A stretch of DNA of 64,000 nt. Origin: Bacillus sp. SB49. Its GTDB lineage: Bacteria; Bacillota; Bacilli; Bacillales; Halobacillaceae. Below the pieces are notes generated by a model. The model was not told the origin of the DNA, searched no databases, and saw only the letters and a list, made by a program, of their open reading frames with translations. Below, one piece after another: positions 1 through 64,000 of the stretch (position 1 is its first letter; every line of letters starts with the position of its first letter). A program made the translations under genes and the position numbers. Where the stretch lies: NCBI RefSeq assembly GCF_000469135.2, contig NZ_CP048117.1, positions 611,001 through 675,000 on the forward strand. The letters are read 5' to 3'.

Positions 1-1451
1 TTGACGTCATTCACCATGACGCGCTTGTCGGGATTCAGGATATGGGAGCAGCCGGTCTCACTTCCTCTGCCAGTGAAATGGCGAGTAAAGCAGGTACGGG
101 AATGACGATGAACCTTGACCTTATCCCGCAGCGGGAACAGAACATGACAGCCTATGAAATGATGCTGTCCGAGTCACAGGAACGCATGCTTCTTGTCGTA
201 GAAAAAGGTCGGGAAGACGAGATAGCGGAAGTATTCCGTAAGTATGATCTGGAAGCTGTCGCTGTCGGAGAAGTCACGGATACGAAGCGCTTCCGCCTGG
301 AACATAAAGGAGAAGTCGTCGCTGACGTGCCTGTCGATTCTCTTGCCGAAGACGCTCCAGTCTATCATAAGCCGTCGAAGAAACCGACGTATTACGAAGA
401 ATTTCAGGCAATGGACGATTACGCGCCTGTCGTCGACGATTATGCAGCAACGCTGAAAAGTCTGTTGAAACAGCCGACGATTGCAAGCAAGGAATGGGTT
501 TACGATCAGTATGACTCGATGGTACAGACAAACACGGTCGTCGCTCCAGGGTCCGATGCAGCCGTATTGCGTGTACGTGGAACAGAGAAGGCTCTTGCAA
601 TGACGACGGATTGTAACTCCCGCTATATCTATGTCGATCCGGAAGTCGGCGGACAAATCGCTGTTGCTGAAGCAGCCCGTAACATTATCTGCTCCGGTGG
701 TCGTCCGTTGGGAATCACAGACGGATTGAACTTTGGTTCTCCGGAAAATCCGGAAATCTTCTGGCAGATGGAGAAAAGCGTCGACGGCATGAGTGAAGCG
801 TGCCGCGTCCTGAACGCACCGGTCATCGGAGGGAACGTTTCCTTGTATAACGAATCATTTGGTGGCAAAGCGATCTATCCGACACCGATCGTCGGCATGG
901 TCGGCCTGATTGAGGATGTAGCTCACATCACCCAGTCCCACGCTAAGAAAGCAGGCGATCTCCTTTATGTCATCGGGGAGACGAAGCCGGAATTCGGTGG
1001 AAGTGAACTGCAGGGGATGTTGGAAGGAAAGCACTTCGGCAAAGCGCCGGCGCTTGATCTGGAAGTGGAAGCGAAGCGCCAGAACGCTCTTCTATCCGCT
1101 ATTCAAAAAGGTCTCATCGAATCTGCTCATGATTTGGCAGAAGGTGGTCTTGCGGTCGCTCTTGCAGAGAAGCTTTTCGATCAGGAACTCGGTTGTGATG
1201 TCCAGGTAGAAGGGGATGTCCTTGCAGCCTTGTTCTCAGAAACGCAGTCCCGTTTCCTTGTAACTGTAAGTCCTGAGCAGCAAGATGCGTTCGAACAATC
1301 GGTGAATGACGCAGTCCGGATCGGAAAAGTGACGGAGGACGGCATCTACCGTGTAAGCAATAAGGATCGAATCGTAGTGGAAGAGCAGACAACAACGTTG
1401 AAGGATACTTGGAAAGGAGCTATTCCATGCTTGGTGAAATCAAAGGCTTAA
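1..1451 (+). CDS. purL: Phosphoribosylformylglycinamidine synthase subunit PurL (5'-truncated by window edge)
   Basis: The C-terminal two thirds of PurL, the ATP-dependent synthetase subunit that makes FGAM in de novo purine synthesis with PurQ (glutaminase) and PurS. The reading frame is open from base 3, so the gene begins before the window. Visible are the AIR-synthase-like core ([18 protein letters not shown] near the edge), the second half-domain with [16 protein letters not shown], and the glycine-rich [12 protein letters not shown] stretch. The size fits the small, PurS/PurQ-dependent PurL of Gram-positives, not the large fused enzyme. It overlaps the purF ribosome binding site, as in the Bacillus purine operon. 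Confident. Confidence 0.97.
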
Positions 1452-2839
1452 ATGAGGAATGTGGCATTTTCGGAGTCTGGGGCCACCCGGACTCCGCCCA
1501 ACTGACGTATTATGGTTTGCACGCTTTGCAGCACCGCGGTCAGGAGGGCGCCGGAATCGTCACAACAGACGGAGACCATCTGAAGCTTGCTAAAGGACAC
1601 GGATTGATCAATGAAGTTTTTTCCGAAAATCAGCTGGAAGACTTGCAAGGACACGCCTCCATCGGGCACGTCCGTTACGCAACTGCAGGGGATGGTGCAT
1701 ATGAGAATATCCAACCTCTGATGTTCCGTTCTCAGACAGGGGGGCTTGCGCTTGCCCATAACGGAAACCTGGTCAACGCCCACGCGTTGAAGAGCCAGCT
1801 GGAAGCACAAGGGAGCATTCTGCAGACCAATTCCGATACAGAAGTAGTTGCCCACTTGATCAAGAGAGCGCGCCATCTCCCGCTTGACCAGGCTATTGGA
1901 GAGGCATTGTCCATGATCAAGGGAGCTTACGCGTTCCTTGTGATGACGGAAGACAAGATGTTCGTTGCCAATGACCCGCGTGGCCTTCGCCCTCTCAGCC
2001 TTGGACACCTTGGTGATGCTTGGGTCGTATCTTCGGAAACGTGTGCGTTTGATGTGATCGGAGCCCAATACGACAGGGAAGTGAAGCCTGGTGAACTGCT
2101 GATCATCTCTGATGAAGGAGTAGAGACGAAGCGTTTCTCTGCCCCGATTCAACGTACATTGTGTTCCATGGAATATGTGTACTTCTCTCGTCCGGACAGT
2201 AATCTGGACGGTAAAAACGTCCATGCATCACGGAAACGAATGGGGAAAGCCTTGGCGGAGGAAGCACCCATCGAAGCGGATGTCGTAACAGGAGTACCGG
2301 ATTCCAGTATTTCTGCTGCCATCGGATATGCAGAGGCGTCCGGCATTCCTTATGAGCTTGGTATGATCAAGAACCGCTATGTCGGTCGTACGTTCATCCA
2401 GCCGACTCAGGAACTGCGGGAACAAGGGGTCAAGATGAAGCTGTCTGCTGTAAGAGGTATTGTCGAAGGGAAACGTGTCGTCATGGTCGATGATTCCATC
2501 GTCCGGGGTACGACAAGCCGGCGGATCGTAAAAATGCTGAAAGAAGCAGGAGCGAAGGAAGTGCATGTCCGTATTGCATCTCCGCCGATTGAGAACCCAT
2601 GTTACTACGGAATCGACACCTCGAACAGTGGAGAGTTGATTGCGGCAAACCACTCTGTAGAAGAAATGGAGAAATTGATCGGGGCTGACAGTCTCGCTTT
2701 TCTATCCGTGGATGGTTTGAACGACAGCATCTATCAGGGGGATGAATCGCTGGAGCATGGCGGCTGTATGGCCTGCTTTACAGGCAATTATCCTACAGAA
2801 ATATATCCTAATACGGTCCACCCGTATGAGAAAGCGTGA
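1427..2839 (+). CDS. purF: Amidophosphoribosyltransferase PurF
   Basis: Catalyses the first committed step of purine synthesis, PRPP plus glutamine to phosphoribosylamine. I chose the ATG at 1427 (AAAGGAG just upstream), giving [16 protein letters not shown]. Residue 12 is the catalytic N-terminal cysteine exposed after cleavage of an 11-residue propeptide, as in the B. subtilis enzyme. The Ntn glutaminase domain fills the first half and the phosphoribosyltransferase domain the second, with the PRPP loop [14 protein letters not shown]. The C-terminal cysteines (GGCMACFTG) fit the Fe-S type Bacillus enzyme. It begins inside the last codons of purL. Confidence 0.97.
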
Positions 2840-2854
2840 CGATGAGGAGGCAGA

Positions 2855-3868
2855 ATGATGAGTGAATCCTATAAACAGGCAGGAGTCGACGTCGAAGCTG
2901 GTTATGAAGCGGTCGAACGGATGAAGAAGCACGTAGCCAGAACGATGCGCAAGGAAGTGATAGGCGGTCTCGGTTCTTTTGCCGGGTTGTTCGATATCAG
3001 CGGAATGAGTTATGAAGAGCCCGTCCTTGTCACTGGAACGGACGGTGTCGGGACGAAGCTTCGGCTCGCTTTTGAAATGGACAAGCATGATACGATCGGT
3101 GTCGATGTCGTGGCTATGTGTGTGAACGATATCGCGGCACAAGGAGCAGATCCGCTTTTGTTCCTTGATTATATCGCTTGTGGAAAGAATGAGCCTGCCC
3201 GCATCGAACAAATCGTCAAGGGCATCGCGGATGGCTGCCAGCAGTCGCACGCTGCGCTCGTTGGCGGGGAAACGGCAGAAATGCCCGGCATGTATGAGGA
3301 AGAAGAATATGACCTTGCCGGCTTTGTTGTAGGAATGGCAGATAAACGGAAGCTGATCACCGGAGAAGGAATAGAAGCAGGGGATGTCATCATCGGCCTT
3401 CCTTCCTCTGGGGTTCATTCCAACGGTTTCTCGCTTGTCCGCCGAATTATCGATAATCAGGGGCTGAGTCTCCAGGAAACTTATGAAGGATTCGACCGCC
3501 CGCTTGGGGAAGTATTACTAACTCCTACCGTCATTTACGTCGAAGCTGTCAAACAGCTGAAGGAAGCGGTGAGCATCAAAGGACTTGCCCATATTACCGG
3601 CGGCGGTTTCTATGAGAATATTCCAAGAGCGCTTCCGGAAGGCCTGGGTGTAGCAATCAACCAAGGAAGCTGGAACGTGCCGGCGATTTTCCCGTTCCTT
3701 CAAGCACAAGGAGACATTCCTGCCGATGAAATGTACGGGGTCTTCAATATGGGAATCGGTATGATTGCCATCGTTTCGGAAGCGGACGCAGAGAAGGCAG
3801 CGGAAGCTATCGGAAATGGTGTCATCATTGGACGAGTGACAGGCGAAGAGGGAGTGCAGTGGACATGA
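2855..3868 (+). CDS. purM: Phosphoribosylformylglycinamidine cyclo-ligase (AIR synthetase) PurM
   Basis: Closes the imidazole ring: FGAM plus ATP gives AIR. The product is 337 residues, normal for PurM. Family signatures are visible: [16 protein letters not shown], the [12 protein letters not shown] segment, [13 protein letters not shown], and [13 protein letters not shown] near mid-protein. The start has GAGGAGG 8 bases upstream, with a second ATG immediately following. Its stop overlaps the purN start (ATGA), so the two are translationally coupled. Confidence 0.97.
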
Positions 3869-4443
3869 TCAACCTTGCCGTCTTTGCTTCCGGAACAGGA
3901 TCGAACTTCGATGCCATTGTCGAAGCCGTCGAAAATGGAACCCTCCATGCAGACATCAAGCTGCTTGTCTGTGACAAAGTAGGCGCTCCTGTCATTGAGA
4001 AAGCGCAGCGTCACGACGTGGATACCATTGTTTTCAACCCAAAAGTCTACGAAAATAAAGCAGCCTATGAAGCCGCCTTGCTGGAAGACTGTCGTTCGCG
4101 CGGCGTTGACTACATCATTCTTGCTGGTTATATGCGTCTCGTCGGCCCGACGCTGCTTCAGCCATATGAGAAACGGATCATCAATATCCACCCGTCCCTG
4201 CTTCCTGCTTTTCCCGGTAAGGATGCCATTGGACAGGCGATAGATAAAAAGGTAAAAGTGACTGGTGTGACCGTCCATTTCGTTGATGACGGAATGGATA
4301 CAGGCCCGATCATCGCCCAGGAGGCGGTGACGATCGAAGACAACGATACACCGGAAGAAGTGAAACGGAAAATTCAGGCGGTCGAACACCGCTTATACCC
4401 GCAAGTCATCGAGTCATTATTCACCAAGGAGGAATCCAAATGA
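3865..4443 (+). CDS. purN: Phosphoribosylglycinamide formyltransferase PurN
   Basis: Transfers the formyl group of 10-formyl-THF to GAR. I take the ATG at 3865, which overlaps the purM stop as ATGA, giving 192 residues ([18 protein letters not shown]). Conserved features are the N-terminal glycine-rich SGTGSNF, the catalytic [12 protein letters not shown] block (Asn, His) and the [19 protein letters not shown] signature with the catalytic Asp. Its TGA overlaps the ATG of purH by the same ATGA arrangement. Confidence 0.97.
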
Positions 4444-5972
4444 AAAAACGTGCCCTACTCAGCGTATCCAATAAAGAAGGTTTGGCTGATTTCGCTAAAC
4501 AACTCCACGAACTAGATTACGAGCTTGTTTCCACAGGTGGAACGAAGCGCGCGATCGAAGAAGCAGGGGTTCCTGTCCTGTCTATTTCTGAAGTGACGAA
4601 TTTCCCGGAAATTATGGATGGACGTGTCAAGACGCTTCATCCGGCGGTCCATGGAGGCCTCCTTGCCAAGCGCGGCAACGCCGACCACATGGAACAGTTG
4701 GATGGGCTGGATATCCAAACGATCGATCTCGTCGCAGTCAACCTGTATCCTTTCAAGGAAACGATCGCTAAAGAGGGAGTGACCGAGGCGGATGCTATCG
4801 AAAATATCGATATCGGGGGCCCGACCATGCTCCGCGCGGCGGCGAAGAACTTTGCAGACGTCGCTGTCGTTGTCGATCCTTCCGATTACGATACGGTGAT
4901 CGAAGGCTTTAAAGCAGACAGCCTTTCTTATGAAGCACGTCGCAGGCTTGCTGCGAAAGTGTACCGCCATACGGCGAATTATGACGCGATGATCGCCGGT
5001 TACTTCTCGGAACTTACAGAGGAAGCTTATCCGGAGACATACACCGTAACATATGAGAAAGTACAATCCCTGCGTTACGGAGAGAACCCGCACCAGACCG
5101 CTTCGTTCTATAAGCAGGCTAATGCGGAAGGGACGTCGCTTGCGAATGCGGAACAGCTGAATGGAAAAGAGCTCTCTTATAACAACATTCAGGATGCTAA
5201 TGCTGCATTGGAAGTGGTTCTTGAATTCGGCCAGCCGGCTGCTGTAGCTGTCAAACATATGAATCCTTGCGGCGTCGGAGTAGGGGAGAATCTATACGAT
5301 GCTTTCACCAAAGCATACGAAGGGGATCCGGTTTCCATTTTTGGTGGAATCGTCGCCTTGAACCTTGAAGTCGATGCTGATACAGCAGCGAAGCTGAAAG
5401 AGATTTTCCTGGAGATCATTCTCGCTCCTTCTTTCAGTGAGGAAGCGCTCGAAATCCTTACGAAGAAGAAAAACCTTCGCCTCTTGAAAATCGATCTGAA
5501 GAAATCCGATCGTCCTGCGCACAAGCTGACGAGCGTCAACGGTGGACTGCTTGTTCAAGATACGGATGAAGGGAATCTTGACGGGGTGGATTTGACAGTA
5601 GCGACGGAACGGGAACCATCTGCACAGGAGCTGGAAGACTTGAAGCTCGGCTGGAAGGTCGTGAAGCACGTGAAGTCGAATGCCATCGTAGTAGCGAAAG
5701 GGGATCGTACCCTTGGAGTAGGTGCCGGACAAATGAATCGTGTAGGCGCAGCCAAAATCGCTTTTGAACAAGCGGGTGAAAAAGCAAAAGGCAGTATTCT
5801 CGCCTCTGATGCGTTCTTCCCTATGCCGGATACGGTAGAAGCGGCAGCTGAAGCAGGCGTTACTGCTATCATCCAGCCGGGTGGATCGAAGCGTGACCAG
5901 GACTCGATCGATGCCTGCAATAAACACGGCATCGCAATGGTCTTCACAAGCATGCGTCATTTCAAGCACTAA
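4440..5972 (+). CDS. purH: Bifunctional AICAR transformylase / IMP cyclohydrolase PurH
   Basis: Carries out the last two steps to IMP. The N-terminal MGS-like cyclohydrolase domain begins [18 protein letters not shown] and includes ELVSTGGTKRAI and MDGRVKTLHP. The C-terminal transformylase domain has SLRYGENPHQTASFY, the VKHMNPCGVG block and the final IAMVFTSMRHFKH. The length (510 residues) is typical. It is coupled to purN by a 4-base overlap; purD follows after 22 bases. Confidence 0.97.
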   Translation: MKKRALLSVSNKEGLADFAKQLHELDYELVSTGGTKRAIEEAGVPVLSISEVTNFPEIMDGRVKTLHPAVHGGLLAKRGNADHMEQLDGLDIQTIDLVAVNLYPFKETIAKEGVTEADAIENIDIGGPTMLRAAAKNFADVAVVVDPSDYDTVIEGFKADSLSYEARRRLAAKVYRHTANYDAMIAGYFSELTEEAYPETYTVTYEKVQSLRYGENPHQTASFYKQANAEGTSLANAEQLNGKELSYNNIQDANAALEVVLEFGQPAAVAVKHMNPCGVGVGENLYDAFTKAYEGDPVSIFGGIVALNLEVDADTAAKLKEIFLEIILAPSFSEEALEILTKKKNLRLLKIDLKKSDRPAHKLTSVNGGLLVQDTDEGNLDGVDLTVATEREPSAQELEDLKLGWKVVKHVKSNAIVVAKGDRTLGVGAGQMNRVGAAKIAFEQAGEKAKGSILASDAFFPMPDTVEAAAEAGVTAIIQPGGSKRDQDSIDACNKHGIAMVFTSMRHFKH

Positions 5973-5994
5973 GAACAAGGGAGGATGGACGACG

Positions 5995-7269
5995 ATGAAT
6001 ATCATGGTAATCGGACGGGGCGGCCGTGAACACAGCCTTGTTCAAAAATTAGCAGCAAGTAAACAGACAGAGAAAATTTACGCAGCTCCCGGTAACGCCG
6101 GTATGAAAGAAGCCGTCTGCGTGGCGATTGAAGAAGGGGATCATGATGCCCTCGTTTCTTTTGCGAAGGAAAACGACATTCATCTGACAGTCGTAGGTCC
6201 GGAAGTTCCTTTGCTTGAAGGGATCGTCGACCATTTTCAAGCGAATGACCTGAAAGTATTCGGACCCACCAAGGATGCGGCGCTGATCGAGGGAAGTAAA
6301 CATTTCGCGAAACAGATGATGGACAAATATGATATTCCCACAGCGGAATATCAGGCTTTCTCCGACCTGGTGGAAGCGAAAGCGTACATTAAAGAAAAAG
6401 GCGCTCCGATTGTCATCAAGGCAGACGGCCTGGCTGCTGGAAAAGGTGTCGTTGTCGCCGAAACGCTGGAACAAGCGTTGGAAGCGGCCGATTCCATGCT
6501 CGGCGAAGGGCAGTTCGGAGAAGCAAGCAGTGAAATCGTTGTGGAAGAGTTTTTAGCAGGGGATGAATTCTCCTTGATGGCCTTCGTCCACGGTCCGAAC
6601 GTCTATCCAATGATTCCTGCAAAGGATCATAAGCGGGCATTCGACGGGGATGAAGGACCGAATACAGGAGGTATGGGGGCATTCGCTCCCGTCCCGGGAC
6701 TGGCCTCGTCTTCCTATGATACAGCTGTGGAATCGATTGTACGTCCGGTCGCTGAAGCGATGGTCCAGGAAGAACGTCCGTTTACGGGAATTCTTTATGC
6801 CGGACTGATCGAAACAGACAAAGGACCGAAAGTAATTGAATTTAACGCTCGTTTCGGAGATCCGGAGACCCAGGTGGTCCTGCCTTTGCTGAAGAATGAC
6901 CTGGAGCAGGTGTTTTTGGATGTCATGGACGGAAAAGACCCCGAACTTCAATGGTCGGAAGAATCGTGTGCAGGAGTTGTCGTCGCATCGAGCGGATATC
7001 CGGGGGGATATGTGAAAGGGCGCCCGCTTCCTGCACTCGAAACGTCAGATTCAGCCTTCCTTGTCCATGCAGGTACAGCATTTGAGAACGGAACCTATGT
7101 ATCGGACGGAGGACGTGTCCTGCTTGTTGGCAGCAAGGGGAATGACCTTTCACGTGCGCTTGATTGTGCTTATGAAGCGCTGCGTCCGTTACATGCAAAT
7201 GAAGATTTTTTCTATCGCCGTGATATTGGCAGATCATCGATCACGTCTTCTTCTGGAAGCGACGAGTAA
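5995..7269 (+). CDS. purD: Phosphoribosylamine-glycine ligase PurD
   Basis: ATP-grasp enzyme joining phosphoribosylamine and glycine to give GAR; last gene of the operon. An open frame extends further upstream, but the ATG at 5995 has AAGGGAGG in front and starts with the family's MNIMVIGRGGREHSL. ATP-grasp features: APIVIKADGLAAGKGV, EFLAGDEFSLMAF, NTGGMGAFAPVP and FNARFGDPETQVVLPLL. The size (424 residues) is normal. The last 36 bases overlap a small opposite-strand membrane-protein ORF, and a hairpin terminator follows at about 7361. Confidence 0.96.
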   Translation: MNIMVIGRGGREHSLVQKLAASKQTEKIYAAPGNAGMKEAVCVAIEEGDHDALVSFAKENDIHLTVVGPEVPLLEGIVDHFQANDLKVFGPTKDAALIEGSKHFAKQMMDKYDIPTAEYQAFSDLVEAKAYIKEKGAPIVIKADGLAAGKGVVVAETLEQALEAADSMLGEGQFGEASSEIVVEEFLAGDEFSLMAFVHGPNVYPMIPAKDHKRAFDGDEGPNTGGMGAFAPVPGLASSSYDTAVESIVRPVAEAMVQEERPFTGILYAGLIETDKGPKVIEFNARFGDPETQVVLPLLKNDLEQVFLDVMDGKDPELQWSEESCAGVVVASSGYPGGYVKGRPLPALETSDSAFLVHAGTAFENGTYVSDGGRVLLVGSKGNDLSRALDCAYEALRPLHANEDFFYRRDIGRSSITSSSGSDE

Positions 7270-7341
7270 GAGGGCTGCAATTGTGCCGATGACGGTTACG
7301 ATGACGAAACCTACGTCTGTAAAGTATTCCATGAAGTCCAT
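7234..7341 (-). CDS. Small single-span membrane protein (35 aa), convergent with purD
   Basis: Not recognised by name. A 35-codon ORF starts at 7341 with AAAGGATGAG about 5 bases upstream. It encodes MDFMEYFTDVGFVIV followed by a continuous hydrophobic stretch (TVIGTIAALLLVA) and a basic tail SRRRRDR, the layout of a one-segment membrane peptide with positive cytoplasmic end. The final 12 codons are antisense to the 3' end of purD. Similar tiny proteins occur after purD in other Bacillaceae, as far as I recall; function unknown. Confidence 0.6.
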   Translation of the reverse strand: MDFMEYFTDVGFVIVTVIGTIAALLLVASRRRRDR

Positions 7342-7360
7342 TATTCTCATCCTTTACTTA

Positions 7361-7396
7361 TAAGAGCGGAGCTTATGCTTCCGCTCTTCATTTTTG
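7361..7396. terminator. Terminator after purD
   Basis: An AAGAGCGGAGC / GCTTCCGCTCTT stem with a short TTAT loop, followed by TTTTT. It ends the purine operon and, read on the other strand, may also serve the DUF2892 gene at 7401. Confidence 0.8.
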
Positions 7397-7400
7397 TTGA

Positions 7401-7646
7401 TTATTTAGGGAAGTTTTGCTGCCAGCCTTCTTCTTTGCCGTCTGTTTCGACGGTCATCTTCTCGATTGCTTCAACCATCGGGCAGTAACGCACGATGCCT
7501 TCTGCTACTTTCATGGATGCGAGAGCGATTAGAAAAGGATGGGAAGATCCATGACCTCTGGATCCGCGAATTGTGAGAAGGGTGAGCATGCTCAACCCTG
7601 TCGCAATACGTATCATGCTGTTAATTGTGCCGATATTTTGTCTCAT
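7401..7646 (-). CDS. DUF2892 inner-membrane protein
   Basis: An 81-residue protein with the DUF2892 (YgaP-type transmembrane domain) pattern: MRQNIGTINSMIRIATGLSMLTLLTIRG, then HPFLIALASMKVAEGIVRYCPM. In this family the two hydrophobic segments and the conserved YCP near the second are typical. Here it is free-standing, without the rhodanese domain of E. coli YgaP. The start has AGGAGGAGC upstream on the minus strand. Function unknown; a membrane location is an inference from hydrophobicity. Confidence 0.8.
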   Translation of the reverse strand: MRQNIGTINSMIRIATGLSMLTLLTIRGSRGHGSSHPFLIALASMKVAEGIVRYCPMVEAIEKMTVETDGKEEGWQQNFPK

Positions 7647-7720
7647 ATAAGCTCCTCCTTACAAGTATGGCTTCTGCTGTGTTACGATAATAGATAATCT
7701 GATTAAGGGAGGGATCCTCC

Positions 7721-9466
7721 ATGAATGAAGCACGATTCCGGTGGCGGAACCGCCAGTTGCGAGTACATGCATCTGTCTTGGACGGTGACGCGGCACCGAC
7801 GAAATTGATAAAAAATACTACGTACCTGAACGTCTATTTAAAGCAATGGATGACAGGTCATATATGGATTTACGAAGACCGAATCATTTATACGGGTAAG
7901 GAGCTCCCTTCCAATATGGAAAATACGGAAGTCATCGATGGGAAGGACAGTTATATCGTCCCGGGCTATATCGAGCCGCATGCCCATCCGTTTCAATTAT
8001 ATAATCCCCAGACCCTTGCTGAATATGCAGCGGAGACGGGTACGACCACGCTGATCAATGATAACCTTATGTGGCTTTTTTTAACTGAAAAGAAGAAAGC
8101 GTTTTCTTTATTGGAAGAGTTCATGCATCTTCCTGCAACCATGTACTGGTGGGCGCGCTTCGATCCTCAGACGGTTTTAAGGGAGGAAGACAGAGAGTCT
8201 TTCGACGAACAGGTGCTGGATTGGATTGAGCATGATGCGGTCATTCAGGGCGGGGAATTGACGGCCTGGCCGGATGTGCTATATGAAAGAAATGAGCAGA
8301 TTCTGCACTGGATGCAGGAAACGAAACGATCACGGAAGCCGCTGGAAGCCCATCTTCCAGGTGCATCGGAGCGTACGTTAGTGAAGATGCGTCTCCTCGG
8401 GATGGATTCTGAGCATGAATCCATGACGGCGGAGGACGTCATTACCCGGCTGTCGATCGGCTACCATACGGGGCTGCGTTATTCTTCGATACGTCCGGAT
8501 CTTCCTGACATTTTACAGGGACTTGAGAAAATGGGGCATACCCAGTATGACCACATGATGTTTACGACGGATGGATCCACCCCCGGCTTTTATGAGGAGG
8601 GGATCATTAACATGTGCATTCGAATTGCTATAGAAGCGGGCGTTCCTGAAATTGATGCCTATATGATGGCCACGTATCAGGCTGCGAGGCACTTCGGAAT
8701 CGAAAGCAGGGTCGGCAGTCTTAATGCAGGACGTGCCGCCCACCTTAATTTCCTTAGAGATCCTAAAGATCCGACCCCTCACTCCGTCATCGCCAAAGGG
8801 GAGTGGGTGAAGAAAGAGGGAGAGGTTGTCCCGACAGGCATCGAGATTCCGTGGGAAAAGAACGGGATAGAGAAGCTTTCCCTCGACTGGGAGCTCGCGG
8901 ATAAGGACATGCAGTTCTCCATGCCGATCGGGCTTGAACTGGTCAATGACGTTATTATGAAACCATATGCGATAGATACGGATGCTTCCGTGGAGCGTTT
9001 GTCTGATGAGAATAAGGAAGCATTCATCATGTTGATGGACAGAGATGGCGAATGGATGGTCAACACTCTGCTGAAAGGATTCACACAGTCCCTTGGCGGG
9101 TTGGTCAGCTCGTTCAGCAATACCGGGGATATCCTCGTAATTGGTAAATCAAGGACCGATATGAAAAAAGCATTCCAACGGATGAATGAAATCGGCGGCG
9201 GTATCGTATTTGTTAATGAAGGAGAAGTTCTGTTCGAGCTTTCACTGCCGTTGGGCGGGGTGATGTCTGATCTTCCTTTGCCGCACTTAATGAAGGAGGA
9301 GAGACGGATGAAACAATGCTTGAACGAACACGGGTTTTCCTTTTCGGACCCGGTGTACACCTTGCTTTTCCTATCATCCATGCACCTGCCGTATATCCGC
9401 ATTACACCGCTTGGAATTATGGATGTGAAAAAGAAAGAGGTACTCTTTCCTTCTATAATGCGTTAA
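7721..9466 (+). CDS. yerA: YerA-type adenine deaminase-like amidohydrolase
   Basis: 581 residues, the size of B. subtilis YerA, a member of the adenine deaminase (AdeC) branch of metal-dependent amidohydrolases. Metal-binding signs: GYIEPHAHPF (HxH) near residue 90, EAHLPGA (a histidine ligand), and MFTTDGSTPG with the late aspartate. The AdeC-like C-terminal region follows. The start at 7721 has AGGGAGGG upstream. Position directly after purD matches B. subtilis and fits purine salvage, but substrate is not proven by sequence; YerA paralogs differ from AdeC and may act on another substrate. Confidence 0.85.
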   Translation: MNEARFRWRNRQLRVHASVLDGDAAPTKLIKNTTYLNVYLKQWMTGHIWIYEDRIIYTGKELPSNMENTEVIDGKDSYIVPGYIEPHAHPFQLYNPQTLAEYAAETGTTTLINDNLMWLFLTEKKKAFSLLEEFMHLPATMYWWARFDPQTVLREEDRESFDEQVLDWIEHDAVIQGGELTAWPDVLYERNEQILHWMQETKRSRKPLEAHLPGASERTLVKMRLLGMDSEHESMTAEDVITRLSIGYHTGLRYSSIRPDLPDILQGLEKMGHTQYDHMMFTTDGSTPGFYEEGIINMCIRIAIEAGVPEIDAYMMATYQAARHFGIESRVGSLNAGRAAHLNFLRDPKDPTPHSVIAKGEWVKKEGEVVPTGIEIPWEKNGIEKLSLDWELADKDMQFSMPIGLELVNDVIMKPYAIDTDASVERLSDENKEAFIMLMDRDGEWMVNTLLKGFTQSLGGLVSSFSNTGDILVIGKSRTDMKKAFQRMNEIGGGIVFVNEGEVLFELSLPLGGVMSDLPLPHLMKEERRMKQCLNEHGFSFSDPVYTLLFLSSMHLPYIRITPLGIMDVKKKEVLFPSIMR

Positions 9467-9504
9467 AATAGAAGAGGGAATATAGGACAAAGGGAAGTGC
9501 TTCC

Positions 9505-10518
9505 ATGAGAAAACTTACCTTCTTACTTGTGCTCACGCTGCTGGCTGCCTGCGGCTGGTTCGGAGTTGATCGAGAGGAAGGGTCCGTGACAGACCAGACG
9601 GCGGACGATGAACGAGTGATTATCAATGAAGGAGAGCAGACCGTTTTCCCGTTGACAGGAGAAATCAATCCGGATCAACAGAACGATCCAATTGTAGCTG
9701 TCATGATTAACAACCATCAGAATGCAAGACCCCAAGCAGGGCTCAGTAAGGCGGATGTCGTCTATGAAGCGCTGGCGGAAGGGTCGATCACTCGCTTCCT
9801 AGCTTTGTTCCACAGTGATATTCCTGATACAATAGGTCCGGTCCGAAGTGCAAGGCCTTACTTTCTTGAACTTGCGGATGGGTGGAATGCTCTCTATATC
9901 TATCACGGGGCATCCACTGCCATCCAGAAGCAAGTGACGACGAGCGGTGTGTCCTACTTGAACGGTTCCATCTACGATAACAACGGCTGGCTCTTCCAGC
10001 GTACTTCAGATAGGAAAGCGCCCCACAACTCCTATCTAATCACAGATGGGATACTGCAAGCTGCCTCAAATAAAGGATATACCTCCTTCAAGAGACACGA
10101 ACCGCTGCCGTTTGATTCTGAGCAGGAACTGGACGGGAAGCCGGTAAATCGAATGGCCATTAGATATGCGGAGGCGCAGCAGGTTCTATTTAATTGGAAA
10201 GAGCGATCCGGCTTTTTCCAGCGCTCAAGTGATGGAGAAACGACGATAGATGCGGCGGATGGAACTGCCATCGGGGTCGAAAATGTCCTGGTCATCCGTG
10301 CCGGCCATAAAGTAATAGATACGAAAGGGCGGCGTGCAGTCGATTTGAAGTCCGGTGGAGACGGCTGGCTTCTGCAAAAAGGAATCCGGAAAGAAATACA
10401 ATGGAGAAATATCGACGGACGCCTCCTCCCCTTTGCGGACGGCAAAGCACTTGCTTTCCTGCCGGGGAAAACGTGGGTGAACATCATCCCGTCATCGGTG
10501 GAGGTCCGTTTTGATTAA
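9505..10518 (+). CDS. yerB: YerB-like lipoprotein (DUF3048)
   Basis: 337 residues with a lipoprotein signal: MRKLTFLLVLTLLAAC, lipobox LAAC, so the mature protein starts at Cys16 and is anchored to the outer face of the membrane. The body has the two-part DUF3048 pattern: PIVAVMINNHQNARPQAGLSKADVVYEALAEG, GPVRSARPYFLELADGW and the PHNSYLIT segment. Role unknown. It lies between yerA and yerC as in B. subtilis. Confidence 0.88.
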   Translation: MRKLTFLLVLTLLAACGWFGVDREEGSVTDQTADDERVIINEGEQTVFPLTGEINPDQQNDPIVAVMINNHQNARPQAGLSKADVVYEALAEGSITRFLALFHSDIPDTIGPVRSARPYFLELADGWNALYIYHGASTAIQKQVTTSGVSYLNGSIYDNNGWLFQRTSDRKAPHNSYLITDGILQAASNKGYTSFKRHEPLPFDSEQELDGKPVNRMAIRYAEAQQVLFNWKERSGFFQRSSDGETTIDAADGTAIGVENVLVIRAGHKVIDTKGRRAVDLKSGGDGWLLQKGIRKEIQWRNIDGRLLPFADGKALAFLPGKTWVNIIPSSVEVRFD

Positions 10519-10532
10519 GGAGGGAAACGGGA

Positions 10533-10835
10533 ATGCAGATCGATAAACTGAGAGGGAAGACGCTTGATCAGCTGTTTGAAGCGGTGCTGTCCCTGCAGAA
10601 CCTCGAAGAATGCTATGAATTTTTTGATGATCTTGCAACAATGAATGAAGTCCAGTCCCTGGCACAACGGCTGGAAGTTGCCCGCATGCTGAGAGAAGGG
10701 TACACGTATCATAAAATTGAAACACAAACAGGAGCTTCCACAGCGACGATTTCTCGCGTGAAGCGCTGCTTGAACTATGGGAACGATGCCTACACGAAGG
10801 CACTCGACCGTGTTCAGGCGAAACATGTAGAATAA
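10533..10835 (+). CDS. yerC: YerC/YecD family TrpR-related protein
   Basis: A 100-residue helical protein of the Trp-repressor superfamily: KTLDQLFEAVLSLQNLEECYEFFDDL, then the helix-turn-helix ALAQRLEVARML..GYTYHKIETQTGASTATISRVKRCLNYG (read in two parts: SLAQRLEVARMLREG and TYHKIETQTGASTATI). Probably DNA-binding, target unknown. It follows yerB by 14 bases with AGGAGGG upstream and has its own terminator. Confidence 0.9.
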   Translation: MQIDKLRGKTLDQLFEAVLSLQNLEECYEFFDDLATMNEVQSLAQRLEVARMLREGYTYHKIETQTGASTATISRVKRCLNYGNDAYTKALDRVQAKHVE

Positions 10836-10844
10836 AGGAGAAAG

Positions 10845-10872
10845 GCTGCCGACAACCCGGCAGCTTTTTTTA
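10845..10872 (+). terminator. Terminator after yerC
   Basis: GCTGCCG - ACAA - CCGGCAGC hairpin followed by seven T. Ends the yerB-yerC unit. Confidence 0.88.
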
Positions 10873-10895
10873 TTCAAAAGGAGCAGGGATCAGTC

Positions 10896-11378
10896 ATGGA
10901 AATACGTAATGTCCGGAAGACGGACTTGGATTCGCTGATGACGATTGAAAGAGAAGGGTTTACAGAGGGAGAAGCTGCAACGAAGCAGGCAATGCTGGAA
11001 CGGATCCACTTAATTGCGGATACCTTTTTGGTAGCAGAAAAAGGAGGAGTCGTTCTAGGCTACATCAACGGCCCTGTCATAGACAACCCGTTCATTACAG
11101 ATGATTTGTTTGAAAGAATTACAACGAATCCATCGCGCGGAGGGTATCAGGCAATTCTCGGTGTCGCCGTTTCTGAACAAGCAAGAAGGCAGGGGATCGC
11201 TGCTTCCCTTTTCCATGAGATAGAGCGGCTGGCGAAGGAAAATGGAAGGGAGGGAGTCACCTTGACGTGCAAAGAAGAGCTGATATCTTTCTATGAGAAG
11301 CTTGGTTATGTCCATTGTGGAAGGTCAAATTCCGTCCATGGTGGAGTCGCGTGGTACAATCTGATAAAAAGGATGTAG
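10896..11378 (+). CDS. GNAT family N-acetyltransferase
   Basis: 160 residues with the GNAT fold order: MEIRNVRKTDLDSLMTIE at the start, VAEKGGVVLGYINGPV, then acetyl-CoA-binding motif A (ILGVAVSEQARRQGIAASL, an RxxGxA type P-loop) and motif B (ISFYEKLGYVHCGRSNS). This resembles the arylalkylamine-type branch by its FITDDLFE insertion. Acceptor unknown. RBS AAGGAG about 14 bases upstream. Confidence 0.88.
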   Translation: MEIRNVRKTDLDSLMTIEREGFTEGEAATKQAMLERIHLIADTFLVAEKGGVVLGYINGPVIDNPFITDDLFERITTNPSRGGYQAILGVAVSEQARRQGIAASLFHEIERLAKENGREGVTLTCKEELISFYEKLGYVHCGRSNSVHGGVAWYNLIKRM

Positions 11379-11449
11379 GGAGGTTCGCTCTCGTTCTTCT
11401 AACCTATTCCGGACAGGCATAGACTGTATTAGAGGAGGGGGACGGGGAG

Positions 11450-12046
11450 ATGAGAGAGATGTGGATAAAAGGGATGATGATCGTGATCGGGAGCTTGGTT
11501 CTATCCGTCGGTATCAACTTATTTCTCATCCCTGATCATGTGCTGGACGGGGGGATCATTGGTCTTGGTATGATTTTTAACTACATATGGGGACTGCAGG
11601 TCGGGCTGACGATAATTTGCTGCAGTATTCCCATCTTTCTGCTTGCCTGGTTCTTTTACCGTCCCTACTTCTATAACAGCCTCCATGGATTGTTGATCTC
11701 CTCTTTTTCCATTGATTTGTTCAGCGGTCTCCGCTTTTATCATCTGCCTCTCGACCCGGTGATCAGTTCGATCATCGGCGGGGCTCTTGTCGGGGGAGGA
11801 ATCGGGTTAATGCTCAGGCATCATACCAGTACCGGAGGGACCGACCTCCTTGCGCAGATGATTGCAGACTGGTTTAAAGTCAATGTCGGCTTTATCATTC
11901 TTCTGCTGGACGCCTTGATCATTGGGGCGAGCGGCTACCTGTTTTCCCTGGAAACGCTGCTCCTTTCGGCTATGACGATCATGAGTGTCGGTCTCGTCAC
12001 GATGTTGTTCACGTCATCCAGACTGCTGCCACACGTAATCAAGTAA
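11450..12046 (+). CDS. YitT-family membrane protein (lacks DUF2179 tail)
   Basis: 198 residues with five or six hydrophobic segments. Family marks are GINLFLIPDHVLDGGIIGLGMI near residue 22 and LMLRHHTSTGGTDLLAQMI near residue 123, the repeated PxxxxxGGxxG pattern of the YitT/DUF161 family. The C-terminal soluble DUF2179 domain of full-length YitT proteins is absent, so this is the short form. GAGGAGGGGG upstream gives a strong ribosome binding site. Function unknown. Confidence 0.8.
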   Translation: MREMWIKGMMIVIGSLVLSVGINLFLIPDHVLDGGIIGLGMIFNYIWGLQVGLTIICCSIPIFLLAWFFYRPYFYNSLHGLLISSFSIDLFSGLRFYHLPLDPVISSIIGGALVGGGIGLMLRHHTSTGGTDLLAQMIADWFKVNVGFIILLLDALIIGASGYLFSLETLLLSAMTIMSVGLVTMLFTSSRLLPHVIK

Positions 12047-12051
12047 ATCCA

Positions 12052-12193
12052 CCTTCCCATGAAGGGAAGGCTCACATAGTTTCCTTTCTTTTTACTTAAC
12101 CATCCAAAAAGGAAGGGATGGTTTCTTTTTTTATGACATAGAGCTTCCCGACAGCCTTTACAGCCGCCTCTTCTTTTAAGGGGCGGCTTTTTG
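12052..12193 (+). terminator. Tandem hairpins and terminators after the YitT-like gene
   Basis: Three hairpins in a row: CCTTCCC/GGGAAGG (12052-12070, no U tract), AACCATCC/GGGATGGTT followed by a T tract (12098-12132), and AGCCGCC/GGGCGGCT followed by TTTTT (12162-12193). The last two are proper intrinsic terminators isolating pcrB. Confidence 0.75.
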
Positions 12194-12299
12194 TATGTCC
12201 TGATGTCACGGAGTCGACAATTTTCCCTGTGGAAACACTCAACCCACGCTTCAAAATTTGCTATAATGAGTGAATGGATAACTGTTTTGGAGGACGGAA

Positions 12300-12989
12300 A
12301 TGTACAAAAAACGCTCGTGCCATCATATGTTCAAGCTTGACCCAAACAAAGATTTGTCGGAGGATGCGTTGAGGAAGGTCTGTACGTCGGGAACGGATGG
12401 GATCATCATCGGCGGAACGGATGGAGTGACTTTTGAGAATGTAACGGATCTTCAGGACCGGGTACAGCAGTATGATATAGCTGTGTATTTGGAAGTTTCC
12501 GATATTGAAGCGATTGCGCCGGGTTTTCAAAAATACTTGATCCCGATGGTGTTGAACAGCCAGGATAAGAAATGGATGATTGACGTGCAGCACCAGGCAA
12601 TTGTGGAATATGCGGATGCCATCGCTTGGGAGGATATGATGCCGGAAGGGTATTGTGTTCTCAATCCGGAGGCCAAAGTATTCCAGCGGACTAACTGCAC
12701 CATGCCGCAGGACAGAGATGTGCTTGCCTACGCAGAGATGGCGGAGCATATGTTCCGACTGCCGTTTTTTTATATGGAGTACAGCGGGATGTACGGCGAT
12801 CCTGATCTGGTTAGACAAGTATCAGAACGATTGGAAAAGACGTCGCTGATATACGGCGGGGGCATACGTTCGGCGGAACAGGCCGGAGAGATGGCATCCC
12901 ATGCCGATATCGTCGTCGTCGGTAATGTGATTTATGAAGATATGGAATCTGCTATCGGGACGGTCGAAGCAGTGAAAACAATACATTGA
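12300..12989 (+). CDS. pcrB: Heptaprenylglyceryl phosphate synthase PcrB
   Basis: TIM-barrel prenyltransferase that joins heptaprenyl diphosphate to sn-glycerol-1-phosphate. 229 residues. Family signatures: [62 protein letters not shown] and the phosphate-binding [16 protein letters not shown] / [19 protein letters not shown] lies at about 12261 and GGAGGA 5 bases before the ATG. Cotranscribed with pcrA, as in B. subtilis. Confidence 0.95.
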
Positions 12990-13005
12990 AGGATGGTGGA
13001 CCCCT

Positions 13006-17257
<4,252 letters not shown>

Positions 17258-17318
17258 AGGAAGAACGTCATGGCCCGTGTCCGGGCCTGTCGCTTGTTAA
17301 AGATAAGGGAGTGGAAAC

Positions 17319-18464
17319 ATGAGGAAGATGCACGCACTATTGTTGAGTTCCGTTCTGTTTATGAGCGCGTGTACACCTGTATTTGATAATCAGGAAGAAG
17401 TCATTCAGGAGACGACAGACGAAACGAACAACCAGGCAGCAATTGTCCCGAACTACTCGATGTCCGACGAGGACTACCGGATGATTCTGACAGAAAGCAG
17501 CCCGAAAGTTTCATCAGCAAGAGGAATCACGACGAACCAGATGGGGAACCGGCTCGATATTGATGAATTTGAGAGCGGACTGCGCCGTCATTCCAAGGAA
17601 TATTACGATCCGGAGGATTATTATTTCCAGCCGGGACAGTACCTCACTGATCAGACATTGTTAGATTGGCTCAGCAGGAAGTCCGCTGATAAAGAAGAAG
17701 GCTTGAATCCGGAATTGAACGAAGATGAAGCATCGGAAGAGGATTTCCGTGAAAGCCCTCGGTACATTTCCAATATTATTGAGCAGGACTACTTAGTGCA
17801 GAAAGACGACAACGTCGTCGAACTGCAGGGTGTCACCATTGGTATCTCTCTCCGTACCGTTTATAAGTTCACAACGGAAGGAAAGAACTTCGAAGAGGAT
17901 CACTCCACTGAAGAGCTGCTTCAAAAAGGGAAAGAATATGCCGATGAAATCTTGACCCGCATACGTGCCAAAGAAGAGCTCAAGGATGTTCCTGTCGTCT
18001 TCGCTATTTACGAAGAAGAGGAAGCGAGTTCGAAAGTTCCCGGTAAGTTCCTTGCGAAGACCTATGTCAAAGGTTCTTCGGGTAGTGTCGGTAGCTGGGA
18101 TAATATCGACGAAGAACATGTCCTCTTCCCATCAAGTGAGGCAGAGAAGGAGCACTTCGATCAATCCCAGATTTTCTCTGAATTCCGTACGCAGGTATCG
18201 AATTACTTCCCTAACTTCGTCGGAATGATCGGAAATGGATTTTACAAAGACGGCGAACTGCATGATATTACCATCGAAATACCGATTCAATTCCAATCCG
18301 AATCGGAAGTGGTCGGATTTACGCAGTACGTGTATAGTCTTGTAAATGAGATGTTCCCGGACCACTACTCTGTGCAGGTGAACATTCATAGCCTGGACGA
18401 ACCGGAAAGCTTGATCGTTAAGAAAGCAGGAGACGAAGAGCCGTTTGTCCATGTCTACAAATAA
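17319..18464 (+). CDS. camS: CamS/YerH family lipoprotein
   Basis: 381 residues with lipoprotein signal MRKMHALLLSSVLFMSAC (lipobox MSAC). The family takes its name from the enterococcal/staphylococcal cAM373 pheromone precursor, in which the signal peptide carries the pheromone. The mature region begins acidic and low-complexity, then has the CamS-typical ISNIIEQDYL, VVELQGVTIGISLRTVYKF and DELHDITIEIPIQFQSE-like parts. AAGGGAG upstream. Last gene of the pcrB-pcrA-ligA-camS run; terminator follows. Confidence 0.9.
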   Translation: MRKMHALLLSSVLFMSACTPVFDNQEEVIQETTDETNNQAAIVPNYSMSDEDYRMILTESSPKVSSARGITTNQMGNRLDIDEFESGLRRHSKEYYDPEDYYFQPGQYLTDQTLLDWLSRKSADKEEGLNPELNEDEASEEDFRESPRYISNIIEQDYLVQKDDNVVELQGVTIGISLRTVYKFTTEGKNFEEDHSTEELLQKGKEYADEILTRIRAKEELKDVPVVFAIYEEEEASSKVPGKFLAKTYVKGSSGSVGSWDNIDEEHVLFPSSEAEKEHFDQSQIFSEFRTQVSNYFPNFVGMIGNGFYKDGELHDITIEIPIQFQSESEVVGFTQYVYSLVNEMFPDHYSVQVNIHSLDEPESLIVKKAGDEEPFVHVYK

Positions 18465-18473
18465 AGGAGAGCA

Positions 18474-18502
18474 ACCGTCCGGGTGTACCGGGCGGTTTTT
18501 TT
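18474..18502 (+). terminator. Terminator after camS
   Basis: ACCGTCC/GGGCGGT stem (one G-U pair) with GGTGTACC loop, followed by seven T. Confidence 0.8.
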
Positions 18503-18550
18503 GTTCCTTCTGTTCCTTTTAAACCCCTACACACTATGCTAAAATATGGA

Positions 18551-18564
18551 TGGAAACGCTTGAA
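18551..18564 (+). promoter_or_regulatory. Possible CcpA (cre) site upstream of the P5C dehydrogenase gene
   Basis: TGGAAACGCTTGAA resembles the cre consensus except at the penultimate position. It lies about 65 bases before the gene for a proline catabolic enzyme, where carbon repression would make sense. Single weak match; low confidence. Confidence 0.3.
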
Positions 18565-18627
18565 GTGTTAATTTTCAAACAATTATAAAGCGTGCGACCT
18601 ATTTAATCTCAAGGAGGCGGTTTAAGT

Positions 18628-20178
18628 ATGGTAGTCCCGTACAAGCATGAACCATTCACGGATTTCACGGTGGAAGAAAATCGGAAAGCGCTGCAATCTG
18701 CCATCAAGCAGGTAGAAGCGGACCTTGGGAAAGAGTATCCGCTGATTATCGGCGGCGAGCGGATCATGACAGATGACAAGATCAAAGTCGTGAACCCGGC
18801 AGATAAGAAAGAAGTCATCGGATATGTTTCTAAGGCGAACCAGGAACTTGCAGAAAAAGCACATAAAGCAGCGGACGAAACGTTCCAGTGGTGGAGAAAG
18901 ACGAAAGCGCAGTTCCGTGCGGATATCCTGTTCCGTGCCGCGGCAATCGTCCGCCGCCGTAAGCATGAATTTACGGCGCACTTAGTCAAAGAAGGCGGAA
19001 AACCGTGGAAAGAAGCGGATGCCGATACGGCCGAAGCGATTGACTTCCTCGAATTTTATGGACGTCAAATGCTGGAAATTGATAAAGGCGTGGAGATCAA
19101 CTCCCGACCGATCGAGAACAACCGGTTCCATTACATACCACTCGGCGTCGGTGTCGTCATTTCTCCATGGAACTTCCTGTTCGCCATCATGTGCGGGACG
19201 ACGGTCGCAGCGATGGTTTCGGGGAATACGGTCCTTCTCAAGCCTGCCAGCGCGACGCCGGTCATCGCTTATAAGATGATGGAGGTACTTGAAGAGGCGG
19301 GACTTCCGAACGGCGTGATCAACTATGTTCCGGGCAGCGGAAAGGAAGTCGGGGACTACCTTGTCGATCATCCACGGACACGCTTTATCAGCTTCACGGG
19401 TTCCAGGGAAGTCGGTACCCGGATATTTGAGCGAGCGGCCAAGGTCCATGACGGTCAGCAGTGGCTGAAGCGTACGATCATTGAAATGGGAGGCAAGGAT
19501 ACGATCGTTGTGGATAAGGAGGCGGATCTTGAGCTTGCCGCTGATGCCATCACTTATTCTGCCTTCGGGTTCTCCGGACAGAAATGTTCCGCATGCTCCC
19601 GGGTCGTCGCACATGAAGAAATCTATGATGAACTCTTGGACAGAGTCGTTCAGAAGACGAAGGAAGAAGTGAATTACGGCAACCCGACTGATAACAGCAA
19701 CTACATGGGTCCGGTCATTGATCAGGGAGCCTACGATAAGATCTTGGAATACATCGGTATCGGGAAAGAGGAAGGAAAGCTGATGACAGGAGGCAAGGGA
19801 GACGATTCTAAAGGGTGGTTCGTCGCACCGACCGTCTTTGCCGATCTCGCACCGGATTCCCGGATCATGCAGGAGGAAATCTTCGGTCCTGTCGTCGGTT
19901 TCACGAAAGCTTCGTCGTTCGATGAAGCTCTCGATATTGCCAACAATACGGACTATGGCCTTACAGGCGCCGTTATTTCCAATAACCGGGAACATATAGA
20001 AAAAGCACGCGAGGATTTCCATGTCGGAAACCTGTACTTCAACCGCGGCTGCACCGCTGCGATTGTCGGATATCATCCGTTCGGCGGATTCAACATGTCC
20101 GGAACCGACTCCAAAGCAGGCGGACCGGACTACTTAATCCACCATATGCAGGGTAAAACGACATCGGAAATGCTCTAA
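18628..20178 (+). CDS. pruA: L-glutamate gamma-semialdehyde (P5C) dehydrogenase
   Basis: 516-residue aldehyde dehydrogenase of the RocA/PruA type that oxidises glutamate semialdehyde from proline or arginine to glutamate with NAD. Key features: the FxxExxN-type IRNs near the start ([15 protein letters not shown]), SPWNFLFAI, cofactor-binding [15 protein letters not shown], catalytic Glu in [12 protein letters not shown], catalytic Cys in [14 protein letters not shown], and the PEEPFGP-like [22 protein letters not shown] upstream. Next to the proline symporter gene, giving a proline-utilisation pair; no proline dehydrogenase is in the window. Confidence 0.93.
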
Positions 20179-20184
20179 ATAGAC

Positions 20185-20228
20185 AAACCCCTTTTTCCTG
20201 ATGCAGGAGGAAAAAGGGGTTTCATTAT
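20185..20228 (+). terminator. Terminator after pruA
   Basis: AAACCCCTTTTTCCT / AGGAAAAAGGGGTTT stem with a GATGC loop, then TCATTATTTT. Perfect long stem. Confidence 0.82.
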
Positions 20229-20368
20229 TTTGCGAAAAAGGAACATACTATTCGTATGTCCTGTTACAGATTGGTGTCGTTTGTGACAGAAACATGAAAA
20301 ATAATTAAAAAACTTTTGTGAATGTTTATTACTTCAAACACCTATATATGTATATCTATTCGTATTTA

Positions 20369-20384
20369 GTGAATATTTATTCAC
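20369..20384. promoter_or_regulatory. Perfect inverted repeat upstream of the symporter gene (operator candidate)
   Basis: GTGAATATTTATTCAC, a 6-4-6 perfect palindrome 23 bases upstream of the predicted -35 box. A related half-conserved copy (GTGAATGTTTATTAC) lies at 20318-20332. Spacing does not fit a CRP/FNR site (N8, not N6). The regulator is unknown. Confidence 0.4.
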
Positions 20385-20406
20385 AATAGGTAAATTATAT
20401 CAATTT

Positions 20407-20435
20407 TTGCAATGTTCAAACAAAAGTTATATGAT
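20407..20435 (+). promoter_or_regulatory. Sigma-A type promoter for the small ORF and proline symporter
   Basis: TTGCAA, 17 bases, TATGAT. It leaves a leader of about 100 bases before the GTG of the 41-residue ORF at 20541. The rest of the 20229-20540 stretch is AT-rich and non-coding apart from the operator-like repeats. Confidence 0.6.
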
Positions 20436-20540
20436 ATAGTTGTACCTGCATTTGGATTTTTCGATGGAATTCAACAGGAGAATCCGACAAACGGTATGGT
20501 TGTATAGAGTTGTATATTACAGTTTTGGGAGGTGATCGAC

Positions 20541-20666
20541 GTGTTGGAACTCGCTGCAGCATCATCCGTAACAATTTCCGGGGCAACGTGGTTCTGGTTA
20601 TTTGTCCCAATGCCATTACTAATCATTCTATCCATCATTACACTATTCACTGAAAGGAGCGAATAA
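20541..20666 (+). CDS. Small membrane protein (41 aa) preceding the symporter, probable symporter accessory subunit
   Basis: GTG start with a perfect GGAGGTGATC upstream. Encodes MLELAAASSVTISG, a hydrophobic span (WFWLFVPMPLLIILSIITLF) and TERSE. It ends 6 bases before the symporter ATG, and the symporter's ribosome binding site (AAAGGAGCG) lies within its last codons, so translation is coupled. Tiny proteins of this kind next to sodium-solute symporters are annotated as small accessory proteins; that assignment here is from context and layout only. Confidence 0.65.
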   Translation: MLELAAASSVTISGATWFWLFVPMPLLIILSIITLFTERSE

Positions 20667-20672
20667 CAAAAC

Positions 20673-22184
20673 ATGAGTACTGCTACGTTAATAACATTCA
20701 TCGTCTATTTGATCGGTATGCTGGGAATTGGTTTCGCCGCATATCGTCTAACAAGTGATTTATCCGACTACGTGTTAGGTGGTCGTCGTCTGGGGCCGGG
20801 AGTTGCCGCCTTATCCGCCGGAGCCTCCGATATGAGTGGCTGGCTGCTGCTGGGTCTGCCTGGAGCTATTTATGCATCCGGTTTATCGGAAGCGTGGATC
20901 GGAGTAGGTCTTGCTATCGGTGCCTATTTGAACTGGCAATTCGTTGCCCGTAAACTTCGTGTCTTCACAGAGGTGGCGGACGATTCCATTACGGTTCCCG
21001 ACTATTTGGAGAATCGTTTCCAGGATAAATCCCATACATTACGAGTCATTTCCGCAGCTGTTATCCTTTTATTCTTCACCTTCTACACATCTTCCGGTAT
21101 GGTTGCCGGGGCGAAGCTGTTTGAAGCTTCCTTCAACATTGACTACACAACAGCACTATGGATCGGTGCAGTCGTCACCATCTCTTATACCTTCTTAGGC
21201 GGTTTCCTTGCCGTCAGCTGGACGGACTTCGTTCAAGGGATCTTGATGTTCCTTGCATTGATTGCCGTACCGATCGTAGCCGTATCCGAACTGGGCGGCT
21301 GGGATAAAGCGACAGATGCTGTCGCTCAAATCGATCCGACACACCTGAACATGGTTCAAGGCGTAGGCGCGATGGCTATTATTTCTTCTCTTGCCTGGGG
21401 ACTCGGCTACTTCGGTCAGCCGCACATCCTTGTCCGCTTTATGGCCCTTCGTTCACCGAAAGACGTTCCGAAAGCGCGTTTCATCGGAATGGGTTGGATG
21501 ATCCTTGGTCTTTACGGAGCAATCTTCACGGGTCTGTTCGGACTTGCTTACATTAATACAGCAGATGTTACGGATCTATCCACCTTTAATGCAGAAGTTA
21601 TGACAGAAGGCGGCATTCAGATGCTTGCCGACTCTGAGAAGATCTTCATCACCTTCTCTCAAATTCTGTTCCATCCGATCATTGCAGGTATCCTGCTTGC
21701 AGCGATCTTGTCTGCAATCATGAGTACCATTGACTCTCAGCTGCTTGTATCTTCTTCTGCACTGGCGGAGGACTTCTATAAAGCACTGTTCCGTCCAAAC
21801 GCGACGGAGAAAGAATTGGTTTGGATCGGTCGTATCGCAGTAGCGGGTATCGCTCTTATTGCGATTCTGCTTGCCGGAAATCCGGACAGCACGGTCCTTG
21901 ATCTCGTATCTTATGCATGGGCAGGATTCGGCGCCGCCTTCGGTCCGATCATCATCCTGTCTCTGTTCTGGAAAGGCATCACCCGTAACGGGGCGCTCAC
22001 CGGTATGATCGTCGGTGCTGTCGTAGTCGTTGTCTGGGCTGATGTACTGAACGGCGGTATTTTCGAGCTCTACGAACTCGTACCAGGATTCATCCTGAGT
22101 GCTCTTGCAACCATTGTTGTAAGTATGTTCGGGAACCCGCCGGCCAACGCAGAAGAATTCTTCGAAGAAGCGAAGAAGCATTAA
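20673..22184 (+). CDS. putP: Sodium/proline symporter (PutP/OpuE type)
   Basis: 503-residue SSS-family transporter with about 13 transmembrane segments. Family motifs: YVLGGRRLGPGVAALSAGASDMSGWLLLGLPG near the N-terminus (Na+ and proline site in TM2), SAVILLFFTFYTSSGMVAGAK, GYFGQPHILVRFMA and ILAAILSAIMSTIDSQLLVSSSALAEDFY. In B. subtilis the osmotically induced proline transporter OpuE occupies the same place next to gatCAB, so this could be an osmoprotective OpuE ortholog as well as, or instead of, a catabolic PutP; the pruA neighbour favours catabolism. Confidence 0.93.
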   Translation: MSTATLITFIVYLIGMLGIGFAAYRLTSDLSDYVLGGRRLGPGVAALSAGASDMSGWLLLGLPGAIYASGLSEAWIGVGLAIGAYLNWQFVARKLRVFTEVADDSITVPDYLENRFQDKSHTLRVISAAVILLFFTFYTSSGMVAGAKLFEASFNIDYTTALWIGAVVTISYTFLGGFLAVSWTDFVQGILMFLALIAVPIVAVSELGGWDKATDAVAQIDPTHLNMVQGVGAMAIISSLAWGLGYFGQPHILVRFMALRSPKDVPKARFIGMGWMILGLYGAIFTGLFGLAYINTADVTDLSTFNAEVMTEGGIQMLADSEKIFITFSQILFHPIIAGILLAAILSAIMSTIDSQLLVSSSALAEDFYKALFRPNATEKELVWIGRIAVAGIALIAILLAGNPDSTVLDLVSYAWAGFGAAFGPIIILSLFWKGITRNGALTGMIVGAVVVVVWADVLNGGIFELYELVPGFILSALATIVVSMFGNPPANAEEFFEEAKKH

Positions 22185-22196
22185 TAAAACCAAAGG

Positions 22197-22225
22197 TCCC
22201 CGGCAATGTGCCGGGGGTTTTTTTA
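22197..22225 (+). terminator. Terminator after the proline symporter gene
   Basis: TCCCCGGCA - ATG - TGCCGGGGG stem followed by seven T. Confidence 0.88.
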
Positions 22226-22299
22226 TTCCTGTCTTCCTTATTGGAGAAAAGACATGGATGGGGCCGGTATGTTAAGATAAGAAAGATGTGCAACGAACG

Positions 22300-22329
22300 T
22301 TGATAATTGATTCGAATCTTTGGTATGAT
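22300..22329 (+). promoter_or_regulatory. Sigma-A type promoter for gatCAB
   Basis: TTGATA, 18 bases, TATGAT, placed about 36 bases before the gatC ATG. Confidence 0.6.
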
Positions 22330-22364
22330 CATATATTATGTGAGATCGAAATGGAGGTCGCATT

Positions 22365-22655
22365 ATGTCTAGAATCAGTAAAGAAGAAGTGAAGCACGTC
22401 GCGAATCTTGCGCGTCTGGCGATCACGGATGAAGAAGCAACGACATTCTCTAAGCAGCTGGATGATATCATCACCTATGCAGAGCAATTGAATGAATTAG
22501 ATACAACCGGTGTAGAACCGACGACGCACGTTCTTGACCTGAAGAACGTACTTCGCAAGGACGAGCCGAAGAAATGGATTACACAAGAGGAAGCGCTGAA
22601 GAACGCACCGGACCACCAGGATGGTCAGTTCAAAGTGCCATCCATATTGGAATAA
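22365..22655 (+). CDS. gatC: Asp-tRNA(Asn)/Glu-tRNA(Gln) amidotransferase subunit C
   Basis: 96 residues; GatC stabilises the GatA-GatB complex that amidates Glu-tRNA(Gln) and Asp-tRNA(Asn). Signature: [22 protein letters not shown], then the belt segment [20 protein letters not shown] and the C-terminal [14 protein letters not shown] is positioned 6 bases upstream of the ATG. First gene of gatCAB. Confidence 0.96.
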
Positions 22656-22667
22656 GGAGGTACGACG

Positions 22668-24137
22668 ATGTCTTTATTTGAGTTTTCACTACGTGAGCTT
22701 CAAGAGAAGCTACATAACAAGGAAATCACAGTCACGGATCTAGTAGAAGAATCCTACAAGCGCATTGATGAAGTGGACGGGGAAGTCCAGGCGTTCATCA
22801 CGTTGAATAAAGAAGCAGCGAAAGCGCAGGCGGCGGCACTGGACAAAGAGCAGGGGAACAGTGACGCGGCTCTCTTCGGTCTGCCGATCGGTGTGAAAGA
22901 CAACATCGTGACGAAAGGTCTGCGCACGACGGCGGGAAGTCAGATCCTTTCTAACTTTGAGGACCCATTGTATGATGCGACGGTCGTCAACAAACTGAAC
23001 GATGCAAAAGCCGTCACCATCGGGAAACTGAACATGGACGAATTCGCGATGGGTTCTTCCAATGAGAACTCCAGCTACGCATCTGCTCGTAACCCTTGGA
23101 ACACGGATTACGTACCGGGTGGTTCCAGTGGTGGATCTGCAGCCTCTGTAGCGGCAGGAGAAGTTCCCTATTCTCTAGGGTCTGATACCGGCGGATCCAT
23201 CCGTCAGCCGGCAGCTTACTGTGGTGTCGTCGGTCTTAAGCCGACATACGGCCGTGTTTCCCGTTTCGGATTGATCGCATTTGCGTCTTCCCTTGACCAA
23301 ATCGGTCCGATCACCAGAAACGTCGAAGACAATGCTTTCCTTCTGGAAACTATTGCAGGCTACGACAAAATGGACTCCACGTCTGCCAATGTAGACGTTC
23401 CGAAATATACCGAATCTTTGACAGGCGATGTCAAAGGTTTGAAGATCGCTGTTCCAAAAGAATACCTTTCTGAAGGTGTAGCACCGGAAGTGAAGGAAGC
23501 GGTCCAAGCTGCTTTGAAAGAGTATGAAAAGATGGGTGCGACATGGGAGGAAGTTTCCCTGCCACACTCGAAATATGCTTTGTCTACGTACTACCTGCTT
23601 TCTTCTTCGGAAGCATCTGCCAACCTGGCCCGCTTTGACGGAGTCCGTTACGGTAAGCGTGCAGAAGACGCAGAAACGATGCTTGACATGTTCATGCGCT
23701 CCCGCTCGGAAGGCTTCGGGGACGAAGTGAAGCGCCGGATCATGCTCGGAACGTTCGCGCTCAGCTCCGGTTACTATGATGCGTATTACAAGAAAGCCCA
23801 ACAAGTCCGTACGTTGATCAAAAACGATTTTGAGAAAGTGTTCGAAGAATATGATGTGATCGTCGGACCGACGACTCCGACTCCTGCCTTTAAAGTAGGG
23901 GACAAAGTCGACGACCCGATGACGATGTATGCCAACGATATTCTGACAATCCCTGTCAACCTTGCCGGCGTACCGGGAATCTCCATTCCTTGCGGCTTCT
24001 CCAGCGAGGGACTTCCAATCGGTCTGCAGATCATCGGGAAACACTTCGACGAAAGCACCGTTTACCGTGCAGCCCACGCCTTTGAGCAGGCGACAGAATT
24101 CCATAAACAACGCCCGTCCCTTGGAGGTGCGCGCTAA
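22668..24137 (+). CDS. gatA: Asp/Glu-tRNA amidotransferase subunit A (amidase)
   Basis: 489-residue glutamine amidase releasing ammonia for GatB. Ser-cisSer-Lys triad visible: lysine in [10 protein letters not shown] (residue about 78), the glycine-serine block [32 protein letters not shown] (quoted here in parts: [11 protein letters not shown] and [12 protein letters not shown]). C-terminal [15 protein letters not shown] is typical. AAGGAGG upstream. Stop and gatB start share one base (TAATG). Confidence 0.96.
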
Positions 24138-25567
24138 TGAACTTTGAAACGATTATTGGACTAGAGGTCCACGTAGAATTGAAAACGAACTCTAAAATCT
24201 TCAGTCCGTCTCCGAACATGTTCGGGGATGATCCGAATACGAACATCAACCCGATCGACCTCGGGTACCCGGGTGTTCTGCCGGTACTGAACGAAGAAGC
24301 TGTCAACTTCGCTATGAAAGCAGCGATGGCACTCAACTGTGAAATCGCAACAGATACGAAGTTTGACCGCAAAAACTATTTCTACCCGGACAACCCGAAA
24401 GCCTACCAAATTTCTCAGTTTGATAAGCCGATCGGTGAGAACGGGTATATCGATATTGAAGTAGACGGTAAGAAGAAGCGGATCGGAATCACGCGCCTTC
24501 ATATGGAGGAAGATGCCGGCAAACTGACGCACAGCGACGATGGATATTCCCTTGTCGACTACAACCGTCAAGGTACACCGCTTGTCGAAATCGTTTCCGA
24601 GCCCGACATCCGCTCTCCGAAAGAGGCGTACGCCTACTTGGAAGCACTGAAGAACATCATCCAATATACAGGCGTTTCCGACTGTAAGATGGAAGAAGGT
24701 TCCCTTCGCTGTGATGCCAACTTGTCCATCCGCCCGATCGGACAGGAGCAATTTGGTACGAAAACCGAGCTTAAGAACCTGAACTCCTTCTCCTTCGTAC
24801 AAAAAGGTTTGGAATTCGAAGAGAAGCGCCAGCAGAAGGAACTGATGGCAGGTGGGGAAATCCTTCAGGAAACACGTCGCTATGACGAGCAGACGAAGGA
24901 AACGATCCTGATGCGTATCAAAGAAGGATCCGATGACTATCGCTACTTCCCGGAGCCGGACCTCGTTCCCCTTCACATCGACGAAGCATGGAAAGAGCGT
25001 ATCCGCGCGGAAATCCCTGAACTTCCGGATGCCCGTAAGAAGCGCTACATCGAGCAGCTGGAGCTTCCTGCCTACGATGCGATGGTCCTGACGAACAACA
25101 AAGAGCTTTCCGATTTCTTCGAAGAAACGATCGCTCAGGGAGCCGACGTCAAGCAGGCTTCCAACTGGTTGATGGGTGAAGTGTCTGCCTACATGAACAA
25201 GCATTATAAAGAGCTTTCTGATCTTGCTTTGACACCGGATTCTCTTGCGAAGATGATCCAGCTGATCGAAGACGGTACGATCTCTTCCAAGATTGCGAAG
25301 AAAGTCTTCAACGAACTTGTAGAAAACGGCGGCGAGCCGGAGAAGATCGTTAAAGAGAAAGGGCTTGTCCAAATTTCCGATGAAGGTCAACTGACGGAAA
25401 TCATCGTGAAGATTCTGGATAACAACCCTCAATCCATTGAAGACTTCAAGAACGGGAAAGACCGTGCCCTCGGCTTCCTTGTCGGTCAAGTGATGAAAGA
25501 AACAAAAGGACAGGCGAACCCGCCGATGGTCAACAAGATCATCCTTTCTGAAATGGAGAAGCGCTAA
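24137..25567 (+). CDS. gatB: Asp/Glu-tRNA amidotransferase subunit B
   Basis: 476 residues. The kinase-like core that activates the tRNA-bound carboxylate: [12 protein letters not shown] and [15 protein letters not shown], the [20 protein letters not shown] signature, [27 protein letters not shown], and the C-terminal helical/YqeY-like tail ([32 protein letters not shown]) that binds the tRNA. A stem-loop terminator follows. Confidence 0.96.
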
Positions 25568-25583
25568 AGCCATATAGAAGGAA

Positions 25584-25617
25584 GAAAGCACGCACCGGAC
25601 GGCGAGTGCGTGCTTTC
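25584..25617 (+). terminator. Hairpin after gatB
   Basis: GAAAGCACGCAC / GTGCGTGCTTTC, a perfect 12-bp stem. The T tract is short (part of the stem), so termination efficiency is uncertain. Confidence 0.65.
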
Positions 25618-25720
25618 GTATGACTTGGGACATCCAGTCATATACTAGAAAAACAGTTTGCAAAAAGAGGAAAACAAGCTATGATGATAATTGGAGCAAT
25701 CTGGATGAGGGGGTCAAAAC

Positions 25721-26626
25721 ATGAAACGTGCCCGAATAATTTATAACCCGACCTCTGGAAGAGAAGTCATACGCAAGGTTCTCCCGGACATCCTGCAACG
25801 ATTCGAACAAGCCGGATACGAAACCTCCGCCCATGCGACGACCTGTGCAGGTGACGCGATCAATGCCGCGAAGTACTGCGTCGAACAAAAATTCGATGTA
25901 GTCGTGGCAGCGGGTGGAGACGGAACCATCAACGAAGTCATCAATGGACTAGCCGAACAAGAACATAAACCGAAGCTCGGCATCATTCCAGTCGGGACGA
26001 CCAACGATTTTGCACGTGCACTGCACATACCTAGAAACGTTCATAAAGCGGTCGACATCATTTTGGAGGATTATACCCATCCATTGGATATCGGGCGCGT
26101 CAACGATCATTACTTCATGAACATTGCCGGTGGAGGGAAAATCACCGAAATCAGCTATGAAGTACCAAGCAAGCTGAAGACGATGCTCGGTCAGCTCGCC
26201 TACTACTTGAAAGGGATCGAAATGCTGCCATCCATCCGTCCGACCCGTGTCGAGATGGAATACGACGGCAAATGGTACGAAGGCGAGATCATGCTCTTCC
26301 TCGTCAGCAACACCAATTCCGTCGGCGGGCTCGAGAAGCTTGCGCCGGCCGCCCGTATGGATGACGGTCTTTTCGATCTGATGATCATTGAAAAAATGAA
26401 CATTGCAGAATTCGTACGGCTCGCAACTCTTGCGATCCAAGGGAATCACCTCAACCATCCGAAGTTTGTCCACCTCACCGCCAGCCGCGTGAAGGTGAAG
26501 ACGGACGAGAAGATGCAGTTGAATATCGACGGGGAATTTGGCGGATTATTGCCCGGGGAATTTGTCAATTTATACCGTCACTTGGATTTCTTCGTGCCTG
26601 AACAGCATTTCAAGACGGAGGAATAA
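25721..26626 (+). CDS. dagK: Diacylglycerol kinase DagK (YerQ type)
   Basis: 301-residue soluble lipid kinase that returns diacylglycerol to phosphatidic acid. Catalytic domain motifs: RIIYNPTSGRE at the start, the nucleotide loop VVAAGGDGTINEVINGL (residues about 60-77) and GIIPVGTTNDFARAL; C-terminal beta-sandwich with LVSNTNSVGGLEKLAP and MQLNIDGEFGG. Gene order gatCAB - dagK - rlmCD is as in B. subtilis, minus yerO/yerP. Confidence 0.94.
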   Translation: MKRARIIYNPTSGREVIRKVLPDILQRFEQAGYETSAHATTCAGDAINAAKYCVEQKFDVVVAAGGDGTINEVINGLAEQEHKPKLGIIPVGTTNDFARALHIPRNVHKAVDIILEDYTHPLDIGRVNDHYFMNIAGGGKITEISYEVPSKLKTMLGQLAYYLKGIEMLPSIRPTRVEMEYDGKWYEGEIMLFLVSNTNSVGGLEKLAPAARMDDGLFDLMIIEKMNIAEFVRLATLAIQGNHLNHPKFVHLTASRVKVKTDEKMQLNIDGEFGGLLPGEFVNLYRHLDFFVPEQHFKTEE

Positions 26627-26630
26627 TAGG

Positions 26631-26662
26631 AAGCGCTACTGTATAAAGCAGTGGCGCTTTTT
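26631..26662 (+). terminator. Terminator after dagK
   Basis: AAGCGCTACTG / CAGTGGCGCTT stem with one wobble pair and TATAAAG loop, then T tract. Confidence 0.82.
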
Positions 26663-26739
26663 CCATGTTGAATGAAGGTCGGTGTATCTCTGGGAATTTC
26701 AGTTGGAAGAGAGAGCATTTCCCGGGACATGAATGGATG

Positions 26740-26828
26740 CATAAGTCCATCGACGGCGAAAAGGAAGAGCGCTTTTCTCCATCAATGTTCTTATGCTTGT
26801 CGCAGCTATCAGGGCGACTCCGCACTTA
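26740..26828. repeat. Palindromic intergenic repeat, copy 1
   Basis: An 89-base unit that recurs at 26864-26952 with about six differences. The first 56 bases form nested inverted repeats: CATAAG...CTTATG outside, then an imperfect CATCGA...TCAATG, then GAAAAG...CTTTTC, separated by small internal loops. The rest contains GTCGC...GCGAC. Between the copies lies GGCTGCGTCGCCCAGCTG, another hairpin-prone piece. This looks like a REP/BIME-type element; no protein is implied although the stretch is open in one frame. Confidence 0.8.
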
Positions 26829-26863
26829 GTGTTATCCGGCTGCGTCGCCCAGCTGCTCGAGGT

Positions 26864-26952
26864 CATAAGTCCATTGACGGCGAAAAGGAAGAGCACTTTT
26901 CTCCATCAATGTTCTTATGCTTGTCGCAGCTCCCAGGGCGACTCCGCACTTA
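26864..26952. repeat. Palindromic intergenic repeat, copy 2
   Basis: Second, same-orientation copy of the unit at 26740-26828. Here the middle arms are perfect: CATTGA pairs with TCAATG. It ends about 50 bases before the rlmCD start, so a transcript of rlmCD from upstream would carry both hairpins. Confidence 0.8.
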
Positions 26953-27004
26953 ATGGTCAGATATGATAAACTACGTATAGAATATAGAAAAAAAGGACGG
27001 ATGA

Positions 27005-28390
27005 ATGATGGCGAAAGTGAAACCGCCGGTTGAGAAGAATGAGACAGTCGAGCTTACGTTTGAGGATTTGACGCATGAGGGGAACGGGGTCGGCAAAGTG
27101 GACGGCTATCCTCTGTTTGTTCCCTATGGTCTTCCGGGTGAGACGGCAACGGTCAAGGTCGTCAAAGTGAAAAAGAACTTCGGATTCGGAAAGATTCTTG
27201 AAGTGAAAGAAGCAAGTGAAGACAGAGTGGAACCTCCATGTGATGTTTTCTATCAGTGCGGCGGGTGCCAGCTTCAGCACATGAGTTATCAAATGCAGCT
27301 GGACATGAAGCAGAAGCAGGTCAAAGATAACATGAAGAAGATCGGACACCTGGAGCACGTACCGGTGCATCCGACAATCGGTATGGAAGATCCGTGGCGC
27401 TACCGCAACAAAGTCCAGATTCCAGTCGGCCAGAAGGAAGACGGGCAACTGATGACAGGCTTTTATCAGAAGCGAAGCCATAACATCATCGATATGGACA
27501 CATGTCTGATTCAGGATGAAGTGAATGACCGGATGGTTGAAACGGTACGCCGTATCGCTTCCAGATACGGAATCGATGCCTACGATGAACAGACGCACCG
27601 CGGCGTACTTCGTCACATCATGGTCCGGACGGGGCAGACGACGAAGGACATTATGATCGTGATCGTCACGAAGACGAAGAAACTTCCTCACAAAGAAAAA
27701 ATCGTAGACGAAATCCGCGATGCGTTCCCGAATGTAAAATCAATCGTCCACAACATCAACAGTGCAAAGACGAATGTCATTTTAGGAAGAGAAACGAACG
27801 TACTATGGGGAGAAGAATACATCTACGATACGATCGGAGATATCCGTTTTATGATTTCCCCGAAATCGTTTTACCAGGTCAACCCGACCCAGACGAAGAC
27901 GTTGTACGACCAGGCACTTTCTTATGCCGACCTGCGTGGTGGAGAAACGGTCATCGATGCCTACTGTGGAATCGGAACTATTTCCTTATTCCTCGCCCAG
28001 AAGGCAGAGAAGGTGTATGGAGTGGAAATCGTTCCGGAAGCCGTGGAAGACGCGAAGAAGAACGCCCGTCTGAACAAGATGGACAACGCCGAATTCTTCG
28101 TCGGGGAAGCAGAGAAGCTCATGCCGTGGTGGCGTAATCAAGGCCTTCGTCCGGACGTCATCGTCGTCGACCCTCCGCGTAAAGGCTGTGATGAGCAGCT
28201 TCTGAAAGCGATGCTCGACATGGAGCCGGAGCGGATCGTGTATGTATCCTGTAATCCGTCTACGCTTGCGCGTGATCTGCGGGTGCTGGAAGACGGTGGT
28301 TATGAAACGAAGGAAGTGCAGCCGGTCGATATGTTCCCGCAGACGAGTCACGTGGAGTGCTGTGTGTGGTTAGAAAAGCCTAAAGTTTAA
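27005..28390 (+). CDS. rlmCD: 23S rRNA (uracil-5-)-methyltransferase RlmCD, with its C-terminus replaced by element DNA
   Basis: 461-residue SAM-dependent RNA m5U methyltransferase of the RumA/TrmA family. N-terminal TRAM domain ([18 protein letters not shown]), four-cysteine Fe-S site ([17 protein letters not shown] plus a later Cys), SAM-binding [16 protein letters not shown], and catalytic [14 protein letters not shown]. The end [11 protein letters not shown] is the conserved motif in which the element's attachment core lies: after HVEC the natural tail (VTWLEKKVSN, left at 47625-47659) is replaced by CVWLEKPKV encoded partly by the element. The enzyme therefore stays full length. ATGATG start with AAGGACGG upstream. 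Confidence 0.93.
28343..28359 (+). repeat. attL core (direct repeat)
   Basis: ACGAGTCACGTGGAGTG, identical to 47611-47627. It encodes TSHVE in the rlmCD frame. Flanking bases differ immediately on both sides. Confidence 0.88.
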
Positions 28391-29864
28391 GCAGACGAGG
28401 GCCCGAGAATTTATAAAAGATTCTCGGGCTTCCGTCTGCTTTTATTTCTATTCGTTCAATTAATCGATGCAAGAGCTCAGGGCTTAGTACATTTAGATTC
28501 ATTATTTCTTGGATGTGTGTAAGAATCGCTTTAAATTTGGCTTCATCGTTTTCATGTGTATGTGTCTCGTTTAAGAATTCAAGTTCAGTCATGACTTCAC
28601 TTATCTCATTCGACGTTATTTCATAAGTAAGTTGGTAATCATCTTCGCTAATGATTCCATCTACATGACTGACAATCAACTTAGCTTTTCTTTCTTTTAA
28701 TCCTGTTAGTTTTTTCTCAAGCCTATTTATATGAGCTTTTTTCTTTTGATTTGCATGTTTGAATTTATCGTTTATTTTCTTGCTTAAGGACGACCCATCA
28801 TTGTTACCAGCTAGCTTTTTAATATCTTGAAGTATAGCAGCCTTCAACTGGTCTTCTTTAACATAATGAGAAAGGCATGCTTTAGCTCCAAGCTTATTAT
28901 ATTCACCACATACGTAACCATTTCTGTTCTTCTTATAATGCATGCTTTTGCCACAATCAGCGCAATACGCTGTATTCGTGAACAAATGTTTTTCATGACT
29001 TGGTCGTTTCCGCCTTCGAGCTTTCATTAAACCTTGAACTACATCAAAGTCTTCTTTTGAAATAATACTTGGATGGACGTTGGGAACAACAATATAATCA
29101 TCATGGTTTTTCTGCTCTCTAATTTTGCTTGTAACGCTCTTGGTAGTGGTTCTTCCTTGAACTAAATCACCAGTATAATTCGGATTAGAAAGTATACTCC
29201 TTACGCTGGATCCATTCCAACGATTAGTCGCATTTCTCTTATTAGCAACTTGAGAGGGAGATGGTATCTCTTCGTTATACAAGTCTTTGGCAATTCGGTC
29301 GAAGCCTTTTCCAGATATATAATCACGGTATATTCTCTTCACTATGGAGGGGGTGCTATCGTTTCTTATTGTTAGTTTTCCTTCATTCAGAGTGTAACCA
29401 TATGGCGGGACGGATCCTTTGTAAACCCCCTTCTTAGCTCTATTTATTAAGGCTGTTTTAACTCTGTCACTGGTCCTTTGAGATTCTTGTTCATACATCC
29501 AAGCGTAGAGACCAAACATATGGTTATTACCTTCAAGGGTGTTTACCGCATTATCTAGGGTAATAATGTGGACCCTGCTTCTCTCAGCTATATCTTTTAT
29601 CTCATAAGAAAGTCCACCATTACGTGCAAAACGAGATAATTCTTTTGCTAGCATGACGTCAAATTTGTTCTGTTTAGCGTCCGCAATTAGCTTTTGAAGC
29701 TGCTCCCTTTTTTCCGTTGTTCCACTTTCTATATCGACATATATTGCTTCTAAATCCCATCCTTTATCGGATAAATATTGAATGAAAAGCTCTTTTTGGT
29801 TCTCTAGAGACTGTTTCTGCTCTAGTTTATCAGTAGATACTCTTATATAAACTGCACATCTCAT
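28380..29864 (-). CDS. Large serine recombinase (site-specific integrase)
   Basis: 494 residues. N-terminal resolvase catalytic domain: AVYIRVSTD with nucleophile Ser10, [25 protein letters not shown] and the [10 protein letters not shown] helix. Then the recombinase domain ([32 protein letters not shown]), a zinc ribbon (YCADCGKSM...CGEYNK..KACLSH) and a coiled coil near residues 370-420. Its stop is only 20 bases from the attL core, the usual position for an integrase. It overlaps the last codons of rlmCD on the opposite strand. Its start overlaps the stop of the 50-residue ORF upstream. Confidence 0.94.
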
Positions 29865-30013
29865 TGGATTTCCTCCTTCGGAGATGTAGCAGTGTTCACC
29901 TTACCTAGATCATAATCTTGGGATACGATAGTGTCAATTTTCTCAATAAAGTAAGACTGAAGCATATCTTCGACAGTATGATCACTACTTGCAAAAATTC
30001 TTTCTACTTTCAT
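29861..30013 (-). CDS. Small acidic protein (50 aa) coupled to the serine recombinase
   Basis: ATG at 30013 with AGGAGGAATAGCT in front. Encodes MKVERIFASSDHTVEDML, then QSYFIEKIDTIVSQ, ending KEEIQ. Its TGA overlaps the recombinase ATG as ATGA, and the recombinase ribosome binding site (GAAGGAGGA) lies in its last codons. I recall similar small ORFs in front of serine recombinases in Bacillus elements, without known function. A directionality factor or a purely translational leader are both possible. Confidence 0.65.
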   Translation of the reverse strand: MKVERIFASSDHTVEDMLQSYFIEKIDTIVSQDYDLGKVNTATSPKEEIQ

Positions 30014-30650
30014 AGCTATTCCTCCTATTTTGGAGGCCCGGACCTTAATATAAAAAGATATCTTTTATCGTAAATATTCTTAAGTAATCTCAGCTGATTT
30101 CTAATTCTTATTATAATTAACCAGGCTTAAAAGAGCGATGTTACTCAGTTGAAATCTAATAGAATCTCAGTAGGATAATACATAGTGTGTGTCTCCAATT
30201 CTACTTAAAGCATAAAAATGCTTCTATTTAAGAGGTTTCATTAAAAATACCTATTATTTTGATAAATTTATAAAAAAATTTGTGGGGTAGTACCTTATGT
30301 GTAAGTCGGTAAACGTCTGCGTTTTACGCCCCACCCCCCTTAAAAGATTGTTAAGTTAACTGAACAAAAGCTGTGAGCTAACTTGATCCAATAAACAGCC
30401 TCTCCTAGGGAATTGCATTATCGTGATATTGCACATGTCACTTATGGACTGGTGTATTACACCTCATCCTGGATAGTTCTCTAGCAGAACTCCTTTTTTC
30501 TTATAATAGATCATTTAGTTTCAACGGACGTTCATGGGTAATGCACTTATTTAAAAAGTGGGAAAAAGCGTGAGCAACACAAGAAGTTTTTGGTATTATG
30601 ACGCAGGAAAATATACCCTCTTGTCGAAATTATTCGATAGGAGGGATTAC
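30014..30650. other. AT-rich intergenic stretch within the element
   Basis: No convincing gene. It contains an odd GC-richer patch at about 30290-30348, with GTAAACG/CGTTTTAC arms around TCTG followed by CCCCACCCCCCTT, and an intrinsic-terminator-like hairpin at 30475-30499 (AGTTCT/AGAACT then T6). An open frame from 30558 runs into the next gene, but has no ribosome binding site. Confidence 0.5.
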
Positions 30651-31127
30651 ATGCCGGTATGGATGCAAGTTATTAGCTTCATTTTATCCATAGTGGGTAC
30701 GGTTTTTGGTGGATACGCTCTAGTGCTAAATCATCAGAGAACCAAGATAACTAAGACAAAGGAAAATGAAAGATTAACTAATAAGAGGAAGGCGTCATTT
30801 GCCATCAGTAGAGACAAGGAAATACGGGTGAAGCGAGACCGTGATGTGTTTATTTTAAAAAACACTGGCGAAGCAGAGGCGAGGAATTTGACAATTTCAT
30901 TTTATATTCACTCTGAAAAAGGCAAAAGCATTAACAGCAGTACGCCTGAAAATGAGAAAACTTTAGTGAATGTATTACTTCATAAGATCCCTGACAAAAT
31001 CAATTCGAATCAGGTGACGAAAACTACAATGATTATGCATGCTGGACAGGCACCTCCATTTGAAGTGGTTTTAAAATGGGAAGACGATCACTCCTCAAAA
31101 AATGAGCTGAAGGAAATTCTACAGTAA
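30651..31127 (+). CDS. Membrane-anchored hypothetical protein (158 aa)
   Basis: Not recognised. I start it at the ATG at 30651, which has AGGAGGG 7 bases upstream, instead of a GTG at 30558. MPVWMQVISFILSIVGTVFGGYALVL forms one N-terminal transmembrane segment, followed by a basic linker (KITKTKENERLTNKRK) and a beta-rich domain (FILKNTGEAEARNLTISFYIHSE; PFEVVLKWEDD) that could be an Ig-like sandwich facing the cytoplasm. A terminator-like hairpin at 31145-31170 separates it from the next operon, so it may not belong to that system. Confidence 0.7.
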   Translation: MPVWMQVISFILSIVGTVFGGYALVLNHQRTKITKTKENERLTNKRKASFAISRDKEIRVKRDRDVFILKNTGEAEARNLTISFYIHSEKGKSINSSTPENEKTLVNVLLHKIPDKINSNQVTKTTMIMHAGQAPPFEVVLKWEDDHSSKNELKEILQ

Positions 31128-31144
31128 AATAAGATCTAGATGAG

Positions 31145-31170
31145 GCACTCCATTGTGAGTTGCTTTTTTA
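31145..31170 (+). terminator. Terminator after the membrane-anchored protein gene
   Basis: GCACTC / GAGTTGC stem with one bulge, then six T. Confidence 0.6.
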
Positions 31171-31206
31171 TATGTAAGGGAATTTGATTGAAGGAGGTGG
31201 TTCACC

Positions 31207-31278
31207 TTGAAGGATGAAACCTTAACTGAAAGACAATTGAATAATTCAAAAGTGAGGAGAGTTCCATGGATGAAATAA
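31207..31278 (+). CDS. Possible 23-aa leader peptide ORF of the McrB-like operon
   Basis: TTG start behind a perfect GAAGGAGGTG at spacing 6. Encodes MKDETLTERQLNNSKVRRVPWMK and overlaps the first 13 bases of the next gene in another frame. The strong ribosome binding site is the main argument. Could be a coupling leader; no homology known. Confidence 0.35.
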   Translation: MKDETLTERQLNNSKVRRVPWMK

Positions 31279-32555
31279 GGACGTTAGTGAAGGCGCTTAC
31301 GAAGGCAGAAGCTGCAACCATTGTGCAGAAGTTCAACATAAAAGTGCATGGGTTTCAGAAGAACTTCAGTCGAGCACCAGAAGAGATGTTGAAGAATTTT
31401 ATTATTAAAGAGTTGAAGGCTGGTGCCAAGCCGAAAGCAAACAACAAACGGAAAGGTAAAAAGTACACAACGGTTCAGGAAGTATTTAAGTTCATCAGTG
31501 CATCGTTCATTAATGATCATCCAGAGGTCGAAGAGATGTCAGTGGAAGATTTAGCACTAAAGTTAGAAATGGACTATAAATTTTCAAAAGGAGCGATCCT
31601 ATCCGTCATATATACCCAGTTTCCTGATACCTATCAAGAGCATAAAGAGGTTCTGGAAAGAAACGTAGAGGAAGGTAAATCGTTGTTGGACGGCATAGTA
31701 AAGCAAATGTCTTCCGAAGAAAAAATGGAGATGTTGAGAGAAGAGTTCTCCCAAGAAGAGTATATATATGAGCGATTGAAAACTTACGTTGAGAAATCAA
31801 AAGAAATAATAGGCGATAAACGGTACGAAGAATTCAAACAGAGCGTTAATCGAGAAGGTGAGGCTAGCTTTGCAAATGAAGTGTCATCGACTCCTAAAAG
31901 CCAAAGGCAATATCCTGTACTGGCTTTTTTAATGGAAAATAATCGCTACAAGGATGAGAGATATAAAGATTTTCTGATGTATGTAGAGCGATGGTTTGAA
32001 AGCAAAAAAGATGAGGATAATGGCTTTGCTTTATCTGTTATGGAAGAAGAGGCGGAAAGCTTCCGAAAACAGTCTGATGAAATGCAAAAAGAGTTAGATC
32101 AACTTTGTTCTGTTGATGAGAAGAATGACGATTTGACTTTTTTCTTGCAAGAGAAGGAAAAAGAAAACCAAGAATTACGAGATCGACTCATTGATCTATC
32201 TGATTGTCAAAGCATCAACAAGCCGTTCATTGATTACTTCCAAAGGTTATTAAGGAGTAGAGGTGCAGTTATTGTCACAAACGACCGAGAGCTGTTTACA
32301 GGAACGGAATTGATTGGTTATGTCGAGAGTTTAGAGACGTTCCACCAACATAAGAGGATGAAGGATGTGGCGAGGTACAAGAACAAATTGGTTCTTATAT
32401 CTAGAGCTGCTTTTTCTACAAGTGCGAAATGGTTGGTGACTAAAAGGTATCTAGAGAATAACGGAATACATTATTACGAGTTATCTGGATATGACTTAAG
32501 CGAATATTTAAACCAAATTGTGGATTACCTCCACAGAGAGAGGGTGCGAACTTAA
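31266..32555 (+). CDS. Uncharacterised coiled-coil protein, first gene of the McrB/DUF2357 operon
   Basis: 429 residues; I do not recognise a family. An N-terminal helical part (RTLVKALTKAEAATIVQKF, KNFIIKELKAG) is followed by a lysine-rich linker, a helical middle with long charged helices (about residues 150-205), a predicted coiled coil (about 255-310, EEEAESFRKQSDEMQKEL, FLQEKEKENQELRDRL) and a C-terminal alpha/beta domain that starts at about residue 330 (GAVIVTNDRELFTGTELIGY...LVLISRAAFSTSAKWLV...NGIHYYELSGYDLSEYL), alternating strands and helices like a small Rossmann-type sensor. Stop overlaps the next ATG (TAATG). AGGAGAG upstream. Confidence 0.8.
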   Translation: MDEIRTLVKALTKAEAATIVQKFNIKVHGFQKNFSRAPEEMLKNFIIKELKAGAKPKANNKRKGKKYTTVQEVFKFISASFINDHPEVEEMSVEDLALKLEMDYKFSKGAILSVIYTQFPDTYQEHKEVLERNVEEGKSLLDGIVKQMSSEEKMEMLREEFSQEEYIYERLKTYVEKSKEIIGDKRYEEFKQSVNREGEASFANEVSSTPKSQRQYPVLAFLMENNRYKDERYKDFLMYVERWFESKKDEDNGFALSVMEEEAESFRKQSDEMQKELDQLCSVDEKNDDLTFFLQEKEKENQELRDRLIDLSDCQSINKPFIDYFQRLLRSRGAVIVTNDRELFTGTELIGYVESLETFHQHKRMKDVARYKNKLVLISRAAFSTSAKWLVTKRYLENNGIHYYELSGYDLSEYLNQIVDYLHRERVRT

Positions 32556-34627
32556 TGACATTTGTAGAACAAAATGTTCAAGAGATATCCCAAGCGGACA
32601 GACAAAAAATTGAGGAGTGTTATATTTTAGGGAAGATAGCGGAGGACAATAGTCCATTTCCTCGTCTAGGGGCAGAGTTTGACCGAGCGGTTACGTATTC
32701 CAAAGATGGAGATGACAGGATTGTGTTCTTCATTAAAGCTCTCTCGAGAGAACCAGAACTACTGAAGCGTTTGTTGGGTAAGAACAAAGACGAATTTTAT
32801 ATTTCTTTTGACAATCGCAATAAGAGATACTTACAAAAGGTCGGATACTTTGAACAAGATAACCCAGTGGAATTTTTGAGAGAACATTTCAAAGGAAGGC
32901 TAATCTTGTTCAAGCCAGAATTGACATACGATAAGAAAAGAGATATGTATCACTACAACTTAGAGGTGCTGTTGGTTGAAAAAGCAGCTAGTGAAGAAGA
33001 AATGCAAGAAGATTTTGTTCCTGTTCCTGAAATGAGCAATTCCACTCCAGCTACTCGATTTGAGAGAAAGTTATTGGATGAAAAACCAATAGAGTTGAGT
33101 TGTTATAACCATGCCTTTGACGTACCAGAATTCATCATTTGTGATAGTTACATTTATCAAATTCCAGATGATACAGTGTTGGAAAAGTACAAAGTGAATT
33201 CCAATATGTATATCTGTCGTAAACCAGAATCTATTAAGAGGATTGACATTCCAGAAGATTATGATCGGAATATGCGTATGGTGCATAAAGAGATTGCATT
33301 CATTTCTAACAACAACCGTTTAAGCTGGATTGATCAATTTGAAGAAGAAGGTACGTCCATTGCAGAATTGGAGAGACAGAAAAAGCTAGAAGAAAAAAAG
33401 GCATCCGAAGGCAAGGTGAGGGAAGAGAAATCTTCTCAAGAGCAAGAGCAAGTATCCAAAGAAGATGTTGCTGATAAAATTGGTGAAGGGGACTTCATTC
33501 TTCGTCTTGATTACCTGGCGAGAAAAAAGAAATTGAGATATTCGCTTGAGGATCTATACAATTTTCATACCTCGTTAAAGACATCAAATTTTACAATACT
33601 GGGTGGCATGAGCGGAACAGGTAAAACACAATTAGCTATGCTATATGCAGAGGCAATGAAAATGGATGAAGGTGACAACCTTCTGTTTGTACCTGTTAAG
33701 CCCTCGTACACAGAGCCGAGTGATTTGTTAGGGTTCTTGAATCCTCAAACAGGAGTATACACAGAGAGTGATGTAGGACTTGTTTCTTTCTTGGATCGTG
33801 CAAGTAAAAATGAAGACAAGATGCACATGGTTGTGTTTGATGAAATGAACTTAGGTCAGGTCGAACACTATTTCAGTGATTTTCTATCGATATTAGAGTT
33901 AGAGACGGGACAAAAGCGCCTTCGGTTGTTCAATAAAGGGGCGATGTGTGTTCAGGAACATCTGAGGGAAGGTATCCTGATTGGAAATAATGTTTTGTTC
34001 GTCGGAACAGCGAATTTCGACGAAACAACACGAGATTTCTCTAATCGGATGTTGGATCGAAGTAACGTCATTCTTCTAGAGAAGACATCGTTTGCGGATG
34101 CTTACAAACACGAAATCAATGAAAATATTGAGAGTCCGACTGATTATGCGGATCAAGAGAAGAATGAAATCAAAAACCCTGATGCTGAAATTACCGCAGA
34201 CAACTATAAAGAGTGGGTTGTGAATAACGGGAAACGATTAGCTTCGTTGGAAGAGCGGGAGTTATCTATCCTCGATAAGTTACATGAAGAGATTAGTAAT
34301 TTTGATTCTCAGACAGGAGTATCGTTCCGTATTGCGGAGCAAATTGGTCACTATCTGGATAATATTCCTTGTGATGAGAGTGGCGTTCCGTTCTTGAACA
34401 GGAATACTGCTTTCGACTTCCAAGTCAAACAACGTATTCTCTCTAAAATCAGAGGTCATAGAGATCAAATCGAAAAGTTAGTTGGACGATACGATGAAGA
34501 GAAGGGATACTCAGGTGGACGTATTAGTTCTGTACTTGACACGGAAGATCGAAATAATTGTGAAAAATCTATTGCGTACCTTGAACAAAAGGCGAAAGAG
34601 TTGATGCGAAATGGCTACACATTATAA
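32555..34627 (+). CDS. McrB-like AAA+ NTPase
   Basis: 690 residues. A specificity-type N-terminal region of about 310 residues precedes an AAA+ domain of the MoxR/McrB kind: Walker A GGMSGTGKTQLA (about 350), KPSYTEPSDLLGFLNP, Walker B VFDEMNLGQVEHYFSDFL (about 428), and the FVGTANFDETTRDFSNRMLDRSN block (about 486) where McrB GTPases have their NxxD signature. A charged low-complexity linker (about residues 270-310) separates the parts. Together with the DUF2357 nuclease it forms an McrBC/LlaJI-like NTPase-nuclease pair, which in known systems recognises modified or foreign DNA (or, in some relatives, RNA). Confidence 0.85.
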   Translation: MTFVEQNVQEISQADRQKIEECYILGKIAEDNSPFPRLGAEFDRAVTYSKDGDDRIVFFIKALSREPELLKRLLGKNKDEFYISFDNRNKRYLQKVGYFEQDNPVEFLREHFKGRLILFKPELTYDKKRDMYHYNLEVLLVEKAASEEEMQEDFVPVPEMSNSTPATRFERKLLDEKPIELSCYNHAFDVPEFIICDSYIYQIPDDTVLEKYKVNSNMYICRKPESIKRIDIPEDYDRNMRMVHKEIAFISNNNRLSWIDQFEEEGTSIAELERQKKLEEKKASEGKVREEKSSQEQEQVSKEDVADKIGEGDFILRLDYLARKKKLRYSLEDLYNFHTSLKTSNFTILGGMSGTGKTQLAMLYAEAMKMDEGDNLLFVPVKPSYTEPSDLLGFLNPQTGVYTESDVGLVSFLDRASKNEDKMHMVVFDEMNLGQVEHYFSDFLSILELETGQKRLRLFNKGAMCVQEHLREGILIGNNVLFVGTANFDETTRDFSNRMLDRSNVILLEKTSFADAYKHEINENIESPTDYADQEKNEIKNPDAEITADNYKEWVVNNGKRLASLEERELSILDKLHEEISNFDSQTGVSFRIAEQIGHYLDNIPCDESGVPFLNRNTAFDFQVKQRILSKIRGHRDQIEKLVGRYDEEKGYSGGRISSVLDTEDRNNCEKSIAYLEQKAKELMRNGYTL

Positions 34628-36461
34628 AGGGAAAGTCTTACCTTTTCGGTGTTATTTTGAAGACCGATTCGGACGTCCTTATGAAGTAGAGCAACTCTGG
34701 AAAAGTGAAGAAGATATAGATGTTTCAAGGCTTACAGTTTTGAAAGAGAACTCTCGTATTGGACTTCAGTTTTATGTTGATGAAAAAGAGGTTCATGAAT
34801 CGGGGGCGGTTTGTAAGATACAAACGAATGTATATGACTCCTCTGATGAACAAGTTGTATTCGATCATCCGTTGCAAGTGGGAAGAGGAAGAAAGAAGTG
34901 GCTTTATCAAGCTAACGATAACGAAGAGTTTCCATGGCGTATGGGGGTTTATTTTATTGAGGTGCTTTTTGGCGGGGAAAGGTATGTTGGGGGGATTAAC
35001 GTCCTCCCTCACCACCTTGATGAGTCTCAAGTGAGGCATTTGCATGAGTATTTAAATGAGCAGGTGCAAGATATTATCTATGACTTCGTATATAGCAATA
35101 AAACCTTGTCAAATGATGATGAGGCGGACTTGCCGAAGTATTGGTACTATGACTACGCTCGTAAGATTGCGGAGATTTACGACGAATATATGTACTGTAT
35201 GACAGCGATAGAGAGAAACCCTCACGATTATATCCGGACATCCTATAAACCTTCTGTACGGGCGGGAAAAATAGATCACAAGAGCATTCGGTGGGCGAAT
35301 TCGAATAAGGGGTTAGCTAAGAATGCAGGTGTCCAACAAAGTAATTTTCAATTGAACAAGAAGAAAATAAGGGATTTTGATTCTAAAGAGAATCGCTGGT
35401 TGAAGAACATTCTGCTTATGTGGCGGAAGGACTTGTTAGAGGTGTCTTCCTACATCGAAAAAGATTTGGATAGTTATCAGCGGAAGTTGAAAGAGCAGCA
35501 AGATAAGCATAATAAGGTGAAGCAAGAAAAAGGAATGCTTTTAGTAAAAAGAGACACTGGTGAAAATACAAAAAAAAATATCAAAAGCCAAATGTATATG
35601 TTAGATAAAGATATCAAAAAAACTAGAACAAAGGTTTCGATTTTGAATGAGCAACTTAGGGTTTTAGAAAAAATGGAGAGTAAGCTCATTTTCTTTATCG
35701 ATAACTCTTTCCTTAGGGATGTTGAACGAGGTTTTAGAAAGCCATTCTTGAAAAAGAATCAATACTTTCGAGTGGATGCTATATTCGAAGAATTGAGGAA
35801 GATTCGAGAAAATAAAGGGGAAGACAATCAGCTGACTCCGATTCTTAAACCTACATGGCAAATATACGAGTATTTCTGTCTTTTTAAAGTGGTTAAGACA
35901 TTCACGGATAAAGGGTTTGAAATCGTGCAAGGCATTGACGATGATGTGTTGAACCTTTATTTCGAAGATCGGATACAAGAAGGGACTAAATTTGTCTTGG
36001 AGAATGAGGAGAAAATAGTGCATGTGTGGTATGACCATTACCATCCTCATACCGAAGGAGAGGCTATTGAGAGAGGAGAGTACTTCTACACAAACCTTGC
36101 TAAGAAGAAGCCTGATCTTAAGATAGATGTATTTAAGAAGACGGAAGATGGGAAGTTGTTTGATACTTCGTTAGTTATGGATGCGAAGTTCAGTCAACTA
36201 AGGAACATATATAATTCACAATATATGAATAAAACAACGGAACAATTGACTGAATACTATAGTTTCTTCTCCGTGTTGGAAGAAGCGGGATTCCGAGCTT
36301 GTGTGGATCGAGTGGTATGTTTATATGCAGGGGCTGGAACACAAGAAGTCCAAAAAAGATTGGGAGTTGTCACTTACTTGAGATTTCACCCTGAAATAGA
36401 TGAGGATGGTCCTCGAATCGTAGGTGAGGAAGAATTGAAAGGGTTACTCTCTCACATATAA
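34611..36461 (+). CDS. DUF2357 / PD-(D/E)XK nuclease (McrC-like partner)
   Basis: 616 residues. The N-terminal half has the DUF2357 pattern (RCYFEDRFGRPYEVEQLW; EEFPWRMGVYFIEVLFGG; the helical PHDYIRTSYKPSVRAGKID). A long coiled coil covers about residues 275-360. The C-terminal part has TPILKPTWQIYEYFCLFKVV and the nuclease core: Asp in KKPDLKIDVFK (about 502) and DAKF (about 523-526), a PD...D-x-K arrangement, then TTEQLTEYYSFF. It starts 17 bases inside the McrB-like gene. A methyltransferase gene is absent, so it is likely modification-dependent restriction or abortive defence, not classical R-M. Confidence 0.85.
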   Translation: MATHYKGKVLPFRCYFEDRFGRPYEVEQLWKSEEDIDVSRLTVLKENSRIGLQFYVDEKEVHESGAVCKIQTNVYDSSDEQVVFDHPLQVGRGRKKWLYQANDNEEFPWRMGVYFIEVLFGGERYVGGINVLPHHLDESQVRHLHEYLNEQVQDIIYDFVYSNKTLSNDDEADLPKYWYYDYARKIAEIYDEYMYCMTAIERNPHDYIRTSYKPSVRAGKIDHKSIRWANSNKGLAKNAGVQQSNFQLNKKKIRDFDSKENRWLKNILLMWRKDLLEVSSYIEKDLDSYQRKLKEQQDKHNKVKQEKGMLLVKRDTGENTKKNIKSQMYMLDKDIKKTRTKVSILNEQLRVLEKMESKLIFFIDNSFLRDVERGFRKPFLKKNQYFRVDAIFEELRKIRENKGEDNQLTPILKPTWQIYEYFCLFKVVKTFTDKGFEIVQGIDDDVLNLYFEDRIQEGTKFVLENEEKIVHVWYDHYHPHTEGEAIERGEYFYTNLAKKKPDLKIDVFKKTEDGKLFDTSLVMDAKFSQLRNIYNSQYMNKTTEQLTEYYSFFSVLEEAGFRACVDRVVCLYAGAGTQEVQKRLGVVTYLRFHPEIDEDGPRIVGEEELKGLLSHI

Positions 36462-36468
36462 TAGAAAG

Positions 36469-36498
36469 CACTTCCAAAGTTTGGAGGTGATTTTTTTG
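36469..36498 (+). terminator. Terminator of the McrB/DUF2357 operon; intron target
   Basis: CACTTCCA - AAGTT - TGGAGGTG stem (36469-36489), then A and seven T. Group IIC introns insert just behind such terminators, and the intron-like sequence starts right after the T tract. Confidence 0.85.
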
Positions 36499-36620
36499 GT
36501 GTGCCAGGCATGAGCATAGACTTTAGGGTTCAAGTCCTGCACTGTGAATGTCGTTGTAACCGTTAGCAAAAGGCAAGGGTGCTAGGGCGACCTAGAATCT
36601 AGGTGGATGTCTGACCCCCA
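36499..36620 (+). mobile_element. 5' part of a group IIC intron (no reverse transcriptase)
   Basis: Starts GTGTGCCAGGCATGAG and continues with blocks that match, in order, my recollection of the Oceanobacillus iheyensis group IIC intron: TAGGG...AGTCC, ACTGTGAA, GTAACCGTTAGC, GGCAAGGGTG, GGCGAC and GAATCT. These are domain I elements. No intron-encoded protein and no domain V/VI could be found downstream, so the copy is truncated or badly decayed. Location behind a terminator U tract is exactly the class C target choice. Confidence 0.72.
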
Positions 36621-36698
36621 ATTCAGTAATCGAAACAGATAGAATGTTTTAAAAAAATGGGTGTTGATTACGGCCACTGAAATGTACCACTAATGCCA

Positions 36699-36857
36699 CC
36701 TTTTGCAACAAAAGGCAATCGTAGCAGTCCTTGATACTGAGTAGACAGATATGATAGGTGCCTGGCTGGCAGCTCCCGAGTGACCGTAGGGAACGTCCTA
36801 AGGGGGATGGTGGCAAAGGATGCCACATCATATCTGCCGGAGGCTCAGTGTCAAGGA
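36699..36857 (+). ncRNA. Strongly structured RNA block next to the intron start
   Basis: Hairpin CCTTTTG-CAA-CAAAAGG (36699-36715), then a long helix: TCCTTGATACTGAG (36728-36741) pairs with CTCAGTGTCAAGGA (36844-36857) with one G-U pair, and CAGATATGAT (36746-36755) pairs with ATCATATCTG (36827-36836). Inside, GTGGCA-AAGGA-TGCCAC (36810-36826) is stacked directly on the inner helix. Probably an expanded part of intron domain I, but I could not match it to a known intron; an independent non-coding RNA is possible. Confidence 0.5.
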
Positions 36858-36865
36858 TGCCTTTA

Positions 36866-37525
36866 GAACAACCGAGTGAAGTGATTGTCACGCCTTTAAT
36901 AGTTACTTAAAGTTTTTTATGGAAAACGGGGAGTCAACAGCTGGTGAATTGTTTGTCAAAGAGTGGTCCAAAAGATGGCAGGGATTGTAAGATCCAGTGG
37001 CTGTAATCAGGTGTTGAAAGTGAAACAAAAGTATTTGTGGTACAAGTCAGAAGGTGGAGCTGTTGCAAGTAATACTACAAACGAAGATGAATATTTTGAA
37101 ATTACTGCATAACAAGCAAGTACATTAAGAGATCTATATAATAATTAGTTGATAATACTAAAGAAAACCAGATAACAGTTGTTTTTTATTTCAATATTGG
37201 TGCAAAGAAATAAATATTTTGAATTCGATTCTTCAACTATAAGGGGCAACTCTTTAGCAGGATAATTGCCCCTTACTTAACGTTTTGGACAGGTTTGCTG
37301 AAGATTTGAATTCGTGATAACATTCAGATTTTCGGAACAATATCCATACTCATTCGTATATGAATTAAAGTGATTATTAGGAGTTATCTTAGACCTAGTG
37401 ATATTTGGTGTCTGTTGGAGATATAGGGGTTTGTTCTCAATGAGTTTCCTGGGAGAATGTCAACGAAAAGCTTAGATTGATTTATTTCATTTATCATATT
37501 TTAAAGACAGAAGAGGAGGTGTAAA
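36866..37525. other. Non-coding stretch with small gene remnants
   Basis: Only short frames, such as one of 23 codons at about 36919 and another of about 30 codons near 37020-37112 (ending NEDEYFEITA), neither with a good ribosome binding site. They look like remnants. The hairpin repeat at 37241-37274 is listed separately. Confidence 0.4.
37241..37320. repeat. Hairpin-bearing repeat, copy A
   Basis: AAGGGGCAA / TTGCCCCTT inverted repeat (37241-37274) followed by CTTAACGTTTTGGACAGG. The same arrangement, diverged, recurs at 38961-39040 (GGGGCAATTCTT / AAGAATTGCCTC then CTTAATGTTTTGGGAAGG). Both follow a CTTCxxxTAT lead-in. Such units are common terminator-like intergenic repeats in Bacillaceae, as far as I recall. 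Confidence 0.55.
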
Positions 37526-38268
37526 GTGAAAAGTAATTTTGATTTTAAATTTGATCCAAATCATATCTTAGATCAATTAAAATCTATTTGTAGTAATTAT
37601 CCTAATCTAATTAGTTCTTTAGAAGACTTTCAAGATAGATTAGATAGAGGCCTTAAAGATGATGAACAGAAATATAAACAGCTTATGTTGGTAGCCGGTT
37701 TTCCACCTATTAGTACCATATCGATGAATGAAGTAATTGATATAGTAGAACTTACTGATAAATATGGGGCTGAAGAGGTGCTTGGAAAATTAAAAAAATA
37801 TTGGTGGAAAGATATAACGAAAGTAAATTAAATACGTTGCTTACTCATTGGTCAAACATTTCGTGGATGAAGAGAAGGATCCCGATAATTAGTCAAGTCT
37901 TCAAAGCGCATATTCAGGGAGATTATTTTTTATCCGTAGCTACAATTCTGCCTCAAATTGAAGGTATTTTTGCTGATGCAACAGATCATGTAGGAAATAT
38001 GAATATAAGGAAGAAGATTACAACAATTTTGAACACGGAAGATAAGGCATTTTCTTTTGATAAGGAGATTCAAAGTTTCTACCTAAACATTATTTTACAT
38101 GGTTTTGAACATAACACCACGCCACTCCCAGTTTTTAGTAGGCATGCAATACTTCATGGTGCTGATATAAAATACGGGAACGTAGAAAATTCAGTTAAAA
38201 GTATTATGTTGCTTGAATTTATTGTGAAGAAATTAGAGGATTACCAAAAAGAAAAGACACAGGTGTAA
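37526..38268 (+). pseudogene. HEPN-like gene split by a -1 frameshift at a run of seven A
   Basis: Two overlapping frames read as one protein of about 246 residues: frame 1 (GTG at 37526, behind AGGAGGTG, to 37831) and frame 2 (entering near 37798, to 38268). The switch point is the heptamer A AAA AAA at 37792-37798 in the zero frame, a classic slippery site, so this is either programmed frameshifting or a broken gene or a sequencing error. The second half has LPQIEGIFADATDHVG and SRHAILHGAD, an RxxxxH motif (R114, H119 of that half) as in HEPN ribonucleases. Exact family not identified. Confidence 0.6.
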
Positions 38269-38364
38269 ATCCATTAAAGAAAAGTAGCTTAATATTTAAT
38301 TTGAGTCTTTTTATGGAAAAATAATGAAATTTAAGATTTGTAATTAATTGGAGGGTGAGGTTTT

Positions 38365-38688
38365 ATGAAATTCAAAATGGATGGATTTGATGATTTTGAA
38401 AAGATAATCCAGCAGATGGAGAAAGGTGCTAATGAGCTAGAAAATACAAAAAGTGTTTCATTTGACGAGTTGTTTCATGATGGTTTTATGAAAAAGTACA
38501 CAAGTTATTCTACGATCAGTGAGTTCTTTAATCAGAGTCCTTTTGGAATTGAAGAGGATAAAGATTTCGATAACATTGACGAGAATGAACTTGATAAATA
38601 TGTAAGCGAAAATTCATCTTTTTGTTCTTGGAATCAGATGTTAGAAGAGGCTGGCGCAGAGTATTCTTGGAAGAAGCTAGGCTTTTAA
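38365..38688 (+). CDS. Hypothetical acidic protein (107 aa)
   Basis: Not recognised. ATG with TGGAGGGTGAGG upstream. Begins MKFKMDGFDDFEKIIQQMEKGANELENTKSVSFDELFHDGFM in two parts (MKFKMDGFDDFEKII; KSVSFDELFHDGFM), rich in Asp and Glu. Small proteins with this opening accompany zinc-ribbon ORFs in phages and elements, from memory. 24 bases separate it from the next gene. Confidence 0.72.
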   Translation: MKFKMDGFDDFEKIIQQMEKGANELENTKSVSFDELFHDGFMKKYTSYSTISEFFNQSPFGIEEDKDFDNIDENELDKYVSENSSFCSWNQMLEEAGAEYSWKKLGF

Positions 38689-38712
38689 TTTTTGATAAGG
38701 AGTTGAGAATAG

Positions 38713-38910
38713 GTGATTTGTAAGTATTGTAAAGAAGAGATGATGGGGCAGGATAATGACCCTTTCCCTGGAGGTTATTCAAAGCTATATGTGTGTTTGA
38801 ATAATGTTTGTAGAGCGATATTTGAAGAATGGACAGATAATAAGCATAGGCGCACTCCAGATAAAGATAGATGGTTTAATCCTAAGACTAAAGAGTTTGA
38901 AGATATTTAA
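38713..38910 (+). CDS. Small four-cysteine (zinc-ribbon-like) protein (65 aa)
   Basis: GTG start with AAGGAGTTGAG upstream. CKYC near the N-terminus and CLNNVC in the middle give a CxxC...CxxxxC set able to bind zinc. Ends FNPKTKEFEDI. Probably cotranscribed with the 107-residue gene. Function unknown. Confidence 0.7.
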   Translation: MICKYCKEEMMGQDNDPFPGGYSKLYVCLNNVCRAIFEEWTDNKHRRTPDKDRWFNPKTKEFEDI

Positions 38911-38960
38911 TTACAATGGGATTTCATTAGATATATCTTGAAATCTAGTCTTCCTGTATT

Positions 38961-39040
38961 GGGGGCAATTCTTTAACAGAAGAATTGCCTCTTCTTAATG
39001 TTTTGGGAAGGATTGTGGAAGACTCAGTTTCGAGGTAATA
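38961..39040. repeat. Hairpin-bearing repeat, copy B
   Basis: See copy A at 37241. The 12-bp stem GGGGCAATTCTT/AAGAATTGCCTC with TAACAG loop could end transcription of the 65-residue gene. Confidence 0.55.
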
Positions 39041-39113
39041 TATATAAATTGAAACGCATTACTTAGATCACATGTAAATATAGTAATCAAAATAAAGGTT
39101 AGGAGGAAGCTGT

Positions 39114-39881
39114 TTGAAAGATTATTGGGGTGAATTGTCTCAAAAAGTCAAAATGATCAGTAGTTCATTAGATGAATTTGCAGCTATTTATGAACCAGAT
39201 AAAACAAGATTATGTTTCAACCAGATTTTTGCTTTTTGATTCCATAAAACCTAAAAGTAAGGTTCATTTTTCTGACAAGAATGTCCATCAAGTAGATACG
39301 CTTGATTATGCAATTCATTCTTTAAGCGATTTTAAAATAAAAATGGTATTTAAATCGGCGCATTCACTGTTTGATAAGATCGCATACTTAATTAATGAAT
39401 ACTACCAGACCGAGATTAAAGAGAAGGATGTTAATTTTAATACAATTTGGAAATCTGAACACGGAAACAAAAAAGAAGGTACAAGTATAAAAACCCTATT
39501 ATACAAAAGACAATATATAACTTACCATTAAGAGGATTATATTGGATCGCTAAAGATTTCTTTCCTGTTTTCAATTCAATTATTGAGCCCAAGAGTAAAG
39601 TGATACGTGATATCAGAAATCATTTGGAGCATAAATATGTGAAAACTGTTATTTATAAAATCAGCCCTGATAAAGTGAGTGGTGATAAACTAGCATATTA
39701 CTTAACCACAGAAGAGTTACTAAAACATACATTAACTCTTTTAAAATTAAGCAGGGATGCAATAATCTATCTTATTATGGAAATTCATGTGGAAGAGAAT
39801 TTTAGAGAAAAGACAAGAAAGAAGGATATCATACCATTTCCCATGAAGCTATATGGAATAGATGAAGAGTGGAAACTATAA
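39114..39881 (+). pseudogene. HEPN-domain protein (LA2681-like), two frameshifts
   Basis: TTG start behind AGGAGGAAGC. The reading frame shifts between about 39200 and 39239 and shifts back between about 39500 and 39530, so the product can be pieced together from three parts: DYWGELSQKVKMISSS, then FLLFDSIKPKSKVHFS...HSLFDKIAYLINEYY, then LPLRGLYWIAKDFFPVF and VIRDIRNHLEHKYVK. RNHLEH is an RxxxxH HEPN motif and this order resembles the LA2681-like HEPN family. The two compensating indels mean either decay or assembly errors. No partner nucleotidyltransferase is present. Confidence 0.6.
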
Positions 39882-39983
39882 CTTCTTATATAATCGGGGC
39901 GCTTGCTTGATATAGACAATAATTAATTATCAGGGAGCAAATAAAATACAACTATTATGGAAGAATGATTTTAGGTGGATTGA

Positions 39984-40157
39984 GTTGATGTAGCTTACGC
40001 CTTTATTTTTGATGAAATCAAAGAGAAGGTTTTAATGGTAAAGAATAAGGGGAGTGGTTTGTCTCTTCCTGGTGGTGCTGTTGAAAGAGGTGAAACATTT
40101 GACCAAGAAGCAATGAAGGAAAGCAAGGAAGAAAGTAATCCTTATTCTTCAACATAA
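39984..40157 (+). pseudogene. Nudix hydrolase fragment
   Basis: VDVAYAFIFDEIKEKVLMV is followed by LSLPGGAVERGETFDQEAM and KESKEES, i.e. the start of a Nudix box (Gx5Ex7...EE). There is a stop directly before it without a start codon, and it ends after 57 codons shortly beyond the box, so both ends are missing. A remnant. Confidence 0.7.
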
Positions 40158-40182
40158 CCTCGAAATCTAGGAAGGTTTACAA

Positions 40183-40225
40183 CAAAAAAAGACCGCTAAC
40201 CTTTTATAAGAGAGCGATCTTTTTA
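40183..40225. terminator. Bidirectional terminator
   Basis: AAAAGACCGCT / AGCGATCTTTT stem with one mismatch; A tract on the left and T tract on the right allow function on both strands. The stretch 40226-40426 holds no gene that I can see. Confidence 0.6.
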
Positions 40226-40426
40226 CTTGAAGTAAGTTGAAATGATTTTGAATGGAAAAATCATGTGTAACGTAAGTTAATATAAAGTGGGTTAATGCTA
40301 CAATCATACAAAGAAATCTATATTAATAAAAGCATAACCCAGTATTAAATCTAATTTGCAGTATATACCTTGGGTATTATTGTCCGGTTTCTAAAAGGTA
40401 GAGTATCTCTCTAGCGAGCTTGGATG

Positions 40427-41071
40427 CTACATGAAAGAGTATTGATAAACACTTGTTGAACCGCCGCTATAATCCATTAAGCTTTCTTGAGAAAGTAAGT
40501 CTCGTTGTTTTATATTGATGCTGTCCAAGAATGATACCGCTTCGTCGCCATATATAAATTCAAGAGAGTCCAAATGTTTTTTTATGAATACACTTGTAGC
40601 TCTGGGAACACTTACATCATTACTTGCTCTATCCATTGAATCCTCAATAATTGAGGTTAATTCAAATGCAGTGAAAAATTTATAGTCCATCCATTCATCC
40701 CAATACCTCTCGTTTTCATTTTCATGTGGGATAACTCCAGCAGGAATATCGGATAAGAAATAAATCATACCAGGATCGTTTTCAATAGGCATTTTTATTA
40801 CAGCAATGTACTTAAATTTATTCAATACAGATGACTTTAGATATTGGATGAATTTTTCTAGTCTTTTTTTTACATTATAAAATTCACTTTCATGGAATTC
40901 TAAACACATTATTGGCTCTGTAATATAAGGATCCCTATAAAAGTTAGTTTGGATGAGGCGTCCATATTCCAATGGCTTGCTCTTCTCAAAGGTGAATTTA
41001 CCAGAATTTAGTTTTCTTTCGTGATCATACACCCAAACAAGATTTCCACCGTGTACTACTTTAGTAAACAC
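40427..41071 (-). CDS. Rep-like protein lacking the HUH histidines (214 aa)
   Basis: Third gene of the Rep operon; GTG start with GGAGAGGGTGG upstream, overlapping the HTH gene by 11 bases. No family recognised, but residues about 68-110 (KKRLEKFIQYLKSS, NKFKYIAVIKM, GMIYFLSDIP) line up with the Rep protein two genes upstream (KKRLSYYLKT, PVFKYIGVTEF, GAIHYHLVCNL). If the match is real, both catalytic histidines are lost. It could be a structural Rep paralog or a regulator. The similarity is by eye. Confidence 0.55.
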   Translation of the reverse strand: MFTKVVHGGNLVWVYDHERKLNSGKFTFEKSKPLEYGRLIQTNFYRDPYITEPIMCLEFHESEFYNVKKRLEKFIQYLKSSVLNKFKYIAVIKMPIENDPGMIYFLSDIPAGVIPHENENERYWDEWMDYKFFTAFELTSIIEDSMDRASNDVSVPRATSVFIKKHLDSLEFIYGDEAVSFLDSINIKQRDLLSQESLMDYSGGSTSVYQYSFM

Positions 41072-41264
41072 TTAAACCACCCTCTCCATATAACCAGTTA
41101 CAGAAAACTGTTTTTGAAATTTTTATCCTTCTGCCAACCCTTATTGAATGAAAAGCCCCTGAATTTACTAAGTCATAGGCTTGCTTCCTGCTTATTCCCA
41201 GTATCATTTGAATATCTTCAACATTTAGTACCTCAGGAAATTGGTCGAGTAGCATTTTTTGCAT
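41061..41264 (-). CDS. HTH (excisionase/MerR-like) DNA-binding protein (67 aa)
   Basis: Helix-turn-helix typical of HTH_17/excisionase proteins: VLNVEDIQMILGISRKQAYDLVNSG, then the wing FHSIRVGRRIKISKTVF and a WL tail. Quoted in parts the key positions are EDIQMILGISRKQAYDL and RVGRRIKI. GGAGTG 7 bases before the ATG. Lies inside the rep operon, overlapping rep by 32 bases. Candidate recombination directionality factor or copy regulator of this element. Confidence 0.82.
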   Translation of the reverse strand: MQKMLLDQFPEVLNVEDIQMILGISRKQAYDLVNSGAFHSIRVGRRIKISKTVFCNWLYGEGGLSVY

Positions 41265-42012
41265 GTATTTTCACTCCATCGAAGTTATTTATATAGTATG
41301 TTGCCAGGTTAACTGCACCGTATATAGGTGATTGGTAAGATTCTTCACTAAGTTTTAATGTGTTGGAATTTATGAGCTGGTCCAACTTCTCTTGATCCTC
41401 AGTAAGGTCAATATATATAGGTTTCTCTAAATGCTGGGATCGAAAGTATTTTTTCCTTTTGTTTAGCCTAGGATCAGATATTCCTTTTTTCATGTAACTA
41501 GATATCTTCTCATTATCAGTTGGGGAAGCAACAACCTGTTGAAGGTTAACCCACCCATTCCCCCATAATTCTTCAACCTTAAGTCTATTTACAGTATTAA
41601 GGTTACATACAAGGTGATAATGTATGGCTCCATTTCTTTGGTCTTGAAACTCTGTAACACCTATATATTTAAATACCGGCAGCTCCATTGTCTTCAAATA
41701 GTAAGAAAGACGTTTTTTGAAATCACAAAATGCCTTATAGCACTGAGAGTAATCTGTTATATCATGAGTGGTGTCTTGGTTGAAAGTGAGAGTTAGAAAT
41801 GAATAGCCGAACGAAAAGTTACACTCTAATAATCTCCTTATGTTTTTGCGGGCACGGTTCACGCTTACTCTATGGTTTAACTCATTGCAACTATCCTCGG
41901 TAGCATTAAAGTTCTTCTTGCGTCCTCCTCTTTGTGTTCTAGGTATAAGAGGGGGGATACTTTGCCGTTTTACTTCAATAAATTGCTTGCTTATTATTAC
42001 ATTGGTGTACAT
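41233..42012 (-). CDS. rep: Rolling-circle replication initiator (HUH Rep)
   Basis: 259 residues. HUH endonuclease motifs are all visible: motif I FLTLTF (72-77), motif II GAIHYHL with H131 and H133, motif III SSYMKKG with catalytic Tyr173 and Lys175/176. N-terminal part is basic (RGGRKKNF). This type initiates rolling-circle replication by nicking a double-strand origin. Starts the minus-strand operon rep - HTH - Rep-like; palindromes lie just upstream. Suggests that the element is an integrated replicon. Confidence 0.85.
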   Translation of the reverse strand: MYTNVIISKQFIEVKRQSIPPLIPRTQRGGRKKNFNATEDSCNELNHRVSVNRARKNIRRLLECNFSFGYSFLTLTFNQDTTHDITDYSQCYKAFCDFKKRLSYYLKTMELPVFKYIGVTEFQDQRNGAIHYHLVCNLNTVNRLKVEELWGNGWVNLQQVVASPTDNEKISSYMKKGISDPRLNKRKKYFRSQHLEKPIYIDLTEDQEKLDQLINSNTLKLSEESYQSPIYGAVNLATYYINNFDGVKIHAKNATRPIS

Positions 42013-42440
42013 CTCTAAGCTCCCTATATATTCGTCAAATTAATCACTATTTATCAAGTTAGAGAACTGGCCAGTTCTTGAAATTATCTATTGTTAATTT
42101 AAGTGATCACTTATGTTTAAATTCTATATCTTATTAGCTTTTTTGACGAACTCGGTCAGCATGGTACTGTTCATGTAAAGGGAGATTAGAAGAGTTTCTA
42201 TAGGGAGGGGGAAATAATCCCTTACAATTCTTATTTATAACAAGTAATAGCTCTGTTTTTATACAATTTCGCTAATTATTCATATAGATTGGCAAACATT
42301 AAGCCCCATTTATAAGAGACATTCTAAGTTAAGAAGAATGTAGGCGTAGAGTGCAAAGAAAAAGTGAGAGGCGTAAAGCCATCTCACTCATTTAAATAAA
42401 GTATTAGTTTTAAATAACTTTTCACATAGGAATTTTATGT
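42013..42440. promoter_or_regulatory. Palindrome-rich region upstream of rep (origin/operator candidate)
   Basis: No gene. It has a perfect 16-bp palindrome AGAACTGGCCAGTTCT at 42063-42078 and a perfect AAGTGATCACTT at 42101-42112, with half sites around (AATCACT at about 42041). These could be the operator for the rep operon or part of a double-strand origin. The end of the stretch (42357-42388) is the terminator of the 185-residue gene. Confidence 0.45.
42357..42388 (-). terminator. Terminator of the 185-aa gene
   Basis: On the minus strand GTGAGATGGC - TTTAC - GCCTCTCAC followed by TTTTTC. Confidence 0.75.
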
Positions 42441-42998
42441 TTATTTTTGTATAATATTGCGTGCTGCATTATTTGCAGCTTTAAAAAAAGGGTTGTAAGT
42501 ACGTAATCCCTTATCCAATTGCATATGATGAAAGGAAATATCATGAAAATCTCTGTTTAATTTATTGAATAGTTGATTGATATATTGCACATTATTTGAC
42601 AGATATAGAGGGTGGTGTCCTAAAACATCAATTCCATTTGATTCTAAAGTAGAATATATGTTTACTATTTTAGGTTTTATTATTTTACAAAGCAGAATAT
42701 CTTCTAATTTTATTAAAGAGAAAATCATAGATTGAACCATTACTTGTTGAATTTTCCCTTTCTGAGTAGGGAAATAAAACTTTCTAGATTTAGTAATTAC
42801 TTGACTCTGTCCAACATATGAAACACCTAAACCAAAGACTCCCGTATTTCCATCTAATTCTGAAGAACTGTTAAACACATGCAGCTCAACCTCGTTTAAT
42901 CTCATTTCTTCCGCTCTTTCCTTAGCTTCAGAGGGGGGAGTTTTATTTTTGTTTAGCAAGTATTGTTTATGAATGCCTTTTCTTTCATGCTGCTTCAT
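42441..42998 (-). CDS. Hypothetical protein, possible RNase H-like fold (185 aa)
   Basis: No certain family. After a charged N-terminus (KQHERKGIHKQYLLNKNK) the pattern of strands and helices (GVFGLGVSYVGQSQVITK; QQVMVQSMIFSLIKLEDIL; PKIVNIYSTLESNG; NVQYINQLFNKL; FKAANNAARNII) recalls RNase H-like folds, but clear acidic catalytic residues are not evident. An IS21 copy sits 50 bases upstream of its start and may have changed its promoter. Confidence 0.65.
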   Translation of the reverse strand: MKQHERKGIHKQYLLNKNKTPPSEAKERAEEMRLNEVELHVFNSSSELDGNTGVFGLGVSYVGQSQVITKSRKFYFPTQKGKIQQVMVQSMIFSLIKLEDILLCKIIKPKIVNIYSTLESNGIDVLGHHPLYLSNNVQYINQLFNKLNRDFHDISFHHMQLDKGLRTYNPFFKAANNAARNIIQK

Positions 42999-43165
42999 AT
43001 AGACCAGCCCATTTCATGTTTGGTGTATAAAGAACCGATTTAATATACTGTAAACGCTAGAATAAAGTTGACAGTTTTCGCTTGATAAGATTTTACACTT
43101 TTGCTCTATCAGCCTATTACTTTAGTAAAATAGTTGGTGACATTATTTTACTGGAGGTTAGGATT

Positions 43166-44728
43166 TTGGAGGAGAAATTAGTGTTGTATTTAAATATCAA
43201 AGACCTACATAAACGGAAGTTTAAAATAGCACAAATTGCTAAGGAGCTTAAGATCTCAAGACCAACTGTCTATAAATATTTAGAGATGACTTTTGAAGAA
43301 GCCAAAGCTTATACGGAACAACCGATTGGCAAGAAAAAGAAATTAGACAGCTACAAAGATTGGATACTCGCCTGGTTAGAAGAGTATCCCCACTTGAGTG
43401 CTGCACAGATACACGATTGGCTTTTAGAGAGATACCCCGACCTAGCGGTCGGTGGAAGTACAGTGAGGTCATATGTTAGAGAAGTCAGGGAAGTCTACCA
43501 AATTGAGAAGAAACAATTGGTTCGCCAATATGAGGCAATACCTGAACAACCAATGGGGAAACAACTCCAGGTAGACTGGGGTGAAACAAAACAGAAGACA
43601 ACTGACCGTAAAGAGATTAAGTTGTATTTCATTGCGTTTGTACTCGCCCACTCCAGACAAAAGTATATGGAATGGCAGTCAAGACCATTTACCACGAGAG
43701 ATGCGATTCGCTGCCATGAAAATGCCTTTCAATTCTACGGAGGGTGTACAGAAGAAATTGTATACGATCAGGATCATTTAATTACGGTTAGTGAAAATGC
43801 AGGACAGCTGCTTTTAACAGCTGAGTTTCAAAGTTATGTGAATGAACGTAAGTTTACGGTTCATTTGTGTAGGAGAGCTGATCCGGAATCTAAAGGAATG
43901 ATTGAGAATGTAGTGAAGTACATTAAAGGCAATTTCGCAGACAGTCGAGTGTTCCGTGATATAGAGGATTGGAATCAGCGGGCCCTACAATGGCTAAAGC
44001 GTACCGGAAATTATCAAGTTCATCAGACAACAAAAAAAAGACCAGCCGAAGTGTTTCTCGTCGAAAAGCAACACTTAAAGCCGGTCTCTTCCCTACTTTC
44101 ATTTGAAAGTACCAATAATCAAAGTATATCAAGAAGTGTAAGCAAGGACAATACAATCCGGTATAAGTCTAATCGATATTCCGTCCCTCTCGGGACTTAT
44201 CAAACAAACGTTGATAATCATGTTTTGATTGAAGTGACAGGCCAAGAACCGGCGACGCTCGTAATTCGAAAGGAAGCAGAAAGTGAAATCATCGCCGAAC
44301 ACTGTGTCAGTTTAGAAAAAGGAAAGCTCATTCAAAACCGCAATCATACCCGTGATCGCTCCAAAGGGGTTGAAGAATTCAAACAACGGTTGGTCTCCTT
44401 TTTTGAAAATCAAACACAGGCAGCTACTTACTTTGACGAGATTAGCCAAAGATACCCAAGGTATCGTCGAGACCAGTTTGCGATCATTCACCAGGTCATC
44501 CAACAGTACCCAACGGTAATCGGAAAAGTATTAGCCAAATGTATGAGAGAAAAGCTGTTTAGTGCGAATGACTTTCGTGATATCGCCCAGCACATTCATA
44601 AATTACCTCATGACCCGCTAAAAGAGATAAAACCCTTTAATACCTATTCAACAAGACGTTGTCATATTAAAGCCTCTACTCGATCTTTAAATGCTTATAC
44701 CAGCATTTTAGGAGGTCGATCATCATGA
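43166..44728 (+). CDS. istA: IS21 transposase IstA
   Basis: 520 residues from a TTG at 43166, which has GGAGG 8 bases upstream; an in-frame ATA-like earlier start at 43082 would lie in the terminal repeat. N-terminal HTH (KIAQIAKELKISRPTVYKYL), then the DDE core: LQVDWGETKQKT (first Asp), EEIVYDQDHLITV (second Asp) and SKGMIENVVKYIKGNF (Glu), followed by the Mu-type C-terminal beta domain (NTIRYKSNRYSVPLGTY). Its stop overlaps the istB start. Confidence 0.93.
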   Translation: MEEKLVLYLNIKDLHKRKFKIAQIAKELKISRPTVYKYLEMTFEEAKAYTEQPIGKKKKLDSYKDWILAWLEEYPHLSAAQIHDWLLERYPDLAVGGSTVRSYVREVREVYQIEKKQLVRQYEAIPEQPMGKQLQVDWGETKQKTTDRKEIKLYFIAFVLAHSRQKYMEWQSRPFTTRDAIRCHENAFQFYGGCTEEIVYDQDHLITVSENAGQLLLTAEFQSYVNERKFTVHLCRRADPESKGMIENVVKYIKGNFADSRVFRDIEDWNQRALQWLKRTGNYQVHQTTKKRPAEVFLVEKQHLKPVSSLLSFESTNNQSISRSVSKDNTIRYKSNRYSVPLGTYQTNVDNHVLIEVTGQEPATLVIRKEAESEIIAEHCVSLEKGKLIQNRNHTRDRSKGVEEFKQRLVSFFENQTQAATYFDEISQRYPRYRRDQFAIIHQVIQQYPTVIGKVLAKCMREKLFSANDFRDIAQHIHKLPHDPLKEIKPFNTYSTRRCHIKASTRSLNAYTSILGGRSS

Positions 44729-45489
44729 ACAAGACAGTACAAGAATTACAAGATCAGTTTCGTCAGTTACGGCTCTCAGAAACGGCGGAGGAGCTTCCAC
44801 AGCTTCTTCGCGAAGCTGAAAAATCCTCATGGACCTACTTAGAATTTCTAGAATCGATTACGCAATATGAACTAGCAAAGCGTGAAGCAAAAAGCCTTGA
44901 AAAAAGAATGAAATGGGCACGTTTTCCTTTCGTTAAGTCGTTAGATGAGTTTGAACTGAGTGGTCAAAACGTTCTGACTGCCCGCCAACTAACTCAACTC
45001 AGAGAGTTAAGCTGGCTGGAACAGCAGTATAACTTAATTATTCTCGGGCCACCCGGCATAGGGAAAACGTATATTGCCATTGGACTGGGGATCGAAGCTG
45101 TTTCCAGGGGATTCAATGTTTACTTCGTTACAATGGGGGATCTTGTGCAGCTCTTAAAGACGGAAGAGTATCTGAACAAATCAAAGGTACAACTGAAACG
45201 AATGAGAAACGCTGACCTTGTGATTATTGATGACCTGATGTATATGGCGATGGATCAACGAGAGGCAAATCTGTTTTTTCATTTAATTAACCATTTATAC
45301 GAACGAAGTTCGATCATTTTGACCTCAAATAAAAGTCCAGAGGAATGGGGGCATTTGATTGGCGACCAGGGGATTACGACAGCGATTTTAGATCGTTTAC
45401 TCCATCGTGTGGAAGTTATACATGGCGGAGAGAATGAGGAAAGTCATCGTATGAAAAATAGAAAAAGCATATTTTCAGCAGAAGTGTAA
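44725..45489 (+). CDS. istB: IS21 transposition helper ATPase IstB
   Basis: 254-residue DnaA/DnaC-like AAA+ helper that directs IstA to target DNA. Walker A LIILGPPGIGKTYIAIGLG (about 106-124), Walker B DLVIIDDLMYMAM, sensor SSIILTSNKSPEEWG, C-terminal DRLLHRVEVIHGGENEESHRMK. GGAGGTCG upstream. Full length. Confidence 0.94.
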   Translation: MNKTVQELQDQFRQLRLSETAEELPQLLREAEKSSWTYLEFLESITQYELAKREAKSLEKRMKWARFPFVKSLDEFELSGQNVLTARQLTQLRELSWLEQQYNLIILGPPGIGKTYIAIGLGIEAVSRGFNVYFVTMGDLVQLLKTEEYLNKSKVQLKRMRNADLVIIDDLMYMAMDQREANLFFHLINHLYERSSIILTSNKSPEEWGHLIGDQGITTAILDRLLHRVEVIHGGENEESHRMKNRKSIFSAEV

Positions 45490-45561
45490 AGGGAAAACGA
45501 GCATAAAGTGTAAAATTCGACTTGACGTCTACATATACCTCGGGTATAAAGCATTCATACA

Positions 45562-46044
45562 TTAATCATCTTCCGTAAAGAACTTATATGATGGATTACT
45601 AGGATCTATTTTAATCACACCCTTTTCATCTAGCTCAATTACTTCTTTTTTAGGTAGCTTGCCCACATCTATTTTACTGGCTATGTCTGCAAGTGTGACA
45701 TTGGCTAGTTCTTTGTCACGATTAGCAATGAATGAATTTTGTTCTTCTTTTGTAATTCCTCGATGTCTCAAACTAAAACGTGCTCTTACCTTTAGTTCTT
45801 CAACGTGTTTAAAACAATCAAAAATTGTTTCTTGTTCCAAATCATTTATATTGAGTCTTTCTGTTACATTTAAGGTATTCATCTCATTTATTCTTGTTAT
45901 TAAGAAGTACCACTCTAATAGTTCTGTATTAGTTAGGCTATACTCTGTATTATTTGTCTTATCATTTATCTCATTGAATCTAGTAATTAAACTTATAATT
46001 GAACTCTTTTCCATATAATTCAAATAAAGATTTTCATTTTCCAT
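45562..46044 (-). CDS. Hypothetical protein (160 aa)
   Basis: Not recognised. ATG with AGGAGGACT upstream, so a genuine gene. Mostly helical (SIISLITRFNEINDK; LLEWYFLITRINEM; IFDCFKHVEELKVRARFSL), without signal or membrane segments, with a C-terminal VIKIDPSNPSYKFF. Lies just right of the IS21 copy. Confidence 0.7.
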   Translation of the reverse strand: MENENLYLNYMEKSSIISLITRFNEINDKTNNTEYSLTNTELLEWYFLITRINEMNTLNVTERLNINDLEQETIFDCFKHVEELKVRARFSLRHRGITKEEQNSFIANRDKELANVTLADIASKIDVGKLPKKEVIELDEKGVIKIDPSNPSYKFFTEDD

Positions 46045-46202
46045 TTTAGTCCTCCTAAAAAAATATTTTGCTTATAATACCAATTATAGATTATTTTTGT
46101 ATTACATTGAAATAAAAAAACAAAGAATAAATATTCCTATTCGGAAAAATAAACACTATTAAAAAGCGTTTTATTTGTATTTATATTAACTAAAATGAAT
46201 AA

Positions 46203-46290
46203 AAATCCCCAAATGATTATTTGGGGATGTAATGCATTACATTTTAAGCTTTGTTATCTTGTCTTTTTAATATGTTATGTTTGGTATAAT
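46203..46290. promoter_or_regulatory. Hairpin, 16-bp palindrome and -10 box upstream of the DUF4062 gene
   Basis: ATCCCCAAAT - GATT - ATTTGGGGAT (46205-46228) runs into a perfect palindrome ATGTAATGCATTACAT (46227-46242). A TATAAT (46285-46290) with a TTGG extension lies about 55 bases before the DUF4062 start. The hairpin has a U tract only on the minus strand. The palindrome looks like an operator; the remaining bases from 46045 are AT-rich without genes. Confidence 0.45.
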
Positions 46291-46343
46291 AAAATGAACT
46301 TTGTTGGTTTTTGAGTGTTTTGTCACAGGAAGGGAATTTTAAA

Positions 46344-47351
46344 ATGGATAAGAAATTGCAAGTTTTTGTCTCTTCAACTTACTTGGACCTGAAAGATGAG
46401 AGGCAAAAAGCTGTTGAAGGTATCTTGAGAGCAGGTCACATCCCTGCAGGTATGGAGTTATTTACTGCTGCTAGTAAAAGTCAATGGCAAGTGATTGAAG
46501 AGTGGATTAAAGAGTCTGATCTCCTAATGCTTATATTAGGAGGTAAATATGGATCTTTAGAACCTGAGACGGGTAAAAGCTATACGCAATTAGAATATGA
46601 ATTTGCAATAAAGCATGAAATACCTGTGTTTTCTATAGTTTTAAATGATCAATACCTAATAAACAAGAAGGCTGCAAGTATAAATCTAGAAGTATATGAG
46701 AGAGAGGCTAAGCAATCTAACATTGAAAAGTATGATCGTTTTAAAAAGACTGTTCTAGATAACATAGTTAGTTTTGTTGGAGGTATAGAAGAAATTCCTA
46801 CAGAAATTTCTTATTCCCTACAAGAATTTGTAAGGAAAGATGATTCTGAGTACAAATTTCGGGGGTGGGTAAGAAGTGCAGAGGTAAGAGAAGCAAAACG
46901 AAATGGTGAAAAAAACGAAAGATTATTTCGAATGGATGAAGCCATGTTAGGCGAAGTAATTGATAGGCTTGAAGATGATGATTTAATAGATATTATCGAA
47001 TTTATAAATACTTATTGTGCATATACTTATGAAAAACGAGAAATAATCGATGATTTTGTCCACTCATACACAAAGCTATCCAAGAGTTTTTTTAACCAAG
47101 AATTACAAAAAGCATTTAATAGCTTACTGAAATCTCTTGAGGACTACACAACGCATCTAATATTTAACTTCTTCCCTAAAAATAATAGATTTCATTTACA
47201 CCCTCACTTGAACAGTGATTATAGGTGGGTAGATGAAGAGGGAAGGAAATTGTACGATAAACACTTAAAAGAGTTATCTAAGGTTTCAAAAGAGACAATC
47301 TATAAGATTAGAAATTTTGTACACGATTCGAGAATTACACTTTATAAGTAA
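46344..47351 (+). CDS. DUF4062 domain protein (335 aa), possible defence effector
   Basis: The ATG at 46344 has AGGAAGGGA upstream. N-terminal DUF4062: LQVFVSSTYLDLKDERQKAV (residues 5-24), IPAGMELFTAASKSQWQVIEEWI, DLLMLILGGKYGSLEPETGKSYTQLEYEFA, i.e. a flavodoxin/TIR-like alpha-beta domain that is common as an N-terminal effector or sensor in NLR-type immunity proteins. Here it is not joined to an NTPase; the rest (about 150-335) is helical with acidic stretches and ends FVHDSRITLYK. Quoted motifs are split. Function in defence is inference from context. Confidence 0.78.
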   Translation: MDKKLQVFVSSTYLDLKDERQKAVEGILRAGHIPAGMELFTAASKSQWQVIEEWIKESDLLMLILGGKYGSLEPETGKSYTQLEYEFAIKHEIPVFSIVLNDQYLINKKAASINLEVYEREAKQSNIEKYDRFKKTVLDNIVSFVGGIEEIPTEISYSLQEFVRKDDSEYKFRGWVRSAEVREAKRNGEKNERLFRMDEAMLGEVIDRLEDDDLIDIIEFINTYCAYTYEKREIIDDFVHSYTKLSKSFFNQELQKAFNSLLKSLEDYTTHLIFNFFPKNNRFHLHPHLNSDYRWVDEEGRKLYDKHLKELSKVSKETIYKIRNFVHDSRITLYK

Positions 47352-47360
47352 CATGACTAA

Positions 47361-47610
47361 ACCACTCTTGCTCAGGGAGAGGCTTACATAGAGAAGAAAA
47401 TTAAAGATTTATTTAAATACCAAAGTAAAAGTAACCTAGACAAGCTTTCTACTAAAATGGATGACAGGATAAGTCCGACACAACTTAAAGTTAGAGAATA
47501 TAACACGAATACAAAATGGAAAGGAAGTACATATTAAAACTTATCGTCGTGGTAAGCGTGATAAATAAGGTGAACACAACTACATTTTATTTGCTGACTA
47601 TGATCAGCAC
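47361..47610 (+). pseudogene. Degenerate ORF at the right end of the element
   Basis: A frame without start (TLAQGEAYIEKKIKDLF...PTQLKVREYNTNT, stop at 47537) continues in another frame (NGKEVHIKTYRRGKRDK, stop at 47568) and then GEHNYILFADYDQHT, which enters the displaced rlmCD tail in frame. Looks like one former gene broken by a frameshift and a stop. Family unknown. Confidence 0.5.
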
Positions 47611-47627
47611 ACGAGTCACGTGGAGTG
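47611..47627 (+). repeat. attR core (direct repeat)
   Basis: ACGAGTCACGTGGAGTG, identical to attL at 28343-28359. Confidence 0.88.
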
Positions 47628-47662
47628 TGTGACGTGGCTGGAGAAGAAGGTGTCTAACTAAA
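47628..47662 (+). pseudogene. Displaced native 3' end of rlmCD
   Basis: Following the core (TSHVE) the frame reads CVTWLEKKVSN and stop, parallel to CVWLEKPKV at the left end. This is the original C-terminus of rlmCD cut off by integration. Confidence 0.85.
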
Positions 47663-47700
47663 ATAAACCTTTCCCAGTAAAAAATATGCTTTTTCTAACA

Positions 47701-47733
47701 AGACCTGAACTTCGATGTTTGGGTCTTTTTTTT
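47701..47733 (+). terminator. Original rlmCD terminator, now separated from its gene
   Basis: AGACCTGAAC - TTCGAT - GTTTGGGTCT followed by seven T, 39 bases after the displaced rlmCD stop. Confidence 0.85.
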
Positions 47734-47800
47734 GCGTAGTCCCTGCATTACTCGTTATGGAATGTAGTTCTTACTTCGATCTATCACTTAAAATAAAAGT

Positions 47801-47840
47801 GGGAAGAGGGTATGCTTAAAGGCATACCCTCTTCCCGTTT
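47801..47840 (-). terminator. Terminator of the 98-aa gene
   Basis: GGGAAGAGGGTATGC / GCATACCCTCTTCCC, a 15-bp stem; on the minus strand it is followed by ACTTTTATTTT. Confidence 0.75.
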
Positions 47841-47848
47841 AAACGTCC

Positions 47849-48145
47849 TTACAAATTCTTCTTACTTACCAACTCCGACACAACAAAAGCGAGATCATCG
47901 TTTCCATAGATAGACAGCGCTTCAAGCAGCATCCCTGAATCAATGAAGTCCGACTCTTCTTTCGTTACCGTAAGCTCCAAAGCTTCCACTAATTCTTTAT
48001 TTTTATCCTGGTACGGATAGGCCTCTGTATAGATGGCGGCAGGGTCCAATTCATGATTGATACACCACTGGGCAAAAAGCAGAATCATCATCTTTTCGCC
48101 TTTTTGATAATTATGAATTACGGCTTCTTCACGGCTGCGGTCCAC
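47849..48145 (-). CDS. Hypothetical protein (98 aa)
   Basis: GTG start with AAAGGAGG upstream. Begins MDRSREEAVIHNYQKGEKMM and has ILLFAQWCINHELDPAAIY, then TKEESDFIDSGMLLEALSIYGNDDLAFVVSEL. No signal or membrane segment. It resembles small conserved Bacillaceae proteins of unknown role (perhaps YxiS-like); not certain. Confidence 0.7.
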   Translation of the reverse strand: MDRSREEAVIHNYQKGEKMMILLFAQWCINHELDPAAIYTEAYPYQDKNKELVEALELTVTKEESDFIDSGMLLEALSIYGNDDLAFVVSELVSKKNL

Positions 48146-48256
48146 ACGACATGCCTCCTTTATTCGGGGAGACTCGTTTTTTTCCTCACCCGGTACGGCT
48201 ATTATACCTAATAATCAGAGATTCATAAATCGCCTGGTCGAGTCCTCCCTTTTCCT

Positions 48257-49465
48257 TTAATAACGCTCCTTGTCTTCATTCTCCTCAGCCTCTTTCATCT
48301 GCTCATAGCGCTGGCGCTGTCTGTATCCATACGTAGCGGAAAGGACGACTTCTTCATTCTCCAATGCCGAACCGAGTGCTCCGATGATGGTGGACACGCT
48401 TGTGGCGGTCCAGGCAATATAGAAAAACTGCATGTAGCCCACTTCGGCGGACAGCTGGGATTCCAGCATGCTTTTCGGAATAAGAAGAAAGACGGTGACG
48501 AGGAAAATCAGGAATAAGAGTGCGTAATAGAGCATCACGGAGACGGCGAGCGTCAAGAAGGTCACCGTGTTGTAGAGCCGGCGCAGATGGCTGTTTTCTT
48601 TATCTTTTTTCCGTTCCCACAAATGATGGGCAAGGATGATCCAGATGATCATCGCAAGAATTGATAAGACAGATAAGAGGAGCATGCGCCACGTACTGTA
48701 GTGGTCGCTAAGCTTCCATAAGGTCGGAAAGACGAGAGCATAGGCACCTGTGGTGAAGGCGAGCACAATAACCTTCATGAATGCCGGGAACATCGACCAC
48801 GGACGGTTCGCCCGGACCATTCCCGTGATCAGCCGGAGCAGGCCTACCACGCGGGAGCGGATCGTAAAGCGGACGTCGACGTCGCTGTCCATTTCGACCG
48901 GTGCCTCCCGCAGAATCGGAGAAAACAGTTCCAGACCTCTTCGCCGCATCAGCTTTGTCGAACTCTTGTTTTTTAATTCGGGATATTTGTCTTCGTCCTT
49001 GGATTGGATTCGCTCCTCGGCTTTTTCCCTGTCTTTATCTGAGCTTCCGTAATACATTTCGTTGATCAGCTGTAGAATCGCTTCCCTTACGCGTTTGACC
49101 ATCGGCGCAGCTCCTAACCCGGGAAGACTGATCAGGGCGGTGCACCCCCGGGCGAGCGTTTCTGCAATCAAGGTTTTCTTATCATGGAAGAGGGGCAGGT
49201 CGGTCAGCGCAATGGCGAACGTCCATCCCTGTTCCTGCTTTTCGTCAAGTGTCGCCTCCAGTACTTCCCGGGGATCTTCTGTCGCCCCGGTGAGGGAAAG
49301 GACCTTGTATTCCACCTGCCAATCGGCTGTTTCATCTACATAGTATGCAAGCATGTCGGGCAGTTCGTTCTCAAGAATCGCTCCAAGCTTATCGGGGTAG
49401 CCTGGTGCAGCGACCAACCCTACTTTTTTAATGGAAGCAGTCAAAAGGATCACCAGCTTTGTCAT
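48257..49465 (-). CDS. Membrane protein of unknown function (402 aa)
   Basis: A soluble N-terminal half (VGLVAAPGYPDKLGAILENE, LPDMLAYYVDE; LISLPGLGAAPMVKRVREAI) is followed after an acidic/basic linker by four or five membrane segments (about 226-246, 258-280, 300-335 possibly two, 345-372) and a charged tail. Homologs are sometimes mislabelled as methylene-THF dehydrogenase; nothing here supports that enzyme. The N-terminal half may be a cytoplasmic sensor. Single gene, no operon partner. Confidence 0.75.
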   Translation of the reverse strand: MTKLVILLTASIKKVGLVAAPGYPDKLGAILENELPDMLAYYVDETADWQVEYKVLSLTGATEDPREVLEATLDEKQEQGWTFAIALTDLPLFHDKKTLIAETLARGCTALISLPGLGAAPMVKRVREAILQLINEMYYGSSDKDREKAEERIQSKDEDKYPELKNKSSTKLMRRRGLELFSPILREAPVEMDSDVDVRFTIRSRVVGLLRLITGMVRANRPWSMFPAFMKVIVLAFTTGAYALVFPTLWKLSDHYSTWRMLLLSVLSILAMIIWIILAHHLWERKKDKENSHLRRLYNTVTFLTLAVSVMLYYALLFLIFLVTVFLLIPKSMLESQLSAEVGYMQFFYIAWTATSVSTIIGALGSALENEEVVLSATYGYRQRQRYEQMKEAEENEDKERY

Positions 49466-49548
49466 TTTATTCGGTGTAGGATATTTATCCTGATTCTATT
49501 GGAATAAAACGACTTTCTTCTATTTTTCTCTCTTTAACCCCTGCCTGA

Positions 49549-50316
49549 TCAATGAAAACCGAGAATGGACTGCTCCGTCGCTTTCGTCAGGCACTTGCGG
49601 AACAGGAGTATCCCGACGAGAAGGGCAGCGATGCTTGGGAGGGTCAGATACAGATAATCCGTCCATCCAAAGGCGGAAAGCTGCGTACCGTGCACCATCA
49701 CCTCGCGCAGCAGATTCAATCCCCAAACCGATGGAATCAGCTTGAAAAACGGGCTTGCCTCGGCAGGAAGGAACATCAGTCCAAGCAGGACGAACTGGAT
49801 GATCTGCAGGAAAGTTCCGATTTTCTTGAACAGCAGCACGCCGCCGGCGAGGGCATAGCCGAGGCCCCAGAAGCTCAGTGAAACAAAGAAGGTGAGGAGA
49901 AGGATGGATCCGATATTGTGGAAATCAAGAAACGTCTGGGTGACGAGCATCATAAGCATTAAGAGTACAAAGATCTGAATGAAGTCGATCAACAGCATGG
50001 CGAATGACTTGAACGTAATGACCGTGAGGAAGGAGTATTTAGATAAGTAGAGTTGTTCAATCGTGCCGATCCGTGTTTCATCCTCAATGGAATCGGTGAT
50101 ATTCTGATAAATCGATATCGCCAGTATCCAGATGATGAAGCTCAGGATCAAACTTTCCTTCGTATCATTTCCGAGGTTGAAGCCGACGATGCCGGAGTAT
50201 CCATAGAAGATGAGCAGGAACACGAGGAAGATTGTGATTCCACCACCAATGGTATCGGTGATGTACCGTTTAGCTAGAATGGCTTCTTTCTTTATGTAAG
50301 CTTTCCATAACATCAT
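49549..50316 (-). CDS. ABC-2 type transporter permease
   Basis: 255 residues from the ATGATG at 50316 (AAGGGGGACAG upstream). Six membrane segments: ITDTIGGGITIFLVFLLIFYG, ESLILSFIIWILAISIYQNI, AMLLIDFIQIFVLLMLMMLV, ILLLTFFVSLSFWGLGYALAG, LQIIQFVLLGLMFLP and LYLTLPSIAALLVGILLF (some trimmed). Partner of the ATPase encoded directly upstream (13 bases apart). Substrate unknown; drug, peptide or lipid export are all possible. Confidence 0.87.
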   Translation of the reverse strand: MMLWKAYIKKEAILAKRYITDTIGGGITIFLVFLLIFYGYSGIVGFNLGNDTKESLILSFIIWILAISIYQNITDSIEDETRIGTIEQLYLSKYSFLTVITFKSFAMLLIDFIQIFVLLMLMMLVTQTFLDFHNIGSILLLTFFVSLSFWGLGYALAGGVLLFKKIGTFLQIIQFVLLGLMFLPAEASPFFKLIPSVWGLNLLREVMVHGTQLSAFGWTDYLYLTLPSIAALLVGILLFRKCLTKATEQSILGFH

Positions 50317-50329
50317 GAACCTGTCCCCC

Positions 50330-51229
50330 TTATTGGATGGCTTCCAAGAATAAGTCCTCAAGCGCCGTCTGACCATAATGGAATGCTATGATTTCCCCTT
50401 TGTCTCCGGCGAGCTCAAGAATGCCCATGAACTCTTCCATGTTGTGAAATGTGATGTGAAGTCCATCGTTATCCTTCACAAAAGCAAGGCATTGCTGCTC
50501 AAGCGCACCTTCCATGCCTCCCATGTCTTTTACGGTGACCGTCCCCGTTTTCGCATCCATCATTGTCTTGAGTTCTTCGGCGTGTTTTTCAGCAACAAGC
50601 TTTCCCTCTTGAAGGATCATAACTCTGTTACAGACCTTCTCGACGAATCTCATATCATGAGAAGTGATTAACAAGGACTTATTCATTTGATGGGGGATGG
50701 AAGGAAGCAGTTTCTCTAAATCTCTCAGAGTGGACACATCGAGTCCGAGCGTCGGTTCATCAAGGAGAATGATCTGCGTATCTTCGACGAGGGCGATCAA
50801 GATGGAAAGTTTCTGCTGCATCCCTCTTGAAAGGTTTTGGACGAGTTCGTTACGCTTCGATGTCAGGGCAAACTCGTCCATCAGCATAGTAATCTGATCC
50901 TGTTTCGTTTTATAATTGGTTCCTTTCAAGGTCAAAAGGAATTCGATGTTTTCTTTGACCGTCAATTTCCAATAGAGGTTCCTGTTTCCTTCCATGATGC
51001 AGGATATAATTGGGTTTTTCTTTCTGTTGGGTTTTCCATTTATGTAAATATCGCCGCTCGTCGGGTAGGTGAGTGTAGCGATCATTTTCAATATCGTCGT
51101 TTTACCGGCACCGTTCGGTCCAAGCAGGCCGACGATATCCTGACGATCGATATGGAAATTCAGCGGCTCGATGGCCGTGGTTTCTTTATATTTCTTTGTG
51201 ACGTTCTCAAAGCGGATGATTTCTTCCAA
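50330..51229 (-). CDS. ABC transporter ATP-binding protein
   Basis: 299 residues: Walker A GLLGPNGAGKTTILK (about 35-49), signature LSRGMQQKLSI, Walker B IILLDEPTLGLDV, H-loop ITSHDM. A C-terminal extension of about 90 residues (VTVKDMGGMEGAL...) is the DUF4162-like end common in CcmA/NatA-type exporters. Upstream of the ABC-2 permease in a two-gene operon. Confidence 0.93.
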   Translation of the reverse strand: MEEIIRFENVTKKYKETTAIEPLNFHIDRQDIVGLLGPNGAGKTTILKMIATLTYPTSGDIYINGKPNRKKNPIISCIMEGNRNLYWKLTVKENIEFLLTLKGTNYKTKQDQITMLMDEFALTSKRNELVQNLSRGMQQKLSILIALVEDTQIILLDEPTLGLDVSTLRDLEKLLPSIPHQMNKSLLITSHDMRFVEKVCNRVMILQEGKLVAEKHAEELKTMMDAKTGTVTVKDMGGMEGALEQQCLAFVKDNDGLHITFHNMEEFMGILELAGDKGEIIAFHYGQTALEDLFLEAIQ

Positions 51230-51312
51230 AAGCGGGACTCCTCTCTTTTTACTATTAATGGAATTATATCAAAAAAGAAGGGGATGGTTCTTTCGTATAG
51301 GAGAAATGATTG

Positions 51313-51346
51313 AAAAAACCCCCGAAAGCGCGATGCTTTCAGGGGG
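51313..51346 (-). terminator. Terminator of katG
   Basis: On the minus strand CCCCCTGAAAGC - ATCGC - GCTTTCGGGGG followed by TTTTTTC. Confidence 0.88.
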
Positions 51347-51354
51347 ATGTCCTA

Positions 51355-53784
<2,430 letters not shown>

Positions 53785-54058
53785 TTACTATCATTCTAAC
53801 AAACTATCAGAAAAGAAAGTATCTTTTACATTTTTTAATGAAGCTGCTCGTTACTTTGGTTGGGTATGGAATGGTTCTCAACTGAGATATGGTCGGTATT
53901 TACTCTTTCGCCTTCCGAAACAAATGGTTTGACCATTTACCTGAGGAGGCGTATCTTTAATGGCGCACACCAAAGACCACGCTCTGTTGGTCATTCACAC
54001 AAAACGAGGCGGCTGGAACCGGCTGCCTTTGAATAGAATGATGAGAGGAGAATACATC

Positions 54059-55360
54059 ATGGAAAACTATCAATCACTGCTTGAAAAACAGAAAGCCTTT
54101 TTCCGGACAGGACAGACGAAGTCCGTTGAATTCCGTAAACAGGCGTTGAATAAATTGAAGAACCTCGTCACAGCGAACGAGCAGAACATTCTTGATGCGC
54201 TGAAAGCGGATCTTAATAAACCGGAAGTAGAGGGGAAACGGGCGGAAATCGGTCTCGTTGTATCGGAAATCGACTTCATGCTCGAGCACCTGTCGGATTG
54301 GACGAAGCCGGAGGAAGTTCCTACGCCTGCAACGCATGAGGGTGCGTCCAGCTTCATTATGGCTGATCCATATGGAGCGGCCCTTGTCATTGCGCCTTGG
54401 AATTATCCGTTCCAGCTTGCATTGAACCCACTGGCGGGAGCGATCGCTGCAGGGAATACAGCCGTATTGAAGCCATCCGAGCTGACACCGAACACGTCGC
54501 ATCTGCTTGCAGCCTTGATCAACGACCATTTTGACGAGGACTATCTTCGTGTCGTGGAAGGGGAAGTAGAGACAAGTACGGCGCTTCTGAAAGAGAACTT
54601 TGATTATATTTTCTTCACTGGCAGTACCGGTGTCGGCCGCATCGTTGCAGAGGCGGCAGCCAAGCATTTGACTCCTGTGACACTGGAGCTCGGCGGCAAG
54701 AGCCCTGTGATCGTGCACGAGGATGCCGATCTTGATGAAACGGCCGCACGGATTGCACGCGGCAAATATGCTAATGCCGGACAGACATGTGTCGCACCGG
54801 ATTACGTGCTTGCACACAGCCGTGTGAAGGATGAACTCATTGCTAAAATCAAACAAGTGATCACGAACAACTACGGGACGGAAGTATCTGCGGACACTTT
54901 CCCTCACGTGGTCAGTGAACGACACTTCGATCGTCTGCAAGGGTTCCTGGATAACGGGACGTTAGCGGCAGGAGGCGGGTCTGACCGTTCCCAGCTTTTC
55001 ATTGAGCCGACGATTCTTGATAATGTCTCCTGGGATGATGCGGTCATGCAGGATGAAACCTTCGGACCGATCCTTCCGGTGCTGACCTATGACGAGCTTC
55101 CGGAAGCGGTGGAGAAAATTATGGATCGTCCCAAACCGCTCGCTCTCTACCTGTTCTCTGATGATGAAGGGGTTCAGGATGACGTCTTCGGCAATCTGTC
55201 CTTCGGGGGCGGAGCGATCAATGATACCATCAACCATATGACGTCTCACTATCTTCCGTTCGGCGGTGTCGGTGACAGCGGCATGGGCGCGTACCACGGA
55301 AAAGCGAGCTTTGATACGTTCACTCATTATAAGAGTGTGTTGAAACGCTCGAACAAATAA
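54059..55360 (+). CDS. NAD(P)-dependent aldehyde dehydrogenase (YwdH type)
   Basis: 433 residues from the ATG at 54059 (AGAGGAG 8 bases upstream), beginning MENYQSLLEKQKAFFRTGQT as the family does. The frame also has an ATG at 53960 behind GAGGAGG, which would add 33 residues. Class 3-like short aldehyde dehydrogenase: ALVIAPWNYPFQLALNPL, KPSELTPNTS, FFTGSTGVGRIVAEAA, catalytic Glu in TLELGGKSPVIV, catalytic Cys in NAGQTCVAPDYV, and ETFGPILPVL. Probably long-chain or aromatic aldehydes. Confidence 0.9.
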   Translation: MENYQSLLEKQKAFFRTGQTKSVEFRKQALNKLKNLVTANEQNILDALKADLNKPEVEGKRAEIGLVVSEIDFMLEHLSDWTKPEEVPTPATHEGASSFIMADPYGAALVIAPWNYPFQLALNPLAGAIAAGNTAVLKPSELTPNTSHLLAALINDHFDEDYLRVVEGEVETSTALLKENFDYIFFTGSTGVGRIVAEAAAKHLTPVTLELGGKSPVIVHEDADLDETAARIARGKYANAGQTCVAPDYVLAHSRVKDELIAKIKQVITNNYGTEVSADTFPHVVSERHFDRLQGFLDNGTLAAGGGSDRSQLFIEPTILDNVSWDDAVMQDETFGPILPVLTYDELPEAVEKIMDRPKPLALYLFSDDEGVQDDVFGNLSFGGGAINDTINHMTSHYLPFGGVGDSGMGAYHGKASFDTFTHYKSVLKRSNK

Positions 55361-55370
55361 AGAAGGAACG

Positions 55371-55402
55371 GGAGGACCAATTCATTGGTCCTCCTTTTTT
55401 TT
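55371..55402 (+). terminator. Terminator of the aldehyde dehydrogenase gene
   Basis: GGAGGACCAA - TTCA - TTGGTCCTCC then eight T. Confidence 0.92.
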
Positions 55403-55406
55403 CGTG

Positions 55407-55447
55407 ACAAAAAGCCATGGCGGTAGAATGATCCGCCATGGCTTTTG
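55407..55447 (-). terminator. Terminator of the iron alcohol dehydrogenase gene
   Basis: On the minus strand AAAAGCCATGGCGG / CCGCCATGGCTTTTTG with a 9-base loop. Confidence 0.85.
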
Positions 55448-55456
55448 TCTACATTT

Positions 55457-56632
55457 TTATAACGATGCTTTCAGGATGGAAAGGATGTCCTCTTTGTTCA
55501 GCTTGCGGAAGTTGCTGAATCCGCCGTGCTGCATTTCTTTCGCTGCAATCTCTGCTATTTCTTCCAGACGGTCTTCGCCGATTTCATAGTCGGCGAGGCG
55601 CGATGGGGCACCGAGACTGGACCAGAAGGCGCTCAGCTTATCGACTCCTTCCAGTGCAATTTCTTTATCGGTTTTACCTGTCGTATCGATATCGAACATC
55701 GCAAGCATCACTCGCATCATCCGTTCGGCATCATGGTCGACAACGTGGCGCATCCAGTTCGGGAACAGGATGGCGAGTCCACCGGCGTGAGGAATGTCAT
55801 AGACAGCGGATACCGCATGCTCGATGGTGTGGGAAGCCCAGTCTCCGAAATAGCCCATTTGCAGGGTTCCGTTCAAAGCGATGGTACCGGAGTAAAGAAT
55901 CGTCTCCCGGTGCTCATAGCTTTCCAAGTCTTCCAACAGCTTCGGAGCTGTCTCGATGACGGTCTGCAGGACAGAGAAGCACATACGGTCCTGCAGCTTC
56001 GTGTTGGAGACGTTGTGGAAGTATTGCTCGAACACGTGACTCATCATGTCGACCATTCCGTAGATCGTTTGGTCGCGCGGGACGGACATCGTGTGGACGG
56101 GATCTAGAATAGAGAAGGCAGGGTGGGTGACCCCGGGGCTTCCCCATACGTATTTTTCATTTGTCTCCCAATTCGTAATGACAGAATCCGGGTTCATTTC
56201 GGAACCGGTCGCAGCCAAGGTAAGCACCGTTCCGAACGGAAGGGCTTCCTCAGCTGTCACTTTCTTATTGATGATGTCCCAAACATCTCCGTCATACGCT
56301 GCGCCGGCAACAATTGCTTTGGTACAGTCGATGACGCTTCCTCCGCCGACGGCAAGCAGGAAGTCGATGTTCTCCTGATGGCAGATTTCGATTCCTTTTC
56401 TTACCGTGGAAAGACGAGGGTTTGGTTCGACTCCGCTCAATTCGGAAATGGTGACGTCGAGTTCTCTCAATTGTTTCACGACTTGATCGTACAAGCCGTT
56501 CCGCTTGATACTACCGCCACCATAGACGAGGAGAATGTTCTTGCCGTACTTAGGTATTTCCTGTTTCAATGCATCGAGCTGATTTTTTCCGAAAATCAGC
56601 TTCGTAGGATTGTGATAGGTGAAATGGTTCAT
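55457..56632 (-). CDS. Iron-containing alcohol dehydrogenase (butanol dehydrogenase type)
   Basis: 391 residues. NAD-binding half with [26 protein letters not shown] and the GGGSxxD motif [14 protein letters not shown]; iron ligands in the C-terminal half: [33 protein letters not shown] and the late His-Asp of [10 protein letters not shown]. Closest to YugJ/YugK/BdhA-type NADH-dependent butanol dehydrogenases. Convergent with the aldehyde dehydrogenase gene. Confidence 0.92.
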
Positions 56633-56775
56633 GTTATTTGTACCTCCTGTATAGTTGACATAATCTATAGGAAAGATTCCAGTATAAATCTTGTAAGATT
56701 ATCTAACAAGGGACGATGGAATCAGAGATGTGGTAAGGTACACTTAGGAAGATAGGGATAAAAGGGGGAAGCAGC

Positions 56776-57492
56776 ATGAGGGATGTAAGTTTTGTTCCTT
56801 TAGGAGAAGGACGGGAGCTTGTGATCAGCTCGGATAATGCAGCGTTTATCGGTGAGAAGGAAGCGGATGAGGTAAAAGCTCCTTATGAAGTGGTGGCCGA
56901 GGCGCTGTTCCGTGTCGCTTATATGGAAAACAGGGCGGTCGGTGCTGATCCTGTATCGGTGATTTTGTACGATTTCTCCGGTGGAGAAGGGTGGCGGAGG
57001 ATTTCCGGCGCCATTGAAGAGCTGGGGAAGAAAACGGGGTATTATCTTCCGGTTACAGGGAGTACGGAATCGAACTTTCCATTGCCTCAGTCCGCCTTTG
57101 CTATTGCCATTCTTGGACAGGTGAATTCCGAAAGTAAGAAAGTGAGGAAGACACCGAAAACCGCCAAATTTGCCGTTATCGGTGAGCCATTGGTCGGAGA
57201 AGAGGTACGGACGAAGCGTGAATCCATTGCTCCGCTTCATTTGTTCGATCAACTGCTTCAGTTGGACGGGGTCTATGAAGTGCTTCCTGTAGGGTCCAAG
57301 GGAATTGCCGGCGAGACGAGGGGATTGTTGGAGGACAATAATCTTTTGTCGGATGTCTCCTTCCACTGTGATTTGGATATCGAGAAGTCAGGCGGTCCTG
57401 CTACGTGCTTTGTCGTTACATATAAAGAGAAGGAAGAAGCGAGGATTCGCGCATGCTGCAAAGGTTTGTTCCATCCTCTATATGTTTCTTGA
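56776..57492 (+). CDS. AIR-synthase-like ATP-binding protein (CblS/alpha-ribazole kinase-like?)
   Basis: 238 residues. Opening MRDVSFVPLGEGRELVISSDNAAFIG and EVVAEALFRVAYMENRAVGADPVSVILYDF follow the PurM/ThiL N-terminal dimer domain with its SSDN metal site; later LPVTGSTESNFPLPQSAFAIAI and CDLDIEKSGGPATCFVV. In Listeria and Geobacillus a protein of this type, CblS, phosphorylates alpha-ribazole for cobalamin assembly. There is no cobalamin gene nearby, so the function remains open. AAAGGGGGAAGC upstream. Confidence 0.6.
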   Translation: MRDVSFVPLGEGRELVISSDNAAFIGEKEADEVKAPYEVVAEALFRVAYMENRAVGADPVSVILYDFSGGEGWRRISGAIEELGKKTGYYLPVTGSTESNFPLPQSAFAIAILGQVNSESKKVRKTPKTAKFAVIGEPLVGEEVRTKRESIAPLHLFDQLLQLDGVYEVLPVGSKGIAGETRGLLEDNNLLSDVSFHCDLDIEKSGGPATCFVVTYKEKEEARIRACCKGLFHPLYVS

Positions 57493-57536
57493 AAAAAGCA
57501 CGCCTGCCGCAGAAACGGCAGGCGTGCTTTTTTTTA
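57492..57536. terminator. Bidirectional terminator
   Basis: AAGCACGCCTGCCG / CGGCAGGCGTGCTT stem with CAGAAA loop; A6 on the left and T9 on the right. Serves the AIR-synthase-like gene and the convergent DUF4317 gene. Confidence 0.88.
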
Positions 57537-58703
57537 TTGGTCTCCGAATGCTTCCGGAAGCATTTTAAAACCTTCGATTTCCGCATCTTCTTCAATTTCG
57601 ATCATGATGCACCGTTTTCCTTTATAGTTGACCTGCCGGACGTATTCCAAGTCCTGCGGGCTGATGGATATGTTGGCGACTTTTGTGTTGATCTTAATCG
57701 ATTTTGACTTGTAGCGTGGCACGATGCTGCTTGCTTTCAGCTCATAAGCCCCATCGTCGGTAATTCGTTCAAAGGCGCTTTTCACCTTCTCGGAATCGAC
57801 CTGCTCCCCGCTCTGGGATAGGACACGCTCAACGTCTCTGTAATCCAGTTTCGGCGCCTCATCTTCTTCGTTCTCTTCGACGACGCGGTTGATCTCGCCG
57901 TAGACGCTTGCAAGAGTGGAAGGGTTAAGCTGGTTTCCGACAACATCTTTAATTACTTCTTCGAATACGGCTTTATCCTCCTTCGCCGTCATAATCTCTT
58001 CTCCGTTCAACACGTCCTCGATGAAGGTGTAGTCCGGTTCGTTTGCTTTACCGGCTGCGTAAAGGATGTGATTAACGTCGGCAGCACCGTCTGTAATGCA
58101 TGGGAACAAGAAGCCGGTCATCGGATTCTTCAAATCGATGACGGGGTCCACTTCGATTTTATATTTAAATTCCTTCTCTATGTAGTCGAATTGGATCGCT
58201 TTCTTCGGTTCCTCCGTCCGGTTGACGCTGCAGAGGAGGAAGGGATTCGAATATACGGTATCGCGTTCGCTTTCCTCCGCCTCTTCATTCCTTGCCTTCA
58301 TCGGCTTTCGGTATTCCGCTCGAATGAAGGTGATGACGGTGTCTTTTTCATTCGGTCGGTCGCGAATCATCTTCTCTGTCATGGCCAGCATCTGTTCTTT
58401 CCAATCTTCTACGTCCGTACTCAGCAGTCCTTTATGGAGAAGGAGCTGGGTGTGATCTTCCGCTTCACGCTGAAACTTCAATTCGAACAGCTTCTCATCA
58501 AGCTGCCCTGTCAGCAGTTTCTTGAAATTGTTCATGAACAGCTCCTGCTGATCCTGGTCGAGCAGATCAAAGGGCTGACTTTGATAATGATAAATGTCCG
58601 TCGATTCCTTCATAATATACACATTGAAAATATCGGATATTTTCAATAGGTCATTTTCTACTTTCAACTGCCTGCGAATACCGGCAATATCTTTTTTATC
58701 CAT
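57534..58703 (-). CDS. DUF4317 family protein
   Basis: 389 residues, family known only as DUF4317: DKKDIAGIRRQLKVENDLLKISDIFNVYI (opening), FMNNFKKLLTGQLDEKLFEL, PFLLCSVNRTEEPKKAI and FLFPCITDGAADVNHILYAAG. Cytoplasmic by composition. Role unknown. Transcribed alone toward the bidirectional terminator. Confidence 0.85.
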   Translation of the reverse strand: MDKKDIAGIRRQLKVENDLLKISDIFNVYIMKESTDIYHYQSQPFDLLDQDQQELFMNNFKKLLTGQLDEKLFELKFQREAEDHTQLLLHKGLLSTDVEDWKEQMLAMTEKMIRDRPNEKDTVITFIRAEYRKPMKARNEEAEESERDTVYSNPFLLCSVNRTEEPKKAIQFDYIEKEFKYKIEVDPVIDLKNPMTGFLFPCITDGAADVNHILYAAGKANEPDYTFIEDVLNGEEIMTAKEDKAVFEEVIKDVVGNQLNPSTLASVYGEINRVVEENEEDEAPKLDYRDVERVLSQSGEQVDSEKVKSAFERITDDGAYELKASSIVPRYKSKSIKINTKVANISISPQDLEYVRQVNYKGKRCIMIEIEEDAEIEGFKMLPEAFGDQ

Positions 58704-58834
58704 CCTACGTCCACTCCTAATCAGGCTAATATATCGTTTCTTTATTTTATCATGGGAGTCTGGAATAGGAAGGGAGGATGAGGATTTTTTGTCCCTTTAA
58801 CTAAAGGAGCTGGATGGAATGCAGTATAGAAGCT

Positions 58835-58915
58835 ATAATGGAGGATGGCTTTTTTGTTACGGAGGAAAGGAATAGATGGAAGAGGGGACTTCGGCCTTCT
58901 TCCATCTATTTTTTC
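58835..58915 (+). promoter_or_regulatory. Promoter and possible transcription attenuator before the second UvrD-type helicase
   Basis: A TATAAT at about 58835 is followed, 35 bases later, by a 15-bp stem ATAGATGGAAGAGGG (58872-58886) / CCTTCTTCCATCTAT (58895-58909) and six T, pointing toward the helicase gene. No gene ends before it on this strand, so it would terminate the helicase transcript itself unless something opens it. The GGATGGA at about 58811 could compete with the stem. Confidence 0.5.
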
Positions 58916-58947
58916 TTGCTGAGTATATAGAAGAAAGGAACACGATC

Positions 58948-61131
58948 ATGGACTTCTTTACACGAATGGAAGAACAGACGGGCGTCCGCTTAAATGATGT
59001 CCAGAAACAGGCGGTGACCCACACAAACGGACCGCTTCTTCTGCTTGCGTCCCCAGGGGCAGGGAAAACGACGACCCTTAATATGAAAATCGGTTATTTA
59101 CTACTGGAGGAGCGGGTGAGACCGGAACAAATTCTTGCTGTCACCTTCAGTAAAGCATCTGCGAGGGACATGGAGGAGCGTTTCGATCGATTCTTTTCCG
59201 GGATGACGGATCAGAAAGTCCATTTCTCAACCATTCACAGCTTTGCGTATCAGGTGGTTCGGGAAGTTCTCAGGAAGCGGGGCGAGGACTTTCAATTGAT
59301 CGAAGGGAGCGTCAGTGAGGAAGAATGGAAGAAGGGCTTCGATGGCCCGGACGTTCCTCTTCATAAGAAATTCATTCTGAAGCGCCTCTTTGAAGAGCGG
59401 AACGGGGCTGCGATTACAGAGGAGGAAATGGATGAACTTATGACGTATATCAGCTTCGTTAAGAACCGGATGGTGGAAGGGAAGGAACTGGAAAGTGTCG
59501 ACTGTACCGTAAAGCATGCGTCCGATATTTACTTAGCGTATGAACGTTTTAAGAAGACAGGTGCAGAGAAACGGCTGCTCGACTTTGATGATATGCTGAC
59601 TTACGGCTATCAACTGCTGTTGGAAGAGAACGACATCTTGAAGAAATACCAGCAGAGGTTTTCTTACCTTTTAACAGACGAGAGTCAGGACAATTCGGTC
59701 GTGCAGCATGAAATCATCGAACTCCTGGCAAAACCGCAGAACAATCTGTGTGTCGTAGCAGATGATGACCAGTCCATCTTCATGTGGCGCGGGTCTGACG
59801 TGACGAAGCTGCTGCAATTTGAGAAGGCGTATCCGGAAGGAACGGTCATGACGATGGCACAGAATTATCGTTCCTCCAAGGAAATTGTCCAAGCTTCCAA
59901 TCAATTCATCAAGCGCAACAAGAACCGTTTCCAGAAAGAAATGTTCACAGAGAATCCTTCCGGGAAACCAGTAGAAATTAAAGCGTTGAAAAACTATGAG
60001 GAGCAGTTGAATTATGTGACGGAAGAAATCAGGAAAAGCGGCTCTGCCGAAGAGGTCGCGGTCTTGTACCGGAATAACGCTTCCGCCGTCCCACTGGCGG
60101 ATAAGCTGGACCGCGCGGGAGTTTCCTTTTATATGAAGGACATCGACGCCAAGTTCTTCAGACACTGGGTCGTCGAAGATATTCTTAATTTCCTGCGATT
60201 TTCTTACAACGATGGACGCGTCGATGTGTTGGATCGGATTCATACGAAATTTAACGGATATATATCGAAGAAGCAGGTTGCTTTCTTAAAGAGGGCAGGG
60301 GGCGGTTCTGTCTTTGATACGCTTCTTGACACCGATATTCCATCTTATCAGGAGAAGAATTTAAAGCTTGCGAAGAAACATTTCCATGCCATCAATGAAA
60401 TGGAACCGGACAAAGCAATCCGGACAATCCGCGAAAAGCTCGGCTACGATCATGCCCTGCAAAAAATGGTCGAGAAGTTCGGGTTCCAGGCGGAGCAGTT
60501 GTTCGGGATCCTTGATACGCTGGAGGAAATTGCTCAGGGCCTCGGGTCGTTAAAGGGCTTCGCAGATCGCTTGAAAGAATTGGAGCATCTGATTCAAACG
60601 TCCAAGTTCAATAAAGAGACAAGCCCGCTTACGCTCACTACTTTTCACAGCGCGAAGGGACTGGAGTTCGACAAGGTGTTTATGATTGATTTGATCAACG
60701 GGGTCGTGCCTTCCAAAGATGACATGGAGCGGTACCGAAGTCAGGATCAGGGGCCGATGGAAGAAGCGGTCCGACTCTTCTATGTAGGGATGACGAGAGC
60801 GCGGAAGGACTTGCAGCTGCTGACATACAGCTACAAAGGAAACGAGCGCGTGACGGAATCGCTCTTCGTCATGAACGTCCGCAGAATCATCCAGCCAGGG
60901 GGTTCGACTGTTAAAAAGAGACCGAAGCATGCGGACGTTGACTTATCCGATGAGCGGCTGCTTACGCTTGATGAGGTCGAGATCGGCAGACGGATTGTTC
61001 ATAAGAAATTCGGGACAGGGATCATCAAGGCTTATGGAGGAGATCAGATCGGAATTGAGTTTCATGGCGCTGGTTATAAAGAGCTGATGCTTGCCTTCTG
61101 TCTGGAGAACGGGCTCCTGCAGAAAGAATAG
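58948..61131 (+). CDS. UvrD/PcrA-type helicase (YjcD-like)
   Basis: 727 residues from the ATG at 58948 (AGAAAGGAAC upstream); the open frame begins 24 codons earlier, but that start lies inside the terminator-like hairpin. SF1A motifs: LLLLASPGAGKTTTLN (Walker A), LDFDDMLTYGYQLL, LTDESQDNS (Walker B), [43 protein letters not shown] and FYVGMTRARKDLQLL. A C-terminal KFGTGIIKAYGGDQIGIEF resembles the Tudor-like end of PcrA. A paralog of pcrA at 13006; role not defined. Confidence 0.9.
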   Translation: MDFFTRMEEQTGVRLNDVQKQAVTHTNGPLLLLASPGAGKTTTLNMKIGYLLLEERVRPEQILAVTFSKASARDMEERFDRFFSGMTDQKVHFSTIHSFAYQVVREVLRKRGEDFQLIEGSVSEEEWKKGFDGPDVPLHKKFILKRLFEERNGAAITEEEMDELMTYISFVKNRMVEGKELESVDCTVKHASDIYLAYERFKKTGAEKRLLDFDDMLTYGYQLLLEENDILKKYQQRFSYLLTDESQDNSVVQHEIIELLAKPQNNLCVVADDDQSIFMWRGSDVTKLLQFEKAYPEGTVMTMAQNYRSSKEIVQASNQFIKRNKNRFQKEMFTENPSGKPVEIKALKNYEEQLNYVTEEIRKSGSAEEVAVLYRNNASAVPLADKLDRAGVSFYMKDIDAKFFRHWVVEDILNFLRFSYNDGRVDVLDRIHTKFNGYISKKQVAFLKRAGGGSVFDTLLDTDIPSYQEKNLKLAKKHFHAINEMEPDKAIRTIREKLGYDHALQKMVEKFGFQAEQLFGILDTLEEIAQGLGSLKGFADRLKELEHLIQTSKFNKETSPLTLTTFHSAKGLEFDKVFMIDLINGVVPSKDDMERYRSQDQGPMEEAVRLFYVGMTRARKDLQLLTYSYKGNERVTESLFVMNVRRIIQPGGSTVKKRPKHADVDLSDERLLTLDEVEIGRRIVHKKFGTGIIKAYGGDQIGIEFHGAGYKELMLAFCLENGLLQKE

Positions 61132-61163
61132 GATTCCTTGTACTCACCTTAACCGTTCGACAG

Positions 61164-61208
61164 CAAAGGAAAGAAGCAGAGAGGAGTATCTCTGCTTCTT
61201 TCCTTTTT
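61164..61208. terminator. Terminator between helicase and pilin operon (convergent)
   Basis: AAAGGAAAGAAGCAGAGA / TCTCTGCTTCTTTCCTTT with GGAGTA loop and flanking A/T tracts. Confidence 0.88.
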
Positions 61209-61209
61209 A

Positions 61210-62664
61210 TTAAGCTTCCCTTACAGGGCCGGCAGTGAGGAGATCGTCCGGTGTCTTCCTGTCTCCATCCGGTACGAACGGGATGGAGGGAATGTCGAAC
61301 GGTTGATATTCCACCGTCCCCCCTCCGTCTGAACGGTACGTTTTCGATAAGATAGAACCAAGGACCTTACCCCCGCCGGTTATCCGGAAGTCCGCATGAG
61401 GAGCATAGAGGAGGGACGCGTAAGCTCTCGCTCCCCCGGAAATGATGAAGCTTCCGCCTCCGGTAAAAATATGTCCCTGAAATCCGCCGCCTCCGGTCAA
61501 CTCTATATCCGCTGTTTCCGCATAGAGAGAGCCGAAGATTTTCTGGCTTCCTGCCAGTTTAATACGTCGAGCTTCGTCGGAATCAGCGACATAAACACCG
61601 AGCTGCTCAATGGAACCATTTTCGTTGATGGTGCTGCCGGAACCCATCGTAAGCGCATCTTTCACATATAAAGTCAGTTTCCCTGTGCCGGTTATGTTTA
61701 TATGTCCGTTCTTTACGTTCAGGTGGTCGACGACGATAGCTTTGTCCGTGTCCCCGACATCGATGGTCAACGTGTAGTTGCTGTTAAGGATGATTTCCTT
61801 GAAGTGGATATCGTTTGTTAGATGGAGCGTGTATCCATCAGAAATATAGTTGTCGATTTTCAGCTTCCCGTCCTTGATGACGTCATAGCCGTTCCATTCG
61901 GTCTTTTGAAGACGTTCGTCATCAGGAACCGGATAGTCCGGATAGACCGGGAAGGGGGGCAGCTCGAACGGAACGTGCGTATTATTCGGAATCGGTGGTG
62001 GAATATTCATATAGGCAGGAGCATTGACTGCTTGATCTTCTGCGCCTGATGGAACGTAAATGTCTCCGGTTACGCTCGCTCCACCATTAAAGGACACGGT
62101 GTTTGCCGCTTCTGAATTCGTTCCGATATTCCCTTCAACAAGAGCTCCGCCGGATAAGGTAATCGTTTCTTCTGTGAAGACGGCCATCGCGTTCGGTACG
62201 GTCATGCCGCCTTTTTCCTGCCATTGGATGTGAACCGACTGGGTGACTGTCCTCGTCCGCGCCCCAATCCTCCCTGTCGATGTGATTTGGTAACTTCCAG
62301 GGTTATTTTCCTGGTCCCTGGTTATCGTGACTTCCGCTTCCGGCTGTTTCCCAAAAGCAGGTGTGAACGATTGAATGTCGACGGTCCCCAGCATCTTCTT
62401 TTCTAATACTTCGTAGAAAGAACGTTCGTCATCAGCGTCAGCGTACGATAAATCGACGGCTTCCTCCATATCTTGCAGCCGCTGGACCGCTCCTGCTTCC
62501 GCGATGTAATAAACAGACTGCTGGTCCCGCTCCGTCGAGCTGATCTTGGTGTTGCCTGCAACAAGGCCGAGCAGACTCAAACCAAGGATCGAAAGGATCA
62601 TCAGAACCATCAGGACAAACACGAAGATCATTCCTTGTTCATTGGTAAATCGTTTTCCATTCAT
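61210..62664 (-). CDS. PilX-like surface protein with beta-helical body (484 aa)
   Basis: N-terminus NEQGMIFVFVLMVLMILSILGLSLLGLV looks like a class of pilin-related (PilX N-terminal) anchor: one hydrophobic helix after a short basic leader. Residues about 155-470 are repetitive with many LSGGALVEGNIGT, FNGGASVTGDIYVPSG, LTGGGGFQGHIFTGGGSFIISGGA-type steps, as in bactofilin-like beta-helices (quoted in parts: LSGGALVEGNIGT, FNGGASVTGDIY, FIISGGARAYASL). No Glu5-type prepilin site. Third gene of a pilin-like operon; likely an envelope or pilus assembly protein. Confidence 0.75.
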   Translation of the reverse strand: MNGKRFTNEQGMIFVFVLMVLMILSILGLSLLGLVAGNTKISSTERDQQSVYYIAEAGAVQRLQDMEEAVDLSYADADDERSFYEVLEKKMLGTVDIQSFTPAFGKQPEAEVTITRDQENNPGSYQITSTGRIGARTRTVTQSVHIQWQEKGGMTVPNAMAVFTEETITLSGGALVEGNIGTNSEAANTVSFNGGASVTGDIYVPSGAEDQAVNAPAYMNIPPPIPNNTHVPFELPPFPVYPDYPVPDDERLQKTEWNGYDVIKDGKLKIDNYISDGYTLHLTNDIHFKEIILNSNYTLTIDVGDTDKAIVVDHLNVKNGHINITGTGKLTLYVKDALTMGSGSTINENGSIEQLGVYVADSDEARRIKLAGSQKIFGSLYAETADIELTGGGGFQGHIFTGGGSFIISGGARAYASLLYAPHADFRITGGGKVLGSILSKTYRSDGGGTVEYQPFDIPSIPFVPDGDRKTPDDLLTAGPVREA

Positions 62665-62669
62665 AATGG

Positions 62670-63092
62670 TTACTCCCTTATATACAGAGCGGTTGTCAAA
62701 GAGGTCGTTTTCCCTTGTCCGTTGGATGTGCTCTCGATCGTGATACGGATCTGGTCTCCGTTTTTCTCCAGTTTGAAAGAGTCGATGTTCTGTGCCAGGA
62801 GGGAATCATCCTGTAACATTTCGGAACCGTTCAGTTCAAAAGTGGACGAATCCGTCTTCAAGCGCTCGTCCGTTATGCTTACCTCGTTGGTTTTACGAAC
62901 CGCCTTGGTAATGGCATTCATCGCATAGCGTACATCTGCTTCATGATCGATCTGTTTTGTCTGCACCTCATATTGATGTTGGCTTGTGAAGAAGATGTTA
63001 CTGATCAAGAGGAGGAGGATGCCTGCCAGACTCAAGGCTGCAAGCAGTTCTACAAGCGTGACACCGTCTTCTTTCCGAAAAAAGGACTTCAT
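62670..63092 (-). CDS. Type IV pilin-like protein (140 aa)
   Basis: Start at the ATG at 63092, which overlaps the stop of the preceding gene (ATGA). Prepilin leader MKSFFRKEDG, cleavage before VTLVELLAALSLAGILLLLI with Glu5 conserved (VTLVE). The remainder alternates charged and polar segments ending ALYIRE. A minor pilin or pseudopilin processed by prepilin peptidase. Confidence 0.87.
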   Translation of the reverse strand: MKSFFRKEDGVTLVELLAALSLAGILLLLISNIFFTSQHQYEVQTKQIDHEADVRYAMNAITKAVRKTNEVSITDERLKTDSSTFELNGSEMLQDDSLLAQNIDSFKLEKNGDQIRITIESTSNGQGKTTSLTTALYIRE

Positions 63093-63520
63093 GCCTCTGT
63101 CTCCCATCGGTAGATCGTCTCCATCTGCGCTTCCAAATCCTGCTTGTCGGAATTCTGGAACACCTTCACGATTATGGTGGACAGCCCGCCATCCGGTTTC
63201 GTCAAAGTCAGCTCTATGTAATAACCGTCAGCGGCTTCTTCCATTTGAAGTGTCTTTTCTGTTTCCGCCATGCGCTTCATAGGGGCGAGCGCCGTTTCTA
63301 CCTGTTGGAAAGGAATAGATGTACTTAAGTGATAAACATCTTCCATCTTCTTCTGTGCTATATAAGTCGCATCTAGCATGTTTGATGATACGGAAGAGGA
63401 CCGTTGAGATTGGGTGAACAAAGGGAAAGCAACAATTAATACGATGAATAGGATGGTCATAGAGACGACGATTTCAAGAAGGGTGACACCACGTTCTGAT
63501 TGGAGTGCTTTCCACTTCAT
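63089..63520 (-). CDS. Type IV pilin-like protein (143 aa)
   Basis: First gene of the operon. Leader MKWKALQSERG, then VTLLEIVVSMTILFIVLIVA with Glu5 (VTLLE), the prepilin cleavage signature. AAAGGAGG upstream. Later region has ATYIAQKKMEDVYHL and GYYIELTLTKPDGG, a PilV/pseudopilin-like layout. The other assembly genes (ATPase, platform protein, peptidase) are not in the window. Confidence 0.87.
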   Translation of the reverse strand: MKWKALQSERGVTLLEIVVSMTILFIVLIVAFPLFTQSQRSSSVSSNMLDATYIAQKKMEDVYHLSTSIPFQQVETALAPMKRMAETEKTLQMEEAADGYYIELTLTKPDGGLSTIIVKVFQNSDKQDLEAQMETIYRWETEA

Positions 63521-63691
63521 TTACCCGGCCTCCTTTTTGATTAGACTTTTAAGAGTATAGTACCATATTTTTGTTTGGGTGAGTGGTTTTAATCTGTTTC
63601 ATTGGATCTTTAGATTCAGGTATATAGTCTTTGTTCTGCATGTATAATATCGAGAACAGCAGCGGAGATTAACAGGAGGAGGTGATGAGCG

Positions 63692-63829
63692 GTGTCGGAG
63701 GAACACAAATCTGTAACAAGCTCCGGAACGGACATCGAGAAAGTCAAACGTCTTAATGCGGAATCCGGGCGGTCCTACAATGAAGTGAAACAGCTGCTTG
63801 CAGAGCGGATGCAGTCGGAAAAAGAGTGA
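63692..63829 (+). CDS. Small hypothetical protein (45 aa)
   Basis: GTG start behind AGGAGGAGGTGATG. Encodes MSEEHKSVTSSGTDIEKVKR, then LNAESGRSYNEVKQLLAERM and QSEKE. The SGTDIEKVKRLN / AESG steps are loosely like repeats in gamma-type small acid-soluble spore proteins, but too short to claim. Terminator follows directly. Confidence 0.65.
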   Translation: MSEEHKSVTSSGTDIEKVKRLNAESGRSYNEVKQLLAERMQSEKE

Positions 63830-63831
63830 AA

Positions 63832-63858
63832 TCCCTGTCGTTGTGACGGGGTTTTTTT
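63832..63858 (+). terminator. Terminator after the 45-aa gene
   Basis: CCCTGTC - GTTGT - GACGGGG followed by seven T. Confidence 0.85.
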
Positions 63859-63912
63859 ATGGGAGGATTCACAACGTACCTTTTGTGGTACTTATCTTTC
63901 AGAGGTGATGAG

Positions 63913-64000
63913 ATGAAGACGAGGTGGATTTTCGGAAATCAGCTGTGTCATCAGCTGCCTTTATTGAACGAAGCGGACAAGCAAAACGACGTCATTCTGA
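63913..64000 (+). CDS. Photolyase/cryptochrome-related protein (start only)
   Basis: Begins MKTRWIFGNQLCHQLPLLNE and runs off the window. The opening with GNQL (usually GDQL) resembles deoxyribodipyrimidine photolyase-related proteins, the FeS-BCP/PhrB branch acting on (6-4) photoproducts. GAGGTGATGAG precedes the ATG. Only 29 codons are visible, so the call is tentative. Confidence 0.6.
   Translation, partial: MKTRWIFGNQLCHQLPLLNEADKQNDVIL

What the first reader, a model, noticed from the sequence alone, without database searches (positions are those of the whole stretch)
31207..36461. Three-gene McrB-like / DUF2357-nuclease system with an unrecognised coiled-coil first gene
Seen: three overlapping genes (1-base and 17-base overlaps). 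The second has Walker A/B and an NxD block of McrB type, the third DUF2357-like parts, a long coiled coil and a PD...DxK nuclease core. Known: McrBC and LlaJI-like systems pair such an NTPase and nuclease. New here: the 429-residue first protein with helical N-part, coiled coil and a small alpha/beta C-domain that I cannot place, strictly coupled to the pair, and no methyltransferase. Inference: a modification-dependent or abortive anti-phage system in which protein 1 is the sensor or scaffold.
Basis: partly seen in the sequence, partly recalled or inferred. Interest (0 to 1): 0.75.

Follow-up and report, generated by a model that had tools for sequence, protein, structure and literature searches.

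The report
Type I-B CoCoNuT (CnuABC) defence operon

Summary
Three genes lie head to tail (31266-32555, 32555-34627, 34611-36461; overlaps of 1 and 17 bases), followed by a terminator-like stem. Gene 2 is a McrB-type AAA+ NTPase with the shortened NxD motif; gene 3 is DUF2357 plus an intact PD-(D/E)xK nuclease. The 'unrecognised' first gene is not new: Bell et al. 2024 (PMC11090510) describe this architecture in Bacillota as Type I-B CoCoNuT, with CnuA, CnuB and CnuC. I tested most of that definition here. In 399 genomes of the order, all 18 full-length CnuA matches sit directly upstream of a CnuB. Distance matrices of the three proteins correlate at r 0.87-0.95. The CnuBs examined that lack CnuA form one nested clade, the expected pattern of 'Pseudo-Type I-B'. 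The paper's reference proteins could not be fetched, so membership is strong but indirect. What I add: the C-terminal 'receiver' domain has no conserved phosphoacceptor Asp, CnuA evolves much faster than its partners, close relatives share a Lys/Arg-rich linker, and the operon sits on a 19.3-kb serine-recombinase island inserted in a uracil-methyltransferase gene. The system is known, though uncharacterised.

The parts
31266..32555 (+). cnuA (protein 1, 429 aa): helical N-part, coiled coil, alpha/beta C-domain
   Evidence: upstream of cnuB in 18/18 genomes
31266..31952 (+). helical N-terminal region (aa 1-229); conserved G29-F30...P38 motif and, at aa ~53-67, a Lys/Arg-rich linker in the close relatives
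31956..32258 (+). coiled-coil helix (aa 231-331)
   Evidence: only coiled-coil proteins match by sequence
32262..32552 (+). alpha/beta C-domain (aa 333-429), pseudo-receiver/DUF2325-like fold without conserved phosphoacceptor Asp
32555..34627 (+). cnuB (protein 2, 690 aa): N-terminal beta-rich domains plus McrB-type AAA+ GTPase
33602..33625 (+). Walker A, GGMSGTGK (aa 350-357)
33827..33850 (+). Walker B, MVVFDEMN (aa 425-432)
34013..34021 (+). NxD motif N487-F-D489 (not NxxD)
34611..36461 (+). cnuC (protein 3, 616 aa): N-terminal extension, DUF2357, coiled coil, PD-(D/E)xK nuclease
34935..35489 (+). DUF2357 match (aa 109-293)
35445..35690 (+). coiled coil between DUF2357 and nuclease (about aa 279-360)
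   Evidence: only coiled-coil chains match, weakly
35859..36197 (+). PDDEXK_7 nuclease match (aa 417-529); P501-D502 ... D524-A-K526
36469..36489 (+). intrinsic-terminator-like stem with T-run behind cnuC
31207..31278 (+). 23-codon leader ORF (TTG, strong SD) overlapping the cnuA start
   Evidence: also in L020, not elsewhere
28380..29864 (-). large serine recombinase of the island (Resolvase, Recombinase, Zn_ribbon_recom)
28343..28359 (.). left att-like 17-bp repeat ACGAGTCACGTGGAGTG inside the 3' end of the uracil-methyltransferase gene 27005-28390
47611..47627 (.). right att-like 17-bp repeat, followed by the displaced native 3' end of that gene

Best explanation
A Type I-B CoCoNuT (CnuA-CnuB-CnuC), a McrBC-derived predicted anti-phage system on a serine-recombinase mobile island. 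Proposed working: CnuB assembles into a GTP-dependent AAA+ ring. CnuC inserts its DUF2357 stalk into the ring, which stimulates NTP hydrolysis, and carries an active PD-(D/E)xK nuclease, the only recognisable effector. CnuA dimerises or oligomerises through its 100-residue coiled coil and supplies the recognition or licensing module that in ordinary McrB is fused to the NTPase: its fast-changing N- and C-terminal domains sense the trigger and bring or unlock the CnuBC nuclease, which then cuts phage (or host) nucleic acid. Shown here: genes, motifs, predicted folds, strict linkage, correlated divergence, intact catalytic residues. Inferred by homology: ring assembly and nuclease activation. 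Guess: that CnuA is the sensor; what the trigger is; whether RNA or DNA is cut; whether the outcome is clearance or cell death. The confidence below is for the identification as Type I-B CoCoNuT; for CnuA as sensor or licensing subunit I would give about 0.5.
For: The published definition of Type I-B (separate CnuA with helical N-domain, coiled coil and REC-like C-domain; CnuB with NxD and no long coiled coil; CnuC with N-terminal domain, DUF2357 and nuclease; mainly Bacillota) fits this operon. NxD is found in all 52 CnuB homologues checked. The nearest solved relative of CnuB is E. coli McrB by sequence, and McrB is among the best by fold (6hz4). Nuclease residues: D502 in 48/49, D/E524 in 48/49, K526 in 47/49. 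All 18 full-length CnuA genes in 399 genomes abut a CnuB. The CnuBs examined that lack CnuA form one nested clade (neighbours), matching the reported Pseudo-Type I-B. Distances among A, B and C correlate (r 0.87, 0.92, 0.95; 0 of 2000 permutations) while median identity is 16% in CnuA, 36% in CnuB and 21% in CnuC. Neighbouring defence systems in relatives: Wadjet next to L015, ABC-three-component next to L002. The island has boundaries, and relatives have the site uninterrupted.
Against: The paper's reference proteins (TKH01449.1, GED20858.1, GED20857.1) could not be fetched, so no direct homology test was made. The PYD/CARD-like and cold-shock/YTH assignments were not reproduced: Pfam finds none of them and the PDB fold search of CnuA has nothing below E = 1. 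The C-domain shows no significant profile match to receivers. No phenotype is known for any Type I-B member.
Confidence: 0.82

Rival explanations
1. An ordinary LlaJI-like or McrBC-like DNA restriction pair whose methyltransferase has been lost or lies elsewhere; protein 1 is only a specificity subunit for modified or unmodified DNA sites.
For: DUF2357 and PDDEXK_7 in P3, McrB as closest solved relative of P2; PADLOC gives a candidate-system model, PDC-M26A, for P2.
Against: The NTPase has NxD, not NxxD, in all 52 homologues checked; no methyltransferase was found among the island proteins scanned or annotated next to the two plasmid copies; the constant partner is a coiled-coil protein instead.
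Confidence: 0.08
2. A stress or population-density response operon rather than an anti-phage system, as Bell et al. suggest for the CnuA-less Pseudo-Type I-B relatives.
For: Pseudo-Type I-B-like CnuBC pairs nest within the same tree and sit among ordinary genes in the loci read (PMC11090510).
Against: This copy is on a mobile island; relatives lie on plasmids or beside serine recombinases, Wadjet and ABC-three-component systems; patchy occurrence, 18 of 399 genomes.
Confidence: 0.08
3. A new kind of system: protein 1 is unrelated to CnuA and brings a novel sensor fold to an NxD McrBC pair.
For: Protein 1 matches no family convincingly in Pfam, NCBIfam or PADLOC; its C-domain has no significant sequence match to receivers and no convincing PDB fold match.
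Against: Position, domain order, host range and the CnuA-less nested clade all match the published CnuA.
Confidence: 0.06

Closest known systems
Type I-B CoCoNuT (CnuA-CnuB-CnuC), Bell et al. 2024, PMC11090510
   Same: Three-gene order, separate coiled-coil first protein with helical N- and alpha/beta C-domain, NxD McrB GTPase without long coiled coil, DUF2357 plus PD-(D/E)xK protein, Bacillota.
   Different: The 'receiver' domain lacks a conserved phosphoacceptor in this family; cold-shock, YTH and PYD/CARD domains not confirmed here.
Pseudo-Type I-B CoCoNuT of Bacillus
   Same: Same CnuB/CnuC family; its likely members form one clade nested in the same tree.
   Different: Lacks CnuA; here CnuA is present and intact.
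E. coli McrBC (PDB 6hz4)
   Same: AAA+ NTPase with Walker A/B and Asn-containing signature motif, partner with a PD-(D/E)xK nuclease.
   Different: NxxD motif, specificity domain fused to McrB, no separate coiled-coil gene.
LlaJI-like systems (from memory)
   Same: McrB-like NTPase paired with a DUF2357/PDDEXK_7 protein.
   Different: Come with DNA methyltransferases; none found here.

Membership tests
Type I-B CoCoNuT | McrB-type GTPase with NxD instead of NxxD | tested here: met
   N487-F-D489; NxD in all 52 homologues
Type I-B CoCoNuT | Separate coiled-coil protein CnuA encoded next to CnuB | tested here: met
   101-aa helix; 18/18 CnuA abut CnuB
Type I-B CoCoNuT | No long coiled coil fused to the CnuB GTPase | tested here: met
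   AlphaFold2 model of P2 has no helix longer than 23 residues
Type I-B CoCoNuT | CnuA N-terminal PYD/CARD-like helical domain | tested here: inconclusive
   N-part is helical but neither Pfam nor the PDB fold search shows a death-fold domain
Type I-B CoCoNuT | CnuA C-terminal receiver (REC) domain | tested here: inconclusive
   Fold is alpha/beta with weak receiver hits at E 2.7-3.5 and a DUF2325-protein hit at E 1.1e-3; no significant profile match; no conserved Asp
Type I-B CoCoNuT | Cold-shock-like OB fold, often YTH, in CnuB N-part | tested here: inconclusive
   N-part is beta-rich, no CSD, YTH or EVE among the Pfam families listed for 37 members; fold search dominated by AAA+
Type I-B CoCoNuT | CnuC with Ig-like N-domain | not tested
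Type I-B CoCoNuT | CnuC with DUF2357 and PD-(D/E)xK nuclease | tested here: met
Type I-B CoCoNuT | Mainly in Bacillota, with CnuA-less close relatives (reported in Bacillus) | tested here: met
Type I-B CoCoNuT | Homology to the published reference CnuA/CnuB/CnuC sequences | not testable with these tools
   Accessions TKH01449.1, GED20858.1, GED20857.1 not retrievable; supplements capped at zero
Canonical McrBC | NxxD motif and specificity domain fused to McrB | tested here: not met
   NxD; no MrcB_N or other Pfam specificity domain in P2
LlaJI-like restriction system | Cognate DNA methyltransferase genes in the operon | tested here: not met
   No methyltransferase among island proteins scanned

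The most novel reading that the evidence does not exclude
CnuA is a phosphorylation-independent sensor: a pseudo-receiver (REC/DUF2325-like) domain that has lost the phosphoacceptor, on a coiled coil with a basic, fast-evolving N-terminal nucleic-acid-binding part. It would license a McrBC-type GTPase-nuclease in trans, so that the specificity module of a Type IV restriction system is a separate, exchangeable subunit.
Probability: 0.3. Interest if true: 0.6.

Novelty: new member of a known kind. Interest (0 to 1): 0.36.

Why it matters
It is an intact, compact three-gene example of a predicted but, as far as the papers searched show, untested class of immune system, on a defined mobile island and with dozens of aligned relatives, so it is a practical candidate for a first experimental test of Type I-B CoCoNuTs. 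The missing phosphoacceptor questions the published suggestion that histidine kinases control CnuA.

Tried and rejected
Pfam, NCBIfam and PADLOC scans of P1: only chance hits, mostly coiled-coil. Relatives in phages and viral contigs: none for P1 or for the CnuB profile. Two structure jobs went to P1 and P2, so P3 has no model. Profile-profile tests of the P1 C-domain against receivers from this genome and against DUF2325 sets were not significant (hhalign probability at most 3.6%), although receivers and DUF2325 resemble each other somewhat (27%), so I do not claim either family by sequence. The only notable fold hit is a viral DUF2325 protein (E 1.1e-3, probability 0.98, but TM-score only 0.20). 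Weak CnuA-profile hits in about 60 further genomes (E above 1e-9) cover almost only the coiled coil and were disregarded as chance. A SAP-like reading of the P1 N-terminus (helix, loop with GF, helix) was considered from the alignment and not tested.

Full report
WHAT IS THERE. Three + strand genes, 31266-32555 (429 aa), 32555-34627 (690 aa) and 34611-36461 (616 aa), overlap by 1 and 17 bases and end at a terminator-like stem with a T-run at 36469-36489. P2 has a P-loop AAA+ domain (AAA_5, E 1e-6), P3 has DUF2357 (E 1.8e-7) and PDDEXK_7 (E 2.3e-4), P1 matches nothing beyond noise.

RELATIVES. P1 alone, used as query, found two plasmid copies at 28% and 25% identity, and eight genomes besides its own in 399 genomes of the order. 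Every one has the same three-gene order. A scan of 84,980 species genomes with the P2 profile gave 48 loci, nearly all Bacillota and a few Mycoplasmatota (the two distant outliers L066 and L067 are Pseudomonadota and Acidobacteriota). A CnuA-like gene lies directly upstream and a P3 homologue directly downstream in the great majority, and the 17-base overlap of genes 2 and 3 is almost universal. With a profile of 34 P1 homologues, 18 of 399 genomes hold a full-length P1 (E at most 1.7e-21, one of them split by an insertion), and in all 18 it abuts a P2 homologue on the same strand. Weaker hits in that search cover almost only the coiled coil. So protein 1 does not occur apart from the pair in this sample. 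Distance matrices of the three proteins over 38 loci correlate at r = 0.87 (A-B), 0.95 (B-C) and 0.92 (A-C), none of 2000 permutations reaching these values; permutations ignore shared ancestry, so this shows co-inheritance, not contact. Median pairwise identity is 16% for A, 36% for B and 21% for C: protein 1 changes fastest.

WHAT IT IS. Bell et al. 2024 (PMC11090510) divided McrB-type GTPases into NxxD and NxD branches and named the coiled-coil part of the NxD branch CoCoNuT. Type I-B, mainly in Bacillota, usually has a separate coiled-coil protein CnuA (helical PYD/CARD-like N-domain, coiled coil, REC C-domain), a CnuB without coiled coil, and a CnuC with Ig-like domain, DUF2357 and nuclease. 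The window operon fits: NxD (GTANFDET) in P2 and an NxD in all 52 homologues; P1 model with helical N-part, helix 231-331 and alpha/beta C-domain at mean pLDDT 90.5; no long coiled coil in the P2 model; McrB as nearest solved relative of P2 by sequence (by fold, dynein, a MoxR-like ATPase and McrB 6hz4 are among the best). The paper also reports Pseudo-Type I-B, a CnuA-less relative in many Bacillus. In my tree the CnuA-less CnuBs examined (three from one genus that yielded eleven such CnuB loci, one from G770, equal to L053, and a second copy in G668) form one clade nested inside the CnuA-bearing tree (support 0.995; neighbours). G668 (the assembly of L023, Priestia taiwanensis) carries both kinds. 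I therefore call the window operon a Type I-B CoCoNuT at 0.82. The direct test, comparison with the paper's accessions, was not possible. The PYD/CARD, REC, CSD and YTH assignments were not reproduced here, and the Ig-like domain was not tested.

HOW IT MAY WORK. The catalytic parts are intact: Walker A/B and NxD in CnuB; P501-D502 and D524-A-K526 in CnuC, conserved as D (48/49), D/E (48/49) and K (47/49) across homologues, the exceptions including one gap. The nuclease of CnuC is thus the one recognisable effector, unlike Type II CoCoNuTs where it is inactivated. By analogy with McrBC, CnuB forms the NTP-driven ring and CnuC stimulates it and cuts. CnuA is best seen as scaffold plus sensor: long coiled coil, fastest divergence, never alone. 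Two details bear on this. In the close relatives (11 of 11 in alignment A1) a linker after the third helix (window aa ~53-67, pLDDT about 73) carries at least four Lys/Arg, which suggests contact with nucleic acid. And the C-domain, called a receiver in the paper, has no conserved Asp at the end of the strand where the phosphoacceptor would be expected: in 43 homologues position 379 is D in 12, otherwise T, N, Q, H, S or other, and position 380 is R in 26. This assignment of the phosphoacceptor position rests on the predicted strand order. In the close clade R380, W389 and E405 are invariant instead. By fold the only notable hit is a viral protein annotated DUF2325 (E 1.1e-3, probability 0.98, low TM-score); PDB receivers appear only at E 2.7-3.5. 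A phosphorylation switch is therefore unlikely in this family. Trigger, substrate (RNA, as the paper predicts, or DNA) and outcome are unknown.

SETTING. The operon is on an island of about 19.3 kb. A 17-bp repeat, ACGAGTCACGTGGAGTG, lies at 28343-28359 inside the 3' end of a uracil-methyltransferase gene and at 47611-47627. Right of the second copy stands the displaced native 3' end of that gene, and relatives of the genus have the site uninterrupted. G+C is 30-43% inside and about 45-51% outside. The recombinase gene 28380-29864 (Resolvase, Recombinase, Zn ribbon) is at the left end. Cargo includes a split HEPN_LA2681 gene, a DUF4062 protein, a Rep-like protein and an IS21-type element. Relatives lie next to Wadjet jetABCD (L015) and an ABC-three-component system (L002).

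VERDICT. Observation confirmed; interpretation half right; the 'unrecognised' gene is recognised in the literature. It is a clean new member of a known but untested kind. Interest is moderate: useful as a test case, with a small correction to the receiver model.

Noticed in passing
window 28343-47627: Serine-recombinase island of about 19.3 kb with 17-bp direct repeats; it supplies a replacement 3' end for the uracil-methyltransferase gene it interrupts, the native end being displaced to 47628 onwards.
   Followed up: yes
window 31207-31278: 23-codon leader ORF with strong Shine-Dalgarno overlapping the cnuA start; similar in L020 only.
   Followed up: partly
window 39172-39881: HEPN_LA2681 gene in two ORFs in different frames, probably broken.
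   Followed up: no
window 46311-47351: DUF4062 protein at the right end of the island, a domain often seen in STAND-type immune proteins (that link is from memory).
   Followed up: no
L069 1303-3036: Second McrB-like gene in the same genome, with MrcB_N domain and NxD (GTVNMDET): an NxD GTPase fused to a classical McrB-type N-terminal domain.
   Followed up: partly
L168 9021-11930; L014 11203-12282; L013; L035; L055: Broken copies: cnuA split by a transposase-like insertion, cnuC cut beside an IS66-like element, cnuB or all three genes in several frames; repeated decay may mean the system is costly.
   Followed up: partly
L044, L047, L049: Paenibacillus loci with a second McrB-like gene a few kb downstream of CnuABC.
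   Followed up: no
L167 7867-8943; L169 5737-6801: 354-358-aa genes upstream of CnuB not found by the CnuA profile but with the same N-terminal KVKGF motif; probably diverged, shortened CnuA.
   Followed up: no
L051, L057, L059: Upstream coiled-coil proteins of 286-316 aa that appear to lack the C-terminal alpha/beta domain.
   Followed up: partly
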